DNA of 64,000 nucleotides from Amphiura filiformis (taxonomy: Eukaryota; Echinodermata; Ophiuroidea; Amphilepidida; Amphiuridae): positions 42,939,099-43,003,098 of the forward strand of contig NC_092640.1 of assembly GCF_039555335.1 (NCBI RefSeq), in the 5' to 3' direction. The position numbers were made by a program, and so were the translations under genes. The notes below the pieces were generated by a model. That model was given only the letters and a program-made list of their open reading frames with translations. It searched no databases and was not told the origin of the DNA. This document shows, piece by piece, positions 1 through 64,000 of the stretch; the stretch's first letter is position 1; the number at the start of each line of letters is the position of its first letter.

Positions 1-2037
1 GCTTTATTGTTTTGTTTATTATTTTCTTTCCTTCATGTTCCCAATAATCTCTGCTATGTAAGTGTCGTTTTAAATTTTGGTCAACTTCTTCATTTTAACA
101 TTTCTTTATAGCTTTGCATTCGGCCTAATGCCGATTTTTATTCTAGGCGCGAGCAAAATTAATGCTGTTTTACCGGCCCCGGGATTTTACGCACTGAATC
201 CTCCCATTTTGCCTTCTGAATCATCATCATCTAGAACGTGTGTTAGGCAATGTTATTTTGGAACATTATTATTTTGAATGTTTTTTGCTTTCCTTGGTAT
301 CTTCTGTAGATAGCATTTAGGGCCTTGATTCATACCTCTAATTTTTTTCTTTATGTTTAATGATTTTTTTAATGATATGACTCTCTACCGAAGATAGCAA
401 TCATGCCGTGTTTTATATTAGACATAAAAGTCATTGTTTTTTTTTTTTTTTTTCTTTTTTTTTTTTTTGCTTTATTGTTTTGTTTATTATTTTCTTTCCT
501 TCATGTTCCCAATAATCTCTGCTATGTAAGTGTCGTTTTAAATTTTGGTCAACTTCTTCATTTTAACATTTCTTTATAGCTTTGCATTCGGCCTAATGCT
601 GATTTGTATTCTAGGCGCGCGCAAAATTAATGCTGTTTTACCTGCCCGGGATTTTACGCACTGAATCCTCCCATTTTGCCTTCTGAATCATCATCATCTA
701 GAACGTGTGTTAGGCAATGTTTTTTTGGAACATTAATATTTTGAATGTTTTTTGCTTTCCTTGCTATCTTCTGTAGATAGCATTTAGGGCCTTGATTCAT
801 ACCTCTAATTTTTTTCTTTATGTTTAATGATTTTTTTAATGATATGACTCTCTACCGAAGATAGCAATCATGCCGGGTTTATATGAGACAAAAAAGTCAT
901 TGTTTTGTTTTTTGTTTTGTTTTCTTTTTGTTTTGCTTTATTGTTTTGTTTATTATTTTCTTTCCTTCATGTTCCCAATAATCTCTGCTATGTAAGTGTC
1001 GTTTTAAATTTTGGTCAACTTCTTCATTTTAACATTTCTTTATAGCTTTGCATTCGGCCTAATGCCGATTTTTATTCTAGGCGCGCAAAATTAATGCTGT
1101 TTTACCAGCCCCGGATTTTACGCACTGAATCCTCCCATTTTGCCTTCTGAATCATCATCATCTAGAACGTGTGTTAGGCAATGTTATTTTGGAACATTAT
1201 TATTTTGAATGTTTTTTGCTTTCCTTGCTATCTTCTGTAGATAGCATTTAGGGCCTTGATTCATACCTCTAATTTTTTTTTTTTTTTTTAATGATTTTTT
1301 TTAATGATTTGACTCTCTACCGAAGATAGCAATCATGCTGGGTTTGTATGAGACAAAAAAGTCATTGTTTTGTTTTTTTTTTTGTTTTGTTTTTGTTTTC
1401 TTTTTGTTTTGCTTTATTGTTTTGTTTATTATTTTCTTTCCTTCATGTTCCCAATAATCTCTGCTATGTAAGTGTCGTTTTAAATTTTGGTCAACTTCTT
1501 CATTTTAACATTTCTTTATAGCTTTGCATTCGGCCTAATGCCGATTTTTATTCTAGGCGCGCGCAAAATTAAAGCTGTTTTACCGGCCCCGGGATTTTAC
1601 GCACTGAATCCTCCCATTTTGCCTTCTGAATCATCATCATCTACAAACGTGTGTTAGGCAATGTTATTTTGGAACATTATTATTTTAAATGTTTTTTGCT
1701 TTCCTTGCTATCTTCTGTAGATAGCATTTAGGGCCTTGATTCATACCTCTAATTTTTTTCTTTATGTTTAATGATTTTTTTAATGACATGACTCTCTACC
1801 GAAGATAGCAATCATGCCGGGTTTATATGAGACAAAAAAGTCATTGTTTTGTTTTTTTGTTTTGTTTTGTTTTTGTTTTCTTTTTTGTTTTGCTTTATTG
1901 TTTTGTTTATTATTTTCTTTCCTTCATGCTCCCAATAATCTCTGCTTTGTAAGTGTCGTTTTAAATTTTGGTCAACTTCTTCATTTTAACATTTCTTTAT
2001 AGCTTTGCATTCGGCCTAATGCCGATTTTTATTCTAG
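1..2037 (+). repeat. ~470-bp satellite, array segment 1
   Basis: About 4.3 head-to-tail monomers of roughly 465-480 bp. The landmark TTTGCATTCGGCCTAATG recurs near 114, 582, 1046, 1523 and 2005. Each monomer holds a T/G-rich stretch (TTTTGTTTTG), the block GCGCGCGCAAAATTAATG, a short perfect hairpin (GCTATCT...AGATAGC) and CCGAAGATAGCAATCATGCC. Copies differ mainly in homopolymer lengths and single bases. Short open frames of 60-70 codons recur in every copy but carry no recognisable domain and are by-products of the repeat. The segment stops inside a monomer at TTATTCTAG, where the 29-bp minisatellite begins. Confidence 0.95.
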
Positions 2038-4431
2038 TCTGAAAAAGGGAAAAGATGATCAACAAGGCTGAAAAAGGGAAAAGATGATCGACAAGGCTGA
2101 AAAAGGGAAAAGATGATCGACAAGGCTGAAAAAGGGAAAATATGTTCAACAAGGCTGAAAAAGGGAAAAGATGATCAACAAGGCTGAAAAAGGGAAACGA
2201 TGATCAACAAAGCTGAAAAAGAGAAAAGATGATCAACAAAGCTGAAAAAGAGAAAAGATGATCAACAAGGCTGAAAAAGAGAAAAGATGATCAACAAGGC
2301 TGAAAAAGGAAAAGATGATCAACAAGGCTGAAAAAGGGAAAAGATGATCAACAAGGCTGAAAAAGAGAAACGATGATCAACAAGGCTGAAAAAGGGAAAA
2401 GATGATCAACAAGGCTGAAAAAGGGAAAAGATGATCAACAAGGTTGAAAAAGGGAAAAGATGATCAACAAGGCTGAAAAAGAGAAAAGATGATTAACAAA
2501 GCTGAAAAAGAGAAAAGATGATCAACAAAGCTGAAAAAGAGAAAAGATGATTAACAAAGCTGAAAAAGAGAAAAGATGATCAACAAGGCTGAAAAAGGAA
2601 AAAGATGATCAACAAGGCTGAAAAAGAGAAAAGATGATCAACAAGGCTGAAAAAGAGAAAAGATGATCAACAAGGTTGAAAAAGGGAAAAGATGATCAAC
2701 AAGGTTGAAAAAGGGAAAAGATGATCAACAAGGCTGAAAAAGGAAAAGATGATCAACAAGGCTGAAAAAGGGAAAAGATGATCAACAAGGCTGAAAAAGA
2801 GAAAAGATGATCAACAAGGCTGAAAAAGAGAAAAGATGATCAACAAGGCTGAAAAAAGGAAAAGATGATCAACAAGGCTGAAAAAGGGAAAAGATGATCA
2901 ACAAGGCTGAAAAAGGGAAAAGATGATCAACAAGGTTGAAAAAGGGAAAAGATGATCAACAAGCCTAAAAAAGGGAAAAGATGATCAACAAGCCTGAAAA
3001 AGGGAAAAGATGATCAACAAGGCTGAAAAAGGGAAAAGATGATCAACAAGGCTGAAAAAGGGAAAAGATGATCAACAAGGCTGAAAAAGGGAAAAGATGA
3101 TCAACAAGGTTGAAAAAGGAAAAGATGATCAACAAGGTTGAAAAAGGGAAAAGATGATCAACAAGGCTGAAAAAGGGAAAAGATGACCAACAAGGCTGAA
3201 AAAGGGAAAAGATGATCAACAAGGCTGAAAAAGAGAAAAGATGATCAACAAAGCTCAAAAAGAGAAAAGATGATCAACAAGGCTGAAAAAAGGAAAAGAT
3301 GATCAACAAGGCTGAAAAAGGGAAAAGATGATCAACAAGGCTGAAAAAGGGAAAAGATGATCAACAAGGTTGAAAAAGGGAAAAGATGATCAACAAGCCT
3401 GAAAAAGGGAAAAGATGATCAACAAGGTTGAAAAAGGAAAAGATGATCAACAAGGCTGAAAAAGGGAAAAGATGATCAACAAGGCTGAAAAAGGGAAAAG
3501 ATGATCAACAAGGCTGAAAAAGGGAAAAGATGATCAACAAGGCTGAAAAAGGGAAAAGATGATCAACAAGGCTGAAAAAGGAAAAGATGATCAACAAGGC
3601 TGAAAAAGAGAAAAGATGATCAACAAGGCTGAAAAAGGGAAAAGATGATCAACAAGGCTGAAAAAGGGAAAAGATGATCAACAAGGCTGAAAAAGGGAAA
3701 AGATGATCAACAAGGCTGAAAAAGAGAAAAGATGATCAACAAGGCTGAAAAAAGGGAAAAGATGATCAACAAGGCTGAAAAAGGGAAAAGATGATCAACA
3801 AGGTTGAAAAAGGGAAAAGATGATCAACAAGGCTGAAAAAGGGAAAAGATGATCAACAAGGCTGAAAAAGGGAAAAGATGATCAACAAGTCTGAAAAAGA
3901 GAAAAGATGATCAACAAAGCTGAAAAAGAGAAAAGATGATCAACAAGGCTGAAAAAAGGAAAAGATGATCAACAAGGCTGAAAAAGGGAAAAGATGATCA
4001 ACAAGGCTGAAAAAGGAAAAAGATGATCAACAAGGCTGAAAAGGGAAAAGATGATCAACAAGGCTGAAAAAGGGAAAAGATGATCAACAAGGCTGAAAAA
4101 GAGAAAAGATGATCAACAAGGATGAAAAAGGGAAAAGATGATCAACAAGGCTGAAAAAGAGAAAAGATGATCAACAAGGCTGAAAAAGGAAAAGATGATC
4201 AACAAGGCTGAAAAAGGAAAAGATGATCAACAAGGCTGAAAAAGAGAAAAGATGATCAACAAGGCTGAAAAAGGAAAAGATGACCAACAAGGTTTAAAAA
4301 GAGAAAAGATGAGCAACAAGGCTGAAAAAGGGAAAAGATGATCAACAAGGCTGAAAAAGAGAAAAGATGATCAACAAGGCTGAAAAAGGAAAAGATGATC
4401 AACAAGGTTTAAAAAGAGAAAAGATGATCAA
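2038..4431 (+). repeat. 29-bp minisatellite array inside the satellite
   Basis: About 82 tandem copies of a purine-rich 29-bp unit (GCTGAAAAAGGGAAAAGATG plus ATCAACAAG) with 27-30 bp length variants. Common variants are GAGAAAAG for GGGAAAAG and GTTG for GCTG. The array interrupts a satellite monomer: the monomer reads CGATTTTTATTCTAG up to 2037 and resumes at 4432 with CTAGGCGCGCGC, so CTAG (2034-2037 and 4432-4435) flanks both sides. That is either a 4-bp duplication or microhomology. It is not a CRISPR array, since it has no spacers. Confidence 0.95.
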
Positions 4432-6363
4432 CTAGGCGCGCGCAAAATTAATGCTGTTTTACCGGCCCCGGGATTTTACGCACTGAATCCTCCCATTTTG
4501 CCTTCTGAATCATCATCATCTAGAACGTGTGTTAGGCAATGTTATTTTGGAACATTATTATTTTGAATGTTTTTTGCTTTCCTTGCTATCTTCTGTAGAT
4601 AGCATTTAGGGCCTTGATTCATACCTCTAATTTTTTTCTTTATGTTTAGTGATTTTTTTAATGATATGACTCTCTACCGAAGATAGCAATCATGCCGGGT
4701 TTATATGAGACAAAAAAGTCATTGTTTTGTTTTTTTGTTTTGTATTCTTTTTGTTTTCTTTTTGTTTTGCTTTATTGTTTTGTTTATTATTTTCTTTCCT
4801 TCATGTTCCCAATAATCTCTGCTATGTAAGTGTCGTTTTAAATTTTGGTCAACTTCTTCATTTTTACATTTCTTTATAGCTTTGCATTCGGCCTAATGCC
4901 GATTTTTATTCTAGGCGCGCGCAAAATTAATGATGTTTTACCGGCCCCGGGATTTTACGCACTGAATCCTCCCATTTTGCCTTCTAAATCATCATCATCT
5001 AGAACGTGTGTTAGGCAATGTTATTTTGGAACATTATTGTTTTGAATGTTTTTGGCTTTCCTTGCTATCTTCTGTAGATAGCATTTAGGGCCTTGATTCA
5101 TACCTCTAATTTTTTTCTTTATGTTTAATGATTTTTTTTAATGATATGACTCTCTACCGAAGATAGCAATCATGCCGGGTTTATATGAGACAAAAAAGTC
5201 ATTGTTTTGTTTTTTTTGTTTTGTTTTGTTTTTGTTTTCTTTTTGTTTTGCTTTATTGTTTTGTTTATTATTTTCTTTCCTTCATGTTCCCAATAATCTC
5301 TGCTATGTAAGTGTCGTTTTAAATTTTGGTCAACTTCTTCATTTTAACATTTCTTTATAGCTTTGCATTCGGCCTAATGCCGATTTTTTATTCTAGGCGC
5401 GCGCAAAATTAATGCTGTTTTACCGGCCCCGGGATTTTACGCACTGAATCCTCCCATTTTGCCTTCTGAATCATCATCATCTAGAACGTGTGTTAGGCAA
5501 TGTTATTTTGGAACATTATTATTTTGAATGTTTTTTGCTTTCCTTGCTATCTTCTGTAGATAGCATTTAGGGCCTTGATTCATACCTCTAATTGTTTTCT
5601 TTATGTTTAATGATTTTTTTAATGATATGACTCTCTACCGAAGATAGCAATCATGCCGGGTTTATATGAGACAAAAAGTCATTGTTTTGTTTTTTTGTTT
5701 TGTTTTGTTTTTGTTTTCTTTTTGTTTTGCTTTATTGTTTTTTGTTGTTTTTTTCCTTCATGTTCCCAATAATCTCTGCTATGTAAGTGTCGTTTAAAAT
5801 TTTGGTCAACTTCTTCATATTAACATTTCTTTATAGCTTTGCATTCGGCCTAATGCCGATTTTTATTCTAGGCGCGCTCAAAATTAATGCTGTTTTACCG
5901 GCCCCGGGATTTTACGCACTGAATCCTCTCATTTTGCCTTCTGAATCATCATCATCTAGAACGTGTGTTAGGCAATGTTATTTTGGAACATTATTATTTT
6001 GAATGTTTTTGCTTTCCTTGCTATCTTCTGTAGATAGCATTTAGGGCCTTGATTCATACCTCTATTTTTTTTCTTTATGTTTAATGATTTTTTTAATGAT
6101 ATGACTCTCTACCGAAGATAGCAATCATGCCGGGTTTATATGAGACAAAAAAGTCATTGTTTTGTTTTTTTGTTTTGTTTTGTTTTTGTTTTCTTTTTTT
6201 TTTGCTTTATTGTTTTGTTTATTATTTTCTTTCCTTCATGTTCCCAATAATCTCTGCTATGTAAGTGTCGTTTTAAATTTTGGTCAACTTCTTCATTTTA
6301 ACAAAAAGTCATTGTTTTGTTTTTTTGTTTTGTTTTCTTTTTGTTTTGCTTTATTGTTTTGTT
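4432..6363 (+). repeat. ~470-bp satellite, array segment 2
   Basis: Continuation of the same satellite, resuming mid-monomer after the minisatellite. The landmark TTTGCATTCGG occurs near 4880, 5362 and 5836. Near 6302 a monomer jumps from TTCATTTTAAC straight to AAAAAGTCATTG, skipping most of a unit, which indicates an unequal-exchange or deletion junction. The segment is cut at TTGTTTTGTT by the element at 6364. Confidence 0.93.
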
Positions 6364-7447
6364 AGTCTAGCCGAGCGGCGGCTAGACTCCTGTTTCCCAG
6401 TAGTTTCTTTCTTCTTCTTCTTCTTCTTCTTCTTCTTCTTCTTCTTCTTCTTCTTCTTCTTTCTGTCAACATTTAACATAATTTGCTCTAGCTCCTTTAT
6501 TATTTGACCGATTATGACCAAACTTGGGCACAAGCTCCACTACCCCAGCCTTTACATTTGACATGACCCATTTGGGGTCAAACGTCATGCATGAGTAATT
6601 TTGGCTAAAATGTGATTTTACCAAAAATGCTTCTTCTCCTACAGATTACATGGTACAGTAATGAGATTTATACATTGACCTTGGCTATAGCCGGGGCCTA
6701 TGGGGTCCTCACAGATTTGGGGTCAAAGGTCATTAAGGTGGTATTTCCGGCACATAACCAAATACCTTCAAAATGCTTCTTTTCCTACAGATTCTATGGT
6801 ACAGAGATGCGACTGACACATATGCATTGACATTAGTTGGTGTCTATGGGGTCCTCACAGATTTTGAGTTCAAGGTCATACAGGGGACAAAAATGGTTGA
6901 TTACTGAAAATCACTTTAAAATTCAATATTTTCTGCATATTACGTGCTGTGATCATCCGAATAATGCCAAAAGGGCTCTAGCATTATGTTCATATACGAC
7001 TGTAATCAGATTTGGCTTAAACATGGAGGAGGGGTCTGTTTTGGGGTCAAAAGGGGTAAAATTCTAAAGTTTGTCCGATTGAAATGAAATTTAGTATATG
7101 TGATCTTGATATGATTCAAAATATATTGGAGGTCATGTCAAGGTCAGCAGAGGTCAACCAAAGGTCAAAAGGGGTCAAGTTCTAAAGTTTGTCCAATTTA
7201 AATGAAAATTAGTGTATGTGATCTTGATATGTTTCAAAATATAATGGATGTCATTTCAAGGTCACCAGAGGTCAACCAAAGGTCAAGAGGGGTCAAATTG
7301 CAAAGTTTGTTCAATTTGCATGGAAATTAGTATACGTTATGTGGATATGATGCAAAATATGTGGTGAAGGTCATTTCCAGGTCATCAGAGGTCATTTCAA
7401 GGTCACGGCTAGACTTCGCAGCCTTACTAAGGATGCAATATATCTAG
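6364..7447 (+). mobile_element. Hairpin element A1 (Helentron-like, non-autonomous, complete)
   Basis: A 1,084-bp insertion into the satellite. The 5' end is a hairpin, AGTCTAGCCG-agcgg-CGGCTAGACT (6364-6388), followed by a (CTT)n tract (about 6405-6461). A GGTCA-rich core with roughly 125-bp internal repeats follows. The 3' end repeats one hairpin arm (CGGCTAGACT) and finishes ATGCAATATATCTAG. The intact satellite reads TTGTTTTGTTTATTATT; here it is TTGTTTTGTT, element, TTTATTATT, so two extra T bases accompany the insertion. No protein is encoded. Asymmetric terminal repeats, an internal microsatellite, a CTAG end and TT insertion match Helentron-associated (HINE) or pearl-type elements. 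That assignment is inference. Confidence 0.8.
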
Positions 7448-7540
7448 TTTATTATTTTCTTTCCTTCATGTTCCCAATAATCTCTGCTATGTAAGTGTCG
7501 TTTTAAATTTTGGTCAACTTCTTCATTTTAACATTTCTTT
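7448..7540 (+). repeat. Satellite remnant between two insertions
   Basis: About 93 bp of the satellite monomer (from TTTATTATTTTC to AACATTTCTTT) separates element A1 from the nested complex. It continues on the far side of the nest at 14208 with TTATAGCTTTGCATTCGG. Confidence 0.93.
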
Positions 7541-7645
7541 AGTCCAGCCGAGCAACGGCTGGACTCTTGAATCCCAGTGGTTTCTTCTTAGTCCAGCCGA
7601 GCAACGGCTGGACTCTTGCATCCCAGCGGTTTCTGCTTCTTCTTT

Positions 7646-7698
7646 AGTCTAGCCGAGCGGCGGCTAGACTCCTGTTTCCCAGTAGTTTCTTTCTTCTT
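7646..7698 (+). mobile_element. Hairpin element A3, 5' end only
   Basis: A 5' hairpin (AGTCTAGCCG...CGGCTAGACT) and the start of the CTT tract, identical in layout to A1 and A4. Element C1 is inserted in its microsatellite at 7699. No separate 3' end that would close this copy is seen: only one A-type terminus (11902-11905) is available for the two A-type starts at 7646 and 8729. Its 3' part was probably lost by deletion. Confidence 0.6.
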
Positions 7699-8708
7699 AC
7701 CTAGCCGGGACACCGGCTAGGTCTTGTGATGCTATCGGATCTTTCTTCTTCTGGCAACACGTGCGTGACTTGCCACGTTTCGCCCTAGCTCTCTTATGCT
7801 TTGACAGATTTCAACCATACTTGAGCCAAATGACCACTGGACTAGGTCAAACCTTACATTTGACTTTGACCTGACTCTGACCTTTGACCTTGACCTTATG
7901 GCCAAAAATGTTGATTTAAAAAAAAATGCTACTCCTTCCACAAATTACATGCAATGATCATGTGACTCATGCATATGAAACAACATGTGACAGTGCTTAA
8001 AAATTACTAAAAAGAAATGAGGTCAAAAATAATTAAAAGGTCATTTCCGGTAAAAGTCTGAAAAATTTGTAAAAAATATTCAAAAAATCACTGTCTTTAC
8101 AAATTACATAGCAGAGAGTCGCCATTAGCACACATGCATTGCTACTAGCCAGTGTCTTTAGGATGCCTACAGTTTTGGGGTCAAAGGTCATTAAGGGGTT
8201 ACTTCCGGTCAAAAACCAAAATTATCAAAAATGTTCAAAAAATTTGTATCTCAAAATGTAAACAGACCAGAGTGACATAAACTTCATATATGCATTACTG
8301 TTACCCAATGTATGCACGGTATTGTTATTTTTTTGGTCAAAGGTCATTTAGACGTCATTTCCGGTTTTAAGCTAAATAACTTTAAGAATTTTTATCTCCA
8401 TAACTGAGCATAGTAGATTTATTTTATTTAAACTGTAACAATGCATTTTCGCGGTGTGTATGAGGTTTTTTTTATATTGGGGTCAAAGGTCATTAAGGAG
8501 GTCAAAACGTCAAATTTGCAAAAAAATGTTTAAAATTACGGAACAGTAGCTGTATCTCAGCCTATGGAAGACGGATAAAGCCCCTACATGCTACAGTGAA
8601 GCACCATTAATGGTGTGAGATGTCCATAATAGCCGGTCAAATGTCAAACTTTAAGTTAAGACTGGCATTTCCGGCCCCGGCTCGGTCCAGATCTGTAACC
8701 AGATCTAG
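7699..8708 (+). mobile_element. Hairpin element C1 (third family, complete)
   Basis: 1,010 bp. The 5' hairpin is ACCTAGCCGG-gaca-CCGGCTAGGT (7699-7722), followed by TTCTTCTTC. The core has GGTCAAAGGTCATT motifs (for example near 8179 and 8482). The 3' end has CCGGCT, then a 7-bp stem AGATCTG-taac-CAGATCT (8689-8706), and ends CTAG (8705-8708). The flanks are CTTCTT on the left and TTCTTCTT on the right, so it sits in the CTT tract of an A-type element. The terminal layout matches families A, B and D although the sequence differs. Confidence 0.72.
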
Positions 8709-8796
8709 TTCTTCTTCTTCTTCTTCTTAGTCTAGCCGAGCGGCGGCTAGACTCCTGTTTCCCAGTAGTTTCTTTCTTCTTCTTCTTCTTCTTCTT

Positions 8797-9925
8797 ACAC
8801 AGCCGTGACGTTAGTCACGGCTGTGTCTTTTTTCTTACAGGTTCTTTCTTCTTTCTTTCTTCTTTCTTCTTCTTTCTGCCGACCACTACATTTGCTCTAG
8901 CACTTACATGCTTACGCCGATTTTGACCTAACTTGGTCACAACCATCATTGACCATGCCCCTACATGTCATATGAAACTCGTGGGGTCAAAGGTCACGCA
9001 GGGGTCATAGGGGTCAAAAACGTGATTTCAACTCAAAATGCTTCTTCTCCTACAGATTACGTATGACGGTGACCCCACTTGCACACATGCATTACTATTA
9101 CCCAGTGTCTATGGGGTCCTCACAGATTTGGGGTCAAAGGTCATTAAGGGGTCACTTCCGGTATAAAACGAAAAACCTTCAAAAATTTTTATTTGCTAAC
9201 AAAAACATAGGACAGTAACGGTATGTTCACACATAAATTGTAATAACCCTGTGTATATGTGGTATTTTTGTATTTAGGGTCAAAGGTCATTAAGGGGCCA
9301 CTTCCGGTACAAAACGAAATACCTTTAAAATGCTTCTTCTCCCACAAATTACGTAGGACAGTAACACCACTTGCATACATGCATTGTTATTATCCAGTGT
9401 CTATGGGGTCCTCACAGATTTGGGGTCAAAGGTCATTAAGGGGTCACTTCCGGTATAAAACGAAAAACCGTCAAAAATTTTATTTGCTAAGAAAAACATA
9501 GGACAGTAACGGTATGTTCACACATGAATTGTGGATACCCAATTCATATGTGGTATTTTTTTTTTGGGGTCAAACGTCATTAAGGGGTCACTTCCGGTAT
9601 AAAACGAAAAACCGTCAAAATTTTTTATTTGCTAAGAAAAACATAGGACAGTAACGGTATATTCACACATGAATTGTGGGTACTCAATTCATATGTGGTA
9701 TTTTTTTATTTGGGGTCAAATGTCATTAAGGGGTCACTTCCGGTCTGAGACGAAAAACCTTCAAAATGCCCCTTCTGCCACAAGTAACATAGCAAAGTGG
9801 TGCCACATGCACCCATGCATTGACATTAGCCAATGTCTATGGCCGTTTTCATATATTTTGGGGTCAAAGGTCATTAGGGGTAACAGCACGGCTGTGTTCG
9901 TGGGTTAGACCACAGCTTAGTCTAG
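8797..9925 (+). mobile_element. Hairpin element D1 (fourth family, ~146-bp core repeats)
   Basis: The 5' hairpin ACACAGCCGTGAC-gtta-GTCACGGCTGTGT (8797-8826) has a perfect 13-bp stem and is followed by TTTC/CTTTC simple repeat. The core is about five tandem copies of a ~146-bp module (marks near 9131, 9277, 9423, 9570 and 9713) containing GGGTCAAAGGTCA, a third GGGTCA and CACTTCCGGT. The 3' end repeats the arm CACGGCTGTGT (9887-9897) and a small hairpin GTGG...CCAC. The exact end lies between 9919 and 9925. No ORF of note is present. Tandem cores plus a microsatellite resemble the pearl elements known from bivalves; the relation is inferred. Confidence 0.7.
9131..9162 (+). promoter_or_regulatory. 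Composite DR1-DR5 plus ETS motif cassette (representative copy)
   Basis: Reads GGGTCA-a-AGGTCA (DR1), then five bases, then GGGTCA (DR5), overlapping CACTTCCGGT, the reverse complement of the consensus ETS site ACCGGAAGTG. The cassette recurs with few changes at about 9277, 9423, 9577, 9713, 10264, 10556 and 10702, and in a weaker form at 8179. Motif identity is direct; any binding is inference. Confidence 0.45.
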
Positions 9926-9927
9926 TT

Positions 9928-10909
9928 ACACAGCCGTGACGTTAGTCACGGCTGTGTCTTTTTTCTTACAGGTTCTTTCTTCTTTCTTTCTTTCTTTCTT
10001 CTTTCTTTCTGCCGACCACTACATTTGCTCTAGCACTTACATGCTTGTACCGATTTTGACCTAACTTGGTCACAACCATCATTGACCATGCCCCTACATG
10101 TCATATGTAACTCGTGGGGTCAAAGGTCAAGCAGGGGTCATAGGTGTCAAAAACGTGATTTCAACTCAAAATGCTTCTTCTCTCACAGATTACGTAGGAG
10201 AGTGACACCACTTGCACACATGCATTGTTATTATCCAGTGTCTATGGGGTCCTCACAGATTTGGGGTCAAAGGTCATTAAAGGGTCACTTCCGGTATAAA
10301 ACGAAAAACCTTCAAACATTTTTATTTGCTAAGAAAAACATAGGACAGTAACGGTATGTTCACAAATTAATTTTATTTACTCTGTGCATATGTGGTATTT
10401 TTTTATTTAGGGTCAAATGTCATTAAGGGGCTACTTCCGGTATAAAACGAAATTCCTTTAAAATGCTTCTTCTCCCACAAATTACGTATGACAGTGACGC
10501 TACTTGCACACATGCATTGTTATTACCCAGTGTCTATGGGGTCCTCACAAATTTGGAATCAAAGGTCATTAAGGGGTCACTTCCGGTATAAAACGAAAAA
10601 CCTTCAAAATTTTTATTTGCTAAGAAAAACATTGGAGGGTGATGGTATATTCACACGTGAATTGTGTTTACCTATTGTACATGTGGTATTTTTTCATTTG
10701 GGGTCAAAGGTCATTAAGGGGTCACTTCCGGTCTGAGACGAAAAACCTTCAAAATGCCCCTTTCTGCCACAAATAACATAGCAAAGTGGTGCCACTTGGA
10801 CCCATACATTGACATTAGCCAATGTCTATGGGCGTTTTATATATTTTGAGGTCAAAGGTCATTAAGGCGTCAAAACACGGCTGTGTTCGTGGTCTTAGAC
10901 CACAGCTAA
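9928..10909 (+). mobile_element. Hairpin element D2, abutting D1
   Basis: Same 13-bp-stem 5' hairpin as D1, starting at 9928. It has fewer core modules (near 10264, 10410, 10556 and 10702), the 3' arm CACGGCTGTGT, the palindrome GTGGTCTTAGACCAC and an end CTAA (10906-10909). CTAA still fits the CTRR rule of Helitron-type ends. To the right, TTCTTCTTC continues the host A4 microsatellite. Confidence 0.7.
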
Positions 10910-11589
10910 TTCTTCTTCTTTCTGTCAACATTTAACATAATTTGCTCTAGCTCCTTTATTATTTGACCGATTATGACCAAACTTGGGCACAAGCTCCACT
11001 ACCCCAGCCTTTACATTTGACATGACCCATTTGGGGTCAAACGTCATGCATGAGTAATTTTGGCTAAAAAATTGATTTTGACCAAAAATGCTTCTTCTCC
11101 TACAGATTACATGGTACAGTAATGAGATTTGGACATTTACCTTGGCTATAGCCGGGGCCTATGGGGTCCTCACAGATTTGGGGTCAAAGGTCATTAAGGG
11201 GGTATTTCCGGCACATAACCAAATACCTTCAAAATGCTTCTTTTCCTACAGATTCTATGGTACAGAGATGCGACTGACACATATGCATTGACATTAGTTG
11301 GTGTCTATGGGGTCCTCACAGATTTTGAGTTCAAGGTCAAACAGGGGACAAAAATGGTTGATTACTGAAAATCACTTTAAAATTCAATATTTTCTGCATA
11401 TTACGTGCTGTGATCATCAGAATAATGCCAAAAGGGCTCTAGCATTATGTTCATATACGATTGTAATCAGATTTGGCTTAAACATGGAGGAGGGTCTGTT
11501 TTGGGGTCAAAAGGGGTAAAATTCTAAAGTTTGTCCAATTTAAATAAAAATTAGTATATGTGATCTTGATATGATTCAAAATATATTGG

Positions 11590-11637
11590 AGGTCATTTCA
11601 AGGTCACCAGAGGTCAACGAAAGGTCAAAAGGGGTCA
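11590..11637 (+). promoter_or_regulatory. Chain of five AGGTCA-type half sites in element A4
   Basis: AGGTCA at 11590, 11601, 11611 and 11622 and GGGTCA at 11632, all in one orientation, with spacers of 5, 4, 5 and 4 bases. A1 has the corresponding chain near 7250-7300. These are nuclear-receptor-type direct repeats; function is not shown. Confidence 0.4.
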
Positions 11638-11906
11638 AATTCTAATATTTGTCCAATTTAGATGAAAATTAGTATATGTGATCTTGATATGATTCAAAAT
11701 ATATTGGAGGTCATTTCAAGGTCACCAGAAGTCAACTAAAGGTCAAAAGGGGTCAAATTACAAAGTTTATTCAATTTGAATGAAAATTAGTATATGTTAT
11801 GTGGATATGATGCAAAATGTGGTGAAGGTCATTTCAAGGTCATCAGATGTCATTTCAAGGTCACGGCTAGACTTCGCAGCCTTACTAAGGATGCAATATA
11901 TCTAGT

Positions 11907-11941
<35 letters not shown>

Positions 11942-13638
11942 GTCAACATTTGACATAATTGGCTCTAGCTCCCTAATTATTTGACCGATTCTAATCAAAC
12001 TTGGGCAAAGGCTCCACTACCCCAGCCTTTACATTTGACATGACCCATTTGGGGTCAAATGTCACGCATGAGTAATTTTGGCTAAAAATGCGATTTTTAC
12101 CAAAAATGCTTCTTCTTCAGATTACATGGTAGTGCAATGAGACTTGGTCATCGGCATGGACTATAGATGGGGTATATAGGGTAAACACAGATTTGGGGTC
12201 AAAGGTCATTAAGGGGATTTTTTCTGCACATAAGTATGTACATTTTTGCTGTGTTCTTTTTATACCGTCTTTCAAGGAAAACAACAACACGATTACGCCT
12301 TATTATATTAATGTTAGAGATATGTATGTTATAAAAATCACAATAATTAACTTCATTATGACTAAAGAATTAGCGTATATGGGATCGGAGGCACCAATTT
12401 CAAACACTGCATGTCAGATAACTGTGAAGTCACTTCAAGGTCACGGCTGGACTTCGCAGCCTTCTGAGGATGCAATATATCTAGTTCTTTCTTTCTTTCT
12501 TTCTTTCTGTCAACATTTAACATAATTGGCTCTAGCTCCCTAATTATTTGACCGATTCTGACCAAACTTGGGCAAAGGCTCCACTACACCAGGTTTTACA
12601 TTTGACATGGCCCATTTGGGGTCAGATGTCACGCATGAGTAATTTTGGCTAAAAATGCGATTTTTACCAAAAATGCTTCTTCTTTTACAGATTACATGGT
12701 AGCGCAATGAGACTTGGTCATCGGCATCGACTATAGTTGGAGTCTATGGGGTAAACACAGATTTGGGGTCAAAGGTCATTCAGGCGATGTTTTCTGCACA
12801 TAACCAAATACTTTCAAAATGCTTCCTTTCCTACAGATTACATAGTACAGAGATGAGATTGACACATATGCACTGACATTAGCTGGTGTCTATAGGGTAA
12901 ACACGGATTTTGAGTTCAAGGTCATGAAGGGGTAAAATAGGGTTGATTACTGAAAATCACCTTAAAGTTCACTTCTTCCTGCATATTAAGTTCTGTGATC
13001 ATCAGAATAATGCCAAAATGACTATAGCATTGGGTGCATATAGGGTTATTATCAGATTTGGTTTGAACATGGGGAGGGGTCTGTTTTGGGGTCAAAAGGG
13101 GTAATATTTAAAAGTTTATCCAATTTGAATAAAAATTGTTATTTGTAATTCTAGTATGATTCAAAATATAATGGAGGTCTTTTCAAGGTCACCAGAGGTC
13201 AACCAAAGGTCAAAAGGGGTTAAAATTGAACATTTTATCCAATTTGAATGATTTAAAATGAAAATTGCAATTTCGCAAACCAGACACTTTCTAACGGTGA
13301 TTGTAAAACAATTTGCCTAACTTAACAGCCAATATAACAGAGTTAGGCACTAATGCAGGCTACTCTACACACCGTTAAAAATCATAAGATGTATAGTTAG
13401 GCAAAAATGTGAGAGCATACTGCACTAAACGACAGAGTAGATCACAAGTTATTGATACTGTTACATAATCATCTTATAGACAGCTATTCATAGAAGATAA
13501 TCTATGAATGTAGATTGTCCCGCTTTGGTAAACAGATAATTGTCCTTTCTATTCAGAGGTTCTATTTACTCTTGGTCAGTCATGCATGTTAATAATACTA
13601 AAGAAACTGACTTGATGCACTTTATTTAAATCCCATAC

Positions 13639-13840
13639 AGAGTGCTTGCACGGAAGGTCATTAGTTCAAATCATCCTCCAGACACGCTCCAGAAGATATG
13701 CAAATGCATGGAGTACAAAAGAATTACTTTGATCAATACCAGTTACACAGGTGATTGGTATTGTGCTGCATGCATTTGCATGTCTTCTGGAGCGTGTCTG
13801 GAGGATGATTTGAACTAATGACCTTCCGTGCAAGCACTCT
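13639..13840. repeat. Foldback with 72-bp arms inside B1
   Basis: Left arm 13639-13710 and right arm 13769-13840 are inverted copies differing at one base (GATATG versus GACATG). The 58-bp spacer contains AATACC...GGTATT, extending the fold. Each arm includes AGTTCAAATC, resembling a tRNA B box, preceded by TGCTTGCACGGAAGGTC, so the arm may derive from a tRNA-like sequence. B2 lacks this segment. Confidence 0.8.
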
Positions 13841-14207
13841 ATAGCACTCTATGGCACTGACCGATTACCATCACATTATTAATTTTCTAAAGTCGGACGC
13901 CATGGTACATTTTTCTATTGCAACACATTGCTATATGCTATGAGCTCTCGTATAAGGTATGTACATTTTTGCTGTGTTCTTTTTATACCGTCTTTCAAGG
14001 AAAACAACAACACGATTACGCCTTATTATATTAATGTTAGAGATATGTATGTTATAAAAATCACAATAATTAACTTCATTATGACTAAAGAATTAGCGTA
14101 TTTGGGATCGGAGGCACCAATTTCAAACACTGCATGTCAGATAACTGTGAAGTCACTTCAAGGTCACGGCTGGACTTCGCAGCCTTCTGAGGATGCAATA
14201 TATCTAG

Positions 14208-14276
14208 TTATAGCTTTGCATTCGGCCTAATGCCGATTTTTATTCTAGGCGCGCGCAAAATTAATGCTGTTTTACC
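14208..14276 (+). repeat. Satellite fragment after the nest
   Basis: Resumes the satellite monomer at TTATAGCTTTGCATTCGG and runs to GCTGTTTTACC, where the hAT-like insertion begins. Confidence 0.93.
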
Positions 14277-14588
14277 CATAGACATACCACCTAGACCTAT
14301 TACTGCCCATCCTTTACCACAGCGGGAGGTGAAGCCCCGTATCCAAGGTGATATTGACGGATTGACGGGGTTACTAGACGCAGAGAAATATCGCATACAT
14401 GTTTGACGCGCTCGTTTGCGTGATTACTGCGCCGTTATCGCCGCCGCGTCAAATGCAACATGTTCCATAGACGCGAACATGTCTGCTTGTTTGCGTCCGG
14501 GTATGCGTCCTTGTCAAATTCGTTGCTAAGCAGTGTCGGCTTCACTACGCGAGTCAAAGTTATTGGTCTAGGTTCTCGTTTGTCTGGG
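14277..14588. mobile_element. hAT-like non-autonomous insertion in the satellite
   Basis: 312 bp of unrelated, higher-GC sequence inserted between two copies of GTTTTACC (14269-14276 and 14589-14596). This is an exact 8-bp target duplication, as the intact monomer has one copy. The ends CATAGACATAC and GTTTGTCTGGG form a weak inverted repeat (8 of 11 positions). An 8-bp duplication with CA...TG-like ends points to hAT, but the terminal match is poor, so the superfamily is provisional. Confidence 0.65.
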
Positions 14589-17500
14589 GTTTTACCGGCC
14601 CCGGGATTTTACGCACTGAATCCTCCCATTTTGCCTTCTGAATCATCATCATCTAGAACGCGTGTTAGTCAATGTTATTTTGGAACATTATTATTTTGAA
14701 TGTTTTTTGGTTTCCTTGCTATCTTCTGTAGATATCATTTAGGGCCTTGATTCATACCTCTAATTTTTTTCTTTATGTTTAATGATTTTTTAATGATATG
14801 ACTCTCTACCGAAGATAGCAATCATGCCGGGTTTATATGAGACAAAAAAGTCATTGTTTTGTTTTTTTATTTTATTTTGTTTTTGTTTTCTTTTTGTTTT
14901 GCTTTATTGTTTTGTTTATTATTTTCTTTCCTTCATGTTCCCAATAATCTCTGCTATGTAAGTGTCGTTTTAAATTTTGGTCAACTTCTTCATTTTAACA
15001 TTTCTTTATAGCTTTGCATTCGGCCTAATGCCGATTTTTATTCTAGGCGCGCGCAAAATTAATGCTGTTTTACCGGCCCCGGGATTTTACGCACTGAATC
15101 CTCCCATTTTGCCTTCTGAATCATCATCATCTAGAACGTGTGTTAGGCAATGTTATTTTGGAACATTATTATTTTGAATGTTTTTTTTGCTTTCCTTGCT
15201 ATCTTCTGTAGATAGCATTTAGGGCCTTGATTCATACCTCTATTTTTTTTTCTTTATGTTTAATGATTTTTTTAATGATATGACTCTCTACCGAAGATAG
15301 CAATCATGCCGGGTTTATATGATTCAAAAAAGTCATTGTTTTGTTTTTTTGTTTTGTTTTCTTTTTGTTTTCTTTTTGTTTTGCTTTATTGTTTTGTTTA
15401 TTATTTTCTTTCCTTCATGTTCCCAATAATCTCTGCTATGTAAGTGTCGTTTTAAATTTTGGCCAACTTCTTCATTTTAACATTTCTTTATAGCTTTGCA
15501 TTCGGCCTAATGCCGATTTTTTATTCTAGGCGCGCGCAAAATTAATGCTGTTTTACCGGCCCCGGGATTTTTACGCACTGAATCCTCCCATTTTGCCTTC
15601 TGAATCATCATCATCTAGAACGTGTGTTAGGCAATGTTATTTTGGAACATTATTATTTTGAATGTTTTTTGCTTTCCTTGCTATCTTCTGTAGATAGCAT
15701 TTAGGGCCTTGATTCATACCTCTAATTTTTTTCTTTATGTTTAATGATTTTTTTAATGATATGACTCTCTACCGAAGATAGCAATCATGCCGGGTTTATA
15801 TGAGACAAAAAGTCATTGTTTTTGTTTTGTTTGTTTTTTCTTTTTTTTTTTTTGTTTTGTTTATTATTTTCTTTCCTTCATGTTCCCAATAATCTCTGCT
15901 ATGTAAGTGTCGTTTTAAATTTTGGTCAACTTCTTCATTTTAACATTTCTTTATAGCTTTGCATTCGGCCTAATGCCGATTTTTTTATTCTAGGCGCGCG
16001 CAAAATTAATGCTGTTTTACCGGGCCCGGATTTTACGCACTGAATCCTCCCATTTTGCCTTCTGAATCATCATCATCTAGAATGTGTGTTAGGCAATGTT
16101 ATTTTGGAACATTATTATTTTGAAGGTTTTTTTGCTTTCCTTGCTATCTTCTGTAGATAGCATTTAGGGCCTTGATTCATACCTCTCATTTTTTTTTTTT
16201 TTTCTTCATGTTTAATGATTTTTAATGATATGACTGTCTACCGATGATAGCAATCATGCCAGGTTTATATGAGACAAAAAGTAATTTTTTGCGTACTGAA
16301 TGAATCATCATTGTTTTTTGTTTTGTTTTGCTTTTGTTTTCTTTTTGTTTTGCTTTATTGTTTTGTTTATTATTTTGTTTCCTTCATGTTCCCAATAATC
16401 TCTGCTATGTAAGTGTCGTTTTAAATTTTGGTCCACTTCTTCATTTTAACATTTCTTTATAGCTTTGCATTCGGCCTAATGCCGATTTTTATTCTAGGCG
16501 CGCGCAAAATTAATGCTGTTTTACCGGCCCCGGGATTTTACGCACTCAATCCTCCCATTTTGCCTTCTGAATCATCATCATCTAGAACGTGTGTTAGTCA
16601 ATGTTATTTTGGAACATTATTATTTTGAATGTTTTTTGGTTTCCTTGCTATCTTCTGTAGATATCATTTAGGGCCTTGATTCATACCTCTAATTTTTTTT
16701 CTTTATGTTTAATGATTTTTTAATGATATGACTCTCTACCGAAGATAGCAATCATGCCGGGTTTATATGAGACAAAAAAGTCATTGTTTTGTTTTTTTAT
16801 TTTATTTTGTTTTTGTTTTCTTTTTGTTTTGCTTTATTGTTTTGTTTATTATTTTCTTTCCTTCATGTTCCCAATAATCTCTGCTATGTAAGTGTCGTTT
16901 TAAATTTTGATCAACTTCTTCATTTTAACATTTCTTTATAGCTTTGCATTCGGCCTAATGCCGATTTTTATTCTAGGCGCGCGCAAAATTAATGCTGTTT
17001 TACCGGCCCCGGGATTTTACGCACTGAATCCTCCCATTTTGCCTTCTGAATCATCATCATCTAGAACGTGTGTTAGGCAATGTTATTTTGGAAAATTATT
17101 ATTTTGAATGTTTTTGCTTTCCTTGCTATCTTCTGTAGATAGCATTTAGGGCCTTGATTCATACCTCTAATTTTTTTCTTTATGTTTAATGATTTTTTTA
17201 ATGATATGACTCTCTACCGAAGATAGCAATCATGCCGGGTTTATATGAGACAAAAAGTCATTGTTTTGGTTTTTTTGTTTTGTTTTGTTTTTGTTTTCTT
17301 TTTTTTGTTTTGCTTTATTGTTTTGTTTATTATTTTTTTCCCTTCATGTTCCCAATAATCTCTGCTATGTAAGTGTCGTTTTAAATTTTGGTCAACTTCT
17401 TCATTTTAACATTTCTTTATAGCTTTGCATTCGGCCTAATGCCGATTTTTATTCTAGGCGCGCGCAAAATTAATGCTGTTTTACCGGCCCCGGGATTTTA

Positions 17501-17722
17501 CGCACTGAATCCTCCCATTTTGCCTTCTGAATCATCATCATCTAGAACGTGTGTTAGGCAATGTTATTTTGGAACATTATTATTTTGAATGTTTTTTGCT
17601 TTCCTTGCTATCTTCTGTAGATAGCATTTAGGTCCTTGATTCATACCTCTAATTTTTTTCTTTATGTTTAATGATTTTTTAATGATATGACTCTCTACCG
17701 AAGATAGCAATCATGCCGGGTT
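14589..17722 (+). repeat. ~470-bp satellite, array segment 3
   Basis: About 6.5 further monomers (landmark near 15012, 15497, 15958, 16462, 16941 and 17421). The first monomer and the one near 16,600 share the variants GTTAGTCAATG and AGATATCATTTAGG, suggesting a higher-order relation. The array stops at CAATCATGCCGGG. Confidence 0.94.
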
Positions 17723-18556
17723 GTAGCTCAAAAGTGAGGTCCGGCACCCCCTGTTTTTTTCCTGATTTATTATCTACACATATTAATGTACAAAATATGT
17801 CAATTTAAAAAAATTTCGTCGATATGTTTAGTTACGACGGTAAAACCTTAATTGACTGTTGATGCAAGATATCATCTTGTAAAATTGGGCGCGATTGACA
17901 GAAATAGTGCAGTATGTATCACAGAGCTCAAAGAAAACTGGGGATTCACCCTGTTTTTTCCTTCTAAAACAGCCTCTGCAAAATGACCAACACTCAATGG
18001 ACCAGGTGAAAATTCATAAAATAGCCCCCATACAAAATACAACTTCTATGAGACCTGAAGTATCACTTCATGACAACATTTTTGAGGTTAATTTCACCGG
18101 TACATAAAATAATATCATGTAACTCATGTTTGTTTCATAAAGTGACCCTCACTTGTAGTGCAGGTGTTTTTTTCGTTGCCTAAACTCATTTCTTTTACGC
18201 AGGTCTAGATAAGCAATTATTAAACTAAAAGACTACAAAGTAGGGCCTACATACAAAGAAACAAAAGAAAGAATTGTTAAAAATCAGCATATCTCCATAC
18301 TGTTTATTCCTGATAAAAGGAAGGATTTAATCGGAACAGGTAAGATGCATTGGAAGCAAATGACTCAATACTGGGATGGCTACCCTGTGTAAGATCACAG
18401 GAATTTGCATCTAGCAAGATATTTTCCTGGCTACTAGCAAGGCCCTTGTTTAAAAAAATAACGAAAATTAAATCCTTGTCTATTGATGTGTATGTATGCA
18501 AACCATCATAACATCCCAGGATGGATACAAATAACACTTGAGTTACATTGTATCCG
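17723..18556. other. Unassigned single-copy-like sequence
   Basis: No gene or repeat recognised. Frames of up to 77 codons occur (for example minus strand 18304-18537) without recognisable domain or splice context. Confidence 0.5.
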
Positions 18557-18756
18557 TCAACTCAGAAGTACAAAGTAAATCTGTGGCATCGGGGGTTGAT
18601 GTTTGCGCGCGTCACACGCACTGTGTGTTAAAAAAATGTGACGCATAAAGAGCATGGTGCGCTCGGCAAAGAAGCATTTACACACGCATTGCACTGAAAT
18701 AATTATTCTCATACCTCCAGTTTCAGAGGTCTATTTACTTTGTGCTTCTGAGTTGA
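18557..18756. mobile_element. 200-bp MITE
   Basis: 24-bp terminal inverted repeats beginning TCAACTCAGAAG and continuing with ACAAAGTAAAT (18557-18580 and 18733-18756, one mismatch). The interior is CG-rich (TTTGCGCGCGTCACACGC). No coding capacity. Confidence 0.75.
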
Positions 18757-20538
18757 TGGACTATAGGCCTAAACTATAGTGCAATTTGTTGCATGCCTGG
18801 AATTTACAAAAGACAAGGACCAAAAATATTTAAGAACAAGCACAGGTCAACATCGATGAACATTACTCGAACAGGTAAATTTGTTTTCTCGTTTCTAGAA
18901 TGTACAAACAATGCAGATTGTTTATAGTTTTCATCACGACAAAGTGCAGTACAGGGTGTCCCAGAATGATCTATACCGGGAAAGATGGATTTTTTTAGGT
19001 ATGAAGGGCATGTTGAATGGTCATATTGTTTTGCATTTTAAGTTCTACATATATTTAGCTTTCTCAGATTTTTTATATTTTAAAAATTGGACGTTTCTAG
19101 TAGAAGTTATAGAAAATTTATTTTGAAAATCTGTAACATTACTAACCGTTCAGCACAAAGTTATTTGGAAAAAGTTATGCAGGTATTAATTAAAGTCCGG
19201 GGGTCTCCGAAAATTTTTGTACGGGGATGTGCCACACATATCAGTATTTATTGCCTTTTATTTTACCTCAATACCGACTCAGTACAGTCGTGGAATAAAG
19301 AGACATCTCCTCTTATACTTACATGGTACATACAGTGGCGTAGCCAGGGGATGGGGGAGCAAAGTGCCCCATAGAAAATTTCAGGATAAACTGGGAACGG
19401 CAAAGAAAAACGTGTTATCATGGTTATTAAAATGACTACTAAAGGGCAAGAAGAGTTGCAAATGGGACGAAAACTTGGCTTTGCTATTGGGTTGTTGATA
19501 TTTAAATATCGCTGGGTTTACTACACCCCTTATCATGGTTTTCATGAAAGAAAGGCCCAACTCCATGGAGTTGGGTCTTTTTTGCACCCGGTTCTTGCAC
19601 AAATATTAGGTTAACGCGGCTGTGTACTATAGACATTGTTTCTTTCGCGAAATTGAGTTTTTTTGATATGTTTATACTTTGTTATGTTTTTTATAAATAC
19701 AAGGAATAAAAATCTAGATTTGTAAACTCCAACTGCTATATTTTAAGGATTTTATTTCACTATTCCACTCGTGTTTGAAATTGAAAAAGAAAGAAAATCT
19801 TTGTTGTACCAGCCAGGGTACACGCGCGCAACAACGCATCGCGTTGCGTATCGCGCAATTTGTTAACGCACACGCTACACATACGCGACGCTTATCTGCA
19901 TGCGCGGCGCATCAATATGGAAACACCACGGAAGCACTGATTTCACAAAAACCTAGTGGTCAAATGGCTCCGTTTTAGCTGATAAAATGTGGGTTTTTTC
20001 AAGTTCTTTCCCCGATTTAAATATCAAGTTATGAATGGATTTCGCTCAAACTTCTCAAGGGGCCGTGTATTTACCAGATGTTCATGTAATGTAAGGTAGA
20101 AAAACGAGAAATGCCGCATTCTCCTGTGAGCTCCGATCCAAGTGCAAAATGTGACCACTTTAAACTTCAACGTGGTCAGAGTGTTTTTTTGTTATGATGT
20201 ACCGAACAAATATTGCCAAAAACTCACTTTTTTGGGATTTTCTTCAAAACTGTTGTTTTTACACCAAATCTATATTTATATTAAGATTCAATGATGTCTT
20301 GCCTTTATAAAAATGTATACTTTTATATGTCTTGCGCGAATAATTACAAAGTTATTGTACATGCATGTCTGAGAGTACACAGCTGCCTTAAAGTGGAGTT
20401 TTGTTTATCCATGAAATCTGCTTTTCACGAAAATAAATTATCTTGTTAATAAATTACATGCTTCTACTTGTGCAATTAATAGATAATTACCCAATTTCTG
20501 CAGCTATTTATAACACATCTGCTTATGGAACTATTAGT
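18757..20538. other. Unassigned region with two solo transposon-like ends
   Basis: Contains TA-CAGGGTGTCCCAGAAT at 18950, an end sequence like that of the MITE at 22320, and CAGTGGCGTAGCCAGGGG at 19333, a motif common at DNA-transposon ends. No matching opposite end was found for either. A perfect 20-bp palindrome lies at 19556-19575. No gene recognised. Confidence 0.45.
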
Positions 20539-20730
20539 GGAAGAAGGGCCCAACTCCGGCTGTACCGTTGCCATGGAAACATCATTTACCATTTCACATG
20601 TATGTAATGTATGCTGATCTATTAAAGGTCCTCTGAAGATAAAATCATTATAGCTCTAAAACTTTTCCAAATATTAAGGGTTTTTTTTAATATCTCAAAA
20701 ACAGTTTTGATGGAGTTGGACCCTTCTTCC
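20539..20730. mobile_element. 192-bp MITE-like element carrying an RFX-type X-box
   Basis: 19-bp inverted ends GGAAGAAGGGCCCAACTCC (20539-20557) and GGAGTTGGACCCTTCTTCC (20712-20730), one mismatch. The interior includes GTTGCCATGGAAAC (20567-20580), which fits the X-box consensus bound by RFX factors. Confidence 0.65.
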
Positions 20731-21120
20731 TCCCAGATGTTCAATTGTGACGGAGGGCCGGGAGAGTAGAGACAATTTTAATGCTCTGCGTGCTAGCCAT
20801 GCGCTTCAACGGAAAAAGTTGAAGTCTTGAAATATTTTCTCAAAATATCAAGGGCTACCTTAAAAACTACTGGACCAATACTAGGCTTGTTTGTACTCAT
20901 TTTAATGCATTTTTTATGCTTATTCTAAATATGGTCATGACAATTTACATTACTGAAATTTTTGAATTTTTAAAAATTTTTGAAACTTGTCGTCTGCAGT
21001 CGACACCCGCGTGAAGAGAGTTAACATTGACACACGAATTTAATATCTGAGTAGGCATTTATTAACCAAAGTCATTTTGCGTGACATATCTCCCCATCCT
21101 TCCTATTTCATACTCTCTTA
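20731..21120. other. Unassigned AT-rich sequence
   Basis: Nothing recognised beyond short A/T runs. Confidence 0.4.
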
Positions 21121-22215
21121 AATTGCCCGATTAAATATTCAATTAAAAAGATTGAATTTTCAATCTCGCCGTCCCGAATTAGGGACAAATCATTTTCGAC
21201 TGAATATTCAGTCGGGTGATTTGATTTTTTTAAACTTTTTTTTTCAATCAAAAGGAGTGATTTTCAATCTTTCACAATCTTTTAGCGATTAAATTTATAG
21301 GGGCAAATCTTTTTTGATTGAATTTTCAGTAGAAAGGATTGATTTTCATTGTTTTTCAATCTTTTGCCGTCCCAAATTAGGGACAAGTCCTTTCCAGATG
21401 AAGGTTGAAAAAAATTCACTCTAAAACAGTTTGAAATCACATTCCAAACATATGCAACACACATCAATATGCAATTGGCAGTACATTTATATGAGTAACA
21501 CTTGATAAATTCAGTCAACAAAGAGAGAAACAAAAAACCATTTCAATCTATTTTCAATCTATTTAGATTGATTCTTATCATCAATCGTTAAAAGATTGAC
21601 ACATTTCAATCGGCCGATTTAAGAAAGTATATTTATACCCCTCGCAACCAGTTCCTTACCCGAAGGGGCTTCCCCGGGGAGTCAAAAATGTTTAAAAAAA
21701 TATGTAAAAAACACCCATTTTCCGATATTTGATTATATCCTTTACTTCACCTGGAATTATTATTGAGGATGAGACTGCTCTCTTAATAGAATATTCAATC
21801 TAAAAGATTGAATATTCAATCAAAAAGATAAAATTTTCAATCTTTTACCGTCCCGAATTTGAGACAAAATGATTGCCTCTAACTATTTTAGCGATTAAAG
21901 TTAGGGGCGAATCTTTTTTGATTAAATTTTAAGTAGAAGGATTGCTTTTCAATCTTTAGAAGACTCAAAGCAGGGACACTGAATCCTTTCCAATAGAAAA
22001 AAGAAAGAAAATAAATTATTCACTCTAAAAAAGTTTGAAATCTCATTCCAAACAAATGCAACACATGTCATTTGACAGTAGATTATAAGTAACATTTGCA
22101 TGATTGGATAGTGAAATCAGTCTACAAAAAGAGTAAGATAGGAGTCAATCCAAACATCCATTTCAATCTATTTTTCAATCTATTTAGATTGATTCCTATC
22201 ATCAATTCAATCGGC
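21120..22215. repeat. Diverged ~620-bp tandem duplication rich in GATTGAA/TTCAATC
   Basis: Two copies. 21170 (CCGTCCCGAATTAGGGAC) matches 21848; 21417 (CACTCTAAAACAGTTTGAAAT) matches 22020; 21541 (TTTCAATCTATTTTCAATCT) matches 22163. Both are saturated with GATTGAA and its complement TTCAATC in both orientations, giving many small hairpins. Confidence 0.7.
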
Positions 22216-22319
22216 CAATTTAAGAAAGTGAATCGTTGTATTTAAGGTAAAGTGAAGCAGGTTTGAATTAATGAATATTAAAATTAAAATATGTCCGAAA
22301 GCATATTATTGTTAATCTA

Positions 22320-22536
22320 CAGGGTGTCCAAAAAAACCACGGGTATATTTCTTTATAATAAGGGCATATCTTCAAAAGTTATGAGCCGATTGAAATAATT
22401 GTTTCGGTTTATTAAAGCTAACGGGTAAAGGCTTCTTTACATACCAACATATACTTGATTAACTTTTCTGAAATAGGGGAAAAGAGGGCGCAATGAGGGG
22501 CCTCTTTTTTTTCTCTTTTTTTTTTTGGACACCCTG
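22320..22536. mobile_element. 217-bp MITE with TA target duplication
   Basis: Inverted ends CAGGGTGTCCAAAAAAA and TTTTTTTTGGACACCCTG, flanked by TA on both sides (22318-22319 and 22537-22538). This is consistent with a Tc1/mariner-type MITE. Confidence 0.8.
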
Positions 22537-22595
22537 TATACTTGGTTATCATGTAAAATGTGTTTTATAAACGTTTCCTTTCCTTGCTCAGCTAA

Positions 22596-23059
22596 GGGAA
22601 CAAACCAACAGTTCGATGATGTCCTATAAACGAAATTCCTTTCGTTGGAGGGAGGTTCAAAAACTTCGGGCCGATAACTGTTGTAAAAAAATAGTTCCAA
22701 CAACTGGGGTCAAAGTTGACCTTCCGGCTTCAATTTTTCAACATTTCACACTTTATTCCATGTAAGGAGGGATCGAGTCTAGTGAGGGGTCACCTTCTTA
22801 ACCCCTGGACACTACTGGTCATCTAACAGCATTTCTGATTGGTTGATAACTTGTAATGCTCATTTTAATTGCCAATTATGGCTATAGGCTTTAAACTATT
22901 TATGGTCAAAATTGCATTTGCAGATGATCTTACTAATACCCTCCTTGATTGGTTCAAAATTAGACACAATGTTCATTTTGGCCAATCGGCAGGTAGTTCT
23001 CATGGAGTTAACGAACGGACATTCGCTTATAGGACGTCGTCAAACTTTTGGTTTGTTCC
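22596..23059. mobile_element. Diverged foldback element
   Basis: Inverted arms of about 60 bp. The left (22596 onward) has GGAACAAACC and GATGTCCTATAA; the right (to 23059) has TTATAGGACGTCGTC and GGTTTGTTCC. A related GGAACAAACCAAAAG motif appears at 51680. Arms are about 80% alike by eye; boundaries are approximate. Confidence 0.5.
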
Positions 23060-23104
23060 TTGTAGATATATCAATCAAATGAAATGGAAAATATTTATAG
23101 TCCT

Positions 23105-23285
23105 TATACCTTCCTCGAGTCAGTCAAGTAAAATCAAATTATGAGATTTTCTCAAAAACTGTTCATTTTTGCAGGAATCTGTTATGCCAGTTGGATACTT
23201 CATTATATTTCGAGATACTTCATTATATTTCGAGATACAATAAAAAATAAAATGTAAATTACCGTACTGACTCGAGGAAGGTATA
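23105..23285. mobile_element. 181-bp MITE with perfect 20-bp inverted ends
   Basis: TATACCTTCCTCGAGTCAGT (23105-23124) and its exact complement at 23266-23285. The interior is AT-rich with a short direct repeat (ACTTCATTATATTTCGAGAT, twice near 23200-23236). Confidence 0.8.
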
Positions 23286-23546
23286 CAGACAGTGGTATGT
23301 ATATTATTAATGTATTATATAACATCCATGAACAATTTTTTGTTTAAGAAAGTACAGTTAACAAATATGAGAATGCTAAAAGCAAAGCATTCTGCACATA
23401 TGACGAAATTCATTATTATTTAAAAAGTAAAATTGAAACCACAAAGTTAAGTAATTATATCAAAAAGAAATGCTGTATACGAGTTGCACTTGATTCTTTC
23501 TTTATACCGTTTTAGGATTATATAAACCCATCCTATATACAGTAAC

Positions 23547-24081
23547 TAAACTGAGCTCAAAAAGAAACTTATAATTTTTCACAAGGTCATATCTTGAAAT
23601 CCTGTCCATCAAATTGAACCAAAATTACACACAGGTTTACTTCAATACTCTACTCTTAACACATGTCAGTAACCAAGCAGTTATCCAACTGACACAACAG
23701 CAAAATGCACTGACATGGGACAGCTTCCTGGACCACATTCACAGCCCAGCCCTGTTTCATGAAAAAAGTGTATGAAAAGCAGAAAGCAGCACCGTTTTAT
23801 CATCTGTGCAAGGATCTTGTGTGCATTCTCACAGATTTTTTGTCCTGGGTGCCAAATGTTGGGCTGTGAAAGTGAAGGAAGTCCAGGAAGCTGTCCCATG
23901 ACAGTGCATTTTGCTGTTGTGTCAGTTGGATAATTGCTTGGTTACTGACATGTGTTTTGAGTAGAGTATTAAAGTAATCCTGTGTGTAATTTTGGTTAAT
24001 TTTGATTGACACTATTTTAAGATATGACCTTGTGATTCACAAGTTGTACAAAATTATAAGTTTCTTTTTGAGCTCAGTTTA
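23547..24081. mobile_element. Foldback element with ~200-bp arms
   Basis: Ends TAAACTGAGCTCAAAAAG and CTTTTTGAGCTCAGTTTA. Matching blocks include ACACATGTCAGTAACCAAGC near 23660 with GCTTGGTTACTGACATGTGT near 23936, and GACAGCTTCCTGGAC near 23719 with GTCCAGGAAGCTGTC near 23881. The loop is about 150 bp. Short frames inside are mirror images of each other and not genes. Confidence 0.8.
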
Positions 24082-24096
24082 TAAAGGAATATCATA

Positions 24097-24864
24097 CCGC
24101 CAAACAGAAAACGTTTAAATGTCGGGTTATATAAAGGGTATAAAACGTTTCTGTAAACGTTTTTGATTTTTGAAAACTAGCAGCAAAACATCTTAACGTA
24201 ATTTTATTTAGGCCTAGGCCTATGCGTTGACAAAATGTTTGTCAAAAGTATTTTACAATGACATTTTGACAACATTTTTAAAATGTTGTAGGCCTACTTT
24301 GTGTTTTTCTTATAAAACCTGACATTTAGATGTTTATTTGAAAAAGTAATCATAACTTACCTAGGAACAGTATATTTATATCGCCAGACATAAGGCTTTA
24401 TATATTTAAGTACATCAAAATCTAGATTCAATTTTTGGCCGATTTTCTGCAAATTGGTGGATGGGCACCAGTTGTGGTAGTTTTTAATAAATAACCCATC
24501 AAACACAAACATGCTTTTAAAAACGCTATAAACAGGTTATAAACGAGTTTTGGTTTCGGTCAAAACGATAACATTTAAATATCGGGTTAGATAAAGGTCA
24601 TAAACCCATACACATTTTAACACGTTTTATTTGAAAAAACAACAACACTGCAACAACATTTTAGAAATGTTGTCGTGAAATAGTTTTTGGCAAACATTTT
24701 TGCAAAATATTTTGCCAATACTTAAAAACCATTTTGTTCAAATGTTTTGCAGGAAGTTTTCAAATTTTGTTATTTTTTTAATGCTATTAAAATGTTTTAT
24801 ACCCTTTATAATACCATTTCCCGATATTTAAACACTTTTTTGTAAAATGTTTCGTGTTTGCTGG
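24097..24864. mobile_element. 768-bp non-autonomous DNA transposon
   Basis: Left end CCGCCAAACAGAAAACG; right end complement CCAGCAAACACGAAACATT. The subterminal blocks (ATATAAAGGGTATAAAACGT on the left, complement of TTTATACCCTTTATAATACC on the right) also pair. Its start is within 16 bp of the preceding foldback. No transposase. Confidence 0.65.
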
Positions 24865-25507
24865 GAAGTCGTTAACCTCGTTTTAGCAGTTGTCAAGAAT
24901 GAGGTGAAATTTTTAGTGAAATCGTACAGAAATTACATTTAGAAAATGGAAAACTTGTTAGATCTTGGGACATAAAAAATTTGAATGATTTTTATAAAGT
25001 ATCAATTAAAACATTTCTCTTAACTGAACACATAATGGCATGTTGCACAACGCTGTTATCCGAAATTCGTATGAGTGGCGAAAACTCTTACCGGTGATCC
25101 GAAATATTATTGAACTGCGTCGATTGTCGATAGTTAAATATGATTCAGATTCAACACAGATACCATTGATGATTTGTTTGACATAACTTTAAAACTATTA
25201 TACAATTACAAAATATTATAAAAAGTATTAAAATGCCCGGAAATAATTAGCGAGAGCACGCGCACAGCGCAATGCTAAATCCAGCGCCATTTTCCAGATC
25301 AAATTGAAATGGAGTCAATCCAATCACATTGATTGAATTTTTGTTACAAGTTTACAAAGTAATACTGTTTTTAAAGTCGTGGACAAATAAAATCTTTGGT
25401 TCTCCCTTTTCACATTCTTAAATTAATTAAATATCAAAATATAGTATAAAAAATGAAAAATTAGAGTAAAAATCAAACGGGATCAACCACGCCGGCGATA
25501 TCTTGTT
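24865..25507. other. Region downstream of the tetraspanin stop
   Basis: AT-rich; may include the 3' UTR of the minus-strand gene. No clear poly(A) signal was located by eye and no other gene is seen. Confidence 0.4.
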
Positions 25508-33286
<7,779 letters not shown>

Positions 33287-34130
33287 TCTTTGATGCGATT
33301 AAAGAGCAGCAGACCAAAGATGTGTTAAGATTTTAAAATCATCAAAATACTCCAAATCATCTGTTGTTGTGATGTTGTCTATTATTTACTCAACATTTTG
33401 TTTATCTCATCATATCAGCATCAAATGTAAAATGTATACCAATGATTTTAGCACATTACACGTATTCTATCAAACCACGATCAAACCCATGAAAGTAAAT
33501 AAAACATAGAACTCAGTTGTGAAGGACACATGCTAAATTTTCCTATTACTAATGCATATTAATAATGCACGGGTCAATATTCTTTAGAAAGTAGCTAGTT
33601 ATTATTGATCTGTTCAATACCTGTTTGCTCAAGCTTACCAATTCTTTATCAGAGTTGGCAAAACTTTTTGATTTGTCACTAAAGCACCCAAGCGCAGCTG
33701 AAAAAGCGCCCGATTTTACTGTAATCGCTCTTTAGTTTTGTAACTATAATGGTTTCACTTAAAAGCAAGGTCTGGCAAAAATACGGCAATAACATGTACA
33801 TGTATACTTCGTGATAAACTTCAAGTTCTCAACAAATTTGGCAAAGATCTGACAGAAATCGTCCCAAAAAGCCCAAACGAGCGCTTAATCCCAACCTCGG
33901 AAACACTCTTCCTAAAACAGATTAACAATCCAGACAATAAAGAGTGGTTTGTGACGTATTGGTAATAACAATGAGCTGAGTGGTTGTGGAATACCTGTCT
34001 TGTGACGTCATTCAGGAACTTCCCGGTTTCTTGCCGATTTAAGATTTCATTTTAGTGAGTGGATGGAGGTGGTAATTCTCCATTTATTTTCTAATATTAA
34101 TATATAGGCCTACCTAGCCCTCCGTGTGCA
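33287..34130. other. Upstream flank of the tetraspanin gene
   Basis: Probably holds the 5' UTR and promoter of the minus-strand gene. No TATA box or start site can be fixed by eye. No other gene is seen. Confidence 0.35.
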
Positions 34131-34505
34131 GCCCGGGGGGGGTACTCAGTACAAATGACCATACGGGGACGTGCCGCAAACATGGGTAGCATTTTCAGCC
34201 TTCTGGTATATCAATGACCCCTTTTTCAAAGCCTATTTTGGTATATGAATGGGTCATTTTATCAAAATTTTCTCAAATTTTTCGGAAAACAGCCCAATTT
34301 TTCCTTAATCTAGCCAAAATTTTCAAAATTTTCGGGAAAATTTGTAAAATCTAAGACAATTTTTGTTAAATTCGGCCGAAGATTTTGACTTTTGGTATAT
34401 CAATGGGTCCAAATTTCTTGAAAAATTGGTATATTTATGGGTCTACTTCCAAAATCTCAGCGGCACGTCCCTACCAAAACCAAACTTGAGTACCCCCCCC
34501 GGGGT
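34131..34505. mobile_element. 375-bp MITE with poly-G/C ends
   Basis: Ends CCCGGGGGGGGTACTCA and TGAGTACCCCCCCCGGG. Subterminal GGGGACGTGCCGC pairs with GCGGCACGTCCC. The interior repeats TTTTGGTATATCAATGGGTC-like phrases. Confidence 0.78.
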
Positions 34506-34927
34506 GTGCAGACACTGTGGAAAATGTATACTTCCTGTATCTATTGCTGAATGAGTATTCATGAAGTAATTATCTATTGCTGATATGGGTGTTGATGAAC
34601 TAGTTATCAGGCGGCGAGTGGCATGATGGTCGGGGAGAGCCGGCAAAACCGCTCAGCCGTATGGCATTTTCCCGGCATTTTCCCATACACTCGGTTAGTT
34701 TTGTAGGGTTCATTATCGGACCCAACGGTTTTAGCTTGTATTAATATTATTTATTAACATAGGCCTACTTGTTTGTGATATTTTAAGCGTTTTAAAATTT
34801 CAAAATAATCCCATTCAATTACACGGTTGACAACGAAAATGTACTGAATTTAGAGAATGCACAGCGTCCACCACCTGCTAGTTATCTACTGATATTGATA
34901 AATAAAATAAAATGCACTTTCCACTTC

Positions 34928-35146
34928 CTAGGGGACCGTTCACAAACACTTGTAAGGGGGGCCTGATGCAAAAAGGGGGGCCCCGAAATTTTTTGACCCT
35001 CCTAAGGGGGGGGGCCTGAAAAAATTGACCACAAATTTTCCTGGAAAAATTGAGTTTATATGCTATGGACTTGACCCATAATTTTCATGTCAAAAGGGGG
35101 GGCCTGAATTTTTGAGGTCTGTAAAGTGTTTGTGAACGCCCCCTAG
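34928..35146. mobile_element. 219-bp MITE
   Basis: Ends CCTAGGGGACCGTTCACAAA and TTTGTGAACGCCCCCTAGG form imperfect inverted repeats, continuing CACTT/AAGTG. The interior is G-rich (AAGGGGGGGCCTGA, three times). Confidence 0.75.
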
Positions 35147-35568
35147 GCGCGGTTTGTTAAAAATTAGTATTGTGTGCTTTTCATTTCCCAGACGGCGGCG
35201 CTTTTCTTTCGGGTTTAGCAATGTGTCAAATGGTGGTCAAATTCCTCTTTCTGGGTGCACTTTTATCACAAATCTAGCAATGTGTTCCTTTCACATCCTG
35301 GATACGCATGCAAATATGTAAATCTAACAAGTATCTTGTCAATTCATTTAGAGGCGCACTTTTATTACAAATCTAGGAATGCACGTGCTTTGCATTTTCC
35401 GGGTGCAATTTGCGCTTACCTATTCCTAACTGTGCGCTCTCCATGGAAAAGTCTTGCAATGATTGTTTTCCATTTTATGGTACACTATAAATCTTGCAAA
35501 GTGCGTTTTACAATTTCCTAGAAGCAATTATATTTTCAATACAAATCCTGCAATTTGTACTTTCCATA

Positions 35569-36035
35569 CACTGCAAAAATTGTGTCTATCATGAAGACAT
35601 GTCTTCAGAAGACATGTCTTAATTTAGCGTCTTTGTGCAAGTCACATATCATAACCACATATCTTGTGGTTAGTCATGACTTTATGCATATGAGTCATGT
35701 CTAGTTTAGAGACATAGGAAATTACGATAAGACACGACTCGAAGCATTAGTGACTTGTTAGAAGTCACTTATTCAATAATGTGTCTTTAATTAGGACATG
35801 AAGTAAGACATGTCCCATTCTAATCCTATAATTAAGACATGACTTAAGGCTAGCTACATACTTTGTTGATGTCTTGTAGCTAGTCATGTCTTGGATAAGA
35901 ACATAGCTCAAAGTCCTGTCTTTCCACAAGCCATGTCTCCATGCAAGACATGACTTGCATAAGGACATGGCTAAAAGTGGCTTCAAAGTCGCGTCTTAAA
36001 ATAGTGTCCTCAGGTAAGACACAATTTTTGCAGTG
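35569..36035. mobile_element. 467-bp MITE inside the 47-bp array
   Basis: Ends CACTGCAAAAATTGTGTCT and AGACACAATTTTTGCAGTG are exact inverted repeats, flanked by TA on both sides. The interior is packed with AGACATG/CATGTCT motifs (such as GAAGACATGTCTTC) in both orientations. Confidence 0.85.
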
Positions 36036-36171
36036 TAGGTGCACTTTTATTATAAATCTAGCAGTGTCCACTCCATTTTTTCACTTTTATTACAAATCTA
36101 GCAATGTGTGTTTTCTTTTATTAGAAATCTATATGTGCGCTTTCTACTTCATGGGTGTACTTTTATTATAA

Positions 36172-36415
36172 ACGAATGAATCTTTATTTCCATGATAAAA
36201 TAAAAAACAAAATTCATTAGAATTACACATCTATATATATTATGTTGAGGAGGAGATGATCGAAAGACCAATAAAGCCAGCATTGATCGTCGCCTTTCAG
36301 AACTAAATTAAAACAACAGCAAAAAACAAATTATATAGCCTATTATATTAAGCCTACCACACAAGAACAAAAACGGAGCTCCAAAAATTAGTCATAACAT
36401 GTTGAGATGAAATCT
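36172..36415. repeat. Dispersed-repeat insert in the 47-bp array
   Basis: About 240 bp unlike the array. On the minus strand it ends GGAAATAAAGATTCATTC, resembling a retroelement 3' end. Class unknown. Confidence 0.35.
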
Positions 36416-37745
36416 ATCAATGTGTGCTTTCCACTCGTGTACTTTTATTACAAATTTAGTAATGTACGCTTCCACTTCCTGGATGTACTTTTATTATAAA
36501 TCTAGCAATGTGCGCTTTGCACTTTCTGTGTGCACTTTTGTTACAAATCTAGCAGTGTACGCTTTCCACTTCCTGGGTGCTCTTTTATTACAAATATAGC
36601 AATGTATACTTTCCACTCCCTGGGTATACTTTTATTACAAATCTAGCAACGTACGCTTCCACTTCCTGGGTGCACTTTTATTATAAATCTAGCAAATATG
36701 TACGCTTTCCACTTCCTGTGTGCATTTTTATTACAATTCTAGCAATGTAGGCCTACGCCTCCACTTTCTGTGTGCACTTTTATTATAAATCTAGCAATGT
36801 GCGCTTTGCACTTTCTGTGTGCACTTTTGTTACAAATCTAGCAGTGTACGCTTTCCACTTCCTGGGTGCTCTTTTATTACAAATATAGCAATGTATACTT
36901 TCCACTCCCTGGGTATACTTTTATTACAAATCTAGCAACGTACGCTTCCACTTCCTGGGTGCACTTTTATTATACATCTAGCAATGTACGCTTTCCACTT
37001 CCTGTGTGCATTTTTATTACAAATCTAGCAATGTACGCCTCCACTTTCTGTGTGCACTTTTCTTACAAATCTAGTAATGCACGATTTCCACTTTCTGTGT
37101 GCACTTTTCTTACAAATCTAGCAATGTGCGCTTTCCACTTCCTGGGTGCACGTTTATTACAAATCTAGCAATGTACGCTTCCACTGCACTTTTATTACAA
37201 ATCTAGCAGTGCGCGATTTCCACTTTATGTGTGCATTTTTATTACAAATCTAGCGATGTACGCTTTCCACTTCCTGGGTGCACTTTTATTACAAATCTAG
37301 CAATGTACACTTTCTACTCCTTGGGTGTACTTTAAACACAAATCTATCAATGTACGCTTCCACTTCATGGGTGCATTTTGCAAATCTAGCAATGTGAGTA
37401 TTCCACTCCCTGGGTGCACTTTTATTACAAATCTAGCAATGTACACTTTCCACTTCCAAGGGGCACTTTTATTATAAATCTAGCAATGTGTGCTTTCCAC
37501 TTCCAGGGTGTACGTTTATACAAATCTAGCAATGTGTGCTTTCCCCTCCTTTGGTACACTTTTAACTCTATAGCAATGTGCAATTTCTACTCCCTGTGTG
37601 AACTTTTATTACGAATTTATGATATGTCTGATTTCCATAACCATGGGTGCACTTATAGTATCACAACTCAATATGCGTGTTTTCTGGTGTAATTTTATGA
37701 AAATCTTGCAATGTGCGCTTTCCACTTCCTGGGTTCACGTTTAAT

Positions 37746-38345
37746 AAACTTCACGTGAACATAGTGTCATTGCACTTACAAACTTGAGTTCCAATTGTCA
37801 AAAACATGAAAAAGTCTAACACAACATATAGGACTTCTGATGATGATGATGTGTGTCACACATAGAAAATCCAAGGTTATTTGAAATTGTTGTGGTGAAA
37901 GTCATGATTTTAAAGAAGTTAAGATGGAGCTATGTCGTATTATTCTGAATAAGCAACTAGAGTTCTGCCCTTCAAATAAAGCTTTTAACAATTGGAATGG
38001 ATATGTTAGTAACTCTATCTTATTTTCTAACTATTTTCAAAATCATTTTGTCCCCTAAAATTCTCCAATGCAACGTTTTAAAATAGCTGCCATTGGATTT
38101 AGCGCCTTTTGGAACAAAAAATTATTATTTTCTTTTATAGTTATTGTTTTTGTCTTCGCACGTGGGAGGTTAAAGAGATTTGCAATTATTTTTTAAAGAT
38201 ATCCAAAGAATTGTTAGAACTATTCTAGTGGTCCAATGTTATAAGATTGGCAAGGTCACTGCTACTCTTAGGAATATCTGCAATTGAATTTTACATAAAG
38301 CAGCCGTTGGATTTAGCGCCTTTTGGAAACAAACTCTTCATTATT
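37746..38345. other. Unassigned sequence
   Basis: AT-rich. The phrase 'CCATTGGATTTAGCGCCTTTTGG' type block occurs twice (near 38090 and 38304), a short local duplication. No gene seen. Confidence 0.4.
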
Positions 38346-39018
38346 ATAGCCATAGTGCAGGTGTGCTATCTACTGAAGATAGCACACAGCAAATGTATTC
38401 ATAGTGCAGGTGTGCTATCTACTGAAGATAACACACAGCAAATATAGCCATGGGGCAGGTGTGCTATCTACTGAAGATAACACACAGCAAATATAGCCAT
38501 GGGGCAGGTGTGCTATCTACTGAAGATAACACACAGCAAATATAGCCATGGGCAGGTGTGCTATCTACTGAAGATAACACACAGCAAATATAGCCATGGG
38601 GCAGGTGTGCTATCTACTGAAGATAACACACAGCAAATATAGCCATGGGGTAGGTGTGCTATCACTGAAGATAATACACAGCAAATATAGCCATGGGGCA
38701 GGTGTGCTATCTACTGAAGATAACACACAGCAAATATAGCCATGGGGCAGGTGTGCTATCTACTGAAGATAACACACAGCAAATATAGCCATGGGGCAGG
38801 TGTGCTATCTACTGAAGATAACACACAGCAAATATAGCCATGGGGCAGGTGTGCTATCTACTGAAGATAACACACAGCAAATATAGCCATGGGGCAGGTG
38901 TGCTATCTACTGAAAATAACACACAGCAAATGTATCCACAGGGTATGTGTGTTATCTACTGAAGATAACGTTAACACAGAGCAAATATAGCCACAGGGCA
39001 ACTGTGCTGAAGATAACT
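38346..39018 (+). repeat. 49-bp hairpin minisatellite, array 1
   Basis: About 13 copies of a 49-bp unit (TAGCCATGGGGCAGGTGTGC, TATCTACTGAAGATAACACA, CAGCAAATA). Each unit holds an inverted repeat GTGTGCTATCT-actga-AGATAACACAC. It is very homogeneous in the middle, with diverged edge copies. Confidence 0.94.
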
Positions 39019-39486
39019 TTACCCAATTAAAAAGGTTCATATCTCAAAATTGAAAAGCCTGCTGCAAATTGTTTTCACTTATTCGTAAAGAACATTTTCT
39101 TTAGAGTATTTGGTGAAAAAACTATCCAAAAATTAAAAACGTGACGGTAGTTGTAAATCAAAGAGTCCAAATTAACTTTGTCCACGCGAAGGGCTACTAC
39201 TAGCTGACGCGTCGCATCACTTGCAATGGCGAGTTCGATAAAGAATGAGAACCACTCAGTATACGCACAAATTTGTTCAGCAATTTTATATAACACAATC
39301 ATATAAATCTAAATCAAACATGAAAAATTTAAATGTCAAGCTATGATATATTTCGTCATGATATGCAGCTTTCACGCTGCAAAGATAAACACAATTCTCT
39401 TATGCGCAAAGCAATTGTAACCTCAGACCTGATTTGTTGTCATTATGAAATGTTATCTACAAGAAAGTTTGAAGTTATTGAACTTA

Positions 39487-39816
39487 TTACGTTCGTGGTA
39501 TGTTCGGCAAATTGTTGCGTCGACAACTGACTCTGGGGTTAGCTGCAAGTTCTCTTTGAACCGCTGCAATATTTTCAGCTGAACGGCCAGTTCTTGGACG
39601 TCCGCTCCGTGCTTTGCATCTATTCATCACACTTCCGAGGCTGTGAAAGTTGTTCGTATTTAGAGTTATGGTAGGTTTCGGTGGGATCTTACGTTCGGGA
39701 AACGAATCCGAAATTGACGCTGCACTACCAAAAAAATTTCTGTTCTTAACTAAGTATACCTCTGCCATAAAGGTCCTCTCTTGTGTTGTGAATTGCTTGA
39801 TCTTATCACCTTGCAA
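39487..39816 (-). pseudogene. Transposase N-terminal fragment (DUF4817-type HTH, mariner/Tc1-like)
   Basis: A 109-codon frame reads FTTQERTFMAEVYLVKN, then NFHSLGSVMNRCKARSGRPR, then ENIAAVQRELAANPRVSCRR and ends near LPNIPRT. This is the helix-turn-helix, GRPR-linker, second helix arrangement seen at the N-terminus of mariner/Tc1-related transposases and DUF4817 proteins. The DDE catalytic domain that should follow is absent: the frame stops and neighbouring frames show nothing related. No inverted ends were found around it. It is a decayed fragment; family assignment is from remembered motif similarity. Confidence 0.6.
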
Positions 39817-40231
39817 ACCTATATATATTTAGAAATAAGCCACGCAGTCACAAAATGCACGAAGGCCTATTTAAAATTCAAATATTGCACCAGATGAAAC
39901 CTTTGTAATTGTGTAATTTTTATGCTAATTGTTGGTCAATGACAGGAGTGAAGTTCGAGTACATGACAAGTAAATGGGGGTTAAAATCGATTGTTTTTCT
40001 TTCATGCATGTAAAACAATCATCACTTTTTAAAGATAAGCCAAAACGTGTTTACCAATTACATGTATGACTGACGCATGTATGCCGTCCTCCTAGCAATC
40101 GGACACATACCATTGAATTACGTGTGGACAAAGTGATTTTTGACCCTCGGACGTAAAACTAGCACCATTTTCTTAATTTTGTTTCTTTTGCTTTCATTTC
40201 TTCATCACACTACTTTTAGAAATATATACAT

Positions 40232-41614
40232 CAGGGGTGCAAATTGTGATTTCTTCCTCAGGAGCAAGGTTTTTAGGCACAAGATTTCCTCAATCATACG
40301 AGACATAAAATAGGTTTGTTATGCATTTCGAACGATGAGAATGGCAACATAGGATGTTTTTAAAGAGACTCTACATGTAAAGTCTTCGAACTTTAAAAAA
40401 AGGGCTCTATTTGGGAAAGTGTGCAAAAAAAAATTCAGTATTTTATACTAGTTTGGCCCATGATTGGTGTGAATTTTGCTGGAACACAGGCTCCTTTCCA
40501 TTTCTTTTCCTTTGCCCTTCCCTCCCCGATTTTCTCTTTCAATTTTTGTCAGAAAAAGCACTTTTCTCTTTCATCTTTTTGTCACTCTGCCCCTCAGGCC
40601 TCCTTCTGATAACTTTTCCTTATGAAGAAACTCCACCTCTTTTTTTGCGTTTTGTCTTTCTTCTTCGAAGTGTTCATTTGAAATATCATTTGAAAGGTAC
40701 AAAGATTGAATTACTACGGCACTAGCATCTGTTTGCAGCATGCCCTTAGTTTTAACTTCCTCATTTTTACATCAATAGGGAATCAAATTTGCATATCATG
40801 TTCAAGTAGTTTGATTTGGCCTTCTCTATTTCTTTCCCTTTAATTTCCCCAAATCGTACTGGTTAGTAGGAGCCACTTGCTGATCCTTGTATCTCCATTT
40901 CTGTTACCATGGTTGGTTACTACCTTTTTATGTTTACCTCTTTTACATTAAAATGTCTCACTATCCTTTAGAACTTGTTCAGTGCTTTATGTTCACTTTT
41001 TAAATTCCCTCATAATTTTCCAGGTCGTCACTTCCTCACTATCACTTTAATATGATTTTTTAGCATTGATACACTGAATTCCTTTATGACTTCTTTTTTT
41101 CCATACAATCCTCATTGCCTTAACTTTATAAATTTCCTCAGATATGTGCTCTATTACCACCTGTACCTGCCTTCACACAACTTCTTTTTTTCCTGTTAAA
41201 TTGCATTGAATACCTCCTCTGATGATAAATTGTAAATTTCCTCAAATATGCATTGTTACCCATATCCACAATCTAACACCAACACATTCTTCTTTTAATA
41301 CTGAAGTCTCTTATTTCTTGAATAATCATGTGAATTCCTCAATTATGCACTTGTCTTCCTCTCTTCCATTCAGTAGCTTCACTGCTTCACCTATTAATTT
41401 ATTATCTTTTGCTGATACCTGTTTCCCTCTTCTACCTCATCCTTTACCTCTTTTTCTGTCCTCTTTCCCTCTTCCTCTCCTCATTTCTTTTTCTTCTCCC
41501 TTCCTCGTTTTTCCTCGCTTTCTTTTTTTCTTCTCAAGACATTATTTCCTCAATAATTTTGACTGTCATTTCCTAGGAGCGGTGCTCCCCGCTCCCGCAC
41601 AATTTGCATCCCTG
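40232..41614. mobile_element. 1.38-kb non-autonomous hAT-type element
   Basis: Ends CAGGGGTGCAAATTGTG and CACAATTTGCATCCCTG (16 of 17 pair), flanked by exact 8-bp duplications ATATACAT (40224-40231 and 41615-41622). CAGGG ends with an 8-bp duplication define hAT. The interior is strongly pyrimidine-rich and repeats TTTCCTCA-like phrases; the open frames there (for example 40411-40725 and 41222-41626) are low-complexity and have no transposase similarity. Confidence 0.85.
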
Positions 41615-41659
41615 ATATACATTTAGAATATGTAACAATATCATGAACAGCTCTTCTAC

Positions 41660-44600
41660 AATTAATAATAATAATAATACACAGATTTAGAGAACGCTTT
41701 TTAAATGAAGAAACAAAGCGCTATGGAAAAGGAAAAATGCAAAAGGGAGGAAACATTAGGTGAAAAGGTGAGTGTTTAGGTTCTTTTTGAAAGTTTGGAC
41801 ATTGGGAGAGTCACGAATGTGGAAAGGCAAGCCATTCCATAGAACAGGGGCAATGATGGAAAATGCTCTGTCACCAGCCAACTTGTGGGATCTTGGAATG
41901 GAAAGACAAGTGGCAGCAGTAGAGCGCAAAGAGTACCCAGAATGACGGGTGTGAAGGATGAAGGACAGGTATTCAGGTGTAGATGAAGCAAGAACCTTAT
42001 AAACATGGACGAGAGTGCGGAACTGGACACGTTTAGCAACTGGAAGCCAGTGCAGACTATGAAGCAAAGGAGAAGTATGCGTATAGTTTGGTTCTCTGAA
42101 AATGAGTCTGGCGTACTTGTTCTGGAGAAGCTGTAGGCGGGTGAGGTTTTTCTGGGAGATGCCATTAAGCAAGGAGGAGCAGTAATCAATCTTGGACAGG
42201 ACAAGAGTCCTAACCGCATTGGTACACGCATCAAAACTAAGAAAACGCCTAATCCTCCAATATTGCCAATCTGCCAGTTCAAAGTTTTGGACAAATGAGC
42301 AACATAACTGGACATCTTCATGTCATGGTCAAAAATGACCCCTAAATTCTTTATGGATGAAGATACAGAGATCTCCAACCCATCCAAATAAAGGGTGAGA
42401 TGTTTGAGATTAATGTAGTGATAATCAGAAAAGGCAGCAAAAAACTCAGTCTTCGCCATATTGAGCTTGAGCTTGTTACTGGTGAGCCAAGCTTGTAGCT
42501 CATGGATGCAGTTGGAAAGTTTGAACAAGGCACAAGCTGCATCACCCGGGATGGCAGGATTAAAGGTGATAATCAGCTGAACATCATCAGCATAGAGGTG
42601 ATATTGGAGGCCATGATTACGAATAATGTTCCCGATGGCATGAGTGTAGTAGGTGAACAATATCGGGCCAATGACCGATCCCTGGGGGACACCATAAGGC
42701 AGATGGACCTTATCAGAATAGCATCCCTTCACAAAAACCTGACTACTGGGATTTTCAAGGTAGGACTGGAACACTCTATGGGCATCACCAATGATGCCAA
42801 ATTCTTGGCTCAACCGCTGCAACAGAATACGGTGATCCACCGTATCAAATGCGGCAGTCAAGTCCAGTAACACCACAAAGACAGTCCTGTTGTCATCAAT
42901 AGCTCTGAGAATGGTATTATGAGTGCTGTCTCGGTGCTGTGAGCAGCCCGATACGCTGACTGCAAAGGCTCAGCCAGTTTATTGCACTCGACATACTCGG
43001 TGAGCTGAACACTGACAACCTTCTCAATCAGTTTGCCAACAAAGGCCAGATTGGAGACAGGCCGGTAGTTCGAGAGCTGCTGTTTGTCAAGGGACACCTT
43101 TTTTAGCACAGGCGTGATGGTAGCCCGACGTAGTTCAGCAGGAAAGCAGCCAGAAAGGAGGGAGTTATTGACAATCTTAGTAAGAATAGGGAGAAAAATA
43201 TGGATATGTTTCTTTAACAACCAGGTCGGGAGGGGGTCTAGGTCACATGACTTGGAGGTCCATGGCGTTATTATTTTAGATAACTCTTCTTCAGACACAG
43301 CTTCAAATTTGTCAAACGAGCATTGCAATGTGCTAGATGTAGAACATTGAGAAGTGGTGTTTGAAGAGGTAGCATGGACAGCATCAACATCAGCACGAAT
43401 TGTTTCTACTTTACCAATGAAATATTTACAGAAATCATTAGCTAATGTAGCTGGAGAGCTACTATCTGGAAGGTCACGTGAGGTCTTATTCAAAAGAGCA
43501 TTTATAGTCTTATACTTATACATGTCCTTAGTGTTACAATTGAGTAGCCTTTCATTATAAAAAGATGCTTTCTCTTTGCTAATGGTTGTTGCAGCTTCCC
43601 TCTGGGAATCAATATAGGCTTGACGGTCAACTTCAGTCCGTGTTTTACGCCAGCGCCGTTCACTCCGCCTACGTAAGCGTCGCGCATCCTGAACAGTTTG
43701 ATTAAACCATTCAGGTTTGATGCGAACGGTACATGGTTTTTCTTTGGCAGGTGCATGGGTCTCAAGTACTTGGCTACAGGTTTTGTTATAAAACTGGACA
43801 AGGTCTACATGTGCCTCATCCATGGAATCATCAGTGGTATTGAGCTTGAACACAAGGTCTTCCTCAAAAGCAACAGGATCAATATTGCGGAAATTACGCG
43901 CTTTGTACACATTGGTGGCTCTGACAATTGACTGCTTCTTAAAATCAATGTCACAAAGTATGAGAAAATGATCAGAAACATGAACAGGGTGGATGTCATA
44001 TGGCTTGACAACATGATCATTCTCTTTAACCATAACCAAATCCAAAGTGTGTCCCTTTACATGAGTGGGCTCATCAACAAGTTGCTCGAAACTAAGAGAC
44101 TCAAGGATAGCAAGCATAGATTTGGTGTCGTTTTCATTGGGCATGTCCATATGGATATTGAAGTCACCCAATACCACTGATCGTCCAGGAAGGAGGTCAA
44201 CTGCATTGAGAAATATCTCAAAATCATGAAAGTATTGAGGCATTTGCTTTAAAGATGATGATCTATATACAACAACAAAGTAAAGGTTCTGGTTCTTCAT
44301 ATAAAATAATGAATGTTCAAAAGTGTCACTTTTAGGTAGTTTCTCTTCGCAGAATTCGAGACTCACTTGGCTCTTGAAAACACAGGCAGTTCCTCCACCG
44401 CGATGGACAGAGTTACGGGGTACACCCAAAAATGAGTAACCGGGAGGACACATTTGCCCAGTGATAACACGATCATCAGAACGGAGCCAAGTTTCTGTGA
44501 GGAAGAAGAAGTCCAAGTCCGCATTCAAGATTATATCAGTTATTGTGTCCCCTTTATTGCCCACAGACTGGGCATTCCATAGACCTAACTTCATGTTGCT

Positions 44601-45000
44601 ATGGTTACCTGATGAGTGCTCACATTGGTTTTGCTGAACAGTTTGCTCATTGGAATGAGAAATCATTGCAGGTGATGCAGATGGATCCACACAGCTCATA
44701 ATTGGAAAGTTGTTTGAAAGTATCTTCTTCTTTCCTCGACGAGTTGGTTTCTGTTTATTTAAACCAAGTGACTTAATGTTGTACCAAACTTCTTGAGGCA
44801 GTCTACATGTAGTTGAAATACCAGTATTGTACTTAAGGAGATCACTCCTAGTATAACACATTGTGGTAGAGTGATAATCAGCTGGATTATCACACAGATA
44901 AGTACTTTGAAGATGAAAATATTGATCATTCAGATGATTAGACTGATCAATTGATGGAATAACAAGTGTAATTGACTGTACAGCCAAAAACAACAGTGAA
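41660..45000 (-). mobile_element. CR1/L2-type non-LTR retrotransposon, nearly full-length ORF2
   Basis: A minus-strand element with endonuclease and reverse transcriptase. The 3' end is a short (ATT)n tract (41662-41679) preceded by a GCGCTTTG motif, as in CR1/L2-group LINEs. A MITE sits directly at its 5' side (45011-45161). No separate ORF1 is recognised. The 5' boundary is uncertain. No clear target-site duplication was found. Confidence 0.85.
41756..44993 (-). pseudogene. LINE ORF2 (endonuclease-reverse transcriptase) with two frameshifts
   Basis: The first frame (44993 to about 42925) has a ~133-residue leader, then an APE-type endonuclease: WNAQS (~139), TETWL (~166), GDFN (~276) and SDH (~340). 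The start of the RT follows (NYRPVSNL, then SAYRAAHSTETAL). Near 42927 one base is missing. The second frame (to about 42268) has LLDLTAAFDTVDH, GVPQGSVIGPILF and the catalytic YADD. A second one-base loss near 42265 moves to the third frame, which carries the C-terminal RARLIF-type region (LLQNKYARLIF, LHSLHWLPVAKRVQF) and ends at 41756. Catalytic motifs are intact, so the copy is fairly young but cannot make a full protein without frame correction. Confidence 0.88.
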
Positions 45001-45010
45001 AAGCTAACAC

Positions 45011-45161
45011 TGAGCGTGTTTATAGTGAGCCAGATTATGCGGTATTTAGCTGGACTGCCACGCAGTCTATATTTGTTTATGTTTTACTAACCATTGCAAA
45101 TCTAGACTACGCGGTAGTTTAGCTAAATAACGGAAAGATTGTCTCACTATAAACACGCTCA
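45011..45161. mobile_element. 151-bp MITE beside the LINE
   Basis: 19-bp perfect inverted ends TGAGCGTGTTTATAGTGAG (45011-45029) and CTCACTATAAACACGCTCA (45143-45161). Subterminal GCGGTATTTAGCT pairs with AGTTTAGCTAAAT-like sequence. No coding capacity. Confidence 0.8.
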
Positions 45162-45221
45162 CTGTGTACAAGTATGGCAGCCATGGGCTAGATTATACCA
45201 GGAAAGTTGAAAAAGAAGGAG

Positions 45222-45990
45222 GGAGAACGGAATTATATCCTTGAGATAATCCCGTAGGTAATCCTGTCGCACATATTCATAGTTCTTTATTCTCAAGTAG
45301 TTACACATATACTTGAAAGTAGCCTTTGATGTGATGTGGGTTGCCGACTACGGTTGATTAATTTTCACTCCAGAATTGAAACCATATCCAATGTTTCTAT
45401 AGAGAATCCCTTGAAAGTATGACACGTGTGTGTTAAGTACCTGATGTTGCTCTGAAGGGATACCACACGTGGATACTATAAGTAAGAAATGTAGTTTTGT
45501 AAAGATTCCAAAAAAATCCGCCCATTTTGGAACATATATTAATTATTTTAAGGAGAGTGTTTTAGGATTTTGTTAGAAAAGGGATGATTTTTGATCATCT
45601 ATATTTTATTGTTTTATGTATTTTCCTGTCATTTCCTGCAAACCTAATAAAGATATTTTGATAATTGAAAATAGGCTGTATCATAAATCGTAGAGGTTGA
45701 AAGCGTAACCAAGCGTGCAAAATTATTATTTGCCATGGAACTTCGGTCATATTTTATTTGAAATAAACTGGATGTTAGGATCTGCATGCATGGTATGTAT
45801 AGTATTGATGGTATACAGACACTGACCTTTCCCTAAAACTAGTAAGCAGCAACTTGTGTATCACACCCGTCATGGGTTCGAACCCTTTTGTTGTATTTTA
45901 TTGTTAAACCTAAATAGCGTGATTGCTTTTGAATGAGCGGCAACACACATATTTTGTTTGAGGATAGCTGGATCTATCTCCTTTCTTTAC
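45222..45990 (+). repeat. Dispersed ~770-bp repeat, copy 1
   Basis: Matches 54947-55720 in the same orientation: ACGGAATTATATCCTTGAGA at the start, AATAAAGATATTTTGATAAT in the middle, and TTTGTTTGAGGATAGCTGGAT near the end. It includes GGGTTCGAACCC (45874-45885), an exact tRNA-type B-box core. Identity is about 80% by eye. The class is unknown; a tRNA-related SINE or retroelement 3' end is possible. Confidence 0.6.
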
Positions 45991-48900
45991 ATCTTCTCTG
46001 ATTATACAAGAGGATGATGAAAAAACAAGTCACAGTTAATATTTCCTCAAAAGTTGTAGAAACTCCAAAAAATTCGAGCAACCACCCCCTGAAATTGGGT
46101 AAAGTTGTTTTTGGCCCATACTGTAGGCCTACTGAAGATAACACACAGCAAATGTAGCCATGGGGAAGGTGTGATATCTATACTGTATAGGGCACAGCAA
46201 ATGTAGCCATATCCATAAGGCAGGCGTTATATCTACTGAAGATAACATACAGCAAATGTAGCCATGAGGCAGGTGTGATATATACTGAAAATAACACACA
46301 GTAAATGTAGCCATAGGGCATGGGTGCTATCTACTGAAATGTAGCTGAAGATAACACACAGCAAATGTAGCCATGAGGCAGGTGTGATATATACTGAAAA
46401 TAACACACAGTAAATGTAGCCATAGGGAATGTGTGCTATCTACTGAAATGTAGCTGAAGATAACACACAGCAAATGTAGCCATGTGCCAGGTGTGATATC
46501 TACTGAAGATAACACACAGTCAATGTGGCCATAGGGCAGGTGTGTTATCGACTAAAGATAACACACTGCAAATGTAGCCACGGGGCAGGTGTGCTATATA
46601 CTGAAGATAACACACAGTAAATGTAGCCAAGGGGCAGATGTGCTATCTACTGAAGATAACACACAGTAAATGTAGCCATGTGCCAGGTGTGATATCTACT
46701 GAAGATAACACACAGTAAATGTAGCCATAGGGTAGGTGTGATATCGACTAAAGATAACACACTGCAAATGTAGCCACGGGGCAGGTGTGCTATATACTGA
46801 AGATAACACACAGTAAATGTAGCCAAGGGGCAGATGTGCTATCTACTGAAGATAACACACAGTAAATGTAGCCATGTGCCAGGTGTGATATCTACTGAAG
46901 ATAACACACAGTAAATGTAGCCATAGGGCAGGTGTGTTATCGACTAAAGATAACACACAGCAAATATAGCCTTGGGGCAAGTGTGCTATCTACTGAAGAT
47001 AACACACAGTAAATGTAGCCATGGGGCAAGTGTGCTATCTACTGAAGACAACACACAGTAAATGTAGCCATGGGGCAGGTGTGCTATCTACTGAAGATAA
47101 CACACAGTAAATGTAGCCAAGGGGCAGATGTGCTATCTACTGAAGATAACACACAGTAAATGTAGCCATGTGCCAGGTGTGATATCTACTGAAGATAACA
47201 CACAGTAAATGTAGCCATAGGGCAGGTGTGTTATCGACTAAAGATAACACACGGCAAATATAGCCTTGGGGCAAGTGTGCTATCTACTGAAGATAACACA
47301 CAGTAAATGTAGCCATGGGGCAAGTGTGCTATCTACTGAAGACAACACACAGTAAATGTAGCCATGTGCCAGGTGTGCTATATACTGAAGATAACACATA
47401 CCAAATGTAGCCATGGGGCAGGTGTGCTATCTACTGAAGATAACACAAAGCAAATGTAGCCATGGGACAGGTGTGCTATCTACTGAAGATAACACATACC
47501 AAATGTAGCCATGGGACAGGTGTGCTATCTACTGAAGATAACACACAGCAAATGTAGCCAAGGGGCAGATGTGCTATCTACTGAAGATAACACACAGTAA
47601 ATGTAGCCATGTGCCAGGTGTGCTATCTACTGAAGATACCATACAGAAAATATAGCCTTGGGGCAAGTGTGCTATCTACTGAAGATAACACACAGCAAAT
47701 GTAGCCATGGGGCAGGTGTGCTATCTACTGAAGATAACATAAAGCAAATGTAGCCATGGGACAGGTGTGCTATCTACTGAAGATAACACATACCAAATGT
47801 AGCCATGGGACAGGTGTGCTATCTACTGAAGATAACACACAGCAAATGTAGCCAAGGGGCAGATGTGCTATCTACTGAAGATAACACACAGTAAATGTAG
47901 CCATGTGCCAGGTGTGCTATCTACTGAAGATACCATACAGAAAATATAGCCTTGGGGCAAGTTTGCTATCTACTGAAGATAACACACAGCAAATGTAGCC
48001 ATGGGGCAGGTGTGCTATTTACTGAAGATAACACAAAGCAAATGTAGCCATGGGACAGGTGTGCTATCTACTGAAGATAACACATACCAAATGTAGCCAT
48101 GGGACAGGTGTGCTATCTACTGAAGATAACACACAGCAAATGTAGCCATGGGGCAGGTGTGCTATATACTGAAGATAACACATACATGTACCAAATGTAG
48201 CCATGGGACAGGTGTGCTATATACTGAAGATAACACATACCAAATGTAGCCATGGGGCAGATGTGATATCTACTGAAGATAACACATACCAAATGTAGCC
48301 ATGGGACAGGTGTGCTATATACTGAAGATAACACATACCAAATGTAGCCATGGGGCAGGTGTGCAATCTACTGGAGATAACACAAAGCAAATGTAGCCAT
48401 GGGACAGGTGTGCTATCTACTGAAGATAACACATACCAAATGTAGCCATGGGACAGGTGTGCTATCTACTGAAGATAACACACAGCACATGTAGCCATGG
48501 GGCAGGTGTGCTATATACTGAAGATAACACATACCAAATGTAGCCATGGGACAGGTGTGCTATCTACTGAAGATAACACACAGCAAATGTAGCCAAGGGG
48601 CAGATGTGCTATCTACTGAAGATAACACACAGTAAATGTAGCCATGTGCCAGGTGTGCTATCTACTGAAGATACCATACAGAAAATATAGCCTTGGGGCA
48701 AGTGTGCTATCTACTGAAGATACCACACAGCAAATGTAGCCATGGGGCAGGTGTGCTATCTACTGAAGATAACACAAAGCAAATGTAGCCATGGGACAGG
48801 TGTGCTATCTACTGAAGATAACACATACCAAATGTAGCCATGGGACAGGTGTGCTATCTACTGAAGATAACACACAGCAAATGTAGCCATGGGGCAGGTG

Positions 48901-49398
48901 TGCTATATACTGAAGATAACACAAAGCAAATGTAGCCATGGGACAGGTGTGCTATATACTGAAGATACTGAAGATAACACATACCAAATGTAGCCATACT
49001 GAAGATAACACATACCAAATGTAGCCATGGGACAGGTGTGCTATATACTGAAGATAACACATACCAAATGTAGCCATGGGGCAGGTGTGCAATCTACTGG
49101 AGATAACACATACCAAATGTAGCCATGGGGCAGGTGTGCTATATACTGAAGATAACACATACCAAATGTAGCCATGGGACAGGTGTGCTATATACTGGAG
49201 ATAACACATACAAAATGTAGCCATGGGGCAGGTGTGCTATATACTGAAGATAACACATACCAAATGTAGCCATGGGACAGGTGTGCTATATGAAGATAAC
49301 ACATACCAAATGTAGCCATGGGGCAGGTGTGCTATCTACTGAAGATAACACACAGTAAATGTAGCCATGTGCCAGGTGTGATATCTACTGAAGATAAC

Positions 49399-49527
49399 GA
49401 GGGAATAAGTTCAATCTATTCAACCAGATTCACGTACCTTGGAGCAACCAACGTTGCGGCCAGTACCACTGACTACTTATTCGATCCCTCATTGTATGAT
49501 TCCCAGATGATTGAGAGTATTCACAAT
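49399..49527. other. Foreign 129-bp segment within the 49-bp array
   Basis: A non-repeat sequence starting GAGGGAATAAGT and containing ACTTATTCGATCCCTC, an imperfect inverted pair. The array is cut after CTGAAGATAAC and resumes with ATACTGAAGATAAC. No family recognised. Confidence 0.6.
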
Positions 49528-49787
49528 ACTGAAGATAACACACAGTAAATGTAGCCATAGGGCAGGTGTGTTATCGACTAAAGATAACACACAGCAAATA
49601 TAGCCTTGGGGCAAGTGTGCTATCTACTGAAGATAACACACAGTAAATGTAGCCATGGGGCAAGTGTGCTATCTACTGAAGATAACACACAGTAAATGTA
49701 GCCATGAGGCAGGTGTGCTATCTACTGAAGATAACACACAGTAAATGTAGCCATGTGCCAGGTGTGCTACATGGTGTGTTGCTTATC

Positions 49788-50027
49788 TTCGAGTTTCGAG
49801 TCTCGAGTCAAATTTTCGAGTCTCGAGTTTCGAGTCTCGAGTTTCGAGTTTTATACTTCGAGTTTCGAGTCTTATTTTTCGAGTTTCGAGTCTCATATTT
49901 CGAGTTTCGAGTTCAATTTTTCGAGTTTCGAGTCTTATATTTCGAGTTTCGAGTCTTGTATTTCGAGTTTCGAGTCTCATATTTCGAGTTTCGAGTTAAA
50001 TTTTTCGAGTTTCGAGTCTTATATTTC
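49788..50027 (+). repeat. TTCGAG minisatellite nested in the 49-bp array
   Basis: A ~240-bp tract built from TTCGAGTTTCGAGTC units (21-24 bp) with linkers such as TTATAT, TCATAT and AAATTT. The 49-bp array continues on both sides. TCGA is self-complementary, so the tract is rich in small palindromes. Confidence 0.9.
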
Positions 50028-50660
50028 TGAGATAACACACAGTAAATGTAGCCATGGGGCAAGTGTGCTATCTACTGAAGATAACACACAGTAAATGTAG
50101 CCATGGGGCAAGTGTGCTATATACTGAAGATAACACACAGCAAATGTACCCAAGGGGCAGATGTGCTATCTACTGAAGATAACACACAACAAAATAATGT
50201 AGCCATAGGGCAGATGTGCTATCTACTGAAGATAACACACAGCAATGTAGTTATAGAGCAGGTGTGATATCTACTGAAGGTAACTCACAGCGAATGTAGC
50301 CATGGGGCAGGTGTGATATCTACTGGAGATAACACACAGCAAATATAGCCATGGGGCAGGTGTGTTATCTACTGAAGATAATACACAGCAAATGTTGCCA
50401 TGGGGCAAGTGTGCTATCTACTGAAGATAACACACAGCAATGTAGTTATAGAGCAGGTGTGATATCTACTGAAGGTAACACACAGCGAATGTAGCCATGG
50501 GGCAGGTGTGTTACCTACTGAAGATAACACACTGCAAATGTAGCCATGGGGCAGATGTGTTATCTACTGAAGATAACACACAGTAAATGTAGCCATAGAG
50601 CAGGTGTGCTATCTACTGAAGATAACACACAGTAAATGTAGCCATAGAGCAGGTGTGCTA

Positions 50661-52118
50661 CAAACAAAGCCCACACCGTATTGTTACTATGCGTTTGCTT
50701 TGTAATATTTCATCCAACTGAAACTATAATAACTACAGATTGCAATATCGCACAGGGAAATCAGATACATGAGTTTGTGGATTTAACACGGTTTATAATA
50801 TGCTAGTCTCAAAATGATCACGATGAAATTCTAAGCTCAAATTATTTATTTTTTAGGCCTAATATTTCTCATGATATTGATATACATATGAATTGTAATA
50901 TCACAATTTACTAATATATAAAAAAGAAGTGGCTGATTTTATCCATATCGTCACCCTCATAATCAAAGTGCCTAAGTCATTATTACATGTTTCTCATTTG
51001 CAGTTTTGGTTTTCTGAGTAATAAACCCACAATTAATCATATTTCAAGCCGCATTCTTCATTAACTTGTGGAATTCATCTCTTTTGACGATATGTTTAAA
51101 ACCATTAAATTTGTAATACTTAATTTAGAGGTTTTTTCTGTGAACAACAACAGTATACGTTCTCTCCATTGAGAGCGTTTATAGTCACTTTTCTCAAAGC
51201 GGTCACATCTCATTTCATGACGTCACCTTTTTTCTAGGCCAAATCCGTCTCGTTCGAAGGAACTCACCGCTTAAGTTGGTTTTTGCGGAATATCAATTTT
51301 AAACGTCTTATTTTCTCAAAAAAGGAGTCATTTTCATTGTCCTCATAATATTAGCTTGCCAATGGTATGATGTTGTTTTTGCAATAGACCCGCCCTTTAA
51401 GGGAGGTGTAATAGGCGTGAACCTGGGTTGGATTCCAGAGGGAGTGTGCCTGTAACAGACACAGCCACCAGAAAAGGACCAGCTCAGATCGCGCGCCAAA
51501 TAAGTTTGCAGTTCAGCGGACGGGAACATAATCTTTACGCATTAATTTGGACGACACTCCTTACAATATAAAACAACCTTGTGTTTGGAAGATAAAGTAA
51601 CATTTCTTCTTTTATTATCTTACGTTGATCCAACGTCTGAACCGCCTGAGGGCGCCAGACAACACATTGACATAAGGGAACAAACCAAAAGCGATGATCA
51701 TTGGCCCCTACACTCCCTGAAGATCAAGGTCATGTCATCCATACGGGGTGTATGAACCCCCCCCCCCCTTTACCCATGCCAAATTTTTAGGATCCCAATT
51801 TGCATACCTCAAATGGTCCATACACATGTTGCGAGCGCAGCGACCAGGAAAATTTGCATATTTAAGCGTTTCCGTACGGTTTTCCTAAGCCTTTTTACAT
51901 GTTTTATTTAAAAGGCGCCCCAAGAATGTGTGCCAAATATCGCTTGCCCCCGGCTTGCCCCCCCTTCGGCTCGCCAAAAATGTCTCGCCCCCCCATTTTA
52001 CCCTCCCCAGGACTCATAATTATTGCACAGCCTCTAAGCTTGTTTTTGTTTGTCCACTCAGTGAACTCGTCCAGTATATCTTAAAATCAATAAATTATAA
52101 CATACAAACTTTTGACAA
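50661..52118. other. Unassigned sequence with a probable dispersed repeat at 51,740-52,040
   Basis: Mostly AT-rich without recognised genes. From about 51,740 to 52,040 it is C-rich (CCCCCCCCCCCTTTACCC, TTGCGAGCGCAGCGACC, GGCTTGCCCCCCCTTCGG), resembling a dispersed repeat, but no ends are identified. Confidence 0.4.
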
Positions 52119-53408
52119 CTAAGAAATGGTCGCATGTCATAAGTTGGGTACAATTTCCATTACATGGTCAAAAATGACAAAAAATGTATTTTTTGATATG
52201 TTGTATATATTGACAATCTCTAATAATTAACACCATTTTTAATCTTAACACCTGCTTAATTTATGAGATAATGCTTAATTGCTAATTAATTAATACACAG
52301 GCGTCTATGTAAATCTCAATTTTCAAATGCGTTTTTCTCAAATCGGACCTCAATTACAAAAATGACTGTAAAATTTTTATTTTATGCAAGAATGTCATCA
52401 GATTTGGAGGATATGTTCTCAATACATTAATGCTTCATTTGACCTATTTAAAATAATTGTACGTATGTTAATTACATTGTGAAGGTCAATGACCTTTTTA
52501 CGAGTAATTAGCGAGTTGGTTATTTTATTATTGAGGAAATGAATATCAAGAAGAGAAATGTACAAATTAGCATATTGCTAAAAATACTGAAATTCAACTA
52601 GGATTTCATAATAAATGAAAAAAATGGAACATATAACCCTTTTAAGGTGGTACTACACACCTTAATAAATTTGTGACTATTTTTGCATTTTTCTCAAAAA
52701 TAATATCACACTGGTAACAAAAGTTGTGTATATTATAGGGGTAAGGAATCCAGTTACTATACACTGGAATTTCAGTGACTCATGACAAGCGGCAAGTTAT
52801 TTATGATAAGAAAAGAGGTACCGCTAGAATGTACCTCATTTCTTTTTTACCCCTTGTCTTGAATCACTGAAATTTCAGTGTGGTAATTGGATTCCTTGCC
52901 CCTATAATATACATATAACTTTTGTTACCAGTGTGTAGTTACTTTTTGAGAAAATGCAAAATTAATCACAAAATTTATCAGGGGTGTAGTACCACCTTAA
53001 GCAGTCAGTAATTGTTTTAGTTGTACAAATTCAACATTCAAAGCTGTCAATACATCATACCCTCCCTAGATTTGAAAAAGTAACCAGTAGTTTTGACATG
53101 CTGACATGTGAATTTTCACATAGGCCCTATTGCACACTCCCGCATCCGCCTGCTCCACATCCGCCTGCTCCTCCACCCCTGGCAATTTTCATTTCAACTG
53201 ATGTGATTTTTTACTGCATAATGTATAATTATATGCTTCAGTAGACTGAAAGAGTATAATATTAGGCTTAAAATGAGGTATCAACCACTGCTGTAGGATA
53301 TGGGGTTACGGAAAGCCAATCAAATTTGTATCGCAATTTTCAGAAAAGTGTAATCCCTCCACCCTTTTAGCATACCCAACTTATGACATGCGACCAAATG
53401 TTACTTAG
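52119..53408. mobile_element. 1.29-kb inverted-repeat element hosting a TTAA MITE
   Basis: The left end has CTAAG, then GGTCGCATGTCATAAGTTGG (52128 onward). The right end has the complement CCAACTTATGACATGCGACC (to 53395), then CTTAG. The interior is AT-rich without ORFs and contains the MITE at 52646-52996. Superfamily not known. Confidence 0.65.
52646..52996. mobile_element. Foldback MITE, TTAA-type (copy 2)
   Basis: Flanked by TTAA (52642-52645 and 52997-53000). Ends GGTGGTACTACACACC and GGGTGTAGTACCACC. The long arms pair through TTGCATTTTTCTCAAAAA and GGAATCCAGTTACTA-type blocks. Same family as the intronic copy at 30316. Confidence 0.88.
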
Positions 53409-54135
53409 AATTAATGTTTCTTCCTATCATGTTATCATCTGTCCCACAGTGTCATCGCCCCGATATCTTCATGGTAGAAATCGCCATGGTAGGTTGAATC
53501 CACAGCCACGCATGGCCATTTTATTCCGACCTTTAATATAAGACGCAGTAGCCAAGTGACCTGACTAAGGCTACGGACAATAGCCGGGGTAATTGATTTC
53601 TCGCTGTGTAAGTAAGCTTGTATACGACAATGCGGTCAATGGTCATACTGCCTCCACTGGAGTAGTGAGTGCAGCTATAGCCTGCGCGCTGTAGTCCATA
53701 CAGGACCAACGCAATATAAAATTAGAATTTTGGTCAGATTTTGAGTTCAAGACGCACGGCCTTTTCTCAAGACGCAAACTAACGACTATCATATCTGTTC
53801 AACGCGTATTTTCAAGTGTATGAGACCAGATCTGGTTTCTTGAGACGAAATCATTTGCGGGAGATATTCATCATTTTCCATCCCGGTATCCGAAGATTTT
53901 CGCCTGATATCAAAATCGTGCATAGCAATTCACGTGTATCGATCCCGGGTATTTATTTCAGTATCTCTGCTGCACCAAATAATTATAAGCCAGGCGATGT
54001 CGGTGTGTGTCCCCTGCCTTTGTTCTCGCCATGTTTGCGATCTCTCGTAATGAAACTTTAATTTACCACTAAGTTTCTAACTACCGGTGTCGTCGACGCT
54101 CTCATACAAATTGAGTTGCGTCAGAGTCTTCTTAA
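53409..54135. other. Unassigned sequence
   Basis: No gene or repeat recognised. An 81-codon plus-strand frame (53816-54061) has no domain I recognise and no splice context. Confidence 0.4.
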
Positions 54136-54549
54136 AGGAAGTGTCCGGCAATCACAACATTATGTCTTATATGGTATAGAAAAATAATTATCAAACACGA
54201 ATCACATGGTTTTATTCAAAACAAAGTCGTATTAATCATAAAAACGAATAAAAACAGCCATCTCTCAACACGCGATATTCAAAATTCCCGCGCCGAAATT
54301 GTCTAGAGCAATGACGTCCTAATAGTTCAATGAAGCCTGACGACAAATGAGCACAAATAACCATGACGTCATTGCTCTAGAAAATTTCGGCGCGGGAATT
54401 TTGAATATCGCGTGTTGAGAGATGGCTGTTTTTATTCGTTTTCATGGTTAATATGACTTTGTTTTAAATAAAATCATGTGATTCGTGCTTGATAATTATT
54501 TTTCTAACATAGGCCTATAAGACAATGTTGTGATTGCCGGACACTTCCA
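54136..54549. mobile_element. 414-bp foldback MITE with TTAA duplication
   Basis: Ends GGAAGTGTCCGGCAATCAC and GTGATTGCCGGACACTTCC, flanked by TTAA (54132-54135 and 54550-54553). The arms are about 185 bp and pair closely up to AGCAATGACGTC/GACGTCATTGCT, leaving a ~45-bp loop. The arms include the ETS-like and CRE-like strings GGAAGTG and TGACGTCA. A piggyBac relation is inferred from TTAA. Confidence 0.88.
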
Positions 54550-54553
54550 TTAA

Positions 54554-54946
54554 CAAGGAGTTGGAATAGAAGTATGCGAGTCTAATAGCAAAAGCTGAGC
54601 AAAAGGAGAGGGTTGCAAGAATAACCATCCACGTTACATAGAGGCCCTGCATATGACGTATCATCCCGTAAATATGGCGGACTACTCAAATGCATTCAAC
54701 AAAAGCATGATTGCAATCTACCGTGACACACGTGTCTCACACACATAACCCTGCACTACGATCAAATAGGTTGATGACAACATTTGATTGAATGGACTGC
54801 ACTCCGCCATAACTACGGTGAAGGACACCGGTTCAAATCCTTTGTATGGAGCCAATCGATAAAAGAATGCAGGGCCTCTATACGTCGATTCAAGGGTATA
54901 CGAGGTATTGTTGGTCGAAGCAGAGAAGATGTAAGGAAGAGGAGGG
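54554..54946. other. Unassigned sequence
   Basis: No gene recognised; short frames only. Confidence 0.35.
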
Positions 54947-55720
54947 TTAACGGAATTATATACTTGAGATAATCCCGTAGGTAATCCGATTGCACCTATT
55001 CATAGTCCTTTATTCTCAAGTAGTTAGACATCCACTTGCAGTAGCCTTTGATGTGATGTGTGAGACCGCTTACGGTCGACCGATTTACACTCCAGAATTG
55101 GAAATATTTCGAATGTTTCTATAGAGAGTTTGTTGAAAAGTATGAAACGCGTGTATTAAGGACCTCCTGCTTGGATGGGATACCACATGTGGATAATACA
55201 AAAAAGAAATCGAGTGTTGTAAAATTTCCCCCCAAATCCGCCTTTTTTTGTTAATATTATACATTTCTAAAGAAAAAACTTTTAGGATTTTTTAGAGAAG
55301 TGATGATTGTTGATCATTTCTATTTTCAAGTTTTTATGTATTTTCCGGTCATTTCCTGTAAACCCAATAAAGATATTCTGATAATTGACAACATTCTCTA
55401 TCACAAATGATAGAGGCTGAAAGTGACAGCAAGCGACGAAAATTGTAATTTGTCATGGAACTTCAGTCATATTTTATCTGAAATCTGACTGGATGACAGG
55501 GCCTGCATGTATGTTATGCATGGTAGGATGACATGCAATCACTGACCTATCCCTAAAAGTAGTTGCATGTATCACACCCGTTCCGGGTTCAAACCCCATT
55601 GTAGTATTCTATTGTTAAACGCCCGGGGTTAAACGGCTAAATAGGGTGATTCATCATTTACTTTGAATGAGCGGTCTCACACATAGTTTGTTTGAGGATA
55701 GCTGGATCAACCTCCTCTTC
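54947..55720 (+). repeat. Dispersed ~770-bp repeat, copy 2
   Basis: Parallels 45222-45990, including CCCAATAAAGATATTCTGAT (about 55365), the tRNA-type B-box string GGGTTCAAACCCC (55585-55597) and TTGTTTGAGGATAGCTGGAT. Same orientation as copy 1. Confidence 0.6.
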
Positions 55721-56757
55721 CTTAAGGTGGGCTTACACGATGAAATTTCCATTGCAAGGCCCATTACTTAGTGGGTGAGATTATGTGCTCACTGACCATG
55801 AAGCTGTGCAATTGATCAAAATAGACGAAGCAATGTTCGGCCAGGGATCGATATCATGGGATAGGAATCGTAGTATTACGTAACACACCGAAAGATGTAG
55901 TTTAACTCTAGACAATAGGCGCCATATTGCAGGAGGGTTAGAGTTCATAGAGGAAACGTTAAAGGTTAGTAGATTAGGTCACCCAGGCACATCACTAATG
56001 TGTTTCACGAGTTGTAATACCGACAGGTAAAAACATTGATTTTGTAAAATTCTCCCGATTTTTAAAATTACTAAATAAGGTTAGTACTTCAAACCATTCT
56101 TTGATGAATCTATGCAATATGACGGTAATTTTGAAACATCTAAGAATCAATCTTAAACATCTTCATGATATTCATTTTTTGCGCATGGTCAAAGCATGCT
56201 CTTGCGCTATCCACAGACTATCCGGTGGAAACTTCAAAGCAACGATCATGCGTTAATATTTACAAAATGGCGAATGATGTAGTTTAAGGGTTCATACCAC
56301 TAAATCCGCGTGTGAAGCGGTTTCCGGTAAAAGTTTATCACGACTATAGTCCCAACTTTGCATAAAAATGTGCAAAATCGGTACAATATTAACAATTTTA
56401 GTGTTGCAAATCGTGTTTTGCTAGAACTTGTGAATGTGATCTCTACTAATTTGAACAGAAAACGCGAAAATTTGAGTGATGTTTACGATGATGAGCGCAT
56501 GAACACACGAGGTCAAAACGCGGTTAGCAGTCAGACGTAAACACGGGAAAATCGGGTCTTTTTATATAGCGCTATTTTTCTCAAAAAGTAGACCTAAAAT
56601 ATGGTGTCATTTTCAGATATGTTATGCAGAATTTTGTTTTGATTAAAATGATATCAAATATATATTTCAAAGTAAGACGTAACTCGACTTATAGCCTAAA
56701 ACGTGACCCCTGTTTTGCACGTAAAGTCTATGGAAAGCTATTTGGTGGCATGTACCC
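55721..56757. other. Unassigned sequence
   Basis: No gene or repeat recognised up to the start of the 1.12-kb array. Confidence 0.4.
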
Positions 56758-59700
56758 TTAAGAGGGCGCAACACTAAATCACTCCGCATTTTATGTAACA
56801 ACGAAATTCGGCTAATATAGTCCATAGTGAACATGAGATTGTAGCGACCATATCTACCGCCATGTTCACTTTAAATCACTCAATATTGGCTCATATGAAT
56901 TCGACAAGTGTCTTTAATGATAACATGCAGAACAAAACTGGACAATTGATCTCAAAAGCAATTCTCTGTGGCGGATTTAGAGAAAACCCCATTTTGAAAT
57001 GTGAGTGGTGAGTTTAGTATATTTTTAGCTATTTTTTTGCACCGCAAAATAGCGAAAAAAGTCAATGGTCATCGATATATGCCGACAAATGTTTTGGAAT
57101 CTAGAGAAACAGAGCTTTAATTTGATACCAAATTTATTTTGCCAAGTATTGCAGGGACGTCAGGAATGGCGCTTGAAGTAGGCCGAATTCACACGTTATC
57201 CTATGGGACGCTGAATTAGTACTGCGCCCCTTGTAACGGCCGTCGTTATGAACGCGTTCCTTTTGCATTCTTCGCGCAAAATAAGAGATGCGCTTCACAA
57301 AATGTGTTCTATTTCAATCATGATGATAAACAAAGATTACAAAAAGTCATCCTCATGAAAAATTATTGGAAAAAAAACTTTATTGGCCGAGTAGGCGCCT
57401 ACAAAGTCTAGATATGCGTCCAAAAATCCTCAAAAGGCTCAAAAATGGATTTTAAGGTTAATAGACATTGTTAATCTGCATGAAGCCGTTTTGCTGAATA
57501 TTCAGTAGGCCTACGCAAAAAAGATCGTAATTGTTACCACTGGAACGGGGGGGGGGATATTTATACTTCAAACTCAGTAATAAATGATTTGCAAAAGAAA
57601 ATGGCAACACTGATAATCTAGAAAAGAAATTAAACTTGGTTCAAAGACGTGCTCAAATTGTCGTATGTCACTAGTTTTGTGGGTTTTGTACAAACTTTCG
57701 CATATTGGAGGAAAAGTCGAAATATTCGATTTTCGGCATTTCGGCACTGATCTTTAAAACATCATTTCTCTTTAACGGAATGTCGCAGAGACATGAAATC
57801 TTCGGTGTTGAGCTTCAAATTTGCTCTAGTTTACATAATGAGTAATAAATGTGGATTTTAAAAACTTTTAACACCTTATAAGAGGGCGCAACACTAAATC
57901 ACTCCGCATTTTATGTAACAACGAAATTCGGCTAATATAGTCCATAGTGAACATGAGATTGTAGCGACCATATCTACCGCCATGTTCACTTTAAATCACT
58001 CAATATTGGCTCATATGAATTCGACAAGTGTCTTTAATGATAACATGCAGAAACACACTGGTCCATTGATCTCAAAAGCAATTCTCTGTGGCGGATTTAG
58101 AGAAAACCCCATTTTGAAATGTGAGTGGTGAGTTTAGTATATTTTTAGCTATTTTTTTGCACCGCAAAATAGCGAAAAAAGTCAATGGTCATCGATATAT
58201 GCCGACAAATGTTTTGGAATCTAGAGAAACAGAGCTTTAATTTGATACCAAATTTATTTTGCCAAGTATTGCAGGGACGTCAGGAATGGCGCTTGAAGTA
58301 GGCCGAATTCACACGTTATCCTATGGGACGCTGAATTAGTACTTCGCGCCCTTGTAACGGCCGTCGTTATGAACGCGTTCCTTTTGCATTCTTCGCGCAA
58401 AATAAGAGATGCGCTTCACAAAATGTGTTCTATTTCAATCATGATGATAAACAAAGATTACAAAAAGTCATCCTCATGAAAAATTATTGGAAAAAAAAAC
58501 TTTATTGGCCGAGTAGGCGCCTACAAAGTCTAGATATGCGTCCAAAAATCCTCAAAAAGGCTCAAAAATGGATTTTAAGGTTAATAGACATTGTTAATCT
58601 GCATGAAGCCGTTTTGCTGAATATTCAGTAGGCCTACGCAAAAAGATCGTAATTGTTACCACTGGAACGGGGGGGGGTATTTATACTTCAAACTCAGTAA
58701 TAAATGATTTGCAAAAGAAAATGGCAACACTGATAATCTAGAAAAGAAATTAAACTTGGTTCAAAGACGTGCTCAAATTGTCGTATGTCACTAGTTTTGT
58801 GGGTTTTGTACAAACTTTCGCATATTGGAGGAAAAGTCGAAATATTCGATTTTCGGCATTTCGGCACTGATCTTTAAAACATCATTTCTCTTTAACGGAA
58901 TGTCGCAGAGACATGAAATCTTCGGTGTTGAGCTTCAAATTTGCTCTAGTTTACATAATGAGTAATAAATGTGGATTTTAAAAACTTTTAACACCTTATA
59001 AGAGGGCGCAACACTAAATCACTCCGCATTTTATGTAACAACGAAATTCGGCTAATATAGTCCATAGTGAACATGAGATTGTAGCGACCATATCTACCGC
59101 CATGTTCACTTTAAATCACTCAATATTGGCTCATATGAATTCGACAAGTGTCTTTAATGATAACATGCAGAAAAAAAAACTGGACAATTGATCTCAAAAG
59201 CAATTCTCTGTGGCGGATTTAGAGAAAACCCCATTTTGAAATGTGAGTGGTGAGTTTAGTATATTTTTAGCTATTTTTTTTTGTACCGAAAAATATCTAA
59301 AAAAGTCAATGGTCATCGATATATGCCGACAAATGTTTTGGAATCTAGAGAAACAGAGCTTTAATTTGATACCAAATTTATTTTGCCAAGTATTGCAGGG
59401 ACGTCAGGAATGGCGCTTGAAGTAGGCCGAATTCACACGTTATCCTATGGGACGCTGAATTAGTACTGCGCCCCTTGTAACGGCCGTCGTTATGAACGCG
59501 TTCCTTTTGCATTCTTCGCGCAAAATAAGAGATGCGCTTCACAAAATGTGTTCTATTTCAATCATGATGATAAACAAAGATTACAAAAAGTCATCCTCAT
59601 GAAAAATTATTGGAAAAAAAAAACTTTATTGGCCGAGTAGGCGCCTACAAAGTCTAGATATGCGTCCAAAAATCCTCAAAAAGGCTCAAAAATGGATTTT

Positions 59701-62700
59701 AAGGTTAATAGACATTGTTAATCTGCCTGAAGCCGTTTTGCTGAATATTCAGTAGGCCTACGCAAAAAGATCGTAATTGTTACCACTGGAACGGGGGGGG
59801 GGTATTTATACTTCAAACTCAGTAATAAATGATTTGCAAAAGAAAATGGCAACACTGATAATCTAGAAAAGAAATTAAACTTGGTTCAAAGACGTGCTCA
59901 AATTGTCGTATGTCACTAGTTTTGTGGGTTTTGTACAAACTTTCGCATATTGGAGGAAAAGTCGAAATATTCGATTTTCGGCATTTCGGCACTGATCTTT
60001 AAAACATCATTTCTCTTTAACGGAATGTCGCAGAGACATGAAATCTTCGGTGTTGAGCTTCAAATTTGCTCTAGTTTACATAATGAGTAATAAATGTGGA
60101 TTTTAAAACTTTTAACACCTTATAAGAGGGCGCAACACTAAATCACTCCGCATTTTATGTAACAACGAAATTCGGCTAATATAGTCCATAGTGAACATGA
60201 GATTGTAGCGACCATATCTACCGCCATGTTCACTTTAAATCACTCAATATTGGCTCATATGAATTCGACAAGTGTCTTTAATGATAACATGCAGAAAAAA
60301 CTGGACAATTGATCTCAAAAGCAATTCTCTGTGGCGGATTTAGAGAAACCCCCATTTTGAAATGTGAGTGGTGAGTTTAGTATATTTTTAGCTATTTTTT
60401 TTGCACCGCAAAATAGCGAAAAAAGTCAATGGTCATCGATATATGCCGACAAATGTTTTGGAATCTAGAGAAACAGAGCTTTAATTTGATACCAAATTTA
60501 TTTTGCCAAGTATTGCAGGGACGTCAGGAATGGCGCTTGAAGTAGGCCGAATTCACACGTTATCCTATGGGACGCTGAATTAGTACTGCGCCCCCTTGTA
60601 ACGGCCGTCGTTATGAACGCGTTCCTTTTGCATTCTTCGCGCAAAATAAGAGATGCGCTTCACAAATGTGTTCTATTTCAATCATGATGATAAACAAAGA
60701 TTACAAAAAGTCATCCTCATGAAAAATTATTGGAAAAAAAAAACTTTATTGGCCGAGTAGGCGCCTACAAAGTCTAGATATGCGTCCAAAAATCCTCAAA
60801 AAGGCTCAAAATGGATTTTAAGGTTAATAGACATTGTTAATCTGCATGAAGCCGTTTTGCTGAATATTCAGTAGGCCTACGCAAAAAGATCGTAATTGTT
60901 ACCACTGAAACGGGGGGGGTATTTATACTTCAAACTCAGTAATAAATGATTTGCAAAAGAAAATGGCAACACTGATAATCTAGAAAAGAAATTAAACTTG
61001 GTTCAAAGACGTGCTCAAATTGTCGTATGTCACTAGTTTTGTGGGTTTTGTACAAACTTTCGCATATTGGAGGAAAAGTCGAAATATTCGATTTTCGGCA
61101 TTTCGGCACTGATCTTTAAAACATCATTTCTCTTTAACGGAATGTCGCAGAGACATGAAATCTTCGGTGTTGAGCTTCAAATTTGCTCTAGTTTACATAA
61201 TGAGTAATAAATGTGGATTTTAAAACTTTTAACACCTTATAAGAGGGCGCAACACTAAATCACTCCGCATTTTATGTAACAACGAAATTCGGCTAATATA
61301 GTCCATAGTGAACATGAGATTGTAGCGACCATATCTACCGCCATGTTCACTTTAAATCACTCAATATTGGCTCATATGAATTCGACAAGTGTCTTTAATG
61401 ATAACATGCAGAAAAAAAACTGGACAATTGATCTCAAAAGCAATTCTCTGTGGCGGATTTAGAGAAACCCCATTTTGAAATGTGAGTGGTGAGTTTAGTA
61501 TATTTTTAGCTATTTTTTTGCACCGCAAAATAGCGAAAAAAAGTCAATGGTCATCGATATATGCCGACAAATGTTTTGGAATCTAGAGAAACAGAGCTTT
61601 AATTTGATACCAAATTTATTTTGCCAAGTATTGCAGGGACGTCAGGAATGGCGCTTGAAGTAGGCCGAATTCACACGTTATCCTATGGGACGCTGAATTA
61701 GTACTGCGCCCCCTTGTAACGGCCGTCGTTATGAACGCGTTCCTTTTGCATTCTTCGCGCAAAATAAGAGATGCGCTTCACAAAATGTGTTCTATTTCAA
61801 TCATGATGATAAACAAAGATTACAAAAAGTCATCCTCATGAAAAATTATTGGAAAAAAAACTTTATTGGCCGAGTAGGCGCCTACAAAGTCTAGATATGC
61901 GTCCAAAAATCCTCAGAAAGGATCAAAAATGGGTTTTAAGGTTAATAGACATTGTTAATCTGCATGAAGCCGTTTTGCTGAATATTCAGTAGGCCTACGC
62001 AAAAAGATCGTAATTGTTACCACTGGAACGGGGGGGTATTTATACTTCAAACTCAGTAATAAATGATTTGCAAAAAGAAAATGGCAACACTGATAATCTA
62101 GAAAAGAAATTAAACTTGGTTCAAAGACGTGCTCAAATTGTCGTATGTCACTAGTTTTGTGGGTTTTGTACAAACTTTCGCATATTGGAGGAAAAGTCGA
62201 AATATTCGATTTTCGGCATTTCGGCACTGATCTTTAAAACATCATTTCTCTTTAACGGAATGTCGCAGAGACATGAAATCTTCGGTGTTGAGCTTCAAAT
62301 TTGCTCTAGTTTACATAATGAGTAATAAATGTGGATTTTAAAAACTTTAACACCTTATAAGAGGGCGCAACACTAAATCACTCCGCATTTTATGTAACAA
62401 CGAAATTCGGCTAATATAGTCCATAGTGAACATGAGATTGTAGCGACCATATCTACCGCCATGTTCACTTTAAATCACTCAATATTGGCTCATATGAATT
62501 CGACAAGTGTCTTTAATGATAACATGCAGAAAAAAACTGGACAATTGATCTCAAAAGCAATTCTCTGTGGCGGATTTAGAGAAAACCCCATTTTGAAATG
62601 TGAGTGGTGAGTTTAGTATATTTTTAGCTATTTTTTTTTGCACCGAAAAATAGCGAAAAAAGTCAATGGTCATCGATATATGCCGACAAATGTTTTGGAA

Positions 62701-62836
62701 TCTAGAGAAACAGAGCTTTAATTTGATACCAAATTTATTTTGCCAAGTATTGCAGGGACGTCAGGAATGGCGCTTGAAGTAGGCCGAATTCACACGTTAT
62801 CCTATGGGACGCTGAATTAGTACTGCGCCCCCTTAA
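56758..62836 (+). repeat. ~1.12-kb tandem array (5.4 copies) with TTAA-flanked inverted ends
   Basis: Units start AGAGGGCGCAACACTAAATC at 56761, 57881, 59001, 60125, 61242 and 62360 (lengths 1120, 1120, 1124, 1117 and 1118; the last is truncated at 473 bp). Copies are almost identical, differing in poly-G/poly-A lengths and rare substitutions. The array's left edge is TTAA-GAGGGCGCAACACTAA (56758). Its right edge, TTAGTACTGCGCCCCC-TTAA (62833-62836), is its inverted complement. Inner junctions lack TTAA. No coding frame is conserved across copies. Confidence 0.93.
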
Positions 62837-64000
62837 GTCGAACAATAGCGTGACCGGCGTGACGTAGTTTTTGGCATTGTTCCTATATGCACTTTCACCC
62901 TCCTGGTTCGGCCTTGCAATTCCTTGAGCGTGGCCATAGGTTTGGGATATACTCAAAACATAAGTAGTGGTTAATGATTTTCGTAATAATATCCAAATGG
63001 CTCATGTGTTGTCCTGAAAGCAAAAGATTGCCATCCTCTTCTGTACATGTATATCTATACAATTTTCCATAAAGAAAAGGCTAAGGAAAACTAAGATCAA
63101 ACGGGCTAAACACCACTACCAACAACAACATAGGCCTACAAGTGTATAATGTAGCATGTGCACACATTGCCTCATTTCAAATATATAGTTTTAGTTTTGG
63201 TTTTGGTTTTGGTCACGTGGTTTCCTATTGTCCTGCCTAACCACTTGAATCACAAGATATCGAACTCTTTGTTTCTACCTTTTGTTTACAACCAAACATT
63301 TGTGACAGGCAGTTTCGGTTTTGGTTTCAGTTTCTTATAAGTGGTGTGACGAATAAAATTACAGGATTTTCGAGTTACCTGATCTAAGTATACAAAAGAA
63401 ATGTTTAAATTTCGCAGTGCAATATTCACGAGCAGAGAAGTCGAACAAAACAGTCTACATTTGAAAGCATTGATTTAGTTTGAAAGCATTGGCTTCAGAC
63501 TACGAAATAGCCTAAGCTGATTTCACTGTGAAAATATATAGACCATCGAAATATTTGCATGCGACATTACAAAAGGGGCCACTACTGTAATTGTATAGGT
63601 GCTATAAACAAAATCGATTCATGTCCTTAATCCCATGTACCAGAATCGATGGAAGGCCATTATATGACCTCTAATAACCTAATGACTTTTACTGAAGCAA
63701 TTTTTACTGCAAAAGTAGAAGATAGAGGGAGACGAGATTGGGGTGTGTGTGTGTGGGGGGGGATGGTTGGAGGGCAAGGGGGATATGGGCCGGGAGAGAG
63801 AGAAACATATGAGAGAGAGCATTGGAAGTGAAAGAGAAGGGGAGGAGAGCTCGAGATGAAGATATCGAATGTAGGGGAGGAGGAGGGGAAAGGGGTAATT
63901 TGGGAAAGAGGTGGTTATATAGGGAGGGGAGCCCCCTCTTAAAGAGGTATGGGTTGTGCTTCCCGGGGATAATAAACTAATTCATAATCAAATCATCTCC
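62837..64000. other. Unassigned right flank
   Basis: Contains short simple repeats (TTTTGG repeats near 63190-63215, GT/G-rich tract near 63740-63800, GGGGAGGAGG-like purine tract near 63840-63900). No gene recognised. Confidence 0.4.

Follow-up and report, generated by a model that had tools for sequence, protein, structure and literature searches.

A Co-Oriented Nest of Probable HINE-Type Elements in a Satellite Array of Amphiura filiformis

Organisation of the Nest

The window analysed here is a 64,000 nt stretch of Amphiura filiformis DNA (NC_092640.1, positions 42,939,099 to 43,003,098 of the forward strand). It contains a 480 bp satellite array at 14589–17722 (also at 1–2037 and 4432–6303), which hosts a nest of hairpin elements and, outside the nest, a solo copy of one of them. 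The nest proves genuine and is unusually clean; it consists of six short elements and one extra 5′ end, all in one direction and lying within or beside each other. The 5′ hairpins open at 7541, 7590, 7646, 7699, 8729, 8797 and 9928, and the last bases of the CTAR ends are at 8708, 9925, 10909, 11905, 12484 and 14207; all seven 5′ hairpins and all six 3′ ends are thus present where a preliminary description of this DNA had placed them. Elements start and finish in T, so their boundaries are precise only to within the T run.

The elements belong to four families (A to D), and all are on the forward strand. The outermost, B1 (7540–14208), has its head at 7541–7565, its microsatellite tract split into a left (7581–7589) and a right part (12485–12507), and its body at 12508–14207. 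Within its tract lies B2 (7589–12485; head 7590–7614, tract parts 7630–7645 and 11906–11940), the body of which is internally shortened and runs to 12484. It is followed inwards by A3 (7645–7698), an extra family A 5′ head with the left portion of a CTT tract and without a tail of its own, and by C1 (7698–8709) within the A3 tract, with its head at 7699–7722, its 3′ subTIR at 8677–8686 (one mismatch) and a CTAG end at 8708. A4 (8728–11906) has its head at 8729–8753, tract parts at 8769–8796 and 10910–10922 and a CTAG end at 11905. D1 (8796–9926) lies within the A4 tract and D2 (9927–10910, end CTAA at 10909) abuts it at one TT; each retains an intact CTTT-type tract of its own, near 8842–8877 and 9973–10010, respectively.

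The solo family A copy, A2 (6363–7448, forward strand), adds to the preliminary description. It is uninterrupted from its head at 6364 through its tail subTIR at 7407 to its CTAG end at 7447, begins and ends in T, and carries an unbroken (CTT)n at 6409–6461 (17.7 copies by TRF, 100%), the place at which the nested copies are interrupted.

Terminal Structures and Bracket Order

All eight heads (seven in the nest and that of A2) carry a perfect hairpin, of 13 bp in family D and 10 bp in families A, B and C. The right hairpin arm of A, B and D recurs exactly ahead of the tails of the same family, giving exact subTIRs as in HINE/DINE-1 elements (in B1, AGTCCAGCC / GGCTGGACT). The C arm recurs ahead of the C tail with one mismatch in 10; apart from the hairpin itself, the window has no other match of this kind, for which chance would give a mean of 0.72 matches per window. 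A scan of both strands for a hairpin, an exact 8-base arm and CTARTT within 8 kb returned 43 rows, redundant by offset, 39 of which fall in the nest or the solo copy and cover seven of the eight heads, the C head being absent because of its arm mismatch; the four rows elsewhere look spurious. The same scan of mononucleotide shuffles gave no rows in 18 of 20 cases and one row in the other two. Downstream of the 3′ subTIR, a 3′ hairpin is predicted in all seven tails, without comparison to shuffled sequences, as expected of HINE/DINE-1 elements; it is clear in C1 and D2 and takes another shape in D1, and in A and B it is weak or carries an internal mismatch.

When heads and tails are read as opening and closing brackets, their order forms a legal string with one unmatched A head, a result reached by 29 of 20,000 random token orders and by one of the 180 distinct orders of tail labels. 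The order B1[B2[A3[C1] A4[D1 D2]]], proposed beforehand, is upheld by the matching of subTIRs and by the excision and empty sites described below. A3 alone lacks a closing end of its own, as had been noted, since the window holds three A heads and two A tails.

Empty Sites and In Silico Excision

A T precedes each of the eight heads and comes after each of the seven tails. The outer site, into which B1 inserted, is found exactly empty in 13 satellite units, and the A2 site is likewise seen empty 13 times in the 480 bp satellite. At these two sites insertion was therefore between two Ts without target duplication, as in HINE/DINE-1 elements, and the net gain of two Ts at both fits an element of the form T...T, although from sequence alone a 2 bp TT duplication is indistinguishable from terminal Ts, a point also made in PMC2374699.

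The preliminary description had proposed, as a check, excising the elements from the inside out to see whether continuous host copies are restored. Such an excision was carried out in silico for D1 and D2 together, and it recovered a continuous A4 that is 96.5% identical to the solo copy at 6364–7447 (1023 of 1060 aligned bases), with a junction differing from A2 in tract length only. A false nest, produced by collapse or misjoining during assembly, might be suspected in a region so rich in repeats, but is very improbable: the junctions are T|T, the number of Ts is the same at the two outer sites that were tested, and the copies have diverged (A2 and A4 as above; D1 and D2 identical at 904 of 977 aligned bases), as misassembled identical repeats would not have.

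The 73 differences between D1 and D2 also make it unlikely that the pair is a tandem dimer made at insertion, being above the 37 differences in 982 aligned bases that separate the A2 and A4 bodies; gene conversion could blur this comparison.

Two features suggest that recombination may have contributed. The A3 head is identical to that of A4 over 53 bases, with the CTT tract and C1 between them, and the B1 and B2 tails are identical at 247 of 248 bases versus 268 of 285 for their 5′ body parts, suggesting some exchange or template switching; a tandem duplication of the tails alone was also considered as their origin. Extended to the whole locus, such a process, acting between CTT tracts through slippage or unequal exchange, would have shuffled and duplicated heads and tails, making the bracket order partly recombinational. 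We consider this improbable, given that every tail leads into what remains of the tract, and then into the body, of the next family outwards, that the tail order is the one legal order in 180, and that 13 satellite units carry an exact, unoccupied version of the outer site. Rearrangement may account for A3 or the B tails, but not for the whole nest.

Microsatellite Tracts and Target Sites

A CTT/CTTT tract follows the head in families A, B and D, corresponding to the short left-module microsatellite of HINE/DINE-1 elements; in C1 it is only a short CTTTCTTCTTCT. The A2 tract region (6404–6463) contains 22 TT and no AA, and AA is absent from all 12 tract pieces examined. The eight elements or heads share one orientation, which is explained by the tract TT sites being on one strand only.

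Every inner element had been described as lying in the CTT/CTTT tract of its host. B2, A, C1 and D1 conform to this. D2 does not: it meets D1 at a single TT (9926–9927) and is not in any CTT tract. A2 and B1, the insertions not within another hairpin element, are in T-rich 480 bp satellite and not in CTT tracts.

One explanation is that the self-carried microsatellite is a specific landing pad, in which case the machinery would recognise (CTT)n/(CTTT)n and the tract would be kept since it catches more copies. In its favour, tracts received no fewer than four of the nested insertions (B2 in B1, A in B2, C1 in A3 and D1 in A4), for which the tract fractions multiply to a product of 4.5e-5 when every host TT or AA is taken as equally likely. 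The tract also has the same place in all four families, and Coates 2010, according to its title, concerns a Helitron-like superfamily of Lepidoptera whose copies disrupt (GAAA)n microsatellites, a likeness in insertion site to the elements described here. However, the product for the four events becomes 0.067 if sites are required to reach the T content of the outer site (T ≥9/16) and 0.35 if T ≥10/16 is required, the tract fractions in all cases being based on A2 as a proxy for the A3 tract and on present-day tract lengths rather than those at insertion. In addition, A2 and B1 are outside CTT tracts, D2 is at a D1 end, and a 648 bp (AAGA)n tract at 29301–29948, which offers 315 minus-strand TT sites, is free of such elements. 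Specific recognition of the tract is therefore a doubtful explanation. Of the landing-pad proposal in the preliminary description, the four insertions in host tracts stand, but targeting of the microsatellite exceeds the evidence, given the positions of A2 and B1 and the empty (AAGA)n tract. Nothing more than a preference for T-rich TT sites may be needed to account for the insertions in tracts. No statement of a HINE preference for its own microsatellite was found in those portions of the literature that were surveyed, which does not prove that none exists.

Relationship to Known Elements

The elements of the nest, to which the preliminary description gave no type, are very probably rolling-circle transposons that lack autonomy and belong to the Helentron/Helitron2 type (HINE/DINE-1-like), hosted by a eukaryotic satellite array. 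Both the anatomy of HINE/DINE-1 elements and their preference for T-rich TT sites have been described (PMC4067079, PMC7492417, PMC2374699). As outlined in these sources, HINE/DINE-1 elements (INE-1, mini-me), which are non-autonomous Helentrons, share with the present elements a 5′ subTIR with an adjacent inverted repeat, a left microsatellite, a tandem-repeat core, a 3′ subTIR, a 3′ palindrome, and insertion between Ts in T-rich DNA without target duplication. Central tandem repeats are present in A2 and A4 (118 bp) and in D1 and D2 (146 bp); TRF lists none in C1, B1 and B2, and by the published descriptions they are not required of all HINE/DINE-1 members. Differences are the tract, which is CTT/CTTT here and commonly of GTCY type in the families cited, the 3′ end, CTAR-T here whereas DINE-1 is described in PMC2374699 as lacking CTRR, and the depth of the nest, which has seven heads. 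The locus offers only about four independent nested-in-tract events, which counts against the explanation favoured here as a whole.

Two other classes were considered and rejected. Canonical Helitrons (Helitron1) have 5′ TC, 3′ CTRR and A/T insertion; a 3′ CTRR is present here, but the 5′ ends are TAGTC, TACAC or TACC and insertion is T|T. A MITE of a cut-and-paste transposon would show terminal inverted repeats at each end together with a target duplication; here the 3′ repeat lies some 30–40 bases internal, and there is no duplication beyond the ambiguous Ts.

Neither Rep nor helicase is encoded at the nest, as all 19 listed ORFs of at least 70 aa in 6300–14300 are without a Pfam match above cut-off. 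Of the window's 31 ORFs of at least 95 aa, 16 were scanned in Pfam (the 15 left out include six from the (AAGA)n tract), and among these only LINE-type ORFs scored above cut-off. Pattern searches for relatives gave no matches (three patterns in viral_contigs, one in genome_contigs), these being viral and prokaryotic collections and little informative.

Helitron2 FoHeli elements of Fusarium are similar in having hairpins at both ends, asymmetric terminal inverted repeats and self-insertion (PMC5148889). In the same account, several short (<200 bp) 5′ termini are combined with one 3′ terminus, and A3 resembles these multi-5′-terminus Helitrons. FoHeli1/2 differ in inserting between TNAT and T and in ending with ATTTT, and no microsatellite is mentioned in the relevant part of that account. 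Lepidopteran Hel-2 shares a 5′ subterminal inverted repeat followed by a variable (CTGT)n microsatellite, a 3′ hairpin and a CTAG end, but is described as flanked by A and T, compared with T and T here (PMC4344730). MuTAnT Mutator-like elements also target a microsatellite (TA), but are DDE-type cut-and-paste elements by family name, and the portion of PMC4486113 that describes them does not report the target tract as carried by the element.

Proposed History and Implications

Each element consists of a 5′ hairpin with an arm repeated near the 3′ end, a CTT/CTTT microsatellite just past this hairpin, a core and, immediately ahead of CTAR-T, a 3′ palindrome. Insertion is between a pair of Ts with no target duplication, and in the history we propose it would occur by a rolling-circle mechanism that favours T-dense places. 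The microsatellite is the T-densest stretch of each element, with TT on one strand only, and therefore later elements would often land there, always in the orientation of the host. B2 entered B1, an A element B2, and C1 and D1 the A tracts, with D2 joining D1. The A3 head is probably a relic of an A element inserted into another A, which kept two 5′ ends and one 3′ end. The nest would thus mostly follow from the known preference of such elements for T-rich sites, here supplied by their own CTT repeat.

A further possibility, which we put forward tentatively and think unlikely, is that a strand-polar microsatellite is kept by HINEs as a landing strip which is specific and which they supply themselves. 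One-stranded TT would then yield co-oriented arrivals, each with a new tract, and single insertions would develop into head-to-tail nests that keep growing and into composites with several heads, able to move on as new elements.

The locus provides a clean worked example of HINE-type self-insertion: an uninterrupted copy serves as an internal control, empty sites occur to both sides, and the order of events can be dated from end pairs specific to each family. It also offers a simple reason for one-orientation nesting and extra 5′ ends, in that the microsatellite the elements carry is dense in T on just one strand. If true genome-wide, tract-specific targeting would give the long-noted microsatellite of HINE/DINE-1 elements a function.

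Organisation of the locus

The nest spans 7540-14208 and lies on the plus strand throughout; the seven 5′ hairpin ends (heads) and six 3′ ends placed there by the preliminary description are all borne out in the sequence. An additional complete copy of family A, A2 (6364-7447), is found directly upstream, and is a control not used in that description. Both A2 and the nest are hosted by a 480-bp satellite (1-2037, 4432-6303 and 14589-17722), which is broken up at 2037-4437 by a 29-bp repeat of about 83 copies.

All eight heads form a perfect hairpin fold, and the right hairpin arm recurs near the 3′ end in families A (CGGCTAGACT), B (CGGCTGGACT), D (CACGGCTGTGT) and, with one mismatch, C (CCGGCTAGGT). 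Between A and B the left arm shows a C/T change, and both the right arm and its distant 3′ copy carry the matching G/A changes. A CTT/CTTT tract follows the head in A, B and D, and in a short version in C1; the body after it contains repeats whose unit is 118 bp long in A and 146 bp long in D. Each of the seven tails has a predicted hairpin ahead of the terminal CTAR; that of D1 has a different shape, and those of A and B are weak or interrupted. The B1 body also holds an inverted repeat at 13640-13850 (by eye, roughly 13650-13700 versus 13780-13850), which may represent the insertion of a MITE or foldback element.

Subterminal inverted repeats, an adjacent inverted repeat, a microsatellite and a 3′ stem-loop are described, in excerpts of the literature, for HINE/DINE-1 or related elements (PMC4067079, PMC7492417, PMC2374699, PMC3630058, PMC4344730), and an excerpt of PMC4067079 places DINE-1-like elements in sea urchin and molluscs. 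The elements of the nest show the HINE/DINE-1 sequence-level features, and appear HINE-like on their anatomy, the defining link of the HINE class being a Rep/helicase partner. Within 6300-14300, the 19 ORFs listed with a length of 70 aa or more all lack a Pfam match above cut-off.

Nesting order and excision

With heads opening and tails closing, the families read B B A C c A D d D d a b b, leaving one A head unmatched. At most one unmatched token was seen in 29 of 20,000 random orders and in 1 of 180 tail-label orders, so that the nested order proposed previously, B1[B2[A3[C1] A4[D1 D2]]], is upheld as a legal bracket string that random orders rarely match. The lack of a closing end in A3, also proposed, agrees with the family A count for the window, A2 included, which is three heads against two tails.

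The proposed check was whether in-silico excision restores continuous host copies. A4 without D1 and D2 is continuous, with 1023 of 1060 aligned bases equal to A2; the 26 gap columns fall into four runs. Near the junction, within the first 220 alignment columns, the sole difference is one of 21 columns in tract length. In restored B1 and B2 the head leads through the tract to the same body start as in A2, but their overall alignment is lowered to 79.8%, because an internal part of B1 is absent from B2. The B2 (12237-12484) and B1 (13960-14207) tails are identical at 247 of 248 bases versus 268 of 285 in the 5′ body parts, a contrast which, judged from sequence, is that of a mosaic. Overall, the nest is genuine and well ordered, and belongs to a known kind.

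A3, into whose tract C1 is inserted, has a head identical to that of A4 over 53 bases. Fusarium Helitrons that combine several short 5′ termini with a single 3′ terminus are attributed, in the excerpted text, to self-insertion, after which transposition started at the outermost 5′ end and stopped at the first 3′ end (PMC5148889). The same sequence outcome would be expected from a deletion between two A bodies and from slippage between CTT tracts.

Empty sites

The outer site of the nest, between AACATTTCTT and TATAGC, and the A2 site each occur uninterrupted 13 times in the satellite. When joined, the outer flanks of the nest show 96.3-100% identity to 13 satellite units across 160 bases; past these the right flank matches nothing but itself and carries another insertion. 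Both sites have two additional Ts when occupied, the number that a T...T element landing between Ts should add.

The insertion in the right flank (14277-14596, about 320 bases) lies in satellite and has, by eye, an 8-base direct repeat, GTTTTACC, at 14269-14276 and 14589-14596; its site is uninterrupted at 10 places in the array. The duplication suggests a cut-and-paste element.

Elsewhere in the window, LINE-like ORFs in two frames (41776-45083, minus strand) match an endonuclease (Exo_endo_phos, E 1.1e-11) and a reverse transcriptase (RVT_1, E 8.7e-22). A satellite with a 49-bp unit occupies 46129-50660, with a unit of the same kind at 38345-38969, and 56759-62834 is a tandem array whose repeats are about 1120 bp long and share about 98.5% identity. 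Two weak minus-strand matches fall below the Pfam cut-off: tetraspanin-like at 27534-27830 (E 0.0017), possibly an exon, and a DUF4817 helix-turn-helix at 39490-39828 (E 0.00053).

Tract landing and co-orientation

Four insertions into tracts were counted (B2 in B1, A in B2, C1 in A3 and D1 in A4), as the preliminary description had it for inner elements; D2 instead abuts D1 at a TT. If every host TT or AA were equally likely, the product of the four tract fractions, with A2 standing in for A3 as the host of C1, is 4.5e-5, and if at least 8, 9 or 10 Ts of 16 are demanded it becomes 0.010, 0.067 or 0.35, all of these being products of present-day fractions rather than formal p-values. Nine of 16 bases are T at the outer site and 12 at the A2 site. 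A preference for T density may therefore be enough to explain the tract landings, and a T-rich or TT preference is given in excerpts of PMC4067079, PMC7492417 and PMC2374699. The targeted microsatellite insertion suggested previously draws on the four tract events, but recognition of the microsatellite as such by the transposition machinery would not be needed. Further observations weigh against such recognition: A2 and B1 sit outside CTT tracts, D2 joined D1 at a TT, and a 648-bp (AAGA)n tract (29301-29948) with 315 minus-strand TT sites contains no hairpin elements.

All 12 tract pieces examined contain TT and lack AA, and therefore offer only one direction of entry to elements that need TT on their own strand. 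This strand polarity of the tract, as the reason for co-oriented nesting, is the one mildly new point.
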